Source: Actinomycetota bacterium (GTDB lineage Bacteria > Actinomycetota > Actinomycetes > S36-B12 > UBA5976). Taken from it: DNA of 64,000 nucleotides. Where the stretch lies: positions 1 to 64,000 of the forward strand of contig CANGDR010000006.1 in the NCBI GenBank assembly GCA_947452765.1, given 5' to 3'. The notes under the pieces were generated by a model, which did no database searches, was not told the origin of the DNA, and saw nothing but the letters and a program-made list of their open reading frames with translations. A program made the position numbers and the translations under genes. Of this stretch, positions 1-64,000 are shown one piece after another (position 1 is the stretch's first letter; each line of letters starts with the position of its first letter).

Positions 1-1195
1 AATCCATGACTTCAGATGCGTGCACTGTGCCGTCAAGAATTGCTTCGTCCGCAAACATACTTGCCATCGAAAAAGTTTTGCGCCAAGTGTCGTCAACGCG
101 ACCCATGCCCAGGGCATCAGAGGAAGTAACGGGGATAACTCCCATATCGGGTAGGCGATTTTCGGCAGCCATCGTGGCATTTCGAACTCGATTGCGAGCC
201 ATTTGAACATCGCTTGGGAGCTCTGGGTTCATGCCGTGCGCACTGATAATCATGGCAACATGCTCATCTGCGGCATTAACACCGTAAGCCAGGGTGGGAT
301 TGGTAGACGAGGCAAGGATGTTGTCACGTCCCGCCATAGTTAGTACGTCGGGGGAGTGCCCGCCGCCGCAGCCTTCAACGTGAAATGCGTGAACAGCACG
401 ACCGGCAATAACTCGGATCGTGTCTTCAACGCTCAACATTTCATTTAGGCCATCAGTATGTAATGCAACTGCTACATCATTTTCATCAGCAAAAGTCAGA
501 GTGGTGTCAATTGTGCGGGGATGTGCACCAGTATCTTCATGAATCTTGAAGCCACACACGCCACCTTCCAAAGCTTCTTCCATTGGAGCAGTAGTTGAGC
601 CAGCGGCACGACCAAGGACACCAACATTAAGTGGCCATGCCGCAAACATGTTGTGGGCTTGTTCGAGTGCCCACTTGGAACTCACGCCAACTCCCCAAAA
701 GGATCCAAATTCCTGCGCGATTATGGTGGTAACGCCGCTGGAAAGGGCAGCATCACACACTCGTGGTGACATTGCATGCACGTGGGTATCAATACCACCG
801 GCGGTTGCAATTAGGCCTTCGCCAGGAATTATGACTGAGCCACTTCCGACGACAACATCAATGTTGTTCATGGTGTCTGGATTTCCAGCTCGGCCAATCG
901 CAACTATGCGACCAGCGCGAATCCCAATTGAGCTAACTCGAATACCTTGGATTGCATCAATTATCAACACGTTGGTAATCACGACATCGCAAGATGCTTC
1001 GCTTAGAACCGAACGCATTCCAATGCCATCGCGTAAATTTTTTCCAAAACCAATTTGAGTTTCGGTACCTAATTCGCGATCATCTGCCTCGACTCGAACT
1101 ACAAGTTTGGTATCACCCAGTCGCACAAAGTCGCCTTTACGCGCGCCATGAATTGCGATGTCGCGCTGGGCGTCGGCTAAATCCTTTTGATTCAC
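1..1195 (-). CDS. ureC: Urease alpha subunit (UreC), divergent, 3' end beyond window
   Basis: This is the N-terminal ~398 residues of the nickel amidohydrolase subunit that carries the urease active site; the C-terminus lies beyond the left edge. The GTG start at 1195 overlaps the TGA of the upstream fused gamma-beta gene (GTGA). The metal ligands are visible: THVH (His138/His140), the carbamylated lysine in GFKIHED (Lys217), His246 in ALHTD, His272 in FHVEG, and Asp360 in SSDALGMGR. The mobile-flap Cys-His pair (Cys319-His320 in Klebsiella numbering) reads Ala319-His320 here, and HEDWG is HEDTG. It is last in the diol dehydratase operon as far as the window shows. Nickel-enzyme chemistry is well supported; urea as the substrate is likely but not certain. 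No accessory genes (ureDEFG) are inside the window. Confidence 0.9.
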   Translation of the reverse strand, partial: MNQKDLADAQRDIAIHGARKGDFVRLGDTKLVVRVEADDRELGTETQIGFGKNLRDGIGMRSVLSEASCDVVITNVLIIDAIQGIRVSSIGIRAGRIVAIGRAGNPDTMNNIDVVVGSGSVIIPGEGLIATAGGIDTHVHAMSPRVCDAALSSGVTTIIAQEFGSFWGVGVSSKWALEQAHNMFAAWPLNVGVLGRAAGSTTAPMEEALEGGVCGFKIHEDTGAHPRTIDTTLTFADENDVAVALHTDGLNEMLSVEDTIRVIAGRAVHAFHVEGCGGGHSPDVLTMAGRDNILASSTNPTLAYGVNAADEHVAMIISAHGMNPELPSDVQMARNRVRNATMAAENRLPDMGVIPVTSSDALGMGRVDDTWRKTFSMASMFADEAILDGTVHASEVMD

Positions 1196-1869
1196 TTGCC
1201 ACCGTCCAAGTAACCAAGTTCCTTAGCTCGCTCCATGGCTCGCGCTTTCATACCCGGTGCATCCAGTGGCCCATCTACTAACCCGGCAAAGCCAATCAGA
1301 ATGCGATCGCCAGAAATGGGAATTAAGTTGATGTGGACAGTCTCGCCCGGCGGGAAGTCGACATGTTCACCTGCGGGAATTTGTAATCGTCGACCGTAGG
1401 CAGCCTCGCGATCGAAGTTGAGCCGAGGATTGACCTCAAAGAAGTGCATGTGTGTGGTGACTGAAATTTGAATATTCGAAATATTTTTTACCGTTAGCGT
1501 TACTACGTCAGCAACATTTGAAACCGGGAGGGCTTCTAGTCGAACTACTTCACCTGGAATGTCCAAGTCATTCGATTCAAAATCAACAACTACTAATCGG
1601 CGCCCGTCGGGAAATACCGCCTCAACGGCTATGCCAGTAAGTAGCGGACCAATTCCTGAAAGTAACTCGGATTGAGTTACTGCCGACTTTCCGATGGCTA
1701 GTGCCTCACTATGAGTTTTCCCATCGCGGGCCGCCTCAACTACCGCGTGTGAGATTAGCGCCGTTGCTTCGGGCAAATTTAATTTCAAGCCGCGATCGCG
1801 TCGGGATTGGGCAAGTTGAGCCGCTGTAAAAATCAGCAGATGATCTTGTTCCGAAGGAGTTAGTTCCAC
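1192..1869 (-). CDS. ureAB: Urease gamma-beta fusion subunit (UreA-UreB)
   Basis: 225 residues combine the two small urease subunits in one chain. Residues 1-100 match the gamma subunit (LTPSEQDHLLIFTAAQLA near the N-terminus). Residues ~105-202 match the beta subunit, with the signature HFFEVNP at 142-148 followed by FDREAAYGRRL and IPAG. Fused gamma-beta subunits are known in some bacteria, including actinomycetes. The tail (203-225) is a short charged extension. The gene overlaps the ureC start by four bases and lies 14 bp after the amidohydrolase gene, so the three are surely cotranscribed. It has a structural role in the urease trimer and no catalytic residues of its own. Confidence 0.9.
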   Translation of the reverse strand: MELTPSEQDHLLIFTAAQLAQSRRDRGLKLNLPEATALISHAVVEAARDGKTHSEALAIGKSAVTQSELLSGIGPLLTGIAVEAVFPDGRRLVVVDFESNDLDIPGEVVRLEALPVSNVADVVTLTVKNISNIQISVTTHMHFFEVNPRLNFDREAAYGRRLQIPAGEHVDFPPGETVHINLIPISGDRILIGFAGLVDGPLDAPGMKARAMERAKELGYLDGGK

Positions 1870-1883
1870 AAATCTATTCTTGA

Positions 1884-3479
1884 CTATCCGTGAACCCGAA
1901 CGCCACCAAGCCAGGTTCCAACCACTTTGGCATTACGAATTTCCATTGGCGCAAGGGAATGGACGTCACAATCGAGAAGTACTATGTCCGCCCTTTTACC
2001 AACAGCCAAGTCACCCCATAAGTTGGATTCGCCAGCTTGAACTGCGCTGCCCATTGTGTAGGCGGTTAGCGATTCATCCAAAGTTAGCCGTTCACTTGGA
2101 ACCCAGCCGCCTTCTGGGAATCCTTCGTCAGTTAGGCGAGTAACTGCTACGCCAATCCCTTCCATAGGCACAGGAGAGGTAACTGGCCAATCTGAACCGA
2201 ATGAAATTTTAGTTCCGCTGCGCAGCAAAGTCGCCATTGGATATTGTCGATCGGCGCGCTCTTGACCTAGGCGAGGGATGGTGAGCACGACCTGTTCGCT
2301 GGCAAGCTGTGCCCAAAGTGGCTCAAAGTTTGCAATCACATCAAGGGCTTTAAATCGCGGTAAGTCTGCTGGATCAATTAGTTGTGAGTGTGCGATAACT
2401 GGATTGATTAAATGGCCATGTAGGTTGCGGGCATTTTCAAAAGCGTCTAGCGCAGTGCGAATTCCGGCATCACCGATTGCATGGATGTGAGCTTGGAAGC
2501 CACGCTTTACAACTTCGGCAACTGCATCGATCAGTTCTTCTCGCTTCCAATTCGGAATGCCCTTGTTTGGGCAGTCACAATAATCTTCAAGTACGGCAGC
2601 AGTGCCACCTTCGAGAATTCCATCTGCAAAGAACTTGACGGTATTACCCGTCAAAAATTCCGGAGCTTCAGTATTTACGCGATCGCGATTAGCTTCGAAG
2701 CCATCAACTTTGGTCCGCCAAACTCCTTCGGGTTCGGCTAACCAAGCTAAGTTTGCCCGAAATTTCAGTGCCCCTGATTTGGCCGCTTGAAGCCAAGACT
2801 CCATGGTGTCATTTTCCACCCAGGCATCTTGCGCCCAAGTAACACCGCAAGCCGAAAAGGCGGCCGATGCAGCACGCAATGCCTGGTCACGTTGTTCCGA
2901 AGTTAATGCGGGAAGTAAGTCATAGACGGGTCCCCAAGCTCCCCACTCGCGCAAAGTACCGGAGGGTGTGCCATCTGCACGCAACGATATTTCGCCATCG
3001 CTTGGTTGGGGTGTGTCTTTGTTGAATCCAGCAAGTTCTAAAGCTTTCGTATTAACCCAAGCGGTGTGGTAATCCATCGCGCGTAAAACTACTGGCCGAT
3101 CGGGAACTATTTCGTCTAACCACTTGGCATCAAATTCACCTCGTGGCGCCAAACTCGGATCGTAACCTTCGCCTCTAACCCATTCGGCATTCGGATTTAC
3201 GTCTGCCCATTTCTTAATCGCGGCCAAAAGTTTCGCTAAGGTTTCAGGTCCGCGAACTGGCGCGAATAAAGTTTCGATGCCACCGAATACCGGGTGAGCA
3301 TGTCCATCTCCAAATCCTGGTAACAAGGTTCGGCCCGCTAAGTCGATTGATTCATCAGCTTTAAGTGCAAGTGCTGCATCTCCGTGCGCAACAATGACCC
3401 CATCTGTAGCCGCTAGTGCATGAGTTGAATTATTTTCATCAATCCAAACTTTGCCATTCACCCAAACTGTGGTTGTCAT
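1884..3479 (-). CDS. YtcJ-like metal-dependent amidohydrolase
   Basis: 531-residue amidohydrolase-3 family protein (YtcJ/AepA-like). Visible motifs are GFGDGHAHP near residue 58 (the HxH metal site at the start of the TIM barrel), HIHAIGDAG in the middle, and FGSDWPVTSPVP near the C-terminal third. The family hydrolyses amide, carbamate or N-acyl bonds, but substrates are rarely known. No signal peptide is apparent, so it should be cytosolic. It sits 81 bp after the reactivase gene and 14 bp before ureAB. The context suggests that it releases an amine, amide or urea-type intermediate for the neighbouring enzymes. That role is inference. Confidence 0.85.
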   Translation of the reverse strand: MTTTVWVNGKVWIDENNSTHALAATDGVIVAHGDAALALKADESIDLAGRTLLPGFGDGHAHPVFGGIETLFAPVRGPETLAKLLAAIKKWADVNPNAEWVRGEGYDPSLAPRGEFDAKWLDEIVPDRPVVLRAMDYHTAWVNTKALELAGFNKDTPQPSDGEISLRADGTPSGTLREWGAWGPVYDLLPALTSEQRDQALRAASAAFSACGVTWAQDAWVENDTMESWLQAAKSGALKFRANLAWLAEPEGVWRTKVDGFEANRDRVNTEAPEFLTGNTVKFFADGILEGGTAAVLEDYCDCPNKGIPNWKREELIDAVAEVVKRGFQAHIHAIGDAGIRTALDAFENARNLHGHLINPVIAHSQLIDPADLPRFKALDVIANFEPLWAQLASEQVVLTIPRLGQERADRQYPMATLLRSGTKISFGSDWPVTSPVPMEGIGVAVTRLTDEGFPEGGWVPSERLTLDESLTAYTMGSAVQAGESNLWGDLAVGKRADIVLLDCDVHSLAPMEIRNAKVVGTWLGGVRVHG

Positions 3480-3560
3480 TGCTCTACCTACTCATTCGCT
3501 TTAGATCGCCTAAACACACTGTTCCAGATTCATTTCGTTTCAGTGCCCGTATTAAGAATA

Positions 3561-5210
3561 TTATTTGGCCATCTGAGAAAGGCCATACGCGACGGCGTAT
3601 CTATGTCCCAACAAGCCAGCAACATTGCCCCGCCCCAATCCACTTACTTCATTAAGTTCACCAAGGATTGGAATTAGTTCATCATCAGCAGCGGGACCGC
3701 CCACAACCACAATGTCGCGCGGTTCGCTGTGACCAGTTTGGATCGACAGACTTCTGATTATTCGTGCCACGTTATTACCTAATGCCGCACGCTTAAGCGA
3801 GTGGCGCATGATTCGCCACTCGGCAGGTTGCAAATTTTTGCCAAATGTTAAGTAGCCAGCAGGGCCTTGAGTTACCAGTGATCCAGTTGCCGTGGCCGGA
3901 AACTCTTTAGTCTCGGGAACAAAATCCTTGGTGCCGTCTTCACCCAAGAGCACATGCGGTGAGTCAAGACGTTGCGCCGAGCCGCGCTTTACCCAGTCGG
4001 CAGCGCCGCGGGAAATACCTAAGGCTTGCGAAACCGCGGCAGTGAGTAATTCACCAGCACCAGCAGCAGAAATTTCTACCTCTCCAATTAAGTCAATCGT
4101 TCCGCCCCCAATGTCCAGGATTAATGAATCTGTCATTAAACCTGGTGTGCTATTTGCCCCAAGAGCAGCTGCCGCAGCTTCGGAAGTTGCGACTGTTACG
4201 TTAGTTGCAAAAATTTCAGCAAGTGGATAATCCGATGAATTAGTGGCCTTGGACAATTGCGCAATCGCAAGGTCGCGAGTGTGTCCAGAATTCCGTAGTC
4301 CCGTGATTGCTAGGGCTGATGTTATGTCAAAACCCCAAACATCCGAAGTAGCCTGATTTTCGTCAATGAATATCGATGTCACATCGCCTATTTGCGACTC
4401 TGGAAATTTTGGAACAGCGTGGAATAGGTTTTCAGTAACTCCAGATCGCCACGTAACCGAACTTTCGATTTCGGGTGCGGGCTGCTGCGCAAGAGGAAAC
4501 AGCCCAATCAAGATAGATCGTTCATCTTTAACCCACCGAGTCAATAAGTTAAGGGGTTCTGCTTCGACGTCACTTAATGAAAATAGCGACTTCATTGCCC
4601 AGACGTCAGTTGCAGTCTTTAGTAATTTTCCAGAAGGTCTAACTTCCACAAACAAATATGAAGCAGCTACCGTTAAGTCAACATCTACGCCGTCGATAAC
4701 TGGAATCGCTGCGTCTAGGCGCCTAGAAATAAGTACCGCTTCATCATCAGCGGCAACAACTGCGCCAATTTTGCAACCCTTTGCTACCGCTTGGTTAATA
4801 AATTGGGCTGCGACTTCAAATCCGGTAGCGCTCGGAACTACTGCGATTAAATCATCACCTGTTGGTAACGGACTTAAAACCGACCAAGGAGCGCCAGTTG
4901 CCGACCCATCACCAGAAACACTGTTGCTAGAGCTTGAAATTATCCGCAGCCGCCCAGTATCAGGTTGCGGTTCGTGGACCGTGGAAGTTGCAGTTGTTAC
5001 CGGACTCCACGGCGCAACAACAACATGGTCGACTTGCAAATTGTGGTTGCGTTCAATCGATCGCAATAGACCTGCCGCCGCATGAACCGAGGATTCGGAT
5101 CCCTTTTGCCCCCGTGTTGGTCGCCTATCCCAAGCGACAGGCTTGTCACCTAGCGAAACCACAATTTCAGTCGTTGAGTTTCCAATGTCTATTCCTGCTA
5201 CTAGATGCAT
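3561..5210 (-). CDS. Diol/glycerol dehydratase reactivase, large subunit (DdrA/PduG-like)
   Basis: 549-residue actin-fold ATPase of the diol dehydratase reactivating factor family. These chaperones exchange damaged cobalamin out of inactivated dehydratase. Phosphate-binding motifs are visible: DIGNSTTEIVV near residue 8 and DIGGGTIDLI near residue 365. A swiveling-domain segment and the AAFLV-type central region align with DdrA/PduG. The protein is about 60 residues shorter than the usual ~610. No gene for the small reactivase subunit (DdrB/PduH) is in the window. The start is an ATG five bases after the stop of the dehydratase small subunit, so the two are translationally linked. Confidence 0.88.
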   Translation of the reverse strand: MHLVAGIDIGNSTTEIVVSLGDKPVAWDRRPTRGQKGSESSVHAAAGLLRSIERNHNLQVDHVVVAPWSPVTTATSTVHEPQPDTGRLRIISSSSNSVSGDGSATGAPWSVLSPLPTGDDLIAVVPSATGFEVAAQFINQAVAKGCKIGAVVAADDEAVLISRRLDAAIPVIDGVDVDLTVAASYLFVEVRPSGKLLKTATDVWAMKSLFSLSDVEAEPLNLLTRWVKDERSILIGLFPLAQQPAPEIESSVTWRSGVTENLFHAVPKFPESQIGDVTSIFIDENQATSDVWGFDITSALAITGLRNSGHTRDLAIAQLSKATNSSDYPLAEIFATNVTVATSEAAAAALGANSTPGLMTDSLILDIGGGTIDLIGEVEISAAGAGELLTAAVSQALGISRGAADWVKRGSAQRLDSPHVLLGEDGTKDFVPETKEFPATATGSLVTQGPAGYLTFGKNLQPAEWRIMRHSLKRAALGNNVARIIRSLSIQTGHSEPRDIVVVGGPAADDELIPILGELNEVSGLGRGNVAGLLGHRYAVAYGLSQMAK

Positions 5211-5215
5211 GAGTT

Positions 5216-5584
5216 CTATTTTGCTGTTAGTCCGCGCCGAGCATAAACATCGGCAGCCTGCAGAAATAGCTCAGCGTTCTTGATGGCACCTTGGCTTGAT
5301 AGTTCAGTTGCGATAGCAGTTAACTGATCCGCGGTAGATCGACCTGGGCGAAGCGCATCGTAGTAACCCAGCACAACTGAATCTGGCAACGAGGTTAATT
5401 CCGCAGCTCGTCTAAAGTTTGCAGCAAGCTGGGGGTTGCCATTGGCTTCCGCAACTTTTGCTTGCATCTCTAAAGTTTCGGGATGGATCCGTACATCATC
5501 AAGAGTTATGTCGCCTCGGCGAATTGCTTCGATAGTTACATCAGTTACTGGCTTACCCGAGAATCCAAAATCACCTTTAGACAT
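5216..5584 (-). CDS. Diol/glycerol dehydratase small subunit (PduE-like)
   Basis: 122 residues match the conserved core of the small subunit of AdoCbl-dependent diol/glycerol dehydratase: a helical protein with TLDDVRIHPETLEMQA early and LRPGRST near residue 80. Canonical PduE is ~170 residues and begins with an N-terminal extension used for microcompartment targeting. That extension is absent here and the protein opens directly with the core. The start codon overlaps the stop of the fused large-medium gene (TAATG), as expected for stoichiometric assembly. Confident assignment. Confidence 0.88.
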   Translation of the reverse strand: MSKGDFGFSGKPVTDVTIEAIRRGDITLDDVRIHPETLEMQAKVAEANGNPQLAANFRRAAELTSLPDSVVLGYYDALRPGRSTADQLTAIATELSSQGAIKNAELFLQAADVYARRGLTAK

Positions 5585-7818
5585 TAGACGACCTCCAAAG
5601 TTTCTGGCGAGGCATTAGTGACACAATTGCGTTCTATTGCAACGAGGGAAACCACTTTAGTGTGGTACCGCGCTTCGATAGCCTCGTCAGAATATGGATT
5701 TCGAACTGGCTCCGGAGTTGCACCCTTTGCATGGCGACCAGCATTTATGCCAAGCATGCGATAAAGCTCTCGAGTTATTGTTGGCGCAACCGAATACAGT
5801 TCTAAATTGGCTAGCGGTGCCAAATCCCGCCTATGAATTAATGCAGTTCCCTTAGCTTGCAGTCCAACACTTATTCCGGATCCAGAAAGCCGAGCCGCAG
5901 TTAAGCCGATCATGCCTAAATCCAGACTGTCGTTGATACGCACAATGCGACCGACGCAGCCTTCTTCTTCAAGTCCAGCCATTAGTTCGCCGATGACATC
6001 TGTAACACTCAAGCCAGAGAGCGTCATCCAAATCTCTCGCCCGGTAGCAGGTGAAACTCCAATCACTACGTCCCTTGGGTCGTAACTGATTTCAGCAGAT
6101 CCTCTTACCCGAAGGTTCTGGCTCGCAAATATTTTTTGTTCATTTCGTAAATCTTCAACCGATTTTTGTTGCCGAATGTTGTCAATCTCGGCTTGTCGTT
6201 TAGCAGTTGGCTGGTATCCGGTACCTGGGCCGGAATATTCATTCGGATCGGTAACTAGCGAAAGCACATTCATTTCTTCATCAAAAATCGCGGAAGTTTG
6301 TAAGTAATCACCGACAACGCGCGCCTTAAGCATATTGAGGCAACGTTCGGCCTCTAGATCAAAGCCATTTTCTGCCAACGCTGAAATTACATCGAGCATC
6401 GTTACGTTGGTTTCCATAATTGTTCGGGCCGCATTCAAAGGCAGCATCAGATCGCCGGCGGTAACGTCTTTAGAACCCGCCGCGTCAACTGCCTGATCTG
6501 CCCAAGTTTGACTAAAGTCACCAAGTCCCAGGTGGGAATAAACCGCAGTAACTGCATCGGTCGCACGCTTACGTAATCTAGCTACTTCAGTTTCGTCGGC
6601 GGTGCGCAATCCACCATCAACTCCCCAGTCGCGTTGCATCGCAAGAAAATCATCAATGTCTTCGGCGTTCCACTGACTAGGACCAAACATGTTGTCATAT
6701 CTTTGGATTGAACCAAATCCGCTATTAATAAAATCTGAGCCACCAATAAATATTGGATGAGTTCGCGAGGTTCGTCGTACATCTGACTCACTCATTAATG
6801 CGTCATTACCTGTGCAGGCTTCAAGATTACGCAGCATGACCATAACGTTTTCCGCCATCATGGATCGAACTCCACCAGGTACTGCGCCTGCAACCGAGGC
6901 CGCGTCAATGCCGCCATTTTGTACGCCCTGCGATCCGATGGCGCGGGCAAGTGCAACACAACGAGCTTCAAGGTAAAACATGCTGCATTGTTCAGCCCCA
7001 CCCATTAGAGCTTCAGAGCCGCCACCGGATGTTACGCGCATTTTAATTCCACGACTTGCGTATGCACTTGTTAGAAATGCTTTGGACCAAGGAGTGTCGT
7101 CACCATCAATAAAGATTTGCTCTGTGCCATACAACGAAACAGTCTCGGCATAAGAAACTAGCCCGCGCATACCAAGTGCCAGTTCCGCAGCTTCTTCGAC
7201 GGAACATTGAACTAACACACCGGCCGCTCCGACAGCGGCTCCAATTGAAACTGCAACAGCATTTGATGGCGCATCCCCGGCAACCGGAACTGTGGTTTCA
7301 AGTTCTCTAAATCCAAAGGCGGCAGCAGTAGCAGCGTCCGCAGCAAGTAGTAGCGGATCATCCGACCTGTTAGTTACATGGGCCTGATTACTCGGTGTAC
7401 GCCTTGCCCGCATTTTTGTCATTGCGATAACCAATTCCGCGGCAGTCAGTCGCGAAAGTACTTCGGCAAGTTTTGCTGGCGTCATACCTGCAGCAAGGCG
7501 AACTATGTCTTTGCGGGAGTCGTTTGGATTTACTAGCATTCGAGCAAACTCGAGACTGTCGATAGCCATAGCCTCGGGCGCAAGGTTTAAATCCAAACCA
7601 TGGCGTGCAATGAATTCGTCGATTGCATCGAAGTCAGATTCTGATTTTCCGTCGAGTTCAACCACTCGGCCGTCAGAAATTTTTATGGAAGGCTTCGGGT
7701 CGTTTGGTCCGTCAAATGCAACTAGCCCTAGCTCAGGTGCCGGAGTTGCGAAGCCATCGAGATTGACGCGCTGTTCGTTCATAAAACGAAAGCGGCCAAT
7801 CGGCTCGTTTGGGGTCAT
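5584..7818 (-). CDS. pduCD: AdoCbl-dependent diol/glycerol dehydratase, fused large + medium subunit
   Basis: 744 residues in one chain. Residues 1 to ~540 align end to end with the PduC/DhaB large subunit and ~565-744 with the PduD/medium subunit. Active-site positions known from the Klebsiella enzyme are kept: QAHVTN (Gln141, His143), ETT (Glu170), GTEQIF (Glu221), QNG (Gln296), GND (Asp335) and DFINSG (around Ser362). The medium part keeps LSGSGIS and the K/H-rich cobalamin-contacting segment. It converts 1,2-propanediol, glycerol or a related diol to the aldehyde. The large-medium fusion is typical of actinobacterial enzymes. I chose the ATG at 7818 because it overlaps the preceding stop (ATGA); an ATG nine bases upstream is possible. 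The N-terminal targeting helix of PduD is missing at the junction. Confidence 0.93.
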   Translation of the reverse strand: MTPNEPIGRFRFMNEQRVNLDGFATPAPELGLVAFDGPNDPKPSIKISDGRVVELDGKSESDFDAIDEFIARHGLDLNLAPEAMAIDSLEFARMLVNPNDSRKDIVRLAAGMTPAKLAEVLSRLTAAELVIAMTKMRARRTPSNQAHVTNRSDDPLLLAADAATAAAFGFRELETTVPVAGDAPSNAVAVSIGAAVGAAGVLVQCSVEEAAELALGMRGLVSYAETVSLYGTEQIFIDGDDTPWSKAFLTSAYASRGIKMRVTSGGGSEALMGGAEQCSMFYLEARCVALARAIGSQGVQNGGIDAASVAGAVPGGVRSMMAENVMVMLRNLEACTGNDALMSESDVRRTSRTHPIFIGGSDFINSGFGSIQRYDNMFGPSQWNAEDIDDFLAMQRDWGVDGGLRTADETEVARLRKRATDAVTAVYSHLGLGDFSQTWADQAVDAAGSKDVTAGDLMLPLNAARTIMETNVTMLDVISALAENGFDLEAERCLNMLKARVVGDYLQTSAIFDEEMNVLSLVTDPNEYSGPGTGYQPTAKRQAEIDNIRQQKSVEDLRNEQKIFASQNLRVRGSAEISYDPRDVVIGVSPATGREIWMTLSGLSVTDVIGELMAGLEEEGCVGRIVRINDSLDLGMIGLTAARLSGSGISVGLQAKGTALIHRRDLAPLANLELYSVAPTITRELYRMLGINAGRHAKGATPEPVRNPYSDEAIEARYHTKVVSLVAIERNCVTNASPETLEVV

Positions 7819-8231
7819 GCCTGGCATGCTCGCTTAAATACTTCAATTCCGGCTTGGGCACAGATTTGATCCTCGTCCCATGATCCGCCGCTAACTCCGA
7901 TTGATCCGACTACTCGTTCGCCATCCCAACACGGAATTCCACCAGCAAATGCAATGTATCGTCCGTTGCCGTTTGCATTCATACCTGGCAAGTCGCCATC
8001 GGGTGCAACTCGTGCCCGAAGCTCACCAGTTTCAATTCGATTTGTTACTGATGTGTACGCCTTGTCAACTGCCAAATTTGGTCCAGCAAGTTCTGCGCCA
8101 TCCATACGTTCAAAACTCAATAAATTTGCACCCGCATCCAAGACGGCGATGGACATCGGAGCATTGATCTCGATTGCTTTTGCTTTAGCGGCATTAGTCA
8201 TTTCGAGTGCAAGTGCTAGATCAATTTCCAT
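7815..8231 (-). CDS. GlcG/HbpS-family protein (PduO C-terminal-like, DUF336)
   Basis: About 138 residues of the GlcG/PduO-C/haem-degrading superfamily. Typical elements are an N-terminal helix (LALALEMTNAAKAKA), PMSIAVLDAGANLL, the basic/aromatic centre, and a glycine-rich end (GGIPCWDGERVVGSIGVSGG). Members bind haem or corrinoids and are often encoded next to diol or glycerol dehydratases, where the exact role is unsettled. A start at 8231 is preferred because AAGGGTGG lies five bases upstream; an ATG at 8249 overlapping the previous stop is the alternative. The gene overlaps the dehydratase start by four bases. Confidence 0.8.
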   Translation of the reverse strand: MEIDLALALEMTNAAKAKAIEINAPMSIAVLDAGANLLSFERMDGAELAGPNLAVDKAYTSVTNRIETGELRARVAPDGDLPGMNANGNGRYIAFAGGIPCWDGERVVGSIGVSGGSWDEDQICAQAGIEVFKRACQA

Positions 8232-8248
8232 ACGTTCCACCCTTGGCA

Positions 8249-9286
8249 TCAGTTGCCTTTCTTATAGGTTTGCCACTGCGCAGCCTTAGCTCGCATTTTC
8301 TGATGCATACCCTGCATAACGTTCACACTACCTAAGTATTCCTTGGCGACTTTAGCGACCATTGTGTAGTTGGTATCAACCACATTTGCCACTGGAGTCA
8401 ATGCGGTTTGTGAAACAAACTGGTAGCTATCCAAAGTTGATTGACCAGTTAGCTCGCTCACCCAATGCACCATCTGGGTATGTGCAATTCGAAATGCATC
8501 CTCAAGCGGTTTAGTTGAGCCAGTAGTGATGATGTAATCATCTGATTCAATGCGGGGCCACGGTGTTGGAGTCCCCTTGATTAAATCGATTATCAGTACG
8601 GTATCCATGGCAGTCTCAACAGCCACACCGCACGTTTCACCCTCACCTTGGCGGGCATGACCATCACCAAATGAAAATAGGGCACCCTCGACATTGACTC
8701 CGAGGTAGCAAGTAACGCCTGCGCGCATTTCTGGCGAATCCATATTGCCGCCCCAGTCGCCTGGTGTTAAGGATGAGCGAACTTCGCCAAGGGCTGGTGC
8801 CACTCCGACAGTTCCATGCATCGGATCAAGTGGTAAGGCGGCAGTGAATTTGGTATCGGCTGCTGCGTATCTAACTAAGCGCTCAGTTAAGTCCAGTTCA
8901 TAAATCCAAGTTCGTTCCAAAAGTGCTGGCTGCAAAGTTGCAGTTGTCGGTGTTGAAGTAAGCGCGCCAAAGAATGGCACAGTCGTACTAACGCCCCAAG
9001 CTTCACGAGGTTCAATAGAAATGAAGTGAACCGCCAAGGTGTCACCTGGCTCGGCACCTTCGACATAGAACGGTCCGGTTTGCGGATTTAGAAATCTTGG
9101 ATCACAAACCTGGGTGGACATGTCACTTGGGGATTTAACGCGCCCACCGAAGCAATCAAATGACCAAGAATCAATTATTGTTCCTGGCTTAACACTTACG
9201 ACACCTTCGCGTCCACCGAATGTAAAGGTATGGGTGGCAGGATCGGCATCTTCATCCGGTGCCCAGTTACAAATCTCAAAATCCAT
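8249..9286 (-). CDS. Acetamidase/formamidase family protein
   Basis: About 345 residues of the FmdA/AmdA family, which hydrolyse short amides (formamide, acetamide) to ammonia and the acid. Family features include a long beta-rich core, AEPGDTLAVHFISIEP, the metal-site region GDGHARQGEGETCG and a C-terminal helical tail. No signal peptide. I favour the ATG at 9286 because AAGG lies eight bases upstream; a GTG at 9325 would add 13 residues. It follows the permease gene after a strong hairpin and overlaps the GlcG-like gene. The context points to release of ammonia from an amide that enters through the permease; the real substrate is unknown. Confidence 0.85.
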   Translation of the reverse strand: MDFEICNWAPDEDADPATHTFTFGGREGVVSVKPGTIIDSWSFDCFGGRVKSPSDMSTQVCDPRFLNPQTGPFYVEGAEPGDTLAVHFISIEPREAWGVSTTVPFFGALTSTPTTATLQPALLERTWIYELDLTERLVRYAAADTKFTAALPLDPMHGTVGVAPALGEVRSSLTPGDWGGNMDSPEMRAGVTCYLGVNVEGALFSFGDGHARQGEGETCGVAVETAMDTVLIIDLIKGTPTPWPRIESDDYIITTGSTKPLEDAFRIAHTQMVHWVSELTGQSTLDSYQFVSQTALTPVANVVDTNYTMVAKVAKEYLGSVNVMQGMHQKMRAKAAQWQTYKKGN

Positions 9287-9352
9287 TGTCATGACCTTAT
9301 TCTTGTGGATCGACTTCTTCGACACTTATGTATTGCCCCAAAAAGTATTCGA

Positions 9353-9395
9353 AACTGAAATTGGGCACCAGCAATGCTGATGCCCAATTTCAGTT
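9353..9395. terminator. Long hairpin between permease and formamidase genes
   Basis: A perfect 15-bp inverted repeat (arms 9353-9367 and 9381-9395) encloses a second small stem (CAGC/GCTG). On the plus strand it is followed by GTTTTTA, so it looks like a terminator for antisense transcription. On the minus strand, the direction of the operon, no T-run follows immediately. There it may be an attenuator or an mRNA processing site that lets the permease be expressed separately from the downstream enzymes. Confidence 0.6.
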
Positions 9396-9404
9396 GTTTT
9401 TACG

Positions 9405-11021
9405 CTAGACGCGCTCGTGAGCTTCCGAAAGAGTCGTTCGCCCAATTTCATCGTAGATTGCTGGATGTTTTGCCTTAACCCAATAGGCGTAGAGCAAGCC
9501 AACTAGCAATGTTCCAATAATCTGGTGCGGCAGATACTTAACCATCAACGACTGGGACTGGTAGCCGGCAGCGAAGCCGGAACCGACTGCACTAAAGAGC
9601 AAGGTAAGCGCATAAATCATGCCGCCAGCACCAACAAGTGGAGCTACGAGCGTAGTTAGCACGTTACCCTTTTGCTTCTTTTTACCCCAGAAGTAACCGA
9701 TTACTGCGAATGAACACATGACCTGTACCACAAGAACGAAAGCCGTTCCGACGAGTGAAGGCACGGTGTAGATAACGCTGTACGGCAACAAGTTAGGGTC
9801 TGAAGTCGCACCTGCTACAGCTGGATCAGATGTCCAAGCGGTTGAGAAGGTAGTAAACAACAACACCATGATGATGTTTATGACGGTCACGATTGAGGAT
9901 GCAACCGCAGGTGATTGATGCTTTGCGCTAACTCCGCCAATCCTTGCGCGCAAATTTGCTGACGGCAGTTCGCGACCAAGTGCGAATACGTAGCGTGATG
10001 CTGCATTGTGGAATGCCATAGCGCATGCGAATGAACCAATAACTAGGAGAATTCGATACAAGTTGTAAGGCAATGTACCTAGATTTTCCTGAACTGGAAC
10101 GAGCCAGAGGTCGACTGGATTTCCAGTACTACCGGATGACACTTCAACAGTTGTCTTGGCGCCATTAGCAACTACTGCCATCCAGGAAAGGAAGGTGTAG
10201 AACAAGCCAAGGCCGATAACTGCAATAAGTGTTGCCCGTGGCACGATCTGCTTAGGGTTTTTGGATTCTTCACCGTAAACGGCTGTGGTTTCGTATCCGA
10301 TCCAAGACCAGAAAGCGAAGAAGATACCTAGCGCAGCTGTGCCAGCGGCAACTGATGAACCATATGCGCCTTCAGGAAGATTCTTGAATGCTGAGCCAAG
10401 ACCAACTGTGTCGTTAACCATGAAGCCATCAGGTCCACCCTTGATAAGCACCGAGATACCAAAGGCAAGAAGCAATAGAACTTCGGAGACCAGTGTCACA
10501 CTGAGAACTGCAGCGGCGAGAGTGATGTCGTAATACGTAAGTATCCAAATCAAAATCATGCCAAGTAATGCAATAACTAACCAATTAACAGTTATCCCAG
10601 CCATCGCTGTCAAAGTATTTGATGCGAAGTATGCAAAACCACCGATCAAAGTTCCCTCGAACAGGATGTAGGCGATAGTTGCAAGCAAGCCAGCAGCCAT
10701 ACCCCAAACCTGACCTAAACCGTGTGAGATAAAGCCATAGAACGCACCAGTCGTAGTTATGTACTTCGACATCGCAGCAAAGCCAACTGTGAAGATTGTC
10801 AGAACTATCGTTGCGAATAGGTAACCTGCTGGTACTCCGATTCCATTACCCCAACCAGCACCAACAGGAACGTTGAAGCTCATTGCAGTAATAGGCGCTG
10901 CGTTAGCAACTGCCATAAACAGAACAGAAACCATGCCTACGGCACCCGTTCTCAGACCCGTGTGAACCACGTGATCTCCCGGAGACGCACTATCTAGGCG
11001 CGAATCATTGTTTGTCGACAT
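9405..11021 (-). CDS. APC-superfamily amino acid/amine permease
   Basis: 538 residues with about 12-14 predicted membrane segments, beginning after a short polar N-terminus (~residue 28). The APC signature is visible: the unwound first helix region (MSFNVPVGAGWGNGIGVPAGY), IGYETTAVYGEESKNPKQIVPRAT near the middle, and a conserved NAASRYVFALGRE stretch. Such carriers import amino acids, polyamines or amino alcohols with protons. An RBS (GAAAGG) lies nine bases before the ATG. It is the first gene of the minus-strand dehydratase operon and faces the divergent microcompartment operon. Substrate unknown; an amino alcohol or amide is inferred from context. Confidence 0.88.
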   Translation of the reverse strand: MSTNNDSRLDSASPGDHVVHTGLRTGAVGMVSVLFMAVANAAPITAMSFNVPVGAGWGNGIGVPAGYLFATIVLTIFTVGFAAMSKYITTTGAFYGFISHGLGQVWGMAAGLLATIAYILFEGTLIGGFAYFASNTLTAMAGITVNWLVIALLGMILIWILTYYDITLAAAVLSVTLVSEVLLLLAFGISVLIKGGPDGFMVNDTVGLGSAFKNLPEGAYGSSVAAGTAALGIFFAFWSWIGYETTAVYGEESKNPKQIVPRATLIAVIGLGLFYTFLSWMAVVANGAKTTVEVSSGSTGNPVDLWLVPVQENLGTLPYNLYRILLVIGSFACAMAFHNAASRYVFALGRELPSANLRARIGGVSAKHQSPAVASSIVTVINIIMVLLFTTFSTAWTSDPAVAGATSDPNLLPYSVIYTVPSLVGTAFVLVVQVMCSFAVIGYFWGKKKQKGNVLTTLVAPLVGAGGMIYALTLLFSAVGSGFAAGYQSQSLMVKYLPHQIIGTLLVGLLYAYWVKAKHPAIYDEIGRTTLSEAHERV

Positions 11022-11377
11022 TCGTACGACCCTTTCGTTTTAACGTCGAGGAGCTCCCGACATTGCTCACTTGCGGTGACGTCAGTCACACGTTTGGTAC
11101 GACTTTGCCAGAAACGCAACAGCAAAACAATGAAATTGGGAGAGTTTTCCAGTGTTTTTTGGTCAAGAGAATATTGAATTTGGTCTAAAAAATCATAGTG
11201 AAGCAGACAAAATAGACATACTTGCCAGTAAAACTAAGGTTTTATGGGGATTTAGTTGATAAACCAAAGTTCAACCAAAAGTTGCTAAAAGGTATGGTCT
11301 TTTGGTCTAATTCTATGTAATCATTTGTTTAGGTGAGCTGTGAATGCAGATGCCAGGCGATAACGAAAGGTTTCGGG
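11022..11377. promoter_or_regulatory. Divergent promoter region with repeated TGGTC(T) elements
   Basis: This 355-bp spacer separates the minus-strand dehydratase operon from the plus-strand microcompartment operon. TGGTC half-sites occur at 11160, 11181 (TGGTCTA), 11295 (TGGTCT) and 11303 (TGGTCTA). The last two form a direct repeat eight bases apart. A plus-strand promoter can be read as TTGCTA (11282-11287), an 18-bp spacer and TCTAAT (11306-11311); the repeat pair overlaps its spacer and -10. A weaker minus-strand -10 (TATTCT, 11173-11168) sits next to the 11181 copy. TGGTCTA is the half-site of HutC-type GntR operators, and such a regulator is encoded at 18571. No gene is seen in the spacer. 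Confidence 0.5.
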
Positions 11378-12685
11378 ATGACCCAAGAACACGTTGCTGC
11401 ACCCGAATTTGATTATGGACTCTTTTCATATGACTCCAAAGAGCAAATGCTTGATAAGTCAAAAGAGTTTTGGAATCCAGGTAAAACGCAATTCTGGATT
11501 GATTCTGGCGTTCCACTTGTAATTGATCGCCGCGAAGAATACTTCATTTATGACATGTCAGGTAAACGCCTGATTGATGCGCACCTAAATGGCGGAACTT
11601 ACAACTTAGGTCACCGCAATCCTGAAGTAGTGCAAGCCGTGACCATGGCAATGCAGCATTTTGATATTGGTAATCACCATTTCCCCTCACTTGCCCGAAC
11701 TGCATTAGCGGAAGCTTTGATTAAAACTGCGCCAGCTGGCCTAAGCAAAGTTATCTATGGCTCTGGTGGTGGAGAGGCAATTGACATCGCACTTAAGACT
11801 GCACGTCATGCAACGCAAAAGCGGAAAATTGTTTCAATTATTAAGGCATATCACGGACACACTGGACTTGCAGTTGGCACTGGCGATGATCGATTCTCGA
11901 AACTTTTCCTTTCAGATCGACCAGAAGAATTTCCGCATGTACCGTTTAATGACCTAGAAGCAATGGAAGATGCATTACGGGGACGCGATGTAGCGGCAGT
12001 AATTATGGAAACTATTCCAGCCACATATGGATTCCCACTTCCTAACCCAGGATATTTAGAGGCCGTAAAAGTACTTTGCGAGAAATATGATGCGCTGTAC
12101 ATTGCTGACGAAGTTCAAACCGGCTTAATGCGCACCGGAGAACTTTGGGGAATTACCAAGCACGGAATAACTCCAGACATTCTTGTCACAGGCAAGGGAA
12201 TCTCTGGCGGCTTGTATCCAATTGCAGCAGTGCTTGCAACCGAGAAAGCTGCCGGCTGGTTAAACGAAGATGGCTTTGGGCACATCTCAACTTTTGGCGG
12301 CGCTGAACTCGGCTGTATTGCCGCACTTAAGACTTTAGAAATTTGCTCCCGTGAAGAAACCCGGTCGATGGTGCATTACATTGCTGACTACGTTGGTAAG
12401 CGGCTTGCCGAAGTTCAAGCAACATATCCTGATTGGTTTGTTGGCATCCGGCAAAACGGCGTAATTCTAGGTTTGGAATTTGCTCACCCACAAGGTGCAA
12501 AGTATGTGATGCGCCACTTATACGAGAACGGCGTGTGGGCAATTTTCTCCACGCTTGATCCGCGGGTACTGCAATACAAGCCAGGAATTTTACTTAAGCC
12601 AGAAGTAGCCGAAGAGATGCTGGATCGCACCGAGCTTGCAATTGGAAAAGCATATGCCGAAATCCGCAACGAGCGGAGATCATGA
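11378..12685 (+). CDS. Class III aminotransferase-fold enzyme (probable amino-alcohol-phosphate phospho-lyase of RMM locus)
   Basis: 435 residues, PLP-dependent fold type I, class III aminotransferase family. Visible are GSGGGEAIDIALKTAR (cofactor phosphate site), ADEVQTGLMRTG, and the Schiff-base lysine in VTGKGISGG (Lys273). The ATG at 11378 has GAAAGG seven bases upstream; an in-frame GTG at 11333 lacks support. In RMM microcompartment loci the equivalent enzyme is a phospho-lyase that turns phosphorylated 1-amino-2-propanol into propionaldehyde, ammonia and phosphate; its kinase is encoded at 16726. A true transaminase is the alternative. It overlaps the next gene by four bases. Confidence 0.85.
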   Translation: MTQEHVAAPEFDYGLFSYDSKEQMLDKSKEFWNPGKTQFWIDSGVPLVIDRREEYFIYDMSGKRLIDAHLNGGTYNLGHRNPEVVQAVTMAMQHFDIGNHHFPSLARTALAEALIKTAPAGLSKVIYGSGGGEAIDIALKTARHATQKRKIVSIIKAYHGHTGLAVGTGDDRFSKLFLSDRPEEFPHVPFNDLEAMEDALRGRDVAAVIMETIPATYGFPLPNPGYLEAVKVLCEKYDALYIADEVQTGLMRTGELWGITKHGITPDILVTGKGISGGLYPIAAVLATEKAAGWLNEDGFGHISTFGGAELGCIAALKTLEICSREETRSMVHYIADYVGKRLAEVQATYPDWFVGIRQNGVILGLEFAHPQGAKYVMRHLYENGVWAIFSTLDPRVLQYKPGILLKPEVAEEMLDRTELAIGKAYAEIRNERRS

Positions 12686-14256
12686 TGAGCGAGATGACTT
12701 ACGAACCGTTGATGGTTGAACCAGCAGGTGTGCCGCGTGGTCGGGCAATGATAGAGCGGGCCGATTGGGCTGCTCGTGCTTATGCGAAGTACGACGTTGC
12801 AACTGTAAATCGAATCGTTGATGCCGCAGCGTCCGCCCTGGCAGCCAGGGCACAAGAGTTCGCACGCGATGCCGTAGCCGAAACTGGCTTTGGTGTAGTT
12901 GAACATAAAGTTCTAAAAAATGTAGCTTGCTCCACTGGAATCGTCGATGCTTATCGCGGTCAAGATTTTGTTTCGCCTGAAATTGATGACGTAAATAAAA
13001 TTGTGGCCATTCCTAGGCCAGCCGGCGTAGTCCTGGCATTAACACCATCGACTAACCCCGTAGCTACCGTTTCGTTCAAGATTATTTTGGCCTTGATGAC
13101 TCGAAACGCAATCATTATCAGCCCGCACCCGATGGCTAAGAAGGTATGCTCAGCAGCCGCCAAGGCAATGGCAGAAGCGGCAGTGGCTGCCGGTGCCCCA
13201 GATGGAATCATTCAAATTGTGGAGGATCCTTCGATCCCACTGATAAATGCCCTCATGACAGATGAACGAACCGATGTGATTGTGGCTACTGGTGGCAGTC
13301 CGGTTGTTCGGTCGGCATACCGAAGTGGCAATCCCGCTATTGGCGTTGGTCCGGGCAATGTTCCCGTACTCGTTGACTCAACCGCCGATATTCAAAAGAC
13401 GGCCGCTCGAATTATTGAGAGCAAAGCATTCGATAACTCAATTTTATGCACGAACGAAAGTGTCGTAATCGCAGAAGAAGCGATTGCAGATAAGTTGCTT
13501 TCGGCTTTCGCCCGTGAAGGTGCCTATGTTCTAAAAGATGAAGAGCGCGACGCAATTCGTAACACGGTATTTCCAGAAGGTCATTTCAACATCAAGATGG
13601 TTGGTAAAGATGCGGTTTGGATTGCAGAGCAAGCCGGCCTAAAAGTTCCAGCAAAAACAAGAGTCTTAGTTGCACCGTTTGACTTAGTAGTTCCGGAAGA
13701 ACCATTTGCACATGAAAAGTTGTGTCCGGTCCTTGGATTTGTTCGAGTTCCAACTGCAGAGCGCGGCATTGATATTGCGCGCGCCATTTTGCGAATCACC
13801 GGAGCGGGACATTCGGCTGCAATTCATAGTGCAAATCCAGATCTCATTATGAAATTTAGTGCTGCTGTCCCAGTGCTTCGGGTTTCAGTAAATGTTGGAA
13901 ATAGTCTTGGTGCTTCAGGAATCCAAACGAACTTGCCAACAACTATGACCATCGGCACTGGATTTGCTGGTCGCTCTTCGGTCGGTGAAAATCTGCAACC
14001 AAAGCACCTTATTAACTACACCCGGTTGGCGTATAACTCCGATGTACGCGAAGTCATGCCAGCATTTGCTGGTTTGAATCCCTGGGTTGCACCGGCTGGT
14101 CCGGTCCCTGCCTACCCAACGGCATCAAATGATCGCAATAACGCTCAAGTGCCTGCGCCGATTCATCGTGAACCAATTTCCCAAGATGTTGCGGAATTGC
14201 GAGATGAAATTCGCAAATTGATTGTCGAAGAACTTCACGCATTGATTAAGAACTAA
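12682..14256 (+). CDS. CoA-acylating aldehyde dehydrogenase of microcompartment (PduP/EutE-like)
   Basis: 524 residues of the acylating aldehyde dehydrogenase family, which oxidises propionaldehyde or acetaldehyde with CoA and NAD to the acyl-CoA. The catalytic cysteine is Cys256 in SILCTNE; VLALTPSTNP and GVGPGNVPV are family motifs. After the catalytic core comes a Pro/Ala-rich linker (~460-500), then a C-terminal amphipathic helix (VAELRDEIRKLIVEELHALI) of the kind used as an encapsulation peptide. Overlap with the phospho-lyase gene (ATGA) and proximity to shell genes place it as the core cargo enzyme of the shell. Confidence 0.92.
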   Translation: MMSEMTYEPLMVEPAGVPRGRAMIERADWAARAYAKYDVATVNRIVDAAASALAARAQEFARDAVAETGFGVVEHKVLKNVACSTGIVDAYRGQDFVSPEIDDVNKIVAIPRPAGVVLALTPSTNPVATVSFKIILALMTRNAIIISPHPMAKKVCSAAAKAMAEAAVAAGAPDGIIQIVEDPSIPLINALMTDERTDVIVATGGSPVVRSAYRSGNPAIGVGPGNVPVLVDSTADIQKTAARIIESKAFDNSILCTNESVVIAEEAIADKLLSAFAREGAYVLKDEERDAIRNTVFPEGHFNIKMVGKDAVWIAEQAGLKVPAKTRVLVAPFDLVVPEEPFAHEKLCPVLGFVRVPTAERGIDIARAILRITGAGHSAAIHSANPDLIMKFSAAVPVLRVSVNVGNSLGASGIQTNLPTTMTIGTGFAGRSSVGENLQPKHLINYTRLAYNSDVREVMPAFAGLNPWVAPAGPVPAYPTASNDRNNAQVPAPIHREPISQDVAELRDEIRKLIVEELHALIKN

Positions 14257-14273
14257 TTAGAGAAGAGAGATAC

Positions 14274-14873
14274 ATGGCAGAGCTACGGTCGTTCATCTAT
14301 ATCGACCAGATGCAACCTCAAACTATGTGCTACCTAGGTACATGGGTTAAGGGCGCTTTGCCTCGAGCAAATATGGCTGCACAAGTCATCGAAGTCGCAC
14401 CTGGCTTAGATATTGAAGCGTTAACAGATGTGGCACTTAAACACGCAAATGTTCAGGCTGGAATCCTGTTCGTGGAACGCACGTTTGGCTACTTAGAAAT
14501 ACACGGGCCCACTGAAGAAGTGCGGGCAGCAGGTCAGGCAGTACTTGCAGCGCTCGGAACATCTGAGGCGGAAGCGACTAAGCCTAAAATCTTGGCTTCT
14601 CGAGTTGTACCTTCGATTGATCAGCAACATGCATTCTTGATCAATCGCAACAAGGTCGGCTCGATGATCCTCCCTGGTGAATCTTTGTACATACTCGAAG
14701 TTCAGCCAGCTTCGTATGCAATCTTGGCAACCAACGAAGCGGAAAAGGCAACTGACATTAAAGTTGTCGACTATCGCATGATTGGCGCAACCGGCCGCGT
14801 ATATCTATCCGGCAAAGAAGCAAATGTTCGAGCAGCAGCAGAAGTTGCTGAACGAGTTTTGAGTGAGCGCTGA
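14274..14873 (+). CDS. BMC-T shell protein (tandem BMC domain), first copy
   Basis: 199 residues with two BMC domains in tandem (about 1-95 and 96-199), predicted to form trimeric pseudohexamers in the facets of the microcompartment shell. Family landmarks are VIEVAPGLDIEALTDVALK, GILFVERTFGYLEIHG in the first domain and IGATGRVYLSG in the second. A good RBS (AGAAGAGAG) precedes the ATG. It is a paralogue of the shell protein at 15995: both contain an NRN-x-x-x-SM-x-x-PGES segment. Trimer pores of this type often gate larger molecules such as cofactors; that is family knowledge, not seen here. Confidence 0.88.
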   Translation: MAELRSFIYIDQMQPQTMCYLGTWVKGALPRANMAAQVIEVAPGLDIEALTDVALKHANVQAGILFVERTFGYLEIHGPTEEVRAAGQAVLAALGTSEAEATKPKILASRVVPSIDQQHAFLINRNKVGSMILPGESLYILEVQPASYAILATNEAEKATDIKVVDYRMIGATGRVYLSGKEANVRAAAEVAERVLSER

Positions 14874-15361
14874 TGGCTACAGATAACGAAATGCTACGCG
14901 CGCTTGTGCGTGAAGCGCTGCGTGATGCTCTTGGTGGCGCAAGCGGTGCTAGCGAAATTGCTAAAGCATTGTCTGGAAACGCAACACCCGTTCAAAAGCA
15001 GGTGCAAGTTGTAGAGATGGTTTCCTTGGCAACGGATGCGCAAGTGCAATCTTTTGTACATCGCATTCTTGACCTAGCGGCCGATGAAAAAACTTTGAGC
15101 GCATTACGCCAGGGTGAAATCGTTTTTCAATTGTCTGACCAAGCTAAAGCTAATGCTGCTGACAATTCTGGAACCACTCGCGTAGACAAGGGTGCTGTTA
15201 CCGAGTCAACCATTAGAAAAGCCGCCGAATCAGGATCAACATTGATCGTAGGGCGCAAAGTTGTCGTCACATCATTAGCGCGAGATAAAGCTCGCGATTT
15301 AGGTGTGACGATCATTAAGGAAAGTCAACAAGATAATCAGAAGGGATCGGTGATGCGCTGA
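14873..15361 (+). CDS. Microcompartment-associated small protein with encapsulation-like N-terminal helix
   Basis: 162 residues without a recognised catalytic domain. Residues 5-20 (NEMLRALVREALRDAL) form an amphipathic helix of encapsulation-peptide type, followed by a flexible stretch. The C-terminal ~50 residues (VTESTIRKAAESGSTLIVG, then TSLARDKARDLGVTI) resemble a small module found at the ends of several microcompartment proteins. The gene overlaps both its neighbours (one-base overlap with the BMC-T gene and with the BMC-P gene), so it is an integral part of the shell operon. A scaffold or adaptor that links cargo to shell is plausible. Function is not established. Confidence 0.7.
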   Translation: MATDNEMLRALVREALRDALGGASGASEIAKALSGNATPVQKQVQVVEMVSLATDAQVQSFVHRILDLAADEKTLSALRQGEIVFQLSDQAKANAADNSGTTRVDKGAVTESTIRKAAESGSTLIVGRKVVVTSLARDKARDLGVTIIKESQQDNQKGSVMR

Positions 15362-15630
15362 TGTTAAAAGCGCGAGTCATCGGCAATGTATGGGCGACCC
15401 GTCGTCTAACCGAGATTCCCCATGGGGCGTTTCTCGAGGTCGAAGTTGAAGGTGGCGCACACTTGGTTGCTTTCGACGTATTGGGTTCCGGAATTGGGGA
15501 AAGCGTTTTAGTTTCAACTGGCTCGGTAGCAGCAGCTTGGTTCTCAGACGTAACACCACCAATTGATGCTCTCATCATCGGTTCGATTGATGAGGACTCT
15601 AAGAGTTCTGGGAAGCACAGCGCTTCTTAG
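15361..15630 (+). CDS. BMC-P pentameric vertex protein (EutN/CcmL-like)
   Basis: 89 residues, matching the EutN/CcmL family: MLKARVIGNVWATRR at the N-terminus, FLEVEVEGGAHLVAFDVLGSG in the middle and DALIIGSID toward the end. Pentamers cap the vertices of the polyhedral shell, and one such gene is enough to close it. The ATG overlaps the preceding TGA (TGATG). An 83-bp gap with two small hairpins follows before the BMC-H gene. Confidence 0.93.
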   Translation: MLKARVIGNVWATRRLTEIPHGAFLEVEVEGGAHLVAFDVLGSGIGESVLVSTGSVAAAWFSDVTPPIDALIIGSIDEDSKSSGKHSAS

Positions 15631-15637
15631 TACACCG

Positions 15638-15691
15638 CCTGGGAAACCAGGTAAGTAAGACCGAATAAACCGAAAGCAAACAACCGTTTGC
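15638..15691 (+). other. Two small hairpins upstream of BMC-H gene
   Basis: The 83-bp gap before the BMC-H start holds CCTGG-GAAA-CCAGG (15638-15651) and GCAAAC-AACC-GTTTGC (15676-15691), then TAGGAG as RBS. Neither hairpin is followed by a T-run. They could protect a processed 5' end and so raise BMC-H output, since this is the most abundant shell protein. This is the only sizeable gap within the shell gene cluster. Confidence 0.4.
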
Positions 15692-15713
15692 AATCACAAA
15701 TAGGAGAAAGAAT

Positions 15714-15998
15714 ATGTCAAGCAACGCACTGGGCTTGATCGAGACTAAGGGATATGTTGCAGCCGTTGCTGCCGCAGATGCCATGGTTAAGGCAGCCAAT
15801 GTAACTATTGTTGCGCGTGAAGAAGTTGGCGACGGTCTTGTAACTGTAGTCATCGTGGGTGATGTCGGCGCAGTTAAGGCTGCAACTGACGCAGGTGCCG
15901 AAGCAGTTAACCAAGTTGGCGAACTAGTTTCACAGCACGTGATTCCACGTCCACACGCAGAACTAAGTAAGTACTTCAAGGTAGGCGAGTCCGCGTGA
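15714..15998 (+). CDS. BMC-H hexameric shell protein (PduA/CcmK-like)
   Basis: 94 residues, one BMC domain. Typical features are [26 protein letters not shown] at the N-terminus, [13 protein letters not shown] in the middle and HVIPRPH near the C-terminus. Hexamers tile the shell facets. This is the only single-domain BMC gene in the window and has its own strong RBS (TAGGAGAAAG, with the AGGAG core ten bases upstream), as expected for the major shell component. The stop overlaps the GTG start of the next BMC-T gene (GTGA). Confidence 0.95.
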
Positions 15999-16651
15999 GT
16001 GCGGGCCCACTCGTAGCGGGGCCCGAACTACGCGTCTACTTACTTGTTGAAGAGCTCCAGCAGCAATTTGCTGCATACATGGGCACGCCGACGCGGGCTC
16101 GGGGTTATCCGCCTTATGGTGGTCAACACTCGTTGATCATTGAGGTGGCACCCGGGCTTGCGATCGAGCGAGTAATTGATTTGGCGCTGAAGTCGGTTCC
16201 TGAAGTTGAGCCCGGCATCTTGTTCGTGGAACGGCAGTTTGGTGTGTTAGAAGTTCATGCTTCTGATATCGAATTGGTCAAACGGGCTGGTCAAGCGATC
16301 CTTGATGGCATTAATGCATCGGCAGCTGACCAACTACGCCCACGGATTCTTTACAGCGACATCATCGAGAACATCACGGATCAACATGCCATAATTCTCA
16401 ACCGCAATCGCCAAGCATCTATGGTGATGCCCGGTGAGTCGCTATTGGTTTATGAAATGACTCCGGCATTGTTTGCGACAGTGGCTGCAAATGAAGCGGA
16501 GAAAGTCGCCCCAGATGTGACATTAGTTGACGTTCAAATGATTGGCGCCGCGGGACGTGTCTATATGAGCGGTTCTACCGCAAGGGTTACGTTAGCTCGC
16601 GATGCAATTACTAAGGCTCTCGAGTCTGTGGTTGGCCGCGAGCAAGGTTAA
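15995..16651 (+). CDS. BMC-T shell protein (tandem BMC domain), second copy
   Basis: 218 residues, two BMC domains (about 10-110 and 111-215), a paralogue of the protein at 14274. Shared features include [33 protein letters not shown] and [11 protein letters not shown]. The N-terminus is longer, with an inserted loop ([13 protein letters not shown]). The GTG start overlaps the BMC-H stop. Two different BMC-T proteins together with one BMC-H and one BMC-P form a complete minimal shell set and match the composition of RMM microcompartments. Confidence 0.88.
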
Positions 16652-16725
16652 ACATTTTTCTTCCCCAAAAGTGACAAAACCGATTGGCAAGTAAGCCAAA
16701 ATAAGGGTGTTAGTAGGAGAGTTAA

Positions 16726-17715
16726 ATGAGTGGGTATTCAAACGAACCTACAAAGTTGCATGAGTTCGCGGTGGATGCTGTCGCGAAGTTCGGGTATCCA
16801 CAAGATTCCGAGATTTCGCTACTCAACCTGTCGGAAAATGCAACTTTTAAGGTAACCGATCGGAACTCTGGCCTTGATACGATCCTTCGAATTCATCGTC
16901 CGCAATATCACACCAAAGAAGCGATCCAAAGTGAACTCGACTGGGTTCAATCATTGCGCGAAATTCAATTAGTTAGAACTCCGGCTATTTTGCCGGCTGG
17001 TTCTGGTGAGCAAATTATTCTCGCAAAAGATTCGACCGGTGAAGAGCGACATGCTGTGATGTTTGAATTTATGCCCGGAGTTGAACCCACCGAAGATCGC
17101 ATGGTTGATGATTTCAAAACTTTAGGCGCCATAACCGCACGACTCCATGATCAATCAAAGCAATGGAAACGTCCAAGTAATTTCTTTAGATTTACTTGGG
17201 ACCATGAGACTGCGCTAGGCCCGAATGGTCACTGGGGATCTTGGCGCGATGGACTTGCCATGGGGCCAACTGAACTTGAAATACTTGGCAAACTGTCTGA
17301 CACACTCAAATCTCGATTAGAACGCTATGGCAAGAGTGAAGATCGATTTGGGTTGGTACATGCAGACATGCGGTTAGCTAATTTATTAGTTGCAGGCAGC
17401 GACGTAACAGTTATCGATTTTGACGACTGCGGATTTAGCTGGTTTATGTATGACCTTGGGTCGTCCGTTTCGTTTATCGAGGATCACCCACTGATACCCG
17501 ATATGACTGCGTCCTGGGTCGATGGCTATCGAAGCGTTGCCACCTTGAGCAAAGAAGAGGAAGCGGAACTTCCAACTTTCATAATGTTTCGTCGGCTACT
17601 TCTTGTGTCTTGGGTAGGGACACATCAAGATACCGAGACCGGCAAGGAAATGGGCACAAATTTCACGAAAGTAAGTTGTGAATTAGCGGAAAACTACCTA
17701 TCCAAGTTCGCATAA
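16726..17715 (+). CDS. APH-type kinase, probable amino-alcohol kinase of RMM locus
   Basis: 329 residues of the aminoglycoside phosphotransferase/choline kinase fold. The catalytic loop reads LVHADMRLANLLV (HxDxxxxN) and the metal site VIDFDDCG, both near residues 210-235. In RMM loci this enzyme phosphorylates 1-amino-2-propanol so that the PLP-dependent phospho-lyase can eliminate phosphate and ammonia. The RBS TAGGAGAG precedes the ATG. It is soluble, with no targeting helix seen. The amino-alcohol substrate is inferred from the neighbouring phospho-lyase and shell genes. Confidence 0.83.
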   Translation: MSGYSNEPTKLHEFAVDAVAKFGYPQDSEISLLNLSENATFKVTDRNSGLDTILRIHRPQYHTKEAIQSELDWVQSLREIQLVRTPAILPAGSGEQIILAKDSTGEERHAVMFEFMPGVEPTEDRMVDDFKTLGAITARLHDQSKQWKRPSNFFRFTWDHETALGPNGHWGSWRDGLAMGPTELEILGKLSDTLKSRLERYGKSEDRFGLVHADMRLANLLVAGSDVTVIDFDDCGFSWFMYDLGSSVSFIEDHPLIPDMTASWVDGYRSVATLSKEEEAELPTFIMFRRLLLVSWVGTHQDTETGKEMGTNFTKVSCELAENYLSKFA

Positions 17716-17763
17716 TCAGAGATACTTTTCGGTAACTCGAATAATCGTAAATTGGGAGTACAA

Positions 17764-18546
17764 ATGTTTACATCAGTAGCTGGATACTCAGTAATTGTTA
17801 CTGGCGGCACCAAAGGAATTGGCAAAGGCATTGCCAGAGTTTTTGCTAAAGCTGGGGCAAATGTTCTTATCACGGGTCGAGACGAAGTAAGTGCAAAAGC
17901 AGCCTGCGCAGAACTAACTGCTTTGGGTGGCGGCACCGTGACTTATTTGCTTGCTGAAGTTAGTAGCAAATCTGACTGTGATCGTGTTGCAGCGACTGCA
18001 ATCGAGCGCAATGGTGGAATTGACGTACTTTGCGCCAACGCAGGAATTTTCCCAGACTCAAAATTGGCAACTATGTCGGAAGCTGACATGGACTTAGTCT
18101 TCGGTACCAATGTGAAAGGAACCATGCTTTCAGTTCAAGCTTGCCTACCAGCCTTGGAAAAATCTGGGCATGGCCGAATTGTTCTTACTTCATCGATCAC
18201 TGGCCCAATCACAGGATTCCCAGGGTGGTCCCATTACGGAGCTAGTAAAGCAGCGCAACTTGGTTTTATGCGAACAGCTGCAATTGAATTAGCTCCAAAA
18301 GGAATAACAGTCAACGCGGTGTTGCCAGGAAATATTGCGACTGAAGGCTTAGCTGATATGGGTCCTGAGTATCGAAAAGCAATGGAAGCATCAGTTCCGC
18401 AAGGTCGTCTCGGCGTAGTTGAAGATATTGGTAACGCAGCACTCTTTTTTGCAACAGCAGAGGCGGCTTATGTTACGGGCCAAGCGCTAGTCATCGATGG
18501 TGGCCAGATTTTGCCAGAATCACTTGCAGCACTCGAAGCAATGTAG
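17764..18546 (+). CDS. Short-chain dehydrogenase/reductase, possible 1-amino-2-propanol dehydrogenase
   Basis: 260 residues, classical SDR. The cofactor motif is [13 protein letters not shown] (TGxxxGIG) at residues ~12-24, and the active site has SSITG with YGASK (YxxxK). Mycobacterial RMM loci encode an SDR that oxidises S-1-amino-2-propanol to aminoacetone, and this gene has the matching position after the kinase. Start chosen at ATG 17764 because TTGGGAG lies five bases upstream; the TTG at 17752 is less likely. The exact substrate is not shown by sequence alone. Confidence 0.82.
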
Positions 18547-18558
18547 CAAGTACGCAGT

Positions 18559-18564
18559 TACTGT
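18559..18564 (+). promoter_or_regulatory. Putative leaderless -10 box for GntR gene
   Basis: TACTGT lies six bases before the GTG start at 18571, and no Shine-Dalgarno sequence is visible. This fits transcription starting at the start codon. Confidence 0.35.
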
Positions 18565-18570
18565 TGTTCT

Positions 18571-19356
18571 GTGAATGAAAACGATCTAGGTCGCACTGCC
18601 GAAGATGTGCGTCAGCGCATCTTGGCACAAATTTCGACTGGTCAACTTCGCCCAGGTCAAAAATTGATTGCAGAACGAGAACTCGCGGCTGATTATCAAG
18701 TCAGTAGGTCATCTTTGCGACAAGCTCTCTCAGCTTTAGAAGAAATGGGCGTGGTTCGAAGGCTGCCCGGCAGGGGTGGTGGCACATTTGTAGCTTCCGA
18801 GAAACTTGATCGTGACTTGTCACAAATTGTTGGCGTGCCATCGTTACTTAGGGGCCAAGGATTTACAGCCGGTACGAAATTGATAAGCGCATCCGTAATG
18901 CAGGCCGACGCAAAGACTCAGCTTGCCTTGGGGCTTTCGGCAGGTGAACATATTTTTGATGTCGTGCGAATTCGGTTGGCAGATAGCATTCCAATTTCGC
19001 TTGAACATGCAAGGTTCCCAGCTGATATGTTTCCCGGCTTACTAGAACGTCCACTGGGTGATTCGATTTATGAGTTATTGAGCAAACATTATGGAACTGT
19101 TCCGGATGAGGCAGTGGAACAAATTGATTTGATTAACGCCACTACTGACGAAGCTCGAATCCTAGAAGTGCAATTGGGATCACCTTTGTTATCTGTGACT
19201 CGAACAACCATGGATACGCAAGGGCGGAAAATCGAATATTCGCATGACTTATTTCGAGGCGATCGGACTCGGATAACTGTTCGGACCAAAGGCCTGCCGC
19301 CAACGGCAGACTCACCTGGCGAGCGTGGCAGAACTGTGGAAATCAAGAAAAGTTAA
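18571..19356 (+). CDS. GntR-family regulator, HutC/UTRA type
   Basis: 261 residues. The N-terminal winged helix (about 5-75) contains LIAERELAADYQVSRSSLRQAL, the GntR recognition helix. Residues ~85-245 match the UTRA ligand-binding domain. HutC-type regulators bind small metabolites and repress nearby catabolic operons by binding TGGTCTA-like half-sites. Such half-sites are repeated in the 11022-11377 spacer, which makes this the likely controller of both divergent operons. It lies directly after the SDR gene and before the second permease. Confidence 0.85.
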   Translation: MNENDLGRTAEDVRQRILAQISTGQLRPGQKLIAERELAADYQVSRSSLRQALSALEEMGVVRRLPGRGGGTFVASEKLDRDLSQIVGVPSLLRGQGFTAGTKLISASVMQADAKTQLALGLSAGEHIFDVVRIRLADSIPISLEHARFPADMFPGLLERPLGDSIYELLSKHYGTVPDEAVEQIDLINATTDEARILEVQLGSPLLSVTRTTMDTQGRKIEYSHDLFRGDRTRITVRTKGLPPTADSPGERGRTVEIKKS

Positions 19357-19506
19357 TTTTGAGATGCCCTATAAACATTGGGTTTTTTCTTGCAATACCG
19401 ATCGTTACTGAAAAATGCCCTTTAAATACCCGCAATTGAGGCCAAACCTACGCTAAACAAGTCTTAATCAGATACTCGATCTCGGTCGAGGGAAAAGGTG
19501 ACTTGT

Positions 19507-21054
19507 ATGTCTATTAGTGACATGAAAGATGCGGACGAGCGTCGTCTCGCGGAGCTTGGTTATAAGCAGGAACTAGATCGTTCATGGTCGTCGTTCTCAA
19601 ACTTTGCCATTAGCTTCTCAATCATTTCAATTCTTGCCGGATGTTTCACTACATTTGGTCAGGCCTGGAATAACGGTGGACCAATTGCAATCTCACTTGG
19701 CTGGCCAGTTATTTCCGCATTTATCTTGATCATCGGTTTCTGCATGTCAGAACTTGCTTCGGCATACCCAACTTCCGGTGGTATTTACTGGTGGGCATCA
19801 AAGCTTGGCGGCGCAAAAGCTGGTTTCTACACCGGCTGGCTGAATCTAATCGGTTTGCTTGCAGTTATCGCATCTGTTGTCTACGGTGCTGCATCGTTCT
19901 TGAATGTGATCCTGGGATCACTTTCAGATAGCTATGCAACTGGCTTCATGGGTGGCGATTACATTAAGCAGCAATTCGCTTTGTTCTTGCTCGTAATGGC
20001 GCTGGTAACTGTTCTTAACCTTTACTCATCGTCTCTGCTCGGTTTGATCAACAATATTTCCGTTTGGTGGCACGTCTTCGGTGCAGCCATCGTTATTGTG
20101 GTCATGTTCGTTGTGCCAGATAAGCACCAGTCCTTGTCTTGGATATTCACGGAGCGCATTAATAACTCCGGATTCAGCGACAACTCTTTCTGGTTCTATG
20201 TTTTGCCACTCGGCTTTCTTTTGACCCAGTACACAATCACTGGTTTTGATGCCTCAGCTCACCTAGCTGAAGAAACCCACAATGCTGAAATGTCTTCAGC
20301 ACGGGGAATTTGGCAGTCAATTCTTTACTCAGCCATTGGCGGTTGGGTACTTCTGCTTTCATTCCTATGGGCAGCATCAAACACCGACGTAATCAATTCA
20401 TTCGATCCAGCTGTTAACCCATTCGGTGGCGGTTCGATTATGTCTGTGCTTTGGACTGCACTTCCAAAGGGATTCTTCCTTTTGGTTATGGCGATCACGA
20501 CAATCGGTCAGATGTATTGTGCAACTGCATGTCTAACAAGTTGTGCTCGCATGATGTTTGCATTCAGCCGTGATGGTGCCATCCCAGGTAGCGCAAAGCT
20601 AAGCAAGATCAGTTCCAACAAGGCACCAAAGAATGCAGTATTTACCTCTGCAATCATCGGCATCATCATCACATTGCCTGCGCTTTGGAAATCACCAACC
20701 GGTGCACCTACCGCGTTCTATGCAGTGGTATCTGTTTCAGTTATTGGCCTCTACCTAGCGTTTGCAATTCCAATTTTCTTGCGCTGGCGTCGGCCGGAAC
20801 GATTCACCGCAGGGCCTTGGACCAATGGAAATAAATACAAGTGGATGAACGTACTTGCAGTTCTTGAAATTGCTATAGTTTCGGTTTACTTTGTATTGCC
20901 ATTCACACCAACTGGCGTGCCAGGTAATGCTGACTTCACTTGGACTTCCGTGAACTACGCACCGATTTTGACTTTCGGTACGTTGATCATCTTGGAAATC
21001 TGGTGGCAGCTATCTGCAAAGAAGTGGTTCACTGGACCAAAGCACACAATTTAA
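19507..21054 (+). CDS. APC-superfamily permease (amino acid/amine), second copy
   Basis: 515 residues with about 12 membrane segments. The cytoplasmic N-terminus (ADERRLAELGYKQELDRSWSSFSNFAISFS) and TGFDASAHLAEETHNAE are typical of the GABA/choline/amino acid branch of the APC family. The ATG at 19507 has AAAGGTG six bases upstream; the GTG at 19498 is part of that RBS. It differs clearly from the permease at 9405, so the locus has two importers. In RMM loci a permease of this type is thought to bring in the amino alcohol. A strong terminator follows. Confidence 0.87.
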   Translation: MSISDMKDADERRLAELGYKQELDRSWSSFSNFAISFSIISILAGCFTTFGQAWNNGGPIAISLGWPVISAFILIIGFCMSELASAYPTSGGIYWWASKLGGAKAGFYTGWLNLIGLLAVIASVVYGAASFLNVILGSLSDSYATGFMGGDYIKQQFALFLLVMALVTVLNLYSSSLLGLINNISVWWHVFGAAIVIVVMFVVPDKHQSLSWIFTERINNSGFSDNSFWFYVLPLGFLLTQYTITGFDASAHLAEETHNAEMSSARGIWQSILYSAIGGWVLLLSFLWAASNTDVINSFDPAVNPFGGGSIMSVLWTALPKGFFLLVMAITTIGQMYCATACLTSCARMMFAFSRDGAIPGSAKLSKISSNKAPKNAVFTSAIIGIIITLPALWKSPTGAPTAFYAVVSVSVIGLYLAFAIPIFLRWRRPERFTAGPWTNGNKYKWMNVLAVLEIAIVSVYFVLPFTPTGVPGNADFTWTSVNYAPILTFGTLIILEIWWQLSAKKWFTGPKHTI

Positions 21055-21064
21055 TAAGCAATAA

Positions 21065-21105
21065 ACAACAAGAGGTCGGCCAATTGGTCGGCCTCTTGTT
21101 GTATT
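21065..21105 (+). terminator. Rho-independent terminator after permease
   Basis: A 17-bp stem (arms 21065-21081 and 21086-21102, two G-U pairs, loop AATT) is followed by ATTTAAA. It closes the microcompartment operon immediately before the CoA-transferase promoter. Confidence 0.75.
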
Positions 21106-21126
21106 TAAACCATGAACGAGATTGGA

Positions 21127-21132
21127 TACAAT
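21127..21132 (+). promoter_or_regulatory. Leaderless -10 box for CoA transferase
   Basis: TACAAT ends six bases before the ATG at 21139. TTTAAA (21104-21109) lies 17 bp upstream as a weak -35. There is no RBS. This supports 21139 rather than the upstream ATG at 21112, which lies before the -10. Confidence 0.5.
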
Positions 21133-21138
21133 CAATCC

Positions 21139-22248
21139 ATGGGTGCACTCGACGGACTTGTGGTCGCAGATTTTACGCGCGTACTTGCTGGACCATACGC
21201 AACTATGTTGCTAGGCGACATGGGTGCAACTGTAATAAAAGTTGAACGCCCTGAATTTGGAGATGACACCAGGCATTGGGGACCACCTTACGACCCAGCT
21301 GGTCGCGCTACTTACTTTGAATCGGTTAACCGTAACAAGACATCGGTTGCAATCGATATGAACTCAAACGAAGGCTTAGCTGAGGCCAGAGAACTTGTAA
21401 AGCGTGCCGACATAGTCATTCATAATTTTCCACCAAGCAATAGCGAAAAGTTTGGGCTTGATTATTCAAGCATTAAAAACCTAAAAGCGGACGTTATCTA
21501 TTGTTCGATCACAGGTTTTGGCTCTGGCGTCGGCGCCCAAATGCCTGGCTACGACCTGTTGGTGCAAGCAATGGGTGGTCTGATGAGCGTGACCGGACCT
21601 GGTCCTGGGGAACCAACAAAAGTTGGCGTGGCACTTGTGGATGTAATTACGGGAATGCATGCCACGATTGGAATTCTCGCGGCGCTGAATCATCGAAATT
21701 CAACTGGCGAGGGTCAAGAAATCGAAGTTAACTTACTTTCTTCATTGCTCTCCGCAATGGTGAATCAGTCAAGCGGTTATGTGTCTGGTGATGTTGTGCC
21801 AGGAATTCTAGGAAATGCCCATCCATCAATCGTTCCCTACGAGGTGTATCAAACTTCTGATCGACCAGTTGTCATTGCAGTTGGCAACGACGGACAGTTT
21901 GGAAAACTCTGCAGCGTACTGGGAATTCCAGAAGTTGCAACGGACTCAAGATTCTTGACCAACCCCGATCGAGTAGCGAATCGAATCGCCATCAACGAAC
22001 TACTCAATATGGAATTCAGTAAGCAAGGTGCAGATCATTGGTGGCACATGCTCACTGAAATTGGTGTTCCATGCGGACCGATTAACGCCTTAGACGATGC
22101 CTTTAAATTGGCCGATTCACTCGGACTCAATCCAATCGTGACTATTAACCAAGAAGGCGAACAACGTAAGCAAGTTGCCAATCCAATTACCTTCTCCAAG
22201 ACCCCAGTGCGTTACACAGTTGCGCCACCCAGCTTGGATGAAGCATGA
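21139..22248 (+). CDS. Family III CoA transferase (CaiB/BaiF type)
   Basis: 369 residues of the CaiB/BaiF family, which moves CoA between acids, for example from succinyl- or propionyl-CoA to another carboxylate. Landmarks are VVADFTRVLAGPYATMLLGDMGATVIK at the N-terminus (DFTRVLAGP), SVNRNKTSVAID, and GYDLLVQAMGG with the catalytic-loop aspartate region. Start at 21139 by the leaderless promoter. It has its own promoter after the permease terminator and overlaps the FadR-type regulator, which probably controls it. The acid pair is unknown. A role in handling acyl-CoA made in the microcompartment is possible but inferred. Confidence 0.85.
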   Translation: MGALDGLVVADFTRVLAGPYATMLLGDMGATVIKVERPEFGDDTRHWGPPYDPAGRATYFESVNRNKTSVAIDMNSNEGLAEARELVKRADIVIHNFPPSNSEKFGLDYSSIKNLKADVIYCSITGFGSGVGAQMPGYDLLVQAMGGLMSVTGPGPGEPTKVGVALVDVITGMHATIGILAALNHRNSTGEGQEIEVNLLSSLLSAMVNQSSGYVSGDVVPGILGNAHPSIVPYEVYQTSDRPVVIAVGNDGQFGKLCSVLGIPEVATDSRFLTNPDRVANRIAINELLNMEFSKQGADHWWHMLTEIGVPCGPINALDDAFKLADSLGLNPIVTINQEGEQRKQVANPITFSKTPVRYTVAPPSLDEA

Positions 22249-22895
22249 CCGAGGTAGTTACTGCACAAGCTGGCGTCTTGCGTGAGTTGCGCACCCTAAT
22301 TGCGGCTGGGAAATTGGGACCCGGACAACAAGTTGTCCAAGATTCCTTGGCTGCCAGCCTTGGAGTTAGCCGCGTGCCGTTGCGCGAGGCCTTAAAAGTT
22401 TTGGAAGGTGAAGGGCAAGTTATTTATCATCCGCATCGTGGATATTTTGTTGCAGATTTGAGTGTTACCGACCTAGTTGAGGTCTATCGGATTCGATCCC
22501 TATTAGAAGATGAGGCACTTCGGGTGGGCGTGCCGCTACTGACTGATGAAGACCTTGAATACCTTGAAGGATTAATTCAAGATGTTGAAGTGGCGGCAAA
22601 AAGTGCTGATGTAACTGCCGTTACCTCAGCAAATAGGCGGTTCCACTTTGCGCTATTTGAATCGAGCAACATGCCACGCTTAGTACGCCTAATTAGAAAC
22701 CAGTGGGATGCCACCGATGCGTATCGTGGGGTGTATTTTGCAGCGGCTTCAAATCTTGATCAAATGAATAGAGAACATCGGGCTATGTTGGCAGCTCTCC
22801 GAGCGCGCGATGTTGAAAAGTCGATTGCACTACAAGCCGCACATCGCGAAAATTCCGTAAGCGTTGTAAGCGAACTAATTAGCAAACCTAGCTAA
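22245..22895 (+). CDS. GntR-family regulator, FadR/FCD type
   Basis: 216 residues. The N-terminal winged helix (about 8-72) reads LAASLGVSRVPLREALKVLEGEGQV, and residues ~78-210 form the all-helical FCD ligand domain (LVEVYRIRSLLEDEAL, then the acidic/His metal positions). FCD regulators usually respond to carboxylic acids. ATGA overlap with the CoA transferase indicates a two-gene unit. Its 3' end overlaps that of the convergent apbE by eight bases. Confidence 0.85.
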   Translation: MTEVVTAQAGVLRELRTLIAAGKLGPGQQVVQDSLAASLGVSRVPLREALKVLEGEGQVIYHPHRGYFVADLSVTDLVEVYRIRSLLEDEALRVGVPLLTDEDLEYLEGLIQDVEVAAKSADVTAVTSANRRFHFALFESSNMPRLVRLIRNQWDATDAYRGVYFAAASNLDQMNREHRAMLAALRARDVEKSIALQAAHRENSVSVVSELISKPS

Positions 22896-23640
22896 AGGCT
22901 GATCCTTGGGAAGTGACCACTTTCCCAGTTACCACTTGACCTGAATATTCAGGGAATGCTTCGAGCCATTGCAGTCCCGGCACACCACCGATCAATAAAG
23001 CAGTAGCAAGAGCATCTGCCGTTGCACATTCTGGACCTACGACAGTTGCTGAACTTGCTGCAATCTTGCCTCCACTTGGATTTGTGACGTGATCGCCGCG
23101 TTCGTAAAGCGCGCTCGTGGCTATTGCTTGATTGGTAAGTGGAACTGATGTGTAAATTTCTCCTGGAATTTCGGGATGAGTTATTCCAATCACCCATTGC
23201 TCACCAGGCGCGGACTCACCTCGAACTGCAATGTCGCCGCCAGCGTTAATCATGAAGTCGTTAAAGCCAAGTCCTTCAAGGATTGTTACGGTTCGGTCTA
23301 CAGCCCACCCTTTTACTAAACCCGAGGGATCAAATCCACTGGCGATAGCCCAGGGATCAAAAGTGCCATCGGTTTGCGACTTGATTCTTTCGCACCTTCT
23401 TATAACGTCAGTAACCCCGGCATCGACTTCATCACGGGAAATCCGACCATCTCGAAGCTGAGAAATCACGCTATCCGACTTAAATGTGCTAAAAACTTGA
23501 TCTACATCATGTAGCCATTCCACGACTTCTTTAGTAGCAGAAACCGGTGCTTCACTATTCGTTCTATGCAATCGGATATCGATCGAAACAACAGTTCCCC
23601 AAACGTGCTCTACATGAACGTGCCGAACTGCATGGGACAT
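22888..23640 (-). CDS. apbE: FAD:protein FMN transferase ApbE
   Basis: 250 residues of the ApbE family, which attaches FMN covalently to a threonine or serine of FMN-binding proteins. Seen are DVDQVFSTFKSDSVISQLR, FDPWAIASGFDPSGLVKGWAVD, NAGGDIAVRG and ATSALYERGDHVTNP. No signal peptide or lipobox is evident at the annotated start, so it may act before export or have a longer N-terminus elsewhere. The start overlaps the stop of the FMN-binding protein (TAATG), its presumed substrate. Confidence 0.88.
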   Translation of the reverse strand: MSHAVRHVHVEHVWGTVVSIDIRLHRTNSEAPVSATKEVVEWLHDVDQVFSTFKSDSVISQLRDGRISRDEVDAGVTDVIRRCERIKSQTDGTFDPWAIASGFDPSGLVKGWAVDRTVTILEGLGFNDFMINAGGDIAVRGESAPGEQWVIGITHPEIPGEIYTSVPLTNQAIATSALYERGDHVTNPSGGKIAASSATVVGPECATADALATALLIGGVPGLQWLEAFPEYSGQVVTGKVVTSQGSAFS

Positions 23641-24119
23641 TAAAGTCCTAGTTGATCCAGAGCTGATTGCAGCGATTGGGCGTACCCCATCGAGGTATAA
23701 GTGGCTCCACTAATTCCAGAAATCTTTGCCGATTGAGCCTGCATTGCCTGCTGAAGTAGCATCGGTTCAACCGCTTGCGAAATCTGCATCGAGCGCCCAT
23801 CGCTATTAGGTAACTGCAGCGCAGTGATACCAGTAATTTTTCCGCCTGCGACAGTTACCTGAACCTGCACATAGCCGTATCTAGCATCAACCGCTTGTCC
23901 GGTCGCGGTCTTGGTACCGGAACTCGTGGTCGCGGTCTTAGTACCAGAGCTGGTAGTCGTTGCTGGCGTGCCAGTTATCGGTTGGGTAGTTCCCGTGGTT
24001 GTACTTTTTGGAGCAACACCCTTACCCGCGGCAGTTAGGTTTGGCCCACTTGGATTAAAGAGCAGTACACCTGCAACACCTGCCAAAGTGCTAATAGCTA
24101 CCAGGGGAGTACGTTTCAT
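23640..24119 (-). CDS. Extracytoplasmic FMN-binding domain protein with flavinylation site
   Basis: About 159 residues. The N-terminal hydrophobic segment (LVAISTLAGVAGVLLF) is a signal or anchor. A Thr/Ser/Gly-rich linker follows, with a nine-residue unit (TTSSGTKTA) repeated twice. The FMN_bind domain ends with SGATYTSMGY, the ApbE flavinylation motif. Start at 24119 because AAGGA lies seven to eight bases before the ATG; an upstream in-frame start would overlap the reductase gene. With ApbE and the membrane reductase it forms an electron-transfer chain across the membrane. Confidence 0.85.
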   Translation of the reverse strand: MKRTPLVAISTLAGVAGVLLFNPSGPNLTAAGKGVAPKSTTTGTTQPITGTPATTTSSGTKTATTSSGTKTATGQAVDARYGYVQVQVTVAGGKITGITALQLPNSDGRSMQISQAVEPMLLQQAMQAQSAKISGISGATYTSMGYAQSLQSALDQLGL

Positions 24120-24129
24120 TTCAATTTCC

Positions 24130-25521
24130 TTAGAATGCGAATGCTTCATCGTGAATATGGGACTCCGGTACACCTAAGACCGTTATTGCATGACGAACCG
24201 TGTTTGTCATTGATTCTGGACCGCAAATGTACACATCACTAGATGCAATTTGCGGCACTAACCTGCGAAGTGATCTTGCATCCATCGGAAACTCTTTTCG
24301 ATTTCCAACAAGATATCGAATGTTTGTATGCGGCCGATCTGCAAGTTGATCAAGCTCGCGCTTCAGCACTACTTCATCATGTGAGCGTGCGCGATAAAGC
24401 ACATCAACTTGGGTGTTCACTGGTAGCTCTTCGAGCACAGCACGAATTGGAGTGATTCCAACTCCTCCTGCGATTAGGACTACTCGCTCCCCATTACGAC
24501 GCGATGCGGTAAATGCACCGTAAGGACCTTCGGCAATGACTTTAGTTCCAGGTTTCAAATCAGCCAAGGCCCGACTGTGGTCACCGAGATCTTTAACAGT
24601 TATGCGTAAATACTTGCCATCGGGTGGAGCCGACAATGAATAGGGGTGTGCATGCCACCAAAGTTCAGGTGTCATAAATCTCCAGCAGAAAAATTGTCCT
24701 GCCGAAGCCTTCATTTTGCGTAAGTTGTGTCCAGTTAGCCAAACGCTGACAACCCCTGGCCCTTCAACAACAACTGCATGAACGCGAAGTTGATAGCGTA
24801 ACCCGCGCAAGATAGGAAGTCCCCAGCGGAACAACACCAAACTTCCGGCAGCAGATACCGTCAGGATTAACCAGATAGTGGATGCTAAATGGTTTCGAAT
24901 GAATGCATTACCGAGCGAAACTTGGTGTGCATAAGAAAGTGCGACCGCAAGGTAGGTATAAAGGTGTATGACCCACCAAGTTTCGTAAGTTATCCGACGA
25001 CGTGCGACTTTATATGAAGTTACTCCTGCCATGATCATCAGAATTAACCCGGCAGTTGCTGGAAGTATCCACCTAGTCGTGGTCACCAAAGACCAAAGCT
25101 CGTGTAAGGCACTGGTTTTATCTGTGATTGAGTAGCCAACAACTGTGAATATCACATGGAACCCAATTAGGAACAATGCATATGGCGCGATCTTGCGGTG
25201 CCAATAAACCGTTTTATCGAACCCAACTTCTCGCTCAAACCAGGGAATGCGCGCGATTAAGAAAAGTGTAATGATCACGCCATAGGTTCCGACCATGGCG
25301 CAAATGCGACCCAGGAAGATAAACAATGAACCGGTGTTCATAGCGGCTTCGAAAGTCATACCTTGAAGTTCAAGAGCGAGAGCAGCTCCCAACCCAAGGC
25401 CCGCGATAATTCCAGCCGCATTTGCAACCGTGTGGCTCTTGCCATTTGCTGCTACCGGCGAAACTTCTCGAGAGTTTGCCTGGCTGCGCCTGGTTCGCGG
25501 GCTCTGAGTGTTGGAGAACAT
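24130..25521 (-). CDS. Ferric-reductase-like transmembrane flavoprotein
   Basis: About 463 residues. Residues ~30-225 hold about six membrane helices with paired histidines (YWHRK, GFHVIF, VIHLYTY, YAHQVSLG) expected to bind two b haems. An FAD-binding barrel follows (HPYSLSAPP), then an NAD(P)-binding domain (GGVGITPIRAVL, YICGPESM). There is no C-terminal 2Fe-2S domain. Electrons would pass from NAD(P)H through FAD and haem to the outside, there to the flavinylated partner. The start is uncertain: ATG 25521 or TTG 25560. Confidence 0.85.
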   Translation of the reverse strand: MFSNTQSPRTRRSQANSREVSPVAANGKSHTVANAAGIIAGLGLGAALALELQGMTFEAAMNTGSLFIFLGRICAMVGTYGVIITLFLIARIPWFEREVGFDKTVYWHRKIAPYALFLIGFHVIFTVVGYSITDKTSALHELWSLVTTTRWILPATAGLILMIMAGVTSYKVARRRITYETWWVIHLYTYLAVALSYAHQVSLGNAFIRNHLASTIWLILTVSAAGSLVLFRWGLPILRGLRYQLRVHAVVVEGPGVVSVWLTGHNLRKMKASAGQFFCWRFMTPELWWHAHPYSLSAPPDGKYLRITVKDLGDHSRALADLKPGTKVIAEGPYGAFTASRRNGERVVLIAGGVGITPIRAVLEELPVNTQVDVLYRARSHDEVVLKRELDQLADRPHTNIRYLVGNRKEFPMDARSLRRLVPQIASSDVYICGPESMTNTVRHAITVLGVPESHIHDEAFAF

Positions 25522-25650
25522 GGTTCCAGTTTGGCGAGCGAACGTTTGGGAATGGTCCAAGAACTTGTAAGGGCTGTGTTAAGAAGTTCGATTAACTGAC
25601 TATTTGCCACACCAAGCGAGTGTGATTTCCTTGTAAACGATGGGTTTCGC

Positions 25651-25656
25651 TAGTCT
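25651..25656 (+). promoter_or_regulatory. Leaderless -10 box for argS
   Basis: TAGTCT ends eight bases before the ATG of argS, with no RBS between. Confidence 0.45.
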
Positions 25657-25664
25657 TACTTGGT

Positions 25665-27350
25665 ATGACACCGCAGGAGTTAGCCCAGCAGATCCGGATT
25701 GCGGTTAATGGTGCGATTTCCGCGGGGATTTTGAATCTTGAAATAGCGGACGTTCCCGATGAAATTGTGGTTGAGCGGCCAAAGAATCTGGACCACGGTG
25801 ATTGGGCCACGAATATCGCGATGCAAATTGGCAAAAAAGCTGGTTTAAATCCGCGTGCCGCAGCTGAAATTTTGCAGCCAATACTTGAGCAATTACCAGG
25901 GGTTGAGGCAATTGAAATTGCTGGACCAGGTTTCATAAACATTAGGTTGAGTGCTGCGAGTCAAGGTGAACTTGCGAGAGACATTATTGCGAAGGGTGCT
26001 TCATTTGGTCGAGGAACCCAACTAGTTGGTAAAAAAATAAACGTTGAATTCATTTCAGCAAATCCAACTGGCCCGCTACACCTGGGTCATACTCGCTGGG
26101 CTGCTGTGGGTGATGCGATTGCGCGGGTACTCGAAGCAGAAGGTGCGCAGACTGCACGTGAATTTTATATCAACGACCTTGGTGTCCAAATGGATAAGTT
26201 TGGCGCTTCAGTTAAAGCGGCAGCAATCGGTGAAACAATCCCTGAAGATGGCTATCACGGTGCTTACATTCCAGATTTAGCGAAGGAAATTGTTTCAGCT
26301 AGCCCTGAAATAATTAATCTGCCCGAACCAGAACGCAGCGATGCATTTCGTGACGCTGCCTATGCGCTTCAGCTTGCCGACCAAAAACGCGTACTCGAAA
26401 ACTTCAATACACATTTTGACGTTTGGTATTCCGAGCGTTCACTCCATACGTCTGGCGCTGTTGATCGAGCATTTGAGAAGTTAAAGTCCGAGGGCCATAT
26501 GTTTGTCGAGGATGGCGCAACTTGGTTACGTACATCTGACTTTGATGATGATAAAGACCGAGTTTTAATCAAAGCGGATGGTGCATTAACTTATTTTGCT
26601 TCGGACACGGCGTATTACGTAGATAAGCGCAATCGTGGCTTTGATTTGTGTATCTACCTATTGGGTGCCGATCATCACGGATACGTAAACAGGTTGCGCG
26701 CATTAGCTTCCTGCGCTGGGGATAATCCAGATGACCACTTACAAATTTTGGTTGGCCAGATGGTAAAGATGCTGAAGAATGGCGAAGAAGTTCGGCTATC
26801 CAAGCGTGCCGGCAACATTATTACTTTGGAAGACTTGGTTGATGAAGTTGGTGTTGACGCAGCACGCTACTCATTAATTCGTTATCCAGTTGATTCACCT
26901 CTCGTTCTTGATTTGGATCTCTTGGTATCAAGCACCAATGACAATCCGGTTTATTACGTGCAATATGCGCACGCTCGTATTGCATCCGTAGTTCGAAATG
27001 CGGCAGATCTTGGCTTAATTCCAGCCAATACAGCGGACTGGGACCCAGTAACTTTCAATCCTTCGCTACTGACGGATGAGCGTGAGGGAGCACTACTTGG
27101 CTTGCTAGCTGATTACCCGCGCGTCGTGGCATCGGCTGCTGAACTTAGAGAACCGCATCGAATTGCGCGGTATGTAGAAGAAGTCGCCTCTAGCTACCAC
27201 ACTTTCTACGCAGCATGTCGAGTACTCCCGCAAGGAGATGAAGAGGTAACCGAGCTTAATATTTCGCGATTATGGCTATGTGCTGCAACACGTCAGGTGA
27301 TTGCTAACGGCTTAGATCTATTGGGTGTTAGCGCACCCGAGAGAATGTAA
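25665..27350 (+). CDS. argS: Arginyl-tRNA synthetase
   Basis: 561 residues, class I tRNA synthetase charging tRNA-Arg. The N-terminal additional domain (1-110) is followed by the HIGH-equivalent PTGPLHLGHTRWA near residue 140, the KMSKS-equivalent RLSKRAGN near residue 380, and the anticodon-binding helical domain to the C-terminus (ends SAPERM, as in most ArgRS). It leads the argS-lysA-hom-thrC-thrB run, a standard actinobacterial order. Only two bases separate its stop from lysA. Confidence 0.97.
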   Translation: MTPQELAQQIRIAVNGAISAGILNLEIADVPDEIVVERPKNLDHGDWATNIAMQIGKKAGLNPRAAAEILQPILEQLPGVEAIEIAGPGFINIRLSAASQGELARDIIAKGASFGRGTQLVGKKINVEFISANPTGPLHLGHTRWAAVGDAIARVLEAEGAQTAREFYINDLGVQMDKFGASVKAAAIGETIPEDGYHGAYIPDLAKEIVSASPEIINLPEPERSDAFRDAAYALQLADQKRVLENFNTHFDVWYSERSLHTSGAVDRAFEKLKSEGHMFVEDGATWLRTSDFDDDKDRVLIKADGALTYFASDTAYYVDKRNRGFDLCIYLLGADHHGYVNRLRALASCAGDNPDDHLQILVGQMVKMLKNGEEVRLSKRAGNIITLEDLVDEVGVDAARYSLIRYPVDSPLVLDLDLLVSSTNDNPVYYVQYAHARIASVVRNAADLGLIPANTADWDPVTFNPSLLTDEREGALLGLLADYPRVVASAAELREPHRIARYVEEVASSYHTFYAACRVLPQGDEEVTELNISRLWLCAATRQVIANGLDLLGVSAPERM

Positions 27351-27352
27351 TC

Positions 27353-28699
27353 ATGTCGAACGCCAATTTCCTTGATCCAGCAATCTGGCCAGCATCAGCC
27401 ACAAGATCTCACAGTGGCGAAATTGTTGTTGGCGGAGTATCGGTAAGTGAACTGGCTAAAAAATATGGGACGCCACTTTTTGTATTCGATGAAGCAGATG
27501 TTCGCGCTCGCGCTCGTGCTTATGTAGCTGCATTTACTGTTGATGACGTAGCTACTAAAGTTCACTACGCTGGCAAAGCTTTTATCACCACTCGAATTGC
27601 GCAGTGGGTGCACGAAGAAGGCATGGGCATCGATGTGGCAAGTGTCGGTGAGCTGGAAGTTGCCTTGCGAGCTGGCATAGATCCGAACGATATAGTTATG
27701 CATGGTAACAACAAAAGTGTTTCTGACCTGACGCGCGCCGTTGAAGTTGGTGTCGGCCGGGTTGTCATAGACAGCCTGATAGAAATCGAGCGACTGAATG
27801 AAATCGCAGCTAAAGCGGGAATAGTTCAGCAAGTATTTGTCCGCTTAACTGTTGGAGTTGAAGCGCATACCCATGAAGCGATATCAACGGCACATGAAGA
27901 TCAAAAATTTGGTCTGTCTATTGCCTCGGGTATGGCCATGGCAGCCGTAGACAATATTTTGGAATGTGATTCGCTGTCACTTGCAGGCCTACATTCACAT
28001 ATTGGTTCTCAAATCTTTGATGCATCTGGATTCGAAATAGCAACTCATCGCGTGATCGAGTTTGCGGTACAAATTCGCGACCGACACGATTTCACAGTTA
28101 GTGAATTAGATGTCGGAGGCGGTATGGGAATTGCCTATGTCGACGGTGACGATCCGCTCGAAGTTAGCCACATGGGCAAAGCAATTTTGGATATTGTTCG
28201 ATCTGAGTGCGCTCGCGTACACATGCCAGTCCCAATCATCAGCGTTGAGCCAGGAAGAGCCATCATCGGAAATCCAGGGATAACGATTTACGAAGTAGGA
28301 ACTGTTAAGCCGGTTGAGCTAGATGATTCGAAAGTTCGCCACTATATCTCGGTAGACGGAGGAATGAGTGACAATATTCGCACTGCGCTTTACAACGCCG
28401 AGTACACCGTGACTGTGGCAAACCGAAGCGTAGGTGAAGTTACTGCAGCATCGCGAGTAGTAGGTAAACATTGCGAAAGCGGTGACATCGTAGTTCGAGA
28501 TGCCCAGCTACCGACAGATATTCGCCCTGGAGATTTACTTGCAGTCGCTGCCACCGGAGCCTATTGTCGCTCGATGGCAAGTAATTACAATCACTTGCCT
28601 AGACCGGCTGTTGTCTCGGTCAAGAGCGGGAAATCTCAAGTATTACTACGTCGAGAAACGATTGACGATTTACTTTCGCTTGACGCTGGTATTAGCTAG
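27353..28699 (+). CDS. lysA: Diaminopimelate decarboxylase
   Basis: 448 residues, PLP-dependent fold type III enzyme for the last step of lysine synthesis. Seen are KVHYAGKAF with the PLP lysine near residue 70, HSHIGSQIFD, the glycine-rich DVGGGMGIAYV, and VEPGRAIIGNPG. The C-terminal catalytic ATGAYCRSMASNYN supplies the cysteine/tyrosine of the dimeric active site. It follows argS by two bases and its 3' end overlaps the convergent membrane protein gene by eight bases. Confidence 0.96.
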   Translation: MSNANFLDPAIWPASATRSHSGEIVVGGVSVSELAKKYGTPLFVFDEADVRARARAYVAAFTVDDVATKVHYAGKAFITTRIAQWVHEEGMGIDVASVGELEVALRAGIDPNDIVMHGNNKSVSDLTRAVEVGVGRVVIDSLIEIERLNEIAAKAGIVQQVFVRLTVGVEAHTHEAISTAHEDQKFGLSIASGMAMAAVDNILECDSLSLAGLHSHIGSQIFDASGFEIATHRVIEFAVQIRDRHDFTVSELDVGGGMGIAYVDGDDPLEVSHMGKAILDIVRSECARVHMPVPIISVEPGRAIIGNPGITIYEVGTVKPVELDDSKVRHYISVDGGMSDNIRTALYNAEYTVTVANRSVGEVTAASRVVGKHCESGDIVVRDAQLPTDIRPGDLLAVAATGAYCRSMASNYNHLPRPAVVSVKSGKSQVLLRRETIDDLLSLDAGIS

Positions 28700-29741
28700 T
28701 TGCTTTTTCGCGCGCGATCGATCCAGCAAGCAAACGGTTAAATTCAAATACCGCAGTAACAACCATAATGGCCGCACCTACAAACAAAAGTCCACGCAAA
28801 GCTTGTTGAGTATGGATCGCAAAGAGCGCTCCGAGAACTAGAAGTATTCCCGCACGCAATAACGAAATCCATTTGTTTGCTGGCCGTGACCAGACTCGCT
28901 TCCATTCGCGAGCAATTAATGTTGGTACATCAATATCCGGTAGTACCCCACCTAGCAAGGTGTAAGACAGGCCGCCGGCAAGGATCAAGATAGCGGCTGG
29001 AATCCAGAATGCACCTTCGAATTCATTCCAAGAGGCAATTAAGTAGGTTCCTAACTTAGGATCACGGCCAAAGAAGTTCACTGCGATCCAAGCCACAGCA
29101 CTGATTCCTGCCAAGATGCCTCCGGAAATTATTACTGACTTTGCGACCCGCTGAGCCCCTTGGCGCCAAAACGGAGCAAGCAGAATGGAAAGCAGGAATA
29201 AAACTGCTGCTGCAATTGGCAGTGCAGTTGACAGAGTGTCTGAAATCTTTAACACAGTTTGCAAAGTCTTAATCGTAGAAAGCAAACTTCCTGCTGGTGG
29301 TTCAAGAGTGAGCTGATCTATTGGAGCAATTCCAAGCTGAGGTGCAAATTTATTTATTGTTTCAATTGCGGCATTTGCAGTATCCGTAAATTCAAGTTTT
29401 AGTTGCTGTCCGGTTAAGAATGCATCTTTGAGCTTTAGGGCAGCGCCACGAATTGGCTTGGAAAGGGCATTACTATCCAAGATTTTGGCCGCAGCATTTT
29501 CAATGACCGGGCGAAATGCCGCAGCATTTGGTGCCTTCGTGATTAACGTATCTGCGAATTGGACACTTAATTTGTCGATAACTGCAGGATCATGCCGAAT
29601 CGACTCGATGTGATCGGCTAACCGAGGTCCGTTGAGCAGGTTGTTATTGACAATTCCCGCTAAAGCGCCAATTGTCAGGCTTAATGTACCTAAGACAATT
29701 AAGGCTTTTGCCGTAATGCGTGCAAATTTAGATTGCTTCAT
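28692..29741 (-). CDS. Conserved membrane protein of unknown function
   Basis: 349 residues. There is an N-terminal membrane segment (~12-33), a soluble extracytoplasmic region of about 130 residues (DHIESIRHDPAVIDKLSVQFADTL and onward), then four or five further membrane helices (around 172-192, 205-225, 245-265, 295-340). It resembles putative actinobacterial integral membrane proteins. No enzymatic motif is visible. It interrupts the usual lysA-hom adjacency on the opposite strand. Start ATG at 29741. Function not recognised. Confidence 0.7.
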   Translation of the reverse strand: MKQSKFARITAKALIVLGTLSLTIGALAGIVNNNLLNGPRLADHIESIRHDPAVIDKLSVQFADTLITKAPNAAAFRPVIENAAAKILDSNALSKPIRGAALKLKDAFLTGQQLKLEFTDTANAAIETINKFAPQLGIAPIDQLTLEPPAGSLLSTIKTLQTVLKISDTLSTALPIAAAVLFLLSILLAPFWRQGAQRVAKSVIISGGILAGISAVAWIAVNFFGRDPKLGTYLIASWNEFEGAFWIPAAILILAGGLSYTLLGGVLPDIDVPTLIAREWKRVWSRPANKWISLLRAGILLVLGALFAIHTQQALRGLLFVGAAIMVVTAVFEFNRLLAGSIAREKATS

Positions 29742-29886
29742 ATTGACCCCGTTTGTTATTAAATCTTGCGATTAGTCTACGGGCGGGCGTGGCAACGGCG
29801 GCGGTTTTGGCTTGTTTCTAGGGTTTCTGCCAGAATTGGAACACAGTTGCATGCAATTTCGAGCACTGTATTAATAAGGAGAAGAA

Positions 29887-31176
29887 ATGGGCGCCCCGCT
29901 AACCGTAGTAATTCTCGGCGGTGGAACAGTTGGTGCTGCAGTTGCTCACCTTATTACTGAAAGTGCCGAAGATTTGACGGCTCGCGTAGGTCGCGAATTG
30001 AAGTTAACCGGCGTTGCGGTACGGGATGCTTCTAAGGTCCGTGCTGGGGTGGATCCAAGTTTGATCACAACGGATGCCGCAGCCTTGGCTGCATCTGGCG
30101 CAGATATCGTCATTGAAGTTATTGGTGGAATCGAGCCTGCCAAATCGCTGATCGAATCTGCATTCGCACATGGCTCATCTGTAGTTACCGCAAATAAGGC
30201 ATTACTGGCGGCACATGGCGCACACTTACACAAACTTGCCGAAGAAGCTGGTGTCGATCTTTACTACGAAGCCGCAGTAGCTGGAGCTATCCCATTGCTT
30301 AGGCCATTACGTGAGTCGCTTGCCGGAGACAAAGTCACAAAAGTTCTTGGCATCGTAAACGGCACCACAAACTTTATTTTGAGCAAGATGTATGACCAAG
30401 GCGCAGACTACTCGGAAGTATTAAAAGAGGCGCAAGACTTAGGCTATGCCGAATCAGATCCAACTGCTGATGTCGAAGGATTTGATAGTGCCGCGAAGGC
30501 CGCAATTCTTGCGGGACTGGCTTTCCATACCAACGTCACAGCTGACGATGTTTACCGTGAAGGTATGACCAACGTAACGGCTGAAGATATCGTGGCCGCA
30601 AAGTCATTGGGCTACGTCATCAAATTATTAGCAATCTCGGAATTAACTGAAGATGACAAGGGCGTAATAGTGCGGGTACATCCAGCCATGATTCCGCTTA
30701 GCCATCCATTGGCATCTGTCCGCGATGCATTCAATGCTGTCTTTGTTGAAGCTGACGCTGCGGGACAGGTTATGTTCTACGGTCGTGGCGCTGGTGGCGC
30801 TCCTACGGCAAGTTCAGTTGTCGGCGATGTAGTTGCAGCTGCAAGGCACCGAGTAACTGGAACCGTAGGACCGGCGCAAAGTATTTATGCAGACTTGGAA
30901 GTTCGTGCTATCGGAGATGCTAAGACTGCCTATTACATAAACCTTAGAGTGGCCGACGAATCGGGTGTATTGGCAGCAATTGCTAATGAATTTGCAAAGC
31001 ACGATGTTTCGATTCAAGCGGTCCGCCAAGATGGCGAAGGTGATTTAGCACGCTTAATGATTCGGACTCATATCGCACCAGATCGTCGACTTCAGGCAAC
31101 CGTTGAAGCTCTGAAAAACATGTCAGCTGTCCGTAACGTAATTGGCGTGATGCGCGTTGAGGGTATTGGCGCATAA
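29887..31176 (+). CDS. hom: Homoserine dehydrogenase
   Basis: 429 residues. The NAD(P)-binding motif is [14 protein letters not shown] at 7-20. The catalytic domain carries [24 protein letters not shown] and [17 protein letters not shown]-terminal ACT domain (~350-429, [21 protein letters not shown]) allows threonine feedback. It reduces aspartate semialdehyde to homoserine. The RBS AAGGAGAAG precedes the ATG. It is followed two bases later by thrC and then thrB in one operon. Confidence 0.97.
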
Positions 31177-31178
31177 AT

Positions 31179-32237
31179 ATGGCTCAGCAGTGGCGCGGGG
31201 TAATTGAAGAATATCGTGATCGGTTACCTGTCGGGCCAAACGATGTAATTGTCACTTTAGGTGAGGGTGGAACTCCGCTTGTTTACGCCTGCACCTTATC
31301 TGAGCGAACTGGCGCAAAGGTTTACCTAAAAGTCGAAGGAATGAACCCGACTGGATCCTTCAAAGATCGCGGTATGACTATGGCAATTACCGATGCTGCC
31401 CGGCAGGGGGCAAAAGCCGTTGTTTGTGCATCCACTGGAAACACAAGTGCCTCAGCTGCGGCCTATGCCACCAAAGCTGGAATGCGAAGTGCGGTACTCG
31501 TACCACAAGGAAAAATAGCCATGGGCAAATTAGCCCAGGCCGTTATTCATGGTGCAACGATTTTGCAAGTTGATGGCAACTTCGATGATTGCTTGGACAT
31601 TGCGCGCGCTCTTGCAGAAAATTACCCAATTGCATTGGTTAATTCGGTTAACCCAACTCGCTTACAGGGCCAAAAGACTGCAGCATTCGAAATTGTCGAC
31701 GCCCTAGGTGATGCGCCTGACATTCACTGCTTACCCGTAGGTAACGCTGGAAATATCAGTGCGTACTGGATGGGATATAGCGAGTACTACATAGACAAAG
31801 TTGCCACCCAACGTCCAGTCATGTGGGGATTCCAAGCTGCGGGTGCAGCGCCATTTGTTGCCGGTCACCCCATCGAAAAACCCGAAACCATTGCTACTGC
31901 CATTCGAATTGGCAAACCCGCCTCATGGGATTTAGCAATTGCAGCTCGCGATGATTCTGGTGGCTTAATTGACGCTGTAACTGATGCACAAATTTTGGAT
32001 GCCTACCGACTGCTCGCAAGCAGCGAGGGAATTTTCGTAGAGCCATCTAGCGCAGCTTCGGTTGCTGGTTTACTGCAACAGGCAGAACGCGGGTTGGTTG
32101 ATTCGGGATCAACGATCGTTTGCACTGTAACCGGAAATGGTTTGAAAGATACTCAATGGGCGCTAGAAAGCGCCAAAGATCCCGTTGTCGTTCCAGTTGA
32201 TGTTAAAGCTGCCGCTGCTGCGATCGGACTTGTCTAA
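31179..32237 (+). CDS. thrC: Threonine synthase
   Basis: 352 residues, PLP fold type II, converting O-phosphohomoserine to threonine. The PLP lysine is in [11 protein letters not shown] near residue 60; [14 protein letters not shown] and [12 protein letters not shown] are the phosphate-binding loops. The short form (~350 residues) is typical of actinobacteria. Its stop overlaps the start of thrB by one base. Confidence 0.97.
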
Positions 32238-33148
32238 TGTCTCGAACCGTTTCAGTTTCCGTACCAGCGACTAGTGCCAACCTGGGACCTGGCTATGACG
32301 CACTTGGCTTAGCGCTAGAAATTCGAGATTTTGTATCTGCGACCATAACTGACGACAACTTAGTAACAGTCGAAATAACTGGGCAAGGCGCAGACACATT
32401 GCCAAAAGATGGAACTCACCTAGTAGCAAAAACCATTATTGATGCATGCAAAACTTTTGGTACTGAAATCACCGGACTTCATGTAGTTTGCAAAAATGCA
32501 ATTCCGCAAGGTCGTGGACTTGGATCAAGTGCAGCTGCAATTGTGGCTGGGCTAGTACTCGCTAGTGAATTGACGTATGCGCGCGCGAGTGAAGATGAAC
32601 TTCTCCAAATGGCGAATGCGATTGAAGGACACCCTGATAACGTAGCTGCCTGCCTTCTTGGGGCGATGACGATTGCGTGGCTTGAGGTAGATGGGCGCGC
32701 GAATTCGGTATCTATGAATGTTCATCCAGACATCGTTCCAGTACTGGGTATCCCGCAAACCGAACTTGATACTCATAAAGCGCGTGGTTTGATACCTGCG
32801 GAAATATCGCATATTGATGCGACGTTTAACGCGGGTCGTTCGGCACTTCTGGTTGCCGCAATGATTGGTGATCCTAATTTTCTGCTTGAAGCTACGGATG
32901 ATCGTTTGCATCAACCGTTCCGAGCCAGCGCTTACCAATCGTCTATGGACTTGATTGGCTCGCTACGAGAACTGGGGATTGCGGCTTGTATCAGTGGCGC
33001 TGGACCTACGGTTTTAGCGCTCACTACTTCAGACCAGACCCAGAAAGCCATTGAAATCATGGCATCCGGCGGATTCTCAGCAGTTCCAGTAGCGGTTGCT
33101 GACGAAGGCGCCATTTACGATAACAACGAGAAAGTCGAAGAAGACTAG
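32237..33148 (+). CDS. thrB: Homoserine kinase
   Basis: 303 residues of the GHMP kinase family. ATSANLGPGYDALGLAL forms the N-terminal motif, PQGRGLGSSAAAIVAGL the ATP-binding loop, and AACISGAGPTVLAL the C-terminal motif. It phosphorylates homoserine for ThrC. It is the last gene of the hom-thrC-thrB operon and is followed by a 159-bp spacer ahead of rho. Confidence 0.97.
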   Translation: MSRTVSVSVPATSANLGPGYDALGLALEIRDFVSATITDDNLVTVEITGQGADTLPKDGTHLVAKTIIDACKTFGTEITGLHVVCKNAIPQGRGLGSSAAAIVAGLVLASELTYARASEDELLQMANAIEGHPDNVAACLLGAMTIAWLEVDGRANSVSMNVHPDIVPVLGIPQTELDTHKARGLIPAEISHIDATFNAGRSALLVAAMIGDPNFLLEATDDRLHQPFRASAYQSSMDLIGSLRELGIAACISGAGPTVLALTTSDQTQKAIEIMASGGFSAVPVAVADEGAIYDNNEKVEED

Positions 33149-33197
33149 GAAAATTCCCACTCACGCCCAGAATTTCGCATCAAGTGAGATCACCTGC

Positions 33198-33203
33198 TAG
33201 TCT
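33198..33203 (+). promoter_or_regulatory. Possible -10 of rho with ~100-nt leader
   Basis: TAGTCT is preceded at an 18-bp spacing by TTCGCA. Transcription from here would give a leader of about 95 nt before the rho RBS (AAAGGA). Such leaders are where rho autoregulation acts in other bacteria. No clear structure could be established by eye. Confidence 0.3.
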
Positions 33204-33307
33204 TTATTTATCGGTTGGATCTCTTCCACCGAAAATCCCGCTAAATCTCACGAACTTTCGTGCAGTCGTGCTGGATCAAAATCCACTAAAACATAAAGGA
33301 CACATAC

Positions 33308-34915
33308 GTGACCGAGACAGTAGCCCAAGATAAAGGGCTTAACGCAAAACTGCTTCCAGAATTAAAGGCAATGGCAACCAAGCTAGGCATCGATGGTGCT
33401 TCTGGCATGCGTAAGGCAGACCTCGTTAAAGCGATTGGTGCCTCACAGGGTGGTGGCAATTCGAGCCGCTCAGCATCTCGACCAGCAGGTGCTGCCAATT
33501 CAGAATCCTCCGATGAAAGACCAGCTCGCGAAGATCGTGCACCACGTAACAACGGTGGCGATAGCGAAGGTGGCGAACGCGAAAGTCGTGATAACGACCG
33601 AGGTGATCGTGGTGAACGAGGCGACCGTAATGATCGCAATAACCGTAATCGCCGTGGCCGTGACCGTAATGATCGCAATAGCAATGGTCGCAACAATCGT
33701 GGTAGCCGTGGCGGCGATCGTGATTATGATTTAGAAGTTTCTGAAGATGACGTGCTACTTCCAGTTGCTGGAATTATCGACATCCTTGATAACTATGCCT
33801 TCGTTCGTACGTCTGGCTACTTGCCAGGTCCAAATGATGTTTATGTTTCCATGGGTCTTGTTAAGCGCTTCTCACTTCGCAAGGGCGATGCAGTTACTGG
33901 TCAGGTTAAGCAGCCACGTGAAGGCGATCGTCCGCAGAAGTTCAATCCACTAGTTCGAATTGAATCGATTAACGGTCTAGAGCCAGACGAAGCAATTAAG
34001 CGTGTTGATTTTGGCAAGCTAACGCCGCTTTACCCACAAGACCGGTTACGTCTGGAAACCGTGCCAAACAACTTAGTTACTCGCGTAATCGACTTGGTTG
34101 CACCAATTGGTAAGGGTCAGCGTGGGCTAATCGTCTCGCCACCTAAGGCTGGTAAGACGATGATCTTGCAGAACATTGCAAATGCGATTGCAGAAAATAA
34201 CCCAGAAGTTCACTTGATGGTTGTGCTTGTTGATGAGCGCCCTGAAGAAGTTACTGATATGCAGCGTTCGGTTAAGGGTGAAGTTATTGCTTCCACTTTC
34301 GATCGTCCAGCAGAGGATCACACCACAATCGCTGAACTCGCAATTGAGCGCGCAAAGCGTCTGGTTGAAATGGGTCACGATGTAGTGGTACTGCTTGATT
34401 CGATGACTCGTCTCGGCCGTGCTTACAATCTTTCAGCTCCAGCGTCCGGTCGTATTCTTTCTGGTGGTGTTGATTCAGCTGCACTTTATCCACCCAAGAA
34501 GTTCTTTGGTGCCGCACGCAACATCGAAGAAGGTGGCTCGCTAACGATCTTGGCAACGGCACTTGTTGATACTGGCTCCCGAATGGATGAAGTTATCTTC
34601 GAAGAATTCAAGGGCACTGGAAATATGGAACTCAAGTTGGATCGTCGCTTAGCCGATCGACGTATTTTCCCTGCAGTCGACGTCGAAGCCTCAGGTACCC
34701 GTCGCGAAGAAATTCTTTTGGCTCCAGATGAGCTAAAGGTAATTTGGAAACTTCGTCGGGTGCTTCACGCCCTTGATTCCCAGCAAGCTCTTGAACTGTT
34801 GTTAACCAAGCTTCGTGAGACTAAGAGCAATCTTGATTTCTTGATGCAGGTTCAGAAGACCACGCCTGAAGCTCCAAATGGCATGGGATCTGACTCCATG
34901 GACAGTATTGATTAA
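33308..34915 (+). CDS. rho: Transcription termination factor Rho with Arg/Asn/Asp/Gly-rich insertion
   Basis: 535 residues, the RNA-dependent hexameric helicase. An N-terminal helical SAP-like domain (1-45) is followed by a low-complexity insertion (about 47-140) rich in Arg, Asn, Asp and Gly with repeated NDRN/RGxR units. The RNA-binding cold-shock domain (~145-220) and the ATPase core come next, with Walker [10 protein letters not shown], Walker [11 protein letters not shown] and the arginine-finger region. Such insertions are common in actinobacterial Rho and increase RNA binding or phase behaviour. GTG start with RBS AAAGGA. A strong terminator follows. Confidence 0.96.
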
Positions 34916-34926
34916 TTAGTCATTAG

Positions 34927-34970
34927 AAAAAGGGCCGAACCTCAATTGAGGATTGGCCCTTTTTCGTGTT
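34927..34970 (+). terminator. Rho-independent terminator after rho
   Basis: A 17-bp stem with two mismatches (arms 34927-34943 and 34948-34964, loop AATT) ends in a T-run and closes the rho transcript. Confidence 0.85.
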
Positions 34971-35019
34971 ACCAGAACGTTTTCACCGGATCAGGCATAC
35001 TTGCCGTAAGAGGTGAGTT

Positions 35020-36762
35020 ATGAAATTAGATCGCGAGGCATTGCTGGGTCTCAACTGCCCGGATGGCAATGACTTGGTACGCCAAGGAATTGAATTTGGC
35101 TCGAATATTGAAGTTGGAGTAAGTGCTTTCAGTCGTTCTCACGGAGTTAAATCCGAACTTGAATATAAGTTAAAAATGGCGCGCGAAGGCCGAACGATGA
35201 CGGCCCTAACTATTGGATTGACTGATTGGCCAGAAACTAAAAAGGGCCTGGAGCACATTTATCAAGTTACGCAAGATCGCGGATTCTATATCGACCGATT
35301 CATTATTGCCCTTGATCGTCGAATGGGATTGCCACCTGAATTGCGTTCGGGAGCAATAAAAGAAACTGGACCAATGCTGACTTCAGATTCTGAATGGTTG
35401 GAGGTTGCGCAATCGATCGAGATCCAGCCACACATGGGCGACATGATGATTGGCTCACCCTCATCGCTAGACAACACACGTAGGGCCTTGGAGTCTGGCG
35501 TAAATTACATCGGTAACTTATCTCAATTCGCTTGGAAATATCCTGGCTGGCCTGGCGACGATGTAGCGCAAATGTCAGAGGTAGTTAAAGCACTGGGATT
35601 AATGGCGAGCAAAGCAGCGCAAGGTGCAGTCGTTCACTCGTACCTAGATGATGGCTTTCCTGCACAATTTGGTGACTACAGCTCCTATATTGGCTGGGCA
35701 AAATTTGAACGCTATCTAATCGAAGACTTGATTGGCGCAAAGCTAGGACACGCATACGGTGGTTTGACGCATGATCCAGTTACCAAAACTGTGGTAACTA
35801 TGGCAGTTGAAGCGTTGCGACCAAGCGATGTTTGTTCATCTTTCTATTTTGGAAATACTACGCGCTATACGCCAAATATTGAACAAAACTATGGCGTGCT
35901 GGGTGTCGACGTTCTTTACATGATGTTGGCGGATAAACACTTGAAAGCAGGATCGTCAATCATGCCGGTACCGGTCACCGAAGCAATTCGGGTTCCAACC
36001 CCAGATGAGATTATTGATGTCCAAACTATTGCCCACAACACGAAAGCAAAGCTGAATTCCATTTACGAAGTCACAAATTGGAGTGAACTAGAGCAGCGAA
36101 GCCAACAACTTGTAGCAAATGGAAATAGATTCTTCGATAACTTACTCAACGGCCTTTCGGATTCTGGTGTGGATATTAACGACCCACTGCAATTATTGGT
36201 TGCAGTCAGGCGCCTTGGCCCCAGCGGGATAGAACGAAACTTTGGAGTTGGCAATGCGACAGAGGATCCGTTGGTTGATGGTTACGAACCACTTGTCCCG
36301 ACCGATGTTTTAAAAGATTTCTTAACGGAACGAACCCAAATTCGAAGTGCGGTACGCCCCGAGAAATGGGTTTTGAATAAGGCTCATACCCCGATTGTTG
36401 CTTCCAGCGATGTTCATGAACTCGGCATGAGATTGGTAATTGATGCGGTCGAAAGCCTGGACATTAAGCCAGTAATTAGCCCAGTTGGAATCGATCCAGA
36501 TGAATTGGCCGAGCTAGCGCTGCAAGAAGAGGCAACTTCAGTACTAATTTCAACACACAATGGCATGGCCCTAAGTTATGCCGAGAAACTTCTAGCTGAA
36601 CTTAAGGCCCGCAACATTGCACCGCAAGTGATAATTGGGGGCCGGTTGAATCAAGAGATTGAAGGCGAAGGCATGCCAGTTGATGTAACCAATCAACTTA
36701 TTGCCCTAGGAATTGATGTCTGCGTTGATTTAAAGGACTTAGCAAGGATGCTAAGAAACTAA
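35020..36762 (+). CDS. Orphan cobalamin-dependent mutase-like protein (TIM barrel + B12-binding domain)
   Basis: 580 residues. The N-terminal ~400 residues look like the barrel domain of the glutamate-mutase/methylaspartate-mutase group (repeated beta-alpha segments, IGWAKFERYLIEDLIGAKLGHAYGGL). The C-terminal ~120 residues form a B12-binding Rossmann domain with the complete base-off motif: DVHELG at 464-469 (His466 as axial ligand), SVL at 507-509 and GG at 540-541. The RBS AGAGGTG precedes the ATG. I cannot name the substrate: it is not recognisable as methylmalonyl-CoA mutase. Its 3' end overlaps that of the convergent kynureninase gene by four bases. Confidence 0.75.
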   Translation: MKLDREALLGLNCPDGNDLVRQGIEFGSNIEVGVSAFSRSHGVKSELEYKLKMAREGRTMTALTIGLTDWPETKKGLEHIYQVTQDRGFYIDRFIIALDRRMGLPPELRSGAIKETGPMLTSDSEWLEVAQSIEIQPHMGDMMIGSPSSLDNTRRALESGVNYIGNLSQFAWKYPGWPGDDVAQMSEVVKALGLMASKAAQGAVVHSYLDDGFPAQFGDYSSYIGWAKFERYLIEDLIGAKLGHAYGGLTHDPVTKTVVTMAVEALRPSDVCSSFYFGNTTRYTPNIEQNYGVLGVDVLYMMLADKHLKAGSSIMPVPVTEAIRVPTPDEIIDVQTIAHNTKAKLNSIYEVTNWSELEQRSQQLVANGNRFFDNLLNGLSDSGVDINDPLQLLVAVRRLGPSGIERNFGVGNATEDPLVDGYEPLVPTDVLKDFLTERTQIRSAVRPEKWVLNKAHTPIVASSDVHELGMRLVIDAVESLDIKPVISPVGIDPDELAELALQEEATSVLISTHNGMALSYAEKLLAELKARNIAPQVIIGGRLNQEIEGEGMPVDVTNQLIALGIDVCVDLKDLARMLRN

Positions 36763-38042
36763 GACACTTTTATGGCGCTGAGATCCAAAGCTTTGTATTT
36801 ACCAGATTGCGTGTAGTCGCGGATGCGCTCGAAACCTTCGAATACTTCTAAATATGAAGTGGCTAGTGGCGAGATAGCCAGACGGATGCAGTTCGGAGCA
36901 CGGTAGTCCGGAATGACCTTCATGTCATCACGCAACCCGCGTGCTATCTGCGCCGCATCCGGATGGTAAATACTGATGTGCCCACCACGAAGATTTGCTT
37001 CGCGTGGGGTTATAAGTTGATATCCAATTTCTACTAGCCATTGCTCATAAAGTTCAATCATCATGTCAGTACCTTTTGCGGCCTTTGCATTGATGGCTGC
37101 AATTGTTGCTTCTGCAATCATCCCAAAACCTTCATCGATGCAGAGTAAACCCATTATGGAAGGGCTAGCGATCTGGAAACCCCGCATTCCTTCGATCTGA
37201 TCAAATTGCGATCCCATTAAGAATTGATTCCGTTGCGCAAACCAACCTTGAATCGGCAGTTGTAGTTCTGTTTGGATCTGCTTGCTCACATATAACCATG
37301 CAGGTGACCCTGGTCCAGAGTTTCCATATTTGTATGTGCAGCCAACCGCAAGATCTACGCCATCACGATCAAATTGCAAATCGACTGCGCCAACGGCATG
37401 ACTTGCATCCCAAACCATCAGAGCGCCCGCTGTGCGAACTAGGTCAGTGAGTTCCTTAACGTTATGTAGAGCTCCAGAACGATAGGCAACAACTGAAAGC
37501 GTGACAACCGCAACATCAGCATTTAAGTACGGTTGCAATAACTCTGCAGTAACTCGTTCGTTGCTGAAATCTTCGCCCGCAATATGTTCTCTCAGATCAT
37601 TTGGAATAATTACCAGATTTAGATCTAACTCGTCGGCAATACCTTGCATGATATATCGATCAGTCGGGAAGTTCGCTTCATCAGTAATGATGGTTCGTCG
37701 ACCTGGTCGCGCCGAAATAGCGGCTCTAATCAAGCGATAAAAATTTACACTGGTGGTATCCATTGCGAGGGTTTGGCCACTCGCTGCGCCTAAAGCAGCT
37801 CGACCTATTAAGTCTCCAGTGGTCTCGGCTTTGTCGATCCACTCTGCCCAGCCATCGACCATCTTCGCGCCCCAACCTGTAACCAAGAATTCATTGATGG
37901 TCTCGATTGTGGATTTTGGTAGGCGTCCTAAGGAATTGCCATCTAGGTAGCAAATGTCCGGATCCATAACCACGAAGCGATCCCGGAATTTTGCAAGGGG
38001 GTCGGTGACATCTAGGTTCTGGGCATCTTGGCGAGTGAACAT
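36759..38042 (-). CDS. kynU: Kynureninase
   Basis: About 427 residues, PLP fold type I, cleaving kynurenine to anthranilate and alanine in tryptophan breakdown. Seen are YLDGNSLGRLP near the N-terminus, DEANFPTDRYI, VWDASHAVGAVDL and the PLP lysine in CTYKYGNSGPGSPAW. Start chosen at 38042 because MFTRQDAQ aligns with usual kynureninase starts; the in-frame extension of 33 residues upstream looks non-coding. No tryptophan dioxygenase or formamidase for kynurenine is in the window, so it is a lone pathway gene here. Confidence 0.9.
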   Translation of the reverse strand: MFTRQDAQNLDVTDPLAKFRDRFVVMDPDICYLDGNSLGRLPKSTIETINEFLVTGWGAKMVDGWAEWIDKAETTGDLIGRAALGAASGQTLAMDTTSVNFYRLIRAAISARPGRRTIITDEANFPTDRYIMQGIADELDLNLVIIPNDLREHIAGEDFSNERVTAELLQPYLNADVAVVTLSVVAYRSGALHNVKELTDLVRTAGALMVWDASHAVGAVDLQFDRDGVDLAVGCTYKYGNSGPGSPAWLYVSKQIQTELQLPIQGWFAQRNQFLMGSQFDQIEGMRGFQIASPSIMGLLCIDEGFGMIAEATIAAINAKAAKGTDMMIELYEQWLVEIGYQLITPREANLRGGHISIYHPDAAQIARGLRDDMKVIPDYRAPNCIRLAISPLATSYLEVFEGFERIRDYTQSGKYKALDLSAIKVS

Positions 38043-38213
38043 GGAAATAAGGGTATTGCTAGTGACGTTTCGACAGTTAGTTGATGCTGCGCAACCCCAG
38101 TTTTCTGGACGTTTTGTGGGAATCCCTGAAAACTGGCACAATCAAGGGGTTGGTCGGTTCACGCAAGGCATCCGAGTCTGCGACCCGATCACAGTATTTA
38201 TAAGGAGAAATCC

Positions 38214-38423
38214 GTGCAGACTGGCATCCACCCAGAGTACGTAGAAACCGCAGTTACTTGTGGTTGCGGAAATACATTCACCACACGCAGCACGCAGAAG
38301 AGCGGAAACATACATGCCGATGTGTGCAGCGCTTGCCACCCGTTCTACACGGGCAAGCAGAAGATTCTTGACACCGGTGGCCGCGTCGCCAAGTTCGAGA
38401 AGCGCTTCGGTAAGCAGTCCTAG
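38214..38423 (+). CDS. rpmE: Ribosomal protein L31
   Basis: 69 residues, bacterial bL31. The zinc-type cysteines are CGCG at 16-19 and CSAC at 38-41, followed by [20 protein letters not shown] start with a strong RBS (AAGGAG, about six bases upstream). A perfect position for a highly expressed single-gene transcript: a strong terminator follows directly. Confidence 0.97.
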
Positions 38424-38430
38424 CTTTCTT

Positions 38431-38478
38431 AATGAGGTGTTGTCGTCGTCTACGGATGATGACAACGCCTCATTTTTT
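38431..38478 (+). terminator. Rho-independent terminator after rpmE
   Basis: A 17-bp stem with two G-U pairs (arms 38431-38447 and 38458-38474, 10-nt loop) is followed by a run of six T. Confidence 0.88.
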
Positions 38479-38525
38479 ATCTCCAGATAATTTTTAATAG
38501 TGCACCACTACCTTAAGGACACCTG

Positions 38526-39608
38526 ATGGGGCAAGACTTCAACAAAGTTGATGCAATGGTTACCGAGCTGGACGAGCTCGAAGCCAAGCTCAGCGATCCT
38601 GCAACCCATAGCAATCCAAACGAAGCTCGCCGGATTGGTAAACGTCACGCTGAACTTAAGCCGGTAGTTGCCAAGTATCGCGAGTGGTTACAACTGCACG
38701 ACGACGAAATTGCCGCTCGCGAAATGGGTGAAGAGGATTCCGCATTTTTGGCAGAAGCAGATCAGATGGCAATCGCACGAGAAGTTGCTGCTGACAAACT
38801 TCAGGAGATGTTGATACCGCGCGATCCAATGGATGGCAACGATGTAATTCTTGAAATCAAAGCGGGTGCAGGGGGAGAAGAGTCAGCTTTATTCGCTGGC
38901 GATTTGATGCGTATGTATTTGAAGTATGCCGAAAAGCGTGGTTGGGCAACTCAAGTTTTAGAGGCTGAAGAATCTGACATGGGTGGCTATAAAGATATTG
39001 CGATCGCAGTTAAGTCCAAGGGTGTAGTCGCACCGGAAGATGCTCCGTTTGCAAATCTAAAGTTTGAAGGGGGAGTACACCGAGTACAGCGCGTTCCGGT
39101 GACTGAATCGCAGGGACGGATTCATACATCTGCTGCTGGCGTACTAGTACTTCCTGAGGCAGAAGAAGTTGACGTAACTATCGATCCTAATGATTTGCGA
39201 ATTGACGTCTTTCGCTCTTCCGGACCTGGTGGCCAGAGCGTAAACACAACTGACTCTGCGGTTCGGATCACACACTTACCAACTGGCATCGTAGTTTCTT
39301 GTCAGAATGAAAAATCACAATTGCAAAACAAGGAATCTGCGATGCGTATTCTTCGTGCTCGCATGCTCGCTGCGGCTCAAGAAGCTGCGATGGCTGCGGC
39401 ATCCGATGTTCGAAAGAGTCAGGTTCGTACGGTCGATCGTTCCGAACGAATTCGTACGTACAACTTCCCAGAAAACCGGCTAGCGGATCACCGAGTTGGC
39501 TTCAAAAGTAATAATCTTGATGCAGTTATGAACGGTGATTTAGATCCAGTAATCGGTGCCTGCATCGAAGCAGACACCAAAGAACGACTTGCAACTCTAG
39601 GAGATTAA
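38526..39608 (+). CDS. prfA: Peptide chain release factor 1
   Basis: 360 residues. It carries the peptidyl-tRNA hydrolysis motif GGQ ([18 protein letters not shown]) near residue 235 and the codon-recognition region VPVTESQGR with PxT (PVT) typical of RF1, which reads UAA and UAG. The RBS AAGGA precedes the ATG. prmC follows after two bases; its product methylates the GGQ glutamine. Confidence 0.97.
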
Positions 39609-39610
39609 CC

Positions 39611-40507
39611 ATGGTTGACTCCAAGGATTTATTAAGTAGTGCCAGCTTGCTACTTAGTGAAGCAGGAGTTGCTAGCCCGCATGTTGACGCCGAATTATTA
39701 ATGGCACACGTCTGTGGCATCGAACGCTCACAGCTTGCTTCGGTCTTCGAAATCTCACTAGATCAAACCCAGGAATTCAATGATTTAGTTGCCCTACGAG
39801 TAAAGCGGGTGCCATTACAACACTTAACTGGAGTTGCATACTTTCGTCACCTAGAACTAGCAGTTGGGCCCGGTGTTTTTGTGCCTCGCCCAGAAACTGA
39901 ACTTTTAGTTGAAGCGGCGATTGAGTACCTAAAAGCAATATCCGGACCACGAATCGCAGTAGACCTTTGTTCTGGCAGCGGAGCAATCGCACTATCGATC
40001 GCGTTGGAAGTTCCAGGAACTTTAGTTTTAGCTGTGGAACTTTCAGATGATGCGGTGAAATGGTTAGCGCACAATATCGTTGACCATGCATCAAAACTTG
40101 AAGCAGTCGGATCTCAGGTTTACCTGCACCATGGAAATGCTGGAGACCGAAACTTGCTCAATGACATGGCTGGCCAATTGGATGCTGTGGTAACAAATCC
40201 GCCTTACATTCCAGAAGCCATGATTCCGCGTGATCCAGAAGCTCGTGACCATGATCCGGCAATGGCGCTCTTCAGCGGGCTAGATGGCTTAGACGTCGCA
40301 CGTCAAGTTGCGTGGGTCGGCGCAGACTTACTTAAATCTGGCGGATTCTTTGGCATGGAGCATGCAGACGTGCAAGGTGAAAGTGTTCCTGCATTTTTGA
40401 ATTCCATGCCTGGCACATGGGAGCAAGTGCAAGACCATAAGGACTACAACAAATTGCCTAGGTTTACTACCGCGGTGCGAACTGATCAACCAAGCGTAGG
40501 AAGATAG
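39611..40507 (+). CDS. prmC: Release factor glutamine methyltransferase PrmC (HemK)
   Basis: 298 residues. An N-terminal helical domain (1-80) is followed by a SAM-dependent methyltransferase domain with VDLCSGSGAIALSIA (SAM loop) and the NPPY catalytic motif in VVTNPPYIPE. It methylates Gln of the GGQ motif in RF1/RF2. It sits directly after prfA, in the usual operon with tsaC and glyA downstream. Confidence 0.96.
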   Translation: MVDSKDLLSSASLLLSEAGVASPHVDAELLMAHVCGIERSQLASVFEISLDQTQEFNDLVALRVKRVPLQHLTGVAYFRHLELAVGPGVFVPRPETELLVEAAIEYLKAISGPRIAVDLCSGSGAIALSIALEVPGTLVLAVELSDDAVKWLAHNIVDHASKLEAVGSQVYLHHGNAGDRNLLNDMAGQLDAVVTNPPYIPEAMIPRDPEARDHDPAMALFSGLDGLDVARQVAWVGADLLKSGGFFGMEHADVQGESVPAFLNSMPGTWEQVQDHKDYNKLPRFTTAVRTDQPSVGR

Positions 40508-40511
40508 TCCT

Positions 40512-41177
40512 GTGTTTGAAACTCTCAAAGTCACACCCGATACATCGCAAATCGAAATTGATTCAGCGATAAGTAAAGCGGTTGCCGCTATTCAAGCTGG
40601 AAAATTAGTAGTAATTCCAACTGATACTTCTTATGCAGTCATGTGCGATGCATTTAATGCCGAGGCAATTGCACAACTTCGAATTGCTAAGAAGCAAACT
40701 TCTGATGTTGCATTACCAATTTCTGCGGGTTCGATTGAAACCATTAAAGGCGTAGCAAACCTCTCGACCCTGGCAAATGACTTAGCGAGTGCATTTTGGC
40801 CCGGTGCCTTAACCTTGCTAACTACCGCACAGGATTCGCTTGCTTGGAATATTGGTGGAAGTGGCACTGCGCTTGCCGTTCGCGTTCCACATAATGATGT
40901 GGCGATAACAGTTTTGAATCAAATCGGGCCGTCAGTTATGACCGGAGCGCAGATAGCTGGTAAATCTCCAGTTAATACCGTGGATCAAGCCATTTCAGCA
41001 TTGGGCGAGAGTATTGCAATTTTCCTTGATGCGGGGGAACTTTCAAATCAGGTCTCATCAGTCATCGACACCACTGGCCAGCACTTACGGCTCATCAGGG
41101 CAGGATCGCTTACCCTGCAGGAAATCCGCGAGGTTATGCCGATCGTCATAGATGCCTCTGCATCAAAATCGTCATAG
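40512..41177 (+). CDS. tsaC: L-threonylcarbamoyladenylate synthase (TsaC/YwlC family)
   Basis: 221 residues of the Sua5/YciO/YrdC family, making threonylcarbamoyl-AMP for the t6A tRNA modification. Seen are GKLVVIPTDTSYAVMCDAFN, SAFWPGALTLL and AVRVPHN. The GTG start lies four bases after the prmC stop, with AGGAAG upstream. The 3' end contains a 26-bp tandem duplication that moved the stop codon and added two serines; see the repeat feature. Confidence 0.92.
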   Translation: MFETLKVTPDTSQIEIDSAISKAVAAIQAGKLVVIPTDTSYAVMCDAFNAEAIAQLRIAKKQTSDVALPISAGSIETIKGVANLSTLANDLASAFWPGALTLLTTAQDSLAWNIGGSGTALAVRVPHNDVAITVLNQIGPSVMTGAQIAGKSPVNTVDQAISALGESIAIFLDAGELSNQVSSVIDTTGQHLRLIRAGSLTLQEIREVMPIVIDASASKSS

Positions 41178-41195
41178 ATGCCTCTGCATCAAAAT
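41142..41195 (+). repeat. 26-bp tandem duplication at the 3' end of tsaC
   Basis: The segment beginning ATCGTCATAGATGCC is present twice with period 26 (41142 and 41168), identical over 28 bases. Because 26 is not a multiple of three, the second copy is read in another frame and the stop now lies inside it (41175-41177). Without the duplication the protein would end two residues earlier at the TAG at 41194-41196. Confidence 0.9.
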
Positions 41196-41257
41196 AGGTC
41201 ACGCCCTAGACTTGTGAAACTGCGCACAAGCGCACTACGGGGTAAAAGGTGACCACT

Positions 41258-42523
41258 ATGAGCGACACATTCTTTGGTTCAGATTTCGACGAGCTAAATG
41301 AAACCGATCCAGAAATAGCGGACATTCTGCTTGCCGAACTAAATCGGTTGCGCACTGGAATTCAGTTAATCGCTTCCGAAAACTTCACCTCACCAGCTGT
41401 CCTAACTGCACTTGGCTCAACTCTGAGTAACAAGTACGCCGAAGGCTATCCAGGCAAGCGTTACTACGGCGGTTGCGAAGTTGTGGACATAGCGGAGAAC
41501 CTTGGTATCGAACGTGCCAAATCCTTATTTGGCGCAGAACATGCGAACTTACAGCCACACTCCGGCGCAAGCGCAAACATTGCGGTGTTTGGTGCATTCA
41601 TGAAGCCAGGCGATACCTTTTTAGCAATGGCTTTGCCACACGGTGGTCACTTAACACATGGCGCAGGCGTTTCATACTCTGGTAAATGGTTCAATCCAGT
41701 TCACTACGGTGTTGCTGAAGGAACTGAAAATATTGACTACGACCAGTTACGCGACCTTGCACGTGAACACAAGCCAAAGATGATTGTCGCCGGTGGATCT
41801 GCAATTCCTCGCTTAATTGACTTTAAAGCCATTCGTGAAATTGCTGACGAAGTTGGAGCGATCATGCACGTTGATGCTGCGCACTTCATTGGACTAGTTG
41901 CAGGTAAGGCAATCCCGTCTCCAGTTCCGTACGCCGATGTAGTTACATTCACAACTCACAAGGTGCTTCGTGGACCACGCTCCGGCATGATCGTTTGCAA
42001 ATCAGAGCATGCAGCTGCGATCGACAAGGGAGTATTCCCTTTGATGCAAGGTGGACCGATGATGCATGTGATTGCTGCAAAGGCTGTCGCATTAAAAGAA
42101 TGTGCAACTCCCGAGTATCAGAAGTATGCAAAAGATGTCATTGTGAACGCCCAGGCGCTAACAGCAGGTTTAGCTACGGAAGGTATGCGCCCGGTGACTG
42201 GTGGAACTGATACGCACCTAGCGTTGCTTGATCTGCAAGGAATCGACGTTTCAGGCAAGGATGCTGAGCAGCGAGCAAGTGATTCCGGCATTGTCCTTAA
42301 CAAGAATTCAATTCCGTACGATCCAAAGCCGGCAGCAGTAACTTCCGGTGTTCGTGTTGGCACACCTTCAGTAACTACCCAAGGTATGGGCGTTCCTGAA
42401 ATGGAAAAGATTGCTTCCATGATTGGGCGGGCTGTTAAGACTGATAATCCAGCAGTTCATGCGGAAATTAAGGCTGAAGTAACGGAACTCACTGCTAAGT
42501 TCCCTGCGTACCCACGTCCATAA
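41258..42523 (+). CDS. glyA: Serine hydroxymethyltransferase
   Basis: About 421 residues, PLP fold type I, interconverting serine and glycine with tetrahydrofolate. The PLP lysine is in VTFTTHKVLRGPRSG near residue 225; IQLIASENFTS and YAEGYPGKRYYGGCE are N-terminal signatures. Start at ATG 41258: AAAGGTG lies six bases upstream, and the GTG at 41249 is part of that RBS. Standard position between tsaC and wecA. Confidence 0.96.
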   Translation: MSDTFFGSDFDELNETDPEIADILLAELNRLRTGIQLIASENFTSPAVLTALGSTLSNKYAEGYPGKRYYGGCEVVDIAENLGIERAKSLFGAEHANLQPHSGASANIAVFGAFMKPGDTFLAMALPHGGHLTHGAGVSYSGKWFNPVHYGVAEGTENIDYDQLRDLAREHKPKMIVAGGSAIPRLIDFKAIREIADEVGAIMHVDAAHFIGLVAGKAIPSPVPYADVVTFTTHKVLRGPRSGMIVCKSEHAAAIDKGVFPLMQGGPMMHVIAAKAVALKECATPEYQKYAKDVIVNAQALTAGLATEGMRPVTGGTDTHLALLDLQGIDVSGKDAEQRASDSGIVLNKNSIPYDPKPAAVTSGVRVGTPSVTTQGMGVPEMEKIASMIGRAVKTDNPAVHAEIKAEVTELTAKFPAYPRP

Positions 42524-42549
42524 TTTCTAAAGGGGTTTAACCTTTCCCT

Positions 42550-43647
42550 ATGCGCGAATATCTGCTGTGCCTAGTTGCTGCAGCGGCTGTCACATATTTA
42601 CTGGCACCGTTAGCTCGCGCATTAGCGATTCATTTTGGCGCCATGGCCCAAGTGCGAGATCGCGATGTACATCTGAGGCCAACCCCACGATGGGGCGGAC
42701 TGGCAATGTTAGTTGGACTATGTGTCGCAATTGTGCTGGCCAGTCAATTGCCGCTGATGTCCACGATTTTTACTGATCGCCGCCAGATAACTGCGCTGCT
42801 TCTTGGCTGCCTAATAATCGTGATACTTGGATTATTAGATGACAAGTATGGACTTGATGCTCCTACAAAACTTGTCGGACAAATTTTGGCTGCCGGAACT
42901 ATGGCTATGCAGGGTGTAACCCTGGTGTGGTTACCAATCCGTGGAACTTTTATTCTCGATTCAAGTACATCCGTATTGCTAACAGTGCTGGTCGTATTAG
43001 TCAGTATTAATGCCGTGAATATGGTGGACGGACTTGACGGGCTGGCCGCAAGCATTGTTATGGTCGGCGCCAGTGCGTTCTTTGCTTATTCGTATTTCCT
43101 TTCCGTGCAAAATGGCTACCAGCGCGCTGCGCTTGCAACTCTTGTCTCTGCCTCGCTGGTTGGAATGTGTGCAGGATTTTTGCCGCACAACTGGTACCGC
43201 GCTCGGGTATTTATGGGTGACACCGGTTCAATGTTGATAGGTCTACTAATGGCAGCTTCTTCAATCATGCTGACTGGTCAGGTTGACCCAAGCGGATTGA
43301 GCGGCGGCACATTGCTTCCAGCTTTTCTTCCAATTGTTTTACCGCTCTCGATTTTGGCAGTTCCGTTACTTGACCTCATACTGGCTGTGGCGCGGCGAAC
43401 TCGAAAGGGTAGTTCACCGTTTACCCCTGACAAAGAACACCTTCATCATCGACTACTCAATCTCGGCCATGGGCAAGAGCGCGCAGTTCTGATCATGACT
43501 GCGTTTACCGGGTTGATCGCATTTGGCGCAGTGAGCACAGCGTTTGTGCCAGTTTGGCTAACTGCCCTTGGCGTTGGTGCAGGCGGAATTGCAATTGCAG
43601 GCTGGGTTTTGAATCCGCCACAACAAGTAACTAGTCACCAGCCTTAA
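42550..43647 (+). CDS. wecA: Undecaprenyl-phosphate sugar-1-phosphate transferase (WecA/TagO-like)
   Basis: 365 residues with about 10-11 membrane helices of the MraY/WecA family. The cytoplasmic motifs are LDDKYGLD, NAVNMVDGLDGLA, VFMGDTGSM and KEHLHHRLL. It attaches a sugar-1-phosphate (probably GlcNAc-1-P) to the polyprenyl phosphate carrier, starting cell-wall glycopolymer synthesis. In actinobacteria this gene stands just before the ATP synthase operon, as here. Confidence 0.92.
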   Translation: MREYLLCLVAAAAVTYLLAPLARALAIHFGAMAQVRDRDVHLRPTPRWGGLAMLVGLCVAIVLASQLPLMSTIFTDRRQITALLLGCLIIVILGLLDDKYGLDAPTKLVGQILAAGTMAMQGVTLVWLPIRGTFILDSSTSVLLTVLVVLVSINAVNMVDGLDGLAASIVMVGASAFFAYSYFLSVQNGYQRAALATLVSASLVGMCAGFLPHNWYRARVFMGDTGSMLIGLLMAASSIMLTGQVDPSGLSGGTLLPAFLPIVLPLSILAVPLLDLILAVARRTRKGSSPFTPDKEHLHHRLLNLGHGQERAVLIMTAFTGLIAFGAVSTAFVPVWLTALGVGAGGIAIAGWVLNPPQQVTSHQP

Positions 43648-43663
43648 CTGAGAGAATGAAATT

Positions 43664-44101
43664 ATGAACAGCAAAAACATAATTGTCCGAGCAGCTATCC
43701 CAACGGTCGTTGTGGGCATAATGGCCGTTGTTGTCGGGTACCTAAAGACTGGAACTCAAGGACTTGTCGGCGCCGCATTCGGCGCACTAATTGTCGTAGT
43801 TTTCTTCAGCGCTGGGCAATTAGCCCTAGATAAGGTAATTCGGACTAATCCAGGAATCGCAACTTCGATGGCACTCCTCCTCTATCTAATAAAGGTCGCA
43901 GTGCTATTTGTTCTAATTCTGATATTTCAGGATACGAAGGCCTTTGATACCAAGGTTTTTGCTGCGACGATTGTTACCTGCACGATTGTTTGGTTAGTGG
44001 CCGAAACCTGGGCGTTTGCCACTGCAAAAGTCCTTTATGTGGAGCCTGGATCAGGTCCAGAAATCATGCCATTTGATGATGGAAAACCGAGCAATTTCTG
44101 A
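43664..44101 (+). CDS. Conserved membrane protein upstream of ATP synthase operon
   Basis: 145 residues with four membrane helices (about 8-26, 34-54, 66-88, 98-120) and a polar C-terminus. A protein of this size and topology usually occurs between wecA and the atp genes in actinobacteria. Function is not established; an AtpI-like assembly or Mg2+ role has been suggested for such proteins but nothing here proves it. Start ATG with GAGAATG upstream. Confidence 0.75.
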   Translation: MNSKNIIVRAAIPTVVVGIMAVVVGYLKTGTQGLVGAAFGALIVVVFFSAGQLALDKVIRTNPGIATSMALLLYLIKVAVLFVLILIFQDTKAFDTKVFAATIVTCTIVWLVAETWAFATAKVLYVEPGSGPEIMPFDDGKPSNF

Positions 44102-44159
44102 GGCAAAGCACTCACTTTGAAATGACAGGGGCTGGTTCGGAGTGCCCAACCAAACCTGA

Positions 44160-44165
44160 TAATCT
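44160..44165 (+). promoter_or_regulatory. Probable -10 of the ATP synthase operon
   Basis: TAATCT ends eight bases before the ATG at 44174, with no RBS, and follows a 60-bp gap after the previous gene. This suits leaderless transcription of the atp operon. Confidence 0.45.
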
Positions 44166-44173
44166 TGCACGAA

Positions 44174-44440
44174 ATGAAGGCAGACGGCACCGATCTCCCC
44201 AACAGTGACGACACCCGCGCAACAGCAGATATGGCATGGCGATCAGTAAGTAATCTGACCGCCGGCATGTTGTTGTACGGGGGACTTGGCTGGTTAATCG
44301 GACGTAAAGTCGGACACCAGTCAGCCTTTATGGCAACAGGACTTGTACTCGGAATAGTTCTGGCGCTCTACCTAACGTATGTACGAGTTTCGAACATGGA
44401 TCGAGACCTAACGAATGACCGGAGGAACGAACAGCAATGA
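44174..44440 (+). CDS. atpI: AtpZ/AtpI family protein
   Basis: About 88 residues with two membrane helices (around 28-46 and 52-72): GGLGWLIGRKVGHQSAFMATGLVLGI. It belongs to the family of small proteins encoded first in F-type ATPase operons that help c-ring assembly or Mg2+ uptake. Start at ATG 44174 by the adjacent -10 box; a TTG at 44165 overlaps that box. The stop overlaps the atpB start (ATGA). Confidence 0.8.
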   Translation: MKADGTDLPNSDDTRATADMAWRSVSNLTAGMLLYGGLGWLIGRKVGHQSAFMATGLVLGIVLALYLTYVRVSNMDRDLTNDRRNEQQ

Positions 44441-45255
44441 GCGCTGTAATCGTCGCTAGCGAGGGATGTCACCTCAACTCTGGTTGTGGATTCCCAGCAC
44501 CAAGCGCCGACATTTTCTTCCTTGAGCCATACGCAACGCTTCACATTGCTGGGATGGACTTCGTAATTGGTAAAACCACAATCCTGGTTGCCTTAGTTGC
44601 ACTTGTTATTTCAGTTTTCTTTTTAGCCGCAGCTCGCCCACAGCGTATGGTCCCTGGAAAACTTCAGTCCATCGGCGAACAGGGCTACCTCTTTATTCGC
44701 GATCAAATTGCTCGCGAAGTAATTGGCAAGGATGGTGATCGCTTTGTGCCATTCCTTGGTGCCTTGTTTTTCTTTGTTTGGCTTTCTAATTTGATGGGCG
44801 TTATCCCCGGGGCGCAATTCCCGATTATGTCGAGCTTGGCTTTCCCAGTTGCGCTGACTTTGGTGGTTTACGCGACATACCTATACCTAGGTATGAAGCA
44901 TCAGGGGCCAATTAAATTCTTCAGCGCTGCAATGTTTCCAGCCGGCGTGCCAAAAGCTATGTACATTCTGCTTGCACCACTTGAATTACTTCAACTAGTT
45001 GTTACTCGGCCAGTAACACAGGCAATTCGTTTGTTTGCAAATATGTTTGCTGGCCACTTACTTATTACAACTTTCACAGTGGGTGCCTACTACTTGTTGT
45101 CACCCTCGATCATTGGCGCACTTGGATCTGCAACCTCGTTCGGCGTTACCGTCGTTCTAACTGGATTTGAAATGTTTATTCAATTCCTGCAAGCATTTAT
45201 TTTCACGCTACTTACTGCCGTTTACATTGGTGGTTCGTTGCACGCCGAACACTAA
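44437..45255 (+). CDS. atpB: ATP synthase F0 subunit a
   Basis: 272 residues, five to six membrane helices. The essential arginine lies in VVTRPVTQAIRLFANMFAGHL near residue 198, where the proton half-channels meet the c-ring. The N-terminal periplasmic segment contains two cysteines. First structural gene of the operon, translationally coupled to atpI. Confidence 0.96.
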   Translation: MSAVIVASEGCHLNSGCGFPAPSADIFFLEPYATLHIAGMDFVIGKTTILVALVALVISVFFLAAARPQRMVPGKLQSIGEQGYLFIRDQIAREVIGKDGDRFVPFLGALFFFVWLSNLMGVIPGAQFPIMSSLAFPVALTLVVYATYLYLGMKHQGPIKFFSAAMFPAGVPKAMYILLAPLELLQLVVTRPVTQAIRLFANMFAGHLLITTFTVGAYYLLSPSIIGALGSATSFGVTVVLTGFEMFIQFLQAFIFTLLTAVYIGGSLHAEH

Positions 45256-45312
45256 AACTTCGTGCCTAGGAAACTGGGCAGGATTGCAAGACAGCAAGAC
45301 AGATAGAAACCT

Positions 45313-45583
<271 letters not shown>

Positions 45584-45603
45584 TTCAAAAGGATTTATAA
45601 ACC

Positions 45604-46143
45604 GTGATTAACATCTTCGCTGCTGGAGCTGAGCAAGTAAATATCCTGCGGGTTCCGCTGGATGAACTTGTCATCGGCACAATTGCGTTTGGTTTGGTCT
45701 TCTTTGCGCTTGCTAAGTTCGCATTCCCTGCGATCAACAAGACGCTCGAAGCCCGTGCTGATGCAATTGAGGGTGGCCTACAGCGCGCGGAAGACTCGCA
45801 AGCAGAGGCTGCTGCCATGCTTGACCAGTATCGTGCGCAATTGGCGCAAGCCCGAACCGAAGCGGCAAGCATTCGTGCTGAAGCTCAAGCAGATAAAACA
45901 GCCATGATCGAGCAAGCTCGCTCCGAGGCCGCAACTGCTGCTGCAGTAGTAACTGAACGCGCGCAGGCTCAAATGGATGCGGAACGCTCCCAAGCGATGA
46001 CGTCACTTCGCCGTGATGTGAGTGAACTTGCACTTGTCTTAGCTGGCAAAGTCGTAGGGGAGTCCCTATCTGATGATGCTCGCGCCCGGGCTTCGGTTGA
46101 CCGCTTCATCGCAGATCTCGAAGGCGAGGCAGCCAAGAAATGA
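45604..46143 (+). CDS. atpF: ATP synthase F0 subunit b
   Basis: 179 residues. An N-terminal membrane helix (~20-40) is followed by a long Ala/Glu/Gln-rich coiled coil that forms the peripheral stalk. GTG start. It overlaps atpH by four bases (ATGA). Separate b and delta genes distinguish this operon from mycobacteria, in which delta is fused to a b-type chain. Confidence 0.94.
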   Translation: MINIFAAGAEQVNILRVPLDELVIGTIAFGLVFFALAKFAFPAINKTLEARADAIEGGLQRAEDSQAEAAAMLDQYRAQLAQARTEAASIRAEAQADKTAMIEQARSEAATAAAVVTERAQAQMDAERSQAMTSLRRDVSELALVLAGKVVGESLSDDARARASVDRFIADLEGEAAKK

Positions 46144-46949
46144 TCGGCGCATCCCGCAATAGTTTGGCATTAGTACAGGAGTCATTGCGCTCCCGTTCTG
46201 GGCTTGGCGATCTGTCCGCCATGTCCGCTGAACTTCTTGCGGTCGCCGATGTCTTGGCTAATGAGAAATCACTTCGTCAGAACTTGGCAGACAGTGGCCA
46301 GCCAACTGCCGCACGTGCATCTGTAATTAAGGATGTCTTCGGCACCAAGGTAAATTCAGCAACTCTTGATGTGTTGAATGAACTTGTGGCTGCGCGCTGG
46401 TCATCCGATATCGACTTAGTTGACGCAGCAGAACTCTTAGGTTCCCAGGCTGCTTTTGCAGTCGCAGATAAAGCTGGATCGCTCGACCGAGTAGAAAATG
46501 AACTTTTCCACTTTGGCCGCGCGGTTGATGCCTCTTCTGAACTCCAAATGACCTTGACTGATCCGGCGATCGACTCGGCCACAAAGTCCGCCATAATCGG
46601 CGATCTACTTGGCGGGAAAGTCGATGAAACCAGTTTGAACTTGATCAAGTACATCGCCGGACATTTGCGTGGTCGTCGCGTTGATTCAGTTTTGGAAACA
46701 TTTGGTAACTTGGCGGCTTCTCAGCGCAACCAAGTTGTTGCAGAAGTCCGCGCTGCTATTGCATTAGATGCGGAACAAACTCGCCGGTTAGCTTCAGCTC
46801 TTTCGAAGATCACCGGTAAAGATGTTCGAATCAATGTCGCAATTGATTCATCCGTTGTAGGTGGCATTTCAGTTGCTATCGGAGAAGAAGTCTTCGATGG
46901 TACCGTCGCTGCCCGCCTCGAAAGTGCCCGCAGAGCTCTGCTGGCCTAA
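46140..46949 (+). CDS. atpH: ATP synthase F1 subunit delta
   Basis: 269 residues, longer than the usual ~180 as is common in actinobacteria. The N-terminal helical bundle binds alpha; the C-terminal part (AEVRAAIALDAEQTRRLASALSKITGKDVRINVAIDSSVVGGI) is the typical OSCP/delta signature. It connects the peripheral stalk with F1. Confidence 0.94.
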   Translation: MIGASRNSLALVQESLRSRSGLGDLSAMSAELLAVADVLANEKSLRQNLADSGQPTAARASVIKDVFGTKVNSATLDVLNELVAARWSSDIDLVDAAELLGSQAAFAVADKAGSLDRVENELFHFGRAVDASSELQMTLTDPAIDSATKSAIIGDLLGGKVDETSLNLIKYIAGHLRGRRVDSVLETFGNLAASQRNQVVAEVRAAIALDAEQTRRLASALSKITGKDVRINVAIDSSVVGGISVAIGEEVFDGTVAARLESARRALLA

Positions 46950-47008
46950 CACCCGAAATTTAACCAAGTACTACCAAGCAAGAACTACCAAGAAGAAAGC
47001 AGGACACC

Positions 47009-48640
47009 ATGACGGAACTCTCGATCCGCCCGGATGAGATCCGCGATGCAATCGCTCGTAACATCGAGTCATTTGCAGCTGGCACTTCTCGTGAAGAAGT
47101 TGGACATGTGACACAGACCGGTGACGGTATCGCACGTGTTGAAGGACTTCACTCAGCCATGACTAACGAATTGCTTGAGTTCGAAGGAGGCCTTAAGGGC
47201 CTAGCCTTGAACCTTGACGTTCGTGAAATTGGAGCTGTGCTTCTTGGCGATGGTTCCAGCATTGCTGAAGGTCAGACAGTCAAGCGCACTGGCGAAATTC
47301 TTTCGGTTCCAGTCGGAGACGGTTTCTTAGGTCGTGTTGTTGACCCACTTGGTAACCCAATCGATGGCCTTGGTCCAATCGTTGCTGAGGGTCGCCGTGC
47401 TCTGGAAACTCAGGCACCAACAGTCGTGCAGCGACAGCCGGTTAAGGAGCCAATGTTGACTGGCCTTAAGGCCATTGACGCGATGACTGCAATTGGTCGC
47501 GGCCAGCGTCAGCTAATCATTGGTGACCGCCAGACCGGTAAGACTGCTGTTGCAATTGACACCATTCTTAATCAGCGCGAGAACTGGAAGTCCGGTGACA
47601 AGAAGAAGCAGGTTAAGTGCATCTATGTCGCAATTGGCCAGAAGGGTTCCACGATTGCGGCAGTTAAGGGTGCACTCGAAGAATTCGGCGCCATGGAATA
47701 CACAACCATCGTTGCCGCCCCAGCATCTGACCCAGCAGGCTTTAAGTACTTAGCGCCTTACACCGGCTCTGCAATTGGCCAGCACTGGATGTATAAGGGC
47801 GAGCACGTACTTATCGTCTTTGATGATCTTTCCAAGCAAGCCGAGGCATACCGCGCCGTTTCCTTGCTACTTCGTCGTCCGCCAGGTCGCGAGGCATACC
47901 CAGGTGACGTTTTCTACTTACACTCCCGCTTGCTAGAACGTTGCGCAAAGCTTTCTGATGAACTTGGCGGCGGCTCGATGACTGGACTTCCAATCATCGA
48001 AACCAAGGCAAATGACGTTTCGGCATACATTCCAACAAACGTAATTTCCATCACTGATGGTCAGTGCTTCTTGGAATCAGATCTCTTCAACTCTGGTATT
48101 CGTCCAGCTATCAACGTAGGTATTTCGGTATCTCGTGTTGGTGGTTCGGCACAGCCAAAGTCGATGAAGAAGGTTGCCGGTCGTCTCCGTTTGGACCTAG
48201 CCCAGTACCGCGAGCTAGAAGCCTTCGCGGCATTCGGTTCCGATCTTGATGCTGCATCCAAAGCTCAGCTTGAACGCGGTTCGCGCCTAGTTGAACTGCT
48301 AAAGCAGGGTCAGTACCAGCCACAATCGATGGAACGCGAAGCTGTTTCAGTTTGGGCTGGAACTTCAGGCAACTTAGATGACGTGCCAGTGGAAGATATT
48401 CGTCGATTTGATTCTGAATTCCTAGATCAAATTGAACGCAACCACAACGCAATCTTCGAATCCATTCGCACAACAACGGATCTTTCCGATGACAACGTAA
48501 GTGCACTGGAAAAAGCAATCGGTGAATTCAAGAAGCAGTTCCGCACAACTGCGGGTCATTCTTTAGTTAACGATGCTCCAGTTGCAGCAATCAACGAAGA
48601 TGACGTTGAAGTCACTCAGATTGTGAAGGTCAAGGCCTAA
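47009..48640 (+). CDS. atpA: ATP synthase F1 subunit alpha
   Basis: 543 residues. Walker [14 protein letters not shown] lies near residue 172, and the alpha/beta signature [17 protein letters not shown] near 368. It is the regulatory non-catalytic nucleotide-binding subunit. RBS AAGAAAGCAGGA before the ATG. The 59-bp gap after atpH has the direct repeat ACTACCAAG. Confidence 0.97.
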
Positions 48641-48642
48641 AA

Positions 48643-49551
48643 ATGGGAGCTCAACTGCGGGTCTACCGACGACGGATCAAATCCGTCCAGTCGACCAAGA
48701 AGATTACGAAGGCAATGGAGCTCATTGCTTCTTCGCGTTTCGTCAAGGCGCAACAGCGCGTTGAAGCTTCTTTGCCGTATACCCAAGAGTTACTTCGGGC
48801 AATTTCGGCAGCCGTGTCGCATGGCAATAACAAAGGTGCCTTGGTTTCTGAAGTTGAGAATCGTAAGCGGGCTGCGGTAATTCTGATTACTTCAGATCGC
48901 GGACTTGCAGGCGCTTACTCCTCAGCAGTTATTAAGGAAGGCGAAGGCTTAAACGCCTTGCTAACCGAGGCCGGCGTTACACCCGAGCATTATCTGGTTG
49001 GACGTAAGTCCGTTGGTTACTACAAGTTCCGCGAGCGCAAGATTGCAAACTCTTGGACTGGCTTTACCGACCAACCAACTTACGAAGACGCTAAGCGAAT
49101 CGCTGCCGCGGTACTTGAAGCCTTCAACACTCCAACCGCAGAGGGTGGCGTAGACGAAATTCATTTGGTTTACACCCACTTTGTAAACATGGCAGTGCAA
49201 GAAGTTCGAGTCCGACGCATTCTGCCAGTTGAGGTTGTTGAACTATCGAAGGAAGTTGCATCCGAGAAGTTGGATACCAAAGTATTCCCACTTTACGATT
49301 TCGAACCAAGCCCAGAAGAAGTGCTTGCTGCGCTACTTCCGCGTTACGTCGAAAACACCATTTACACATCGTTGTTACTGGCTGCAGCCAGCGAGCACGC
49401 CGCACGTCGTCGCGCTATGAAGTCTGCATCTGATAACGCCGAAGAATTAATCCGCACACTTGCCCGCCAAGCCAACCAGGCTCGTCAGGCAGAAATCACC
49501 CAGGAAATCAGTGAAATCGTCGGCGGAGCCGACGCACTGGCGTCCGCATAA
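48643..49551 (+). CDS. atpG: ATP synthase F1 subunit gamma
   Basis: 302 residues, the central rotor shaft. N-terminal IKSVQSTKKITKAMELIAS and C-terminal ASEHAARRRAMKSASDNAEELI are the gamma signature coiled-coil ends. It lies two bases after atpA. Confidence 0.97.
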   Translation: MGAQLRVYRRRIKSVQSTKKITKAMELIASSRFVKAQQRVEASLPYTQELLRAISAAVSHGNNKGALVSEVENRKRAAVILITSDRGLAGAYSSAVIKEGEGLNALLTEAGVTPEHYLVGRKSVGYYKFRERKIANSWTGFTDQPTYEDAKRIAAAVLEAFNTPTAEGGVDEIHLVYTHFVNMAVQEVRVRRILPVEVVELSKEVASEKLDTKVFPLYDFEPSPEEVLAALLPRYVENTIYTSLLLAAASEHAARRRAMKSASDNAEELIRTLARQANQARQAEITQEISEIVGGADALASA

Positions 49552-49562
49552 CCAGGGAGTAA

Positions 49563-50996
<1,434 letters not shown>

Positions 50997-50998
50997 AC

Positions 50999-51400
50999 AT
51001 GTCAGAACTCAACGTTTCCGTCGTAGCGGTCGACCGCAGTGTGTGGGTCGGTACCGCTAAGTCGATCGTTGCCAAAACACCTGAGGGCGAAATTGGCATC
51101 CTGCCGGGTCACGAACCGGTGTTGTCACTTTTGGTTAATGGCGTAGTGCGCATTGAACCAACTGAAGGTGCCAATGTAGCGATCGCAGTTCACGGCGGAT
51201 TCGTGGCAGTGGATTCGGATAATGTTCGAGTCCTTGCAGAAACCGCAGAGCTTGCTTCGGACATTGACTTGGATCGTGCGCAAACGGCGTTGACTCGAGT
51301 TCAAGGTGTCGAGACACCTGAGGCTATGGCTGCACTTCATCGGGCCGAGACTCGCATTAAGGCAGCTGCCGCCGTCACCTCGCAAGGGCTTCATAGCTAA
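50999..51400 (+). CDS. atpC: ATP synthase F1 subunit epsilon
   Basis: 133 residues. The N-terminal beta sandwich includes TPEGEIGILPGHEPVLSLL, and the C-terminal part is a short two-helix hairpin. It couples rotor and catalytic head and can inhibit ATP hydrolysis. Its stop is three bases from the stop of the convergent subtilase gene, with no terminator between. Confidence 0.95.
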   Translation: MSELNVSVVAVDRSVWVGTAKSIVAKTPEGEIGILPGHEPVLSLLVNGVVRIEPTEGANVAIAVHGGFVAVDSDNVRVLAETAELASDIDLDRAQTALTRVQGVETPEAMAALHRAETRIKAAAAVTSQGLHS

Positions 51401-51403
51401 AAA

Positions 51404-53128
51404 CTATTTAAAGGTATACGCACTTGTCGTAATTGTTCCCAGTGGAATCACGATCCTGAGACGATATGAACCACTACGAGAAAGCGCTACAACACGATGC
51501 GCAGTGGCTGTGTAAGTTTTAACGGTTAGCCATTGACTACCGGACTTGCGTTGAATGTAGATTTTAGATTTCGCGGGCGCAGCAACGCGTATATCTAACT
51601 TTCGGTGCGAAAGTTTAGTTATGTTCAATGATTTAGCTACCCCAGGCACTGAAATCGCATATGCCGCAGCTTGCTGGGCAGCCAATAGATCAGCTGCGGC
51701 TTTGTCCGCCGCAACCTTATCAGCAGCAGCTTTGGCCGCAGCTGCTTGAGCGGTTGCCATTTGTTGAGCTTTCAGCGCAGAAACAAATTTTGATTTGTCG
51801 ACGGCGGCTGGAGCATTTATTAACCCGAAGCCATAAATTTGGTCTTTGCCAGTTGCGCCTTTATCGACGGCAGATGAAGTAATAATGCCTTCAACGTCGG
51901 AATTATTGAGGTGTGGATCCATTGCGAAAATTAATGCAGCCAAGCCGGATACAAAAGGGGTTGCCATAGAAGTTCCACTCAAGGATTCGTAATTTGGATC
52001 ACCATCAGTCGTAGTGCATACAGTGCCTGGACTGGTGCAAGTTGACCAAATGTCAACTCCTGGAGCCACCACGTCAACATAGTCACCATTGTTTGAAAAG
52101 TTTGCAATCGCTCCGTATTGATCAACCGCTCCGACACCGATGACATTTGGATATGCTGCGGGAAAACTTGGCAATGCCGATGGACCGCCATTGCCCGCAG
52201 CGGCAACCACTACTAGGCCCTTGGATATCGCGTAAGCTACTGCTGCGTTCAATGCAGGGCTATCTTGAGTCGCAACTATAGATAAATTTATTACTTTCGC
52301 ACCATGTTCTGCGGCATAAATAATTCCGCATGCAACATCAGCCATATCGCCGGTGCCTTGCGGCGAGATTACTCGAACTGGCATGATAATTGCTTGCGGC
52401 GCCACAGACCTGACGCCAATCCCATTGGAAGCTATAATTCCAGCAACGTGAGTCCCGTGGCCATTGGGGTCATATTTACCAAAATCAGCGTGAGTTTGGT
52501 TTGCAGCAGGCACTTGGTCTGTGTACGAAGTGCAGTGATCAATTAAGGTGCCTGAATTATTTAGGTAACTTATCCCATCGCGATAGTCCACTCCATCCAT
52601 TACTTTTCCACTCAAGTCTGGATTGCCTGCATCAACACCACTGTCAACTACAGCAACAATAACGCTGGCACCTTGTGTAGATGTTGATACGGATGCTGCA
52701 TCTGATCCAACTGCACCTAGTCCCCATTGGGATGAAAAATATGGAGGAGCTGACAGAGGAGCTGACATTAAGTGGACTTGCCTGTCGGGTTCAATTGCCA
52801 CGACCGTTGGATCATTCTTTAGTTTTGTTAGAGTAGAAACAAGTTCTGAATTAGAACTTAAATGTGCCGAATCAATTACTGGAGCGTCGTTTACGTTCCG
52901 CACGACAATCAAATCCAAAGATCCGTCAGCTATTTCACTCTTAAGTTCATTCTGGGTCGATGAGATTGCTTCGGCTTGGACTTCCCAGCTAACCTTGCCT
53001 GTGGTTAGAGCGTATGCCTTTGCAGGTGCTGAAAATCCAGCTCCAGCAATAACTAGTGACAAAGCGCCAACCAAAATTCGGGTTCGCCGATTACGCATAG
53101 GTAATTTGCGCAATTCTTTGGGATTCAT
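51404..53128 (-). CDS. Secreted subtilisin-like serine protease (S8)
   Basis: 574 residues. A signal peptide (charged RNRRTR, hydrophobic ~18-33, APAKAYA cleavage region) is followed by a pro-region to ~125, then the S8 catalytic domain with Asp162 (VVDSGVD), His224 (HGTHVAG) and Ser387 (GTSMATP). Residues 451-492 form an Ala/Lys/Asp-rich helical linker with repeated AADK units. The last ~75 residues look like a beta domain that may bind the cell surface. RBS GAGAGGAA. An extracellular or wall-associated role is likely. Confidence 0.92.
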   Translation of the reverse strand: MNPKELRKLPMRNRRTRILVGALSLVIAGAGFSAPAKAYALTTGKVSWEVQAEAISSTQNELKSEIADGSLDLIVVRNVNDAPVIDSAHLSSNSELVSTLTKLKNDPTVVAIEPDRQVHLMSAPLSAPPYFSSQWGLGAVGSDAASVSTSTQGASVIVAVVDSGVDAGNPDLSGKVMDGVDYRDGISYLNNSGTLIDHCTSYTDQVPAANQTHADFGKYDPNGHGTHVAGIIASNGIGVRSVAPQAIIMPVRVISPQGTGDMADVACGIIYAAEHGAKVINLSIVATQDSPALNAAVAYAISKGLVVVAAAGNGGPSALPSFPAAYPNVIGVGAVDQYGAIANFSNNGDYVDVVAPGVDIWSTCTSPGTVCTTTDGDPNYESLSGTSMATPFVSGLAALIFAMDPHLNNSDVEGIITSSAVDKGATGKDQIYGFGLINAPAAVDKSKFVSALKAQQMATAQAAAAKAAADKVAADKAAADLLAAQQAAAYAISVPGVAKSLNITKLSHRKLDIRVAAPAKSKIYIQRKSGSQWLTVKTYTATAHRVVALSRSGSYRLRIVIPLGTITTSAYTFK

Positions 53129-53248
53129 GATTTCCTCTCGGCCTGTTCAGTTTACCCAATCGAAAAATTAGTAAAACCTTAAAACCATGGAATTAGTCCA
53201 AGTTTTAGCAAAGTTTCACCAGACTAAAATTTTTTCGATAGACCCGTC

Positions 53249-53254
53249 TAGGCT
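53249..53254 (+). promoter_or_regulatory. Leaderless -10 box for ribokinase gene
   Basis: TAGGCT ends six bases before the ATG at 53261, without an RBS. Confidence 0.45.
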
Positions 53255-53260
53255 CTACTC

Positions 53261-54100
53261 ATGGCATCTCGCATCGCAGTCGTTGGAAGTATTAACGCAG
53301 ACCTTGTGGTTTTGATGCCAAAATTGCCTGACCGAGGCGAAACCGTAACCAGCTCTGAACCTAAATGGTTCCCAGGCGGAAAAGGTGCAAACCAAGCGGT
53401 AGCCGCAGCTCGCATGGGCGGGATTGTCTGCATGGTCGGTGCCGTTGGAAGCGATGCACCCGGGGAAATGTGTTTAGCCGCTCTAAAGTCCAGTGGTGTC
53501 AACGCGGAGTATGTTTTAAAGACAACTGCCGCGACCAGCACTGCGCTTGTAATGGTCGAAGACTCGGGCGAAAACCAAATTGTGGTTACTGATGGCGCTA
53601 ATAGTGCAGTTGAAGTTGACGCCGAATTATTAGCCAGTTTTGATGCCGTAGTTGCACAGTTCGAAATCCCAGAACCTGCTGTGTTGCAAGCGGCAAAAGC
53701 AACCAAAGGAATCTTCATAGTTAATGCTGCTCCAGTTCGGCCGATTTCCGAAGAGTTAAGCGCACTAATCGATGTACTCATTGTTAATGAGCACGAGTTT
53801 GAGCAATACGGAAAGCCAGCACATGGACTTGTAATCGTTACCGCTGGCTCCAAAGCGGTGGTTGCCTACCAAGACGGCGAAGTGGTAGCGCAATGCCAGC
53901 CGAAAAAAGTTGAGCCCGTCGACACCGTCGGAGCTGGTGATACTTTTGTTGGAGCCTTCGCAGTTGCTTACGCTGGGGGATCATCAATCCAGGCAGCAAT
54001 CGAACGCGCTTGCGCAGCTGGCGCATTATCGACGCTTAAACTTGGGGCACAATCAGGTATGCCCAATTCAGGCGCAGTAGACGTATTCATGCAAGGCTAA
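53261..54100 (+). CDS. rbsK: Ribokinase (PfkB family)
   Basis: 279 residues. N-terminal VVGSINADLVVLMPKLP and GGKGANQAVAAARMG are ribokinase signatures; the catalytic base lies in DTVGAGDTFVGAFAVAYA near residue 225. It phosphorylates ribose to ribose-5-phosphate. The neighbouring nucleoside hydrolase would release ribose from nucleosides, so the pair forms a salvage unit. Confidence 0.92.
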   Translation: MASRIAVVGSINADLVVLMPKLPDRGETVTSSEPKWFPGGKGANQAVAAARMGGIVCMVGAVGSDAPGEMCLAALKSSGVNAEYVLKTTAATSTALVMVEDSGENQIVVTDGANSAVEVDAELLASFDAVVAQFEIPEPAVLQAAKATKGIFIVNAAPVRPISEELSALIDVLIVNEHEFEQYGKPAHGLVIVTAGSKAVVAYQDGEVVAQCQPKKVEPVDTVGAGDTFVGAFAVAYAGGSSIQAAIERACAAGALSTLKLGAQSGMPNSGAVDVFMQG

Positions 54101-54124
54101 GTAAACAAAATCGAAAGGCTCGAC

Positions 54125-55069
54125 ATGGGACGCGCAATACTTATCGATACCGATCCTGGCATTGACGATGCGGTAGCAATTGCGTTGGCATTAGCTGTTC
54201 CTGATGTTGAGGTCATTGGGATTACCACTGTTGGTGGCAACTCTGGTTTGCAGTACACAACTCGCAATGCGCTTCGCCTACTTGAGTTCTTTGGCCGAAC
54301 CGATGTTCCGGTGGCATCTGGCTACGACGAACCATATGCTCGACCAAAAATGGAAACTGGTTACGAGCCAGTCCATGGGCACGATGGCCTAGCTGGCGTT
54401 AATCTTCCTGAACCAACTACCAAAGTGGTTTCAACTGATGCACCAGCTTTTTTGGCAGAGAAAATTCGTATTTCACCAGATCCAGTCACCCTGGTAGCGA
54501 TTGGACCGTTAACGAACATCGCACACTTAGTTGATCAGCACCCTGATGTGATTCCAATGATCGATCGATTTGTGATCATGGGCGGGGCTGCCCGAACTGG
54601 AAACGTTACTCCGGTCGCAGAGTTCAATATTTGGCATGATCCCGAAGCTGCCAAGCGAGTATTTGCAAGTGGCTTAAAACCCGTGATGGTCGGCTTAGAT
54701 GTCACACATTCTGTAAAGACTTACGAAAACTTGTGGGAATGGTTATCCGGAGCAGGTCGTTTCGGAGAAGTATTCGGACACATCCTGGGTTCTTACACGG
54801 ATTTCTATTCAAGCTTTTACGGCGAACGAATGACTCACCAACATGATGCGTTAGCTATGGCGGAAGCCATCTGGCCAGGAATTATGACCCTGGAAGATGC
54901 CTTTATCGATGTGGAATGCCAAGGGGAATTAACACTAGGTATGACTGTTACCGATACGCGGCTTCGACAAGGCGTAGTCAACGGTCAAGTAGCTTGGACT
55001 ATAGATGGCGATGTTTTTCACGAAAGATTAATGTCTGCATTAAGCAATTTGGCAGCCACAATTAACTAA
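54125..55069 (+). CDS. Nucleoside hydrolase (inosine-uridine preferring family)
   Basis: 314 residues. The N-terminal calcium/ribose-binding motif DTDPGIDDAVAIALAL, the NIWHDPEAAKRV region and VGLDVTHSV are family landmarks. It splits ribonucleosides into base and ribose. It follows rbsK by 24 bases (RBS GAAAGG), so ribose can enter the pentose phosphate pathway directly. Confidence 0.92.
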   Translation: MGRAILIDTDPGIDDAVAIALALAVPDVEVIGITTVGGNSGLQYTTRNALRLLEFFGRTDVPVASGYDEPYARPKMETGYEPVHGHDGLAGVNLPEPTTKVVSTDAPAFLAEKIRISPDPVTLVAIGPLTNIAHLVDQHPDVIPMIDRFVIMGGAARTGNVTPVAEFNIWHDPEAAKRVFASGLKPVMVGLDVTHSVKTYENLWEWLSGAGRFGEVFGHILGSYTDFYSSFYGERMTHQHDALAMAEAIWPGIMTLEDAFIDVECQGELTLGMTVTDTRLRQGVVNGQVAWTIDGDVFHERLMSALSNLAATIN

Positions 55070-55212
55070 TGCTCCTACGAATTCAACTCTTAGACGTGTG
55101 ACTTAACACAATCCAAATAATTCTCTGCTCATTCCCACACAGTTGTGACGTAACTTGATATTTAACAGGCGGGAAAGTCAATCGACTACCCACAACTGAA
55201 AGGTCCGAACTC

Positions 55213-55671
55213 ATGGCGAAAAATAATAAGCCAACTGCTGAAGAACCAACTCCAGAATTGGTTGCAGCACAGCAAGTTATGGCAAGTGCCACGCCGATCC
55301 GTAACTTTTGGGCTAAGCCAGCAGTTGCAATCGCAGGAGTAGCACTAGCTTCTGGAATTGTCGGCTTCGCTATTGGTAGTGCAACCTCACACGAAGAAGG
55401 CCGAGCTGGTATTTCTGGTGAGGGTTTTGGGCATAGAAATCATCACGGGATGCCTGGCATGCAGGGTAATAACAATCAGTTTGGTCCGCAAGGTGGTTCA
55501 GATCAAGATGGGGGCAATTGGATGGGCGGCGGTATGCCAATCCCTCCCGGCCAAGGATTTCAAGACGGACAACAACGTGGTCCAGGTGCAATGATGCAGC
55601 CTGGCCAACCAGGTCAGTTGGCACCAGGACAACCAATTCCTATTCCAACCAGTTCAACTGCAGTTCAGTAA
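55213..55671 (+). CDS. Membrane-anchored protein with Gly/Pro/Gln/Met-rich tail, unknown
   Basis: 152 residues. The N-terminal cytoplasmic part (~1-35) is followed by one membrane segment (VAIAGVALASGIVGFAIG) and a low-complexity outside tail: His/Gly/Met/Asn/Gln/Pro-rich, with no cysteine. RBS AAAGG. I do not recognise the family. The tail could bind metal or the cell wall. It ends in front of a strong bidirectional terminator. Confidence 0.6.
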   Translation: MAKNNKPTAEEPTPELVAAQQVMASATPIRNFWAKPAVAIAGVALASGIVGFAIGSATSHEEGRAGISGEGFGHRNHHGMPGMQGNNNQFGPQGGSDQDGGNWMGGGMPIPPGQGFQDGQQRGPGAMMQPGQPGQLAPGQPIPIPTSSTAVQ

Positions 55672-55696
55672 AACTTTGAATATTTCCTCTCTCACA

Positions 55697-55732
55697 TTAA
55701 GAAAGGCCCACCAGTAGGTGGGCCTTTCTTAA
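55697..55732. terminator. Bidirectional terminator between convergent genes
   Basis: A perfect 16-bp palindromic stem (arms 55697-55712 and 55717-55732, loop AGTA) is flanked by A/T on both sides. It separates the unknown membrane protein (plus) from the adenosyltransferase (minus). Confidence 0.85.
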
Positions 55733-55762
55733 TTCAGTTAGCAACTTAAATCTATCGGTGAA

Positions 55763-56335
55763 TTACCGAGTGTTACCTGGCTTCCAAAGTACGTCGCCAA
55801 TTTCCTTATTTGCAACTCTCGAAAGTATGAATAGTAAATCTGAAAGTCGATTTAAGTAGTTTGCAGCTAGTACGTTCATCCCGCCGTGGTACATATCCAC
55901 AGCAGCCCAAGTGCTTCGCTCAGCACGTCGAGCAACCGTACGAGCAACATGCAAGTATGCAGCACCAACCGTTCCGCCAGGCAAAATGAATGATCGCAAA
56001 GCTTCAAGCTCTTCGTTGTATTTATCGCAGGCCGCTTCAAGCCGCTCGATATATTCAGGAGTTACTCGTAGCGGTTCATGTGCTGGGTTGTCGATAACAG
56101 GAGTGCAGAGATCTGCACCTACATCGAACAATTCATTTTGGATATTTAAAAGTAATTCACGAACATCCTCGCGTAGCTCGCCAGCAGCGATGGCTAAGCC
56201 AATTGAGCTGTTGGCTTCATCAACATCCGCATACGCCTTTAGGCGCGGATCGTTCTTTCCGGTTCGGCTCATGTCACCAAGATTGGTCGTGCCGTCATCA
56301 CCAGTGCGGGTGTAAATTCTCGTTAAATTAACCAT
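55763..56335 (-). CDS. Cob(I)alamin adenosyltransferase, PduO type
   Basis: 190 residues of the PduO/MMAB family, making adenosylcobalamin from cobalamin and ATP. The ATP-binding N-terminus is [14 protein letters not shown], the central signature is [13 protein letters not shown], and [17 protein letters not shown] is the C-terminal motif. It supplies AdoCbl to enzymes such as the diol dehydratase at 5584 and probably the orphan mutase at 35020. A leaderless -10 (TAGGCT) lies six bases before the ATG. Not physically linked to the dehydratase operon. Confidence 0.93.
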
Positions 56336-56341
56336 GTTCCT

Positions 56342-56347
56342 AGCCTA
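56342..56347 (-). promoter_or_regulatory. Leaderless -10 box for adenosyltransferase gene
   Basis: TAGGCT on the minus strand ends six bases before the ATG at 56335. No RBS. Confidence 0.5.
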
Positions 56348-56405
56348 GAGTGCATTTGTTCATTGAGCATTTGGGTCAGGGCTCAAGAAAGGCCCGATTT
56401 CACGT

Positions 56406-56411
56406 TATTCT
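56406..56411 (+). promoter_or_regulatory. Leaderless -10 box for murA
   Basis: TATTCT ends eight bases before the GTG at 56420, which agrees with the homology-based start. Confidence 0.5.
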
Positions 56412-56419
56412 GCTTAATC

Positions 56420-57697
56420 GTGGACGTGTTTCGGATTCAAGGAGGCGCTCGCCTAGCTGGCGAGGTCTATGTTTCGGGCGCAAAAAACAGCAGCCTTAAG
56501 TTGATGGCGGTCGCCCTGCTTGCACCTGGAGTGACCACAATTCACGCCGTCCCAAACATCGTTGACGTGACAATCATGGCGGAATTGCTTCGCAGACTTG
56601 GGTGCACCGTTTCCTATGATGCTACTTCCGAAACCGTAGTAATCGAAGTCCCCGAAGTGATTGAACATCGCGCTGACTATGACTTAGTTCGACGGATGCG
56701 TGCATCAATTGCAGTGCTCGGCCCACTTGTGGCAAGAACTGGCGCTGCCGATGTTGCACTTCCTGGCGGCGATGCAATTGGATCTCGTGGTTTAGATATG
56801 CATACTGCTGGCCTTGAGCGAATGGGTGCCACTGTTACGAACGAACATGGCTATTTGGTAGTTCATGCTCCGCTTGAAGGACTTATTGGAACGCAAGTAT
56901 TTCTTGACTTCCCGAGTGTTGGCGCGACCGAAACTTTATTGATGGCCGGAGTTACTGCAAACGGAACAACAGTCATTGATAACGCAGCGCGTGAACCTGA
57001 AATCGTTGATATCTGCAACATGTTGGTCAGAATGGGCGCACAAATTGAAGGCATAGGTTCACACTTGCTGACGATAACAGGTGTGTCAGCTTTGAATCCT
57101 GTTGAGTACACGACAGTTTCTGATCGAATTGTTGCTGGTACTTGGGCTGTTGCCGCTGCTATCACGCAAGGCGACATAACAGTTCACAATGCAAACCCGG
57201 ATCACTTAGCGATTGCATTAGAAAAACTTGTTACAGCAGGCGCAATAGTCAATAAAACAGGTACCGGATTTCGGATTCAAATGGAGCGGCGCCCAACTGC
57301 TATTGACATAGCTACGCTTCCTTATCCAGGATTTCCTACTGACTTACAACCGCAGTTCATTGCGCTAAATGCAATCGCTGAAGGTTCTGCCATGGTTACT
57401 GAAAACCTATTCGAAGGAAGATTCAGATTCGTTCAGGAACTTTCTCGACTGGGTGCCGAAGTTAGAACTGATGGACACCATGCTCTTATTCGCGGGCGCA
57501 CCGGTCTTTCTGGCGCCCCAGTCGAGGCAACGGACATTAGGGCGGGCGCTGGTTTAGTGCTGGCTGGGTTGGTGGCAGATGGCGAGACAACAGTTCATGC
57601 CGTAGATCATATTGATCGAGGCTATGTGAATTTTGAGAAGCAACTAACACTTCTTGGCGCAGATATTGTGCGCGAATCTATCGCTGACCTTTCTTAA
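56420..57697 (+). CDS. murA: UDP-N-acetylglucosamine 1-carboxyvinyltransferase (MurA), Asp-type
   Basis: About 425 residues of the EPSP synthase/MurA fold, making enolpyruvyl-UDP-GlcNAc, the first committed peptidoglycan step. N-terminal [15 protein letters not shown] and [13 protein letters not shown] are MurA signatures. The catalytic-loop cysteine of most MurA enzymes is aspartate here (Asp118 in PGGDAIGSR), as in mycobacteria. That form is known to resist fosfomycin. GTG start at 56420 by homology and promoter position. Its 3' end overlaps the convergent gene by 20 bases. Confidence 0.95.
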
Positions 57698-58007
57698 GAA
57701 TTGCTTTCGCAGAGTCAACATCTTTAGGCCAAACCATTATGCGCGGACCGTCATTAGTTTGAGCCAAACTGGCGCGAATTCCAGAATCGACTAACGTGCG
57801 ACGCAGGACTTCACCTTCGATGTAATTGTTCGGGGTCGCAATGGGTGTCAGCATTCCATATTCTTCGGGATTACCAGGTTTAACGGGCCGCTCAACGACA
57901 GAAGTTCCGCGGGCAAAAGCCCAGCGCAAGATCAGAATCATCACTCCAACACCAATGAAACCCATCAAGGGTCCAAAGAAGTATGAAAACGAATTCCAGG
58001 CTGGCAC
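57678..58007 (-). CDS. Small membrane protein with DUF2007-like domain
   Basis: 109 residues. One N-terminal membrane helix (~10-30), then a soluble alpha/beta segment ([19 protein letters not shown], then [15 protein letters not shown]) that resembles the putative signal-transducing DUF2007 fold. Function unknown. Common next to murA in this kind of genome according to its convergent overlap, but nothing more can be concluded. Confidence 0.6.
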
Positions 58008-58102
58008 ATTTCAGATTCTGCCTGAGATTTCTAGTCAGCGCGCGTTATTCGATCTGGTTTCATTCGAAGACAGGCTTGGGTAGTCAGAATTTATCCGTCT
58101 GA

Positions 58103-58108
58103 CAGAAT
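58103..58108 (+). promoter_or_regulatory. Putative leaderless -10 box for 3-hydroxyacyl-CoA dehydrogenase
   Basis: CAGAAT ends six bases before the ATG at 58115. The first base departs from TAnnnT, so support is modest. Confidence 0.3.
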
Positions 58109-58114
58109 TGGCCT

Positions 58115-59236
58115 ATGAGTTACTCAAAGATTGGCGTTGTCGGACTTGGCATCATGGGGGCCGGAATTGTCGAAGTTTTTGCTCGATCTGGTTACGAGGT
58201 AATTGGGGTCGCTGAAAGTGAGGCAGCCGTAGAAATCGGTAGAGGCAACTTAGCGAAATCATTAAGTCGGGCAGTCAGTAAAGGAAAGCTTTCGCAAAAT
58301 GAAAGCGATGTGATTACTGGGCGAGTAACTTTCGGGCCAGAGTTTAAATTGCTATCCGATTGCGATTTAGTTGTTGAAGCTGCTCCTGAAATCCTTTCGC
58401 TAAAAACCTCAATCTTTTCGCAATTAGATCAAGTGGTTAAACCTTCAGGCATCTTGGCTACCAATACATCCAGCCTTTCCGTAACTCAGATCGCCCAAGC
58501 AACTAATCGGTCGGGTCAAGTTGTTGGGTTACATTTCTTTAATCCCGCTCCAGTTCAAAAATTTGTGGAAGTGATCGGAACGAAAATTTCGGATCCAGAT
58601 GTTGTCGCCTCGGTAACTGCATTAGGCGCTGCATTGGGTAAGCGCACTGCACAGGTAACGGATAAGCCAGGATTTATCGTGAACAAATTGCTACTTCGGT
58701 ATTTGAATCACGCGGTACAAATTCTTGATGCCGGCAGTGCCTCTAAGGAACAACTGGATGCGGCAATGCGCGAATTATCAAACTACCCGATGGGTCCATG
58801 TGAATTGCTGGACTTAGTAGGGATTGATACCTGCGTCGAAATTATGAAAACCATACATGCGGATACTGGGCTGGATATTGATATTCCGGCGCAAGGAATG
58901 CTAGAGCTCGTCGCAGACGGGAAAATGGGGCGCAAAACTGGCTCAGGTTTTTATGACTATTCGCAATCGCACGAAGCGCCAACAGATTCTGACGAATTGA
59001 TAAAGGCTCAAGTGCACCTAGATCTAGTCACAGCTTATTTGGGTGATTGCATCGCGATGCAGGCAACTGGCTATGCATCTCGCGAAGATATCGACGCAGG
59101 TATGAAACTTGGTTGTGGGCTACCAGAAGGTCCATTCGAAGTTATTGAACGCGTCGGACTTTCACAGGTGCGGAAAAATCAAGCTGATTTAGCAAATCGA
59201 ACCGGTATTTCGTCCTATCAGCCCTTGTCGCTTTAA
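58115..59236 (+). CDS. 3-hydroxyacyl-CoA (3-hydroxybutyryl-CoA) dehydrogenase
   Basis: 373 residues. The NAD-binding motif is GVVGLGIMGAGI at 7-18; HFFNPAPVQKFVEVI is the catalytic histidine region. The C-terminal helical domain appears twice (about 185-280 and 295-370), making the protein longer than the usual ~285 residues. It oxidises 3-hydroxyacyl-CoA, pairing with the thiolase at 60854 and the enoyl-CoA hydratase at the right edge for short-chain acyl-CoA metabolism. Confidence 0.93.
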   Translation: MSYSKIGVVGLGIMGAGIVEVFARSGYEVIGVAESEAAVEIGRGNLAKSLSRAVSKGKLSQNESDVITGRVTFGPEFKLLSDCDLVVEAAPEILSLKTSIFSQLDQVVKPSGILATNTSSLSVTQIAQATNRSGQVVGLHFFNPAPVQKFVEVIGTKISDPDVVASVTALGAALGKRTAQVTDKPGFIVNKLLLRYLNHAVQILDAGSASKEQLDAAMRELSNYPMGPCELLDLVGIDTCVEIMKTIHADTGLDIDIPAQGMLELVADGKMGRKTGSGFYDYSQSHEAPTDSDELIKAQVHLDLVTAYLGDCIAMQATGYASREDIDAGMKLGCGLPEGPFEVIERVGLSQVRKNQADLANRTGISSYQPLSL

Positions 59237-59252
59237 TCACGAATTAAGAATC

Positions 59253-59258
59253 TACAAT
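59253..59258 (+). promoter_or_regulatory. Leaderless -10 box for zinc-ribbon protein
   Basis: TACAAT ends seven bases before the ATG at 59266. No RBS. Confidence 0.45.
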
Positions 59259-59265
59259 TGAATGT

Positions 59266-59538
59266 ATGGGCCGCCGAAATCGCAGAGAACCACACCAAGA
59301 GGTTTCCGAGCTGAAGTTAGGAAACTTTGGCCGCACCGAATCGCATTCTGATGGTGATTGGCAAGTTGTTTCGTTAACGGGTGAGACTTCACTTAAGGTC
59401 TACAAATGCCCAGGCTGCAATAGCGAAATTCAACCTAAAACACCTCATGTAGTTGCCTGGCTGTTAGATATGCCCGTTGAAGAGCGGCGTCACTGGCACA
59501 CTGCGTGCTGGAAGCGCCGCACCCCAAAGAGGTTTTAG
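59266..59538 (+). CDS. Small conserved actinobacterial protein with zinc-ribbon-like cysteines
   Basis: 90 residues, basic N-terminus (GRRNRREP). The pairs CPGC (near residue 48) and HTACW (near residue 82), with additional histidines, suggest a bound zinc. Homologues of this size occur widely in actinobacteria under the label of hypothetical or ATP/GTP-binding protein, without a proven role. It runs into the following hydrolase gene, whose RBS lies within its last codons. Confidence 0.7.
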   Translation: MGRRNRREPHQEVSELKLGNFGRTESHSDGDWQVVSLTGETSLKVYKCPGCNSEIQPKTPHVVAWLLDMPVEERRHWHTACWKRRTPKRF

Positions 59539-59540
59539 TT

Positions 59541-60293
59541 TTGACTGACATAGTTTCAAATAGCGTCCTTCCAGCAATTCGTGAAGCAATCACGCTTAAT
59601 ACAAGTGATGGCCTAACGCTGGTGGGCGAGTTGGCACTGCCTGAATCAGTTCCGCCTAAAGCGACACTGTTGTTACTTCATCCCAACCCGACGGGTGGCG
59701 GGATGATGGATAGCCACCTTTATCGAAAAGCAGCTTGGCGACTTCCAGCACTGGCTGATGTAGCCGTACTTAGATGGAATTTCCGAGGGGCAACGAGCGC
59801 AGCCGGAACTAGCGAAGGCCACTATGACGAAGGTGGCGCCGAAGGAAAAGATTTGGCAGCAGCGCTGCAGTTCGCAAAAGAACGCGGGCTTCCAAATATT
59901 TGGCTGATCGGTTGGTCGTTTGGTACTGATGTGATTTTGATGCATGGAAATGTTGACCCAGTCCAAGGTGCAATTTTATTTAGCCCACCATTGATGTGGG
60001 GTAAGGATGAGCACTTAGCGGACTGGGCAAGCTCACGCCGTCCATTAGTTGCATTAGTTCCGGAATTTGATGACTATCTAAAACCGGATGAGGCGAAACA
60101 GAGATTTGCAGCTGTTCCGCAGTGTGAGGTTGTAGCAATTCCTGAGGGTAAGCACCTTTGGGTGGGTGAAAAATTTGTGCGCCTTGCGTGGGATTTGGCC
60201 CTTAAGCGAATCCGACCTGAAATGCCTGAACTTGACTGGACTTGGGATGGTCCAATGTCACGCTGGGACGATCTAGTAAATAAATCTAAATAA
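59541..60293 (+). CDS. Alpha/beta hydrolase
   Basis: About 250 residues. The nucleophile elbow is GWSFGTD (GxSxG) near residue 130; LLLHPNPTGGGMMDSH is the oxyanion region (HPxPxxGG, typical of the YqiA/KANL3-like dienelactone group), and GKHLWVG holds the histidine. Start chosen at TTG 59541 because AAAGAGG lies eight bases upstream; a GTG at 59505 overlaps the preceding gene. Substrate unknown. It may be a short-chain esterase or thioesterase. Confidence 0.8.
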   Translation: MTDIVSNSVLPAIREAITLNTSDGLTLVGELALPESVPPKATLLLLHPNPTGGGMMDSHLYRKAAWRLPALADVAVLRWNFRGATSAAGTSEGHYDEGGAEGKDLAAALQFAKERGLPNIWLIGWSFGTDVILMHGNVDPVQGAILFSPPLMWGKDEHLADWASSRRPLVALVPEFDDYLKPDEAKQRFAAVPQCEVVAIPEGKHLWVGEKFVRLAWDLALKRIRPEMPELDWTWDGPMSRWDDLVNKSK

Positions 60294-60731
60294 CTATTTT
60301 GGTAGCTCTACTAGTTCAACTAAAACTCCGCCAGCATCCTTGGGGTGAACGAAGTTTATTCGTGAACCGGCAGTACCAATTCGGGAGTCCGGATAAATAA
60401 GTCGCATTCCTGCCGCAGTTACGGCAGCCATGGCTAAGTCAATATTTGAAACGCGGAATGCAAGTTGTTGGATTCCTTCGCCATTCTTAGCGAGAAATTT
60501 TGCAATCGTGCTTTCTGAATTAAGCGGCGCAATAAGTTGAATTCGAGACCCATCGGCAACACCGAGCATGGCTTCTTCAATACCTTGTTCGATATTGGTT
60601 TCGCGATGTGTGACTTTGAGTCCAAAAGTCTTTGACCAACGATCGATTGCAGCATCCAGGTCGGAAACAGCAAGCCCAACATGATCAATTCCAAGCAGAG
60701 TTCCACCGAGCGCTTCTTGAACTGTGGCCAT
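60294..60731 (-). CDS. mce: Methylmalonyl-CoA epimerase
   Basis: About 145 residues of the VOC/glyoxalase fold. IDHVGLAVSDLDAAIDRW and LAFRVSNIDLAMAAV are the two beta-alpha-beta repeats, and INFVHPKDAGGVLVELVEL is the family end. It interconverts the two methylmalonyl-CoA stereoisomers on the path from propionyl-CoA to succinyl-CoA. The start at 60731 begins at MATVQEALGG; an in-frame extension upstream is not supported. Fits the assimilation of propionyl-CoA from the microcompartment. Confidence 0.9.
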   Translation of the reverse strand: MATVQEALGGTLLGIDHVGLAVSDLDAAIDRWSKTFGLKVTHRETNIEQGIEEAMLGVADGSRIQLIAPLNSESTIAKFLAKNGEGIQQLAFRVSNIDLAMAAVTAAGMRLIYPDSRIGTAGSRINFVHPKDAGGVLVELVELPK

Positions 60732-60853
60732 TATTACCTTCTTAATTGATGGGCGGATTTCTGTTGGATCTGAAATCCTCGCTATTGTGACAGTAGGGGA
60801 ATGGCACTGCCCTAGGCAATTCCAACCCATATCTTCGAACCGAAAGGCCCTGC

Positions 60854-62029
60854 ATGTCCGTGATAGTTGGTGGAGCTCGCACTGGAATTGGTCGACTCCT
60901 AGGCAGCCTAAAAGATGTATCTGCAGTTGAGCTTGGTGCCACTGCGATTAGGGGTGCTATCGAAAAGGCAGGTATTTCAGCCAGCGATGTGGATTACGTA
61001 ATCATGGGCCATGTACTCCAAGCTGGTGCTGGGCAAATGCCGGCGCGCCAGGCGGCGTTGAAAGCGGGAATTGGTTTTGACGTTCCAGCAATGAGCATCA
61101 ATAAGGTCTGCCTATCAGGCATCAATGCAATCGCACTTGCCGACCAATTGATTCGTGCCGGGGAAGCCGATGTTGTAGTTGCCGGTGGCATGGAAAGTAT
61201 GACTAATGCGCCGCACGTACTTGTGGGAAGCCGCGAAGGTATGAAGTATGGCGATTGGACGCTGAAAGACACTATGGCTTTTGATGGTCTGTATTGTGCA
61301 ATTGACAACCTTGGTATGGGTGAAGCAACTGATAAGTACACAGCAAAAGCAAAGATTTCACGGGAAAGGCAAGACGAGTTTTCAGCAAAATCACATAAGC
61401 GCGCTGCTGATGCCCATGCCGCTGGAATTTTTGACGATGAAATAGTTCCAGTTGAAATCCCGCAACGTAAAGGTGATCCGATTATGTTTGCCACAGACGA
61501 AGGCATTCGCGGGGAAACTACTAAAGAAACTCTGGGGAAACTCCGCCCGGCTTTCGATGCTAATGGCACGATCACAGCCGGATCCTCGTCTCAAATTAGC
61601 GATGGTGCTGCAGTTGTAATCGTGATGAGTGAAAAGAAAGCCGCGGAACTTGGTGTAAAGGTTCGTGCTGAAATTATTTCTCACGGTATGGTCGCAGGTC
61701 CAGATGCATCTCTGATTTCGCAACCAGCTCGCGCTATAACTAAAGCTGCGAAAAAAGCCGGTCTAGATCCTGCCAAACTTGATTTATACGAAATGAATGA
61801 AGCATTTGCCTCCGTTGCATTGCAAAGTATGGATGAGCTTGGAATTGACGACAGTAAAGTTAATGTAAATGGTGGTGCGATTGCGTTAGGACATCCAATT
61901 GGTATGTCCGGAGCGCGCATAGTTCTGCACCTAGTCAATGAGCTAGAACGTCGAGGTGGTGGAACTGGCGCCGCTGCACTCTGTGGTGGTGGCGGTCAAG
62001 GCGACGCTTTAATTATTCGCGTCCCTTAA
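60854..62029 (+). CDS. Acetyl-CoA acetyltransferase (thiolase)
   Basis: 391 residues. Catalytic Cys in [14 protein letters not shown] near residue 90, His in [16 protein letters not shown] near residue 345, and Cys in [12 protein letters not shown] near the end. Either degradative (acetoacetyl-CoA cleavage) or biosynthetic. The RBS CGAAAGG precedes the ATG. It is divergent from the epimerase gene, and its stop is directly adjacent to that of the DUF2127 gene. Confidence 0.93.
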
Positions 62030-62803
62030 TTAATTTACTTCTTCAAACTCAGAAGTCATCAACCTGGCATAAGTGAGAGCAGATTCACCCGACAGTTTTT
62101 CGTCATGAGCAGAAGCACTACCACCATTGAACCCAAACAGGTGCTTACTCCAAACGAGCCATAGCACTGCGAGAATATTTATTAGCAATGCACCTAATTT
62201 TAAAAATGTAATTGAGTGCGAAAGTTCATAGACTTCAACTGGAATAAACGCACTTGTAGCGACAACCGTTAAATACTCTGCCCATCTTTTGGTTAACCAA
62301 AGTCCAACTGCTTCGGTTAATTGAAGTGCGCCATAGGCGAGTAATGCCAAGGTGATTGCTAAGAGTGTCTTGGAAGAAGCTTCGACAGCTTGATTGAGTA
62401 CATGAATCACACGGGATTCTTGAATGTTCCAGCCAATTTGGTCTGCGAACGGTTTAAGAAGTGGCAAACCAGATGTAATTCGTTGCTCTAGGGAATCCTG
62501 TGATCCTCGGAGCTGCCAGGTTAAGAATGCAAACCCAATCACAAGTGCTCCGCGAATCGCACGTTCGATCGAGAGTACGCGAATGATTATCTGATCCCGG
62601 ATTTGCCGGTCATGTAATACTTCTGGCGCTTCAGTTGCTGGGCCGTGCGCGAACGCTTCGCCAGGAATGAACGCAGCACAACGCATACATTTCCAAGCTA
62701 TTCCAACTGGAGTCTGAGCCGAGAGGCCAGTTGCCCAAAACTCTTCATCTGGCTGATAAGTCAAATGTCCCTTGCGAGCGCAGGTCCGTAGGCTCCAATC
62801 CAT
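62030..62803 (-). CDS. DUF2127 membrane protein
   Basis: 257 residues. A short N-terminal segment with CxxC (WKCMRCAAF) precedes about four membrane helices (around 85-100, 140-160, 165-200, 205-225), which match the DUF2127 family of predicted bacterial membrane proteins. Function unknown. A leaderless -10 (TAGACT) lies six bases before the ATG, back to back with that of the thioredoxin gene. Confidence 0.75.
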   Translation of the reverse strand: MDWSLRTCARKGHLTYQPDEEFWATGLSAQTPVGIAWKCMRCAAFIPGEAFAHGPATEAPEVLHDRQIRDQIIIRVLSIERAIRGALVIGFAFLTWQLRGSQDSLEQRITSGLPLLKPFADQIGWNIQESRVIHVLNQAVEASSKTLLAITLALLAYGALQLTEAVGLWLTKRWAEYLTVVATSAFIPVEVYELSHSITFLKLGALLINILAVLWLVWSKHLFGFNGGSASAHDEKLSGESALTYARLMTSEFEEVN

Positions 62804-62809
62804 AACTTG

Positions 62810-62815
62810 AGTCTA
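62810..62815 (-). promoter_or_regulatory. Leaderless -10 box for DUF2127 gene
   Basis: TAGACT on the minus strand ends six bases before the ATG at 62803. Confidence 0.5.
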
Positions 62816-62844
62816 CGGAAGTTTTAACCCGAATGGCTGTGGGG

Positions 62845-62850
62845 CACAAT
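62845..62850 (+). promoter_or_regulatory. Leaderless -10 box for thioredoxin-TPR gene
   Basis: CACAAT ends six bases before the ATG at 62857, and supports that start over 62833. It lies 30 bp from the opposing -10. Confidence 0.4.
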
Positions 62851-62856
62851 GGTGTT

Positions 62857-63792
62857 ATGACGCAGTCGCCAATGAACTTGCAGGGTGCCATAGATCTCGG
62901 CGCAGTAGTTGCTGCCCGTGATGCGCAGGCAAAGGCAAAGCAAGCCGCAGAAGAGCGATCGAATAACCCTGTTGCATCCAAGTTGATAGTAGATGTAACT
63001 ACAACAACATTCGAACAGGATGTACTTCAGCAGTCGCAGACAGTACCGGTCGTGGTCGATCTTTGGGCAACTTGGTGTGAACCATGTAAACAGCTTTCGC
63101 CGATTTTAGAGTCGCTCGTTCTTGAGTACGACGGCAAATGGATTTTAGCGAAAGTTGATGTGGATACAGAACAGCAAATTGCTGCTGCATTCCAAGTGCA
63201 GTCGATTCCAGCGGTGTTTGTTGTAATTGGTGGTCAGGTTGCGCCCATGTTTCAGGGAGCCATGCCAGAATCACAAATTCGCCAAGTGATCGATGCAGTC
63301 TTGCTCGAAGCCGAGAAGGCTGGCATCAATGGCAGGGTTGGCGATTCGCAAGTCACTGAAGCCGACCCAGTGTCACCCGAGGTTCCAGGTGATCCACGAT
63401 ATGACAAAGCCGAGTCCGCGATTGAAGCGGGCGATTGGGAATCTGCGATTGCTGCCTACAAAGAAATCCTGGCTGAAACGCCATCAGATGTAATCGCAAG
63501 AATTGGACTGCTAAACGTAAACCTAATGAAGCGATCTGATGGTCGCGACCTAGCCAGTGATGCAAAGAATCAGGCACAAGATACCGAAAGCAGATTGAAC
63601 GCCGCGGATGCAATGTTTATGCTTGGTGATTTCGCTGATTCATTTGCCGTATTAATTGATCATGTCCGCAGTAACTCTGGAAAAGACAAAGATGCAGCTA
63701 GAGAGCGATTACTTGAACTATTTGAAATAGCTGGTCCGGCAGATCCCGCGGTCGCGAAGGGGCGAAGTGCGCTGACTAACGCGCTCTTTTAA
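62857..63792 (+). CDS. Thioredoxin-like protein with TPR domain (CnoX/YbbN-like)
   Basis: About 311 residues. The thioredoxin fold occupies ~45-155 with the redox site WCEPC in LWATWCEPCKQ. The C-terminal part (about 185-311) consists of tetratricopeptide-like helices (ESAIEAGDWESAIAAYKEIL). This is the layout of YbbN/CnoX, a chaperone-redox protein. In actinobacteria the gene stands alone with this architecture. Start at 62857 based on the leaderless promoter; an ATG at 62833 adds eight residues. Confidence 0.88.
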   Translation: MTQSPMNLQGAIDLGAVVAARDAQAKAKQAAEERSNNPVASKLIVDVTTTTFEQDVLQQSQTVPVVVDLWATWCEPCKQLSPILESLVLEYDGKWILAKVDVDTEQQIAAAFQVQSIPAVFVVIGGQVAPMFQGAMPESQIRQVIDAVLLEAEKAGINGRVGDSQVTEADPVSPEVPGDPRYDKAESAIEAGDWESAIAAYKEILAETPSDVIARIGLLNVNLMKRSDGRDLASDAKNQAQDTESRLNAADAMFMLGDFADSFAVLIDHVRSNSGKDKDAARERLLELFEIAGPADPAVAKGRSALTNALF

Positions 63793-63842
63793 AGGTCAAC
63801 TGAAGTTTCGAGTTTTGCGCATTGCTGGCTCATATTCTTGAC

Positions 63843-63848
63843 TAGTCT
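63843..63848 (+). promoter_or_regulatory. Leaderless -10 box for enoyl-CoA hydratase gene
   Basis: TAGTCT ends seven bases before the GTG at 63856. Confidence 0.45.
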
Positions 63849-63855
63849 TTGTTGT

Positions 63856-64000
63856 GTGTTCGAATTTATAAATGTAGAAAATCAGGGTCGGGTAGCGATC
63901 ATTCACCTAGCTCGCCCAAAAATGAATGTATTGTCACGGGCTATGCAAGAAGAAATCCGTCAGGCTGCGGTCGAAATCTCCAAATCTCCGGAAGTAAGAG
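63856..64000 (+). CDS. Enoyl-CoA hydratase/isomerase family, 5' part only
   Basis: About 48 residues to the right edge, starting at GTG 63856: FEFINVENQGRVAIIHLARP, then KMNVLSRAM. This is the standard N-terminus of the crotonase fold (VAIIHLxRPxxxNxLS). It continues past the window. The neighbouring thiolase and 3-hydroxyacyl-CoA dehydrogenase suggest a short-chain acyl-CoA role. Confidence 0.8.
   Translation, partial: MFEFINVENQGRVAIIHLARPKMNVLSRAMQEEIRQAAVEISKSPEVR

Follow-up and report, generated by a model that had tools for sequence, protein, structure and literature searches.

To our knowledge, only a handful of carbon-skeleton rearrangements are catalysed by adenosylcobalamin (AdoCbl)-dependent mutases; the known enzymes are the methylmalonyl-, isobutyryl-, 2-hydroxyisobutyryl-, ethylmalonyl- and pivalyl-CoA mutases, glutamate mutase (GlmE + GlmS) and 2-methyleneglutarate mutase (MgM). 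In glutamate mutase, glutamate is bound by the arginine claw residues of GlmE. MgM is a single-chain AdoCbl carbon-skeleton mutase of about 66–70 kDa in which the barrel and the B12 domain are fused. A glutamate residue (E330 in GlmE, E370 in methylmalonyl-CoA mutase (MCM) and E338 in ornithine aminomutase) lies in contact with the adenosyl ribose, where it aids Co–C homolysis (PMC4413051, PMC3958899), and MutL is the reactivase of glutamate mutase (PMC4682846).

Analysis of the window, i.e. the whole 64,000-nucleotide stretch of DNA taken from a 1.6-Mb MAG, revealed a gene whose product is best explained, with a probability of roughly 0.72, as a one-chain carbon-skeleton mutase that depends on AdoCbl, falls into the glutamate mutase class, represents a family that appears to be undescribed and acts on a substrate other than glutamate. 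This reading draws on the gene and its domains, the family, the homology of the barrel to GlmE, the conserved Glu and His, and the MutL linkage in relatives; from these, AdoCbl use, carbon-skeleton chemistry and an amino-type substrate would be predicted. The gene occupied positions 35020–36762 of the forward strand, with an ATG at 35020 and a stop codon ending at 36762, and encoded a 580-amino-acid (aa) protein (P0001) with a barrel and a B12-binding domain in one chain. A ribosome-binding site (GAGGTG, 35010–35015, +) could be recognized by eye, and the terminator belonging to rho was located 5' of the ORF. The coordinates given in the earlier note were therefore exact. Along with the ORF call and the conserved homologs, comparison with same-genus homologs (80% identity) yielded pN values of 0.11–0.12 against saturated pS values of 0.77–0.85, indicating that the gene is functional and under strong purifying selection. 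No cobalamin riboswitch was found within the window.

The C-terminal part of the protein (residues 460–580; 36397–36759, +) was assigned to a Rossmann-like B12-binding domain by PF02310 and profile matches. The Pfam score of the window protein, at residues 460–543, was slightly below the cut-off (30.2 against 32.1 bits), and PF02310 was matched by 12/12 homologs, with a best E-value of 5.5e-13. Profile matches were obtained to the B12 domains of methionine synthase, MCM and GlmS. The earlier note had described a complete DxHxxG / SxL / GG signature, of which the first and the last parts could be seen as DVHELG (D464–G469; 36409–36426, +) and G540-G541 (36637–36642, +), and the literal SxL was replaced by a variant, S-T-H-N-G (36550–36564, +), within S511-T-H-N-G-M-A-L of the window protein. 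The family form of this motif is S-T-[H/Y]-N-G. Among the 31 homologs, H466, N514, G515, G540 and G541 were invariant, D464 was kept in 25 and otherwise replaced by E, and G469 was present in 17. A base-off B12 domain is accordingly predicted, with H466 as the putative lower axial Co ligand.

The protein was modelled by AlphaFold2 from seven closely related sequences, the Rhizobiales members being left out, at low to moderate confidence. The model consisted of a beta/alpha barrel, a mostly helical region and the Rossmann-like end, in that order. Residues 60–340 (35197–36039, +) formed eight alternating strands and helices (pLDDT 59, pTM 0.60), which supports at modest confidence the TIM-barrel-like domain noticed earlier; the mostly helical linker of residues 341–459 (36040–36396, +) was modelled in part at low confidence. 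In searches with single members, residues 1–450 matched nothing in Pfam, NCBIfam or PDB sequences, and the NCBIfam MCM matches to the window protein covered the B12 domain only and remained below the cut-off. PF06368 (GlmE) was absent in 12/12 members tested and also in genome G000. The protein could be assigned to no characterised family of Pfam, NCBIfam or PDB sequences, so clear membership in one, the finding by which the earlier note would have been contradicted, was not seen.

Foldseek placed two E-subunit chains of glutamate mutase (6h9e_B and 1cb7_B; E about 2e-7) at the top of the PDB matches, above MCM, which appeared from rank 3. Independently of the model, the family profile, compared by hhalign, matched a ten-sequence GlmE profile over 308 collinear columns (E 4.6e-6, probability 86%, 15% identity), spanning the barrel from end to end. 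Eight column-shuffled GlmE profiles and one reversed profile served as controls and gave E-values of 0.17–0.69; GlmE against MCM in the same set-up gave 8.2e-5. The GlmE signal grew with added sequences, from E 0.016 through 0.0015 to 7.5e-6. No match of the family barrel to the MCM alpha chain could be obtained (E 0.28). Based on the profile-profile match and the Foldseek ranking of the model, the predicted barrel is a remote homolog of GlmE, in agreement with the resemblance to the glutamate mutase group proposed in the earlier note. Its description of the barrel and B12 domain as one chain was likewise borne out, but the fusion itself is no novelty, since it also occurs in MCM, in MgM and in a GlmS-GlmE protein of Roseibium. 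The latter, a plasmid gene (L070, 2500–4494; 664 aa), carries a GlmS-like B12 domain fused N-terminally to GlmE, and its neighbours include an NRPS adenylation gene, an aromatic amino acid lyase and an amino acid racemase.

Comparison of the active site was made on the same profile alignment, in which the local register is uncertain at single residues because the homology is remote. The codon at 35980–35982 (+) specifies E321, which was found in 31/31 family members and aligned with GlmE E330 (10/10 in the GlmE set); the flanking prolines P318 and P326 aligned with P328 and P335 of GlmE. The adenosyl-ribose Glu characteristic of AdoCbl mutases thus appears to be present. The arginine claw was missing: R66 was replaced by T/H/N/Q and R149 mostly by M, both being invariant in the ten GlmE sequences, and R100 aligned with G in a stretch of uncertain register. 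In addition, K326 of GlmE was replaced by P/A. The loss of the claw suggests that the substrate is not glutamate.

The family alignment comprised 31 members from Nanopelagicales, other Actinobacteriota and Rhizobiales megaplasmids, with about 35% identity between branches. The gene was present in 7 of the 166 genomes of the order, all within the genus of the window (7/23 genus genomes). In Shinella, Sinorhizobium, Neorhizobium and Phyllobacterium, megaplasmids carried full-length homologs with 34–36% identity, and a profile search revealed the gene in other Actinobacteriota classes, in 15/232 genomes of one order and in 9/299 genomes of the class that includes G267; these two sets overlap. No relatives were found in phages or IMG/VR viral contigs. 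A 28-row tree resolved five well-supported groups, namely Nanopelagicales, Rhizobiales, two groups with MutL and one without. In the clade without MutL (L103–L109 from G629–G635), proteins had a shorter N terminus, and in the DxHxxG motif D and G were often replaced, the His being kept; the cofactor site may be changed there. Judging from the patchy occurrence across these genomes, the distribution suggests horizontal transfer of the gene. A truncated copy in Rhizobium lentis (L038, 7749–8714), annotated as a DUF1349 protein, corresponded to the C-terminal 38% of the query and adjoined an IS66 transposase. Two same-genus MAG contigs (L014 and L015) were labelled Bifidobacterium breve, apparently by mistake. 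A literature search found no paper describing the family.

A MutL/GlmL gene directly adjoined the family gene, on its 3' or 5' side, in nine actinobacterial loci of two tree clades (L060, L096, L097, L098, L100, L101, L102, L105 and L110); a tenth locus of the same clade, L099, ended at the contig edge. The L060 MutL scored 438 bits in Pfam and passed the NCBIfam cut-off for the GlmL family (236 against 204). MutL relatives occur in ornithine degradation as well, to judge from a match to NCBIfam NF040744. No MutL was found in the window genome or in its six same-genus carriers. The protein had been described as having no known substrate or partner; the loci of nine relatives do provide a partner.

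The remaining neighbours differed between clades. L060 and L096 contained an ABC transporter of the Pot type, a pair of GlnA-like enzymes (scoring highest in NCBIfam with gamma-glutamylputrescine synthetase, though under the cut-off), a PuuD-like hydrolase, a CoA-transferase III, HyuAB and a thiolase, and the second MutL clade had SDR and class III aminotransferase genes nearby. Across the loci, a class III aminotransferase occurred in six, and the neighbouring ABC transporters were of the Pot, Liv, Dpp or amino-acid type. The Rhizobiales loci contained a P5CR-like reductase and a GntR gene, with a Liv transporter and FAD oxidoreductases in 3/4; E1 alpha/beta genes (E1-E2 acetoin-dehydrogenase-like) were present in both Neorhizobium and L098. 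In Nanopelagicales, an M14 peptidase-like gene was located just upstream in four genomes, one genome having an additional Liv transporter and class III aminotransferase. In a genus relative (L065, 2914–10582), a cassette of a Liv-type ABC transporter, a class II glutamine amidotransferase, a class III aminotransferase and an M14 peptidase-like gene was located between rho and the gene; the window genome has no such cassette. Amines or amino acids are the common thread of these neighbours, and no single pathway emerges. Since the neighbourhoods differ between clades, an amino-type substrate is a trend and not proof; from gene context, the most likely substrate would be a catabolised amine or a compound resembling an amino acid.

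In the window itself, the gene converges on a genuine kynureninase, which matched 1qz9 in phmmer at E 3e-74. Its longest ORF (36759–38141, −) probably has an over-extended start, as relatives begin at the methionine of MFTRQDA, at about 38042, and some of them have an in-frame TAA upstream of that start. Among 23 same-genus genomes, both genes were present in five, the family gene only in two, kynureninase only in eight and neither in eight. A link to the kynurenine pathway was rejected on this independent occurrence, and the adjacency, in which the earlier note had seen no clear pathway, is no evidence for function. The two further B12-related genes that the note had listed are both real. One is a fused diol dehydratase large and medium subunit (5584–7827, −). 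The other, a PduO-type cobalamin adenosyltransferase (55763–56335, −; PF01923, 204.5 bits), is a candidate AdoCbl supplier that is not adjacent to the gene. The dehydratase and its reactivase (3561–5210, −) belong to a locus with bacterial-microcompartment features (1192–16651), which also holds a class III aminotransferase (11333–12685), an aldehyde dehydrogenase (12682–14256) and a BMC-domain shell protein (14274–14873). A fused urease gamma-beta gene is found at 1192–1869 (−).

Several other explanations were weighed against a mutase of the glutamate mutase class. An AdoCbl enzyme of the same fold with other chemistry, such as amino-group migration or amine elimination, would suit the amine-type neighbours and the MutL relatives of ornithine degradation, and lysine 5,6-aminomutase (8t0v_A, E 2.8e-4) did occur further down the Foldseek list. 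However, the best fold match was GlmE and not an aminomutase or eliminase, and known B12 aminomutases need a Lys-bound PLP, so that the lack of an invariant Lys among the 31 homologs argues against a PLP-dependent aminomutase; this explanation is unlikely. Still less probable is a methylcobalamin-dependent methyltransferase in which a corrinoid domain is combined with a TIM-barrel methyl donor or acceptor domain. The B12 domain matched methionine synthase (1bmt_A, E 1.4e-6) and TIM barrels are also found in methyltransferases, but Pfam scans showed no helical cap domain ahead of the B12 domain, the barrel sides with GlmE, the Glu of AdoCbl mutases is kept throughout, and in related loci MutL rather than a methyltransferase activase is the neighbour, so this option appears very improbable.

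The protein could also be MgM or a close relative, which shares the same single-chain architecture, a similar size and the reaction class. Neither the window host nor the Rhizobiales hosts are known to be nicotinate-fermenting anaerobes, which counts against MgM, and no nicotinate-fermentation enzymes were seen near any family member examined; identity with MgM or close kinship to it is considered quite unlikely. MgM was known only from the unsequenced Eubacterium barkeri in a 2009 survey (PMC2667541), and for this reason it may be ill-labelled in sequence databases. The family appears undescribed, and its relation to MgM is the main uncertainty about its novelty.

For the favoured carbon-skeleton mutase, the following mechanism may be proposed. 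The C-terminal domain would hold the cofactor base-off/His-on by means of H466. Once the enzyme has closed, E321 at the mouth of the barrel would contact the adenosyl ribose and favour Co–C homolysis. The 5'-deoxyadenosyl radical would then take a hydrogen atom from the barrel-held substrate, and the substrate radical would rearrange before the hydrogen is returned. In most related actinobacteria MutL would swap the damaged cofactor, and the window genus, which has no MutL, would need another route. The reaction may well be, with odds slightly above even, an unlisted AdoCbl carbon-skeleton rearrangement of a nitrogen-containing substrate in a catabolic pathway common to freshwater actinobacteria, other Actinobacteriota and rhizobial megaplasmids. 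A well-conserved unnamed family whose GlmE-like barrel lacks the glutamate claw suggests an additional substrate and a new B12-dependent route of amine or amino-acid breakdown. Such a route would add a reason why streamlined freshwater actinobacteria need B12, and the solute-binding proteins adjoining the rhizobial and actinobacterial genes make the substrate question accessible to experiment.

Among known systems, MCM and the acyl-CoA mutases share the order of barrel and C-terminal B12 domain with the family, but differ in barrel profile (the E 0.28 given above). An uncharacterised B12 family with a predicted TIM barrel was reported by Zhang and Gladyshev in 2009 from Clostridia, Lactobacillales, Chloroflexi and Thermotogae; its B12 domain is N-terminal and always encoded beside octopine/nopaline dehydrogenase (PMC2667541), and identity with it was rejected owing to this other architecture and context. 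Lysine 5,6- and ornithine 4,5-aminomutases are alike in barrel, B12 domain, AdoCbl and MutL-like partners, and unlike the family in their PLP-binding Lys and lower Foldseek rank. MgM is alike by description, but nicotinate-fermentation genes are absent from the neighbourhoods of the family. Glutamate mutase shares the homologous barrel, the E330 counterpart, the B12-domain superfamily and, in nine related loci, the adjoining MutL/GlmL, and differs in having two chains where the family has one and no separate S subunit, in the claw residues and K326, and in the methylaspartase gene, which was not seen near family members; the family is also too distant for PF06368. The protein likely works like glutamate mutase, but it is not glutamate mutase, as the claw, PF06368 and the subunit split all differ.
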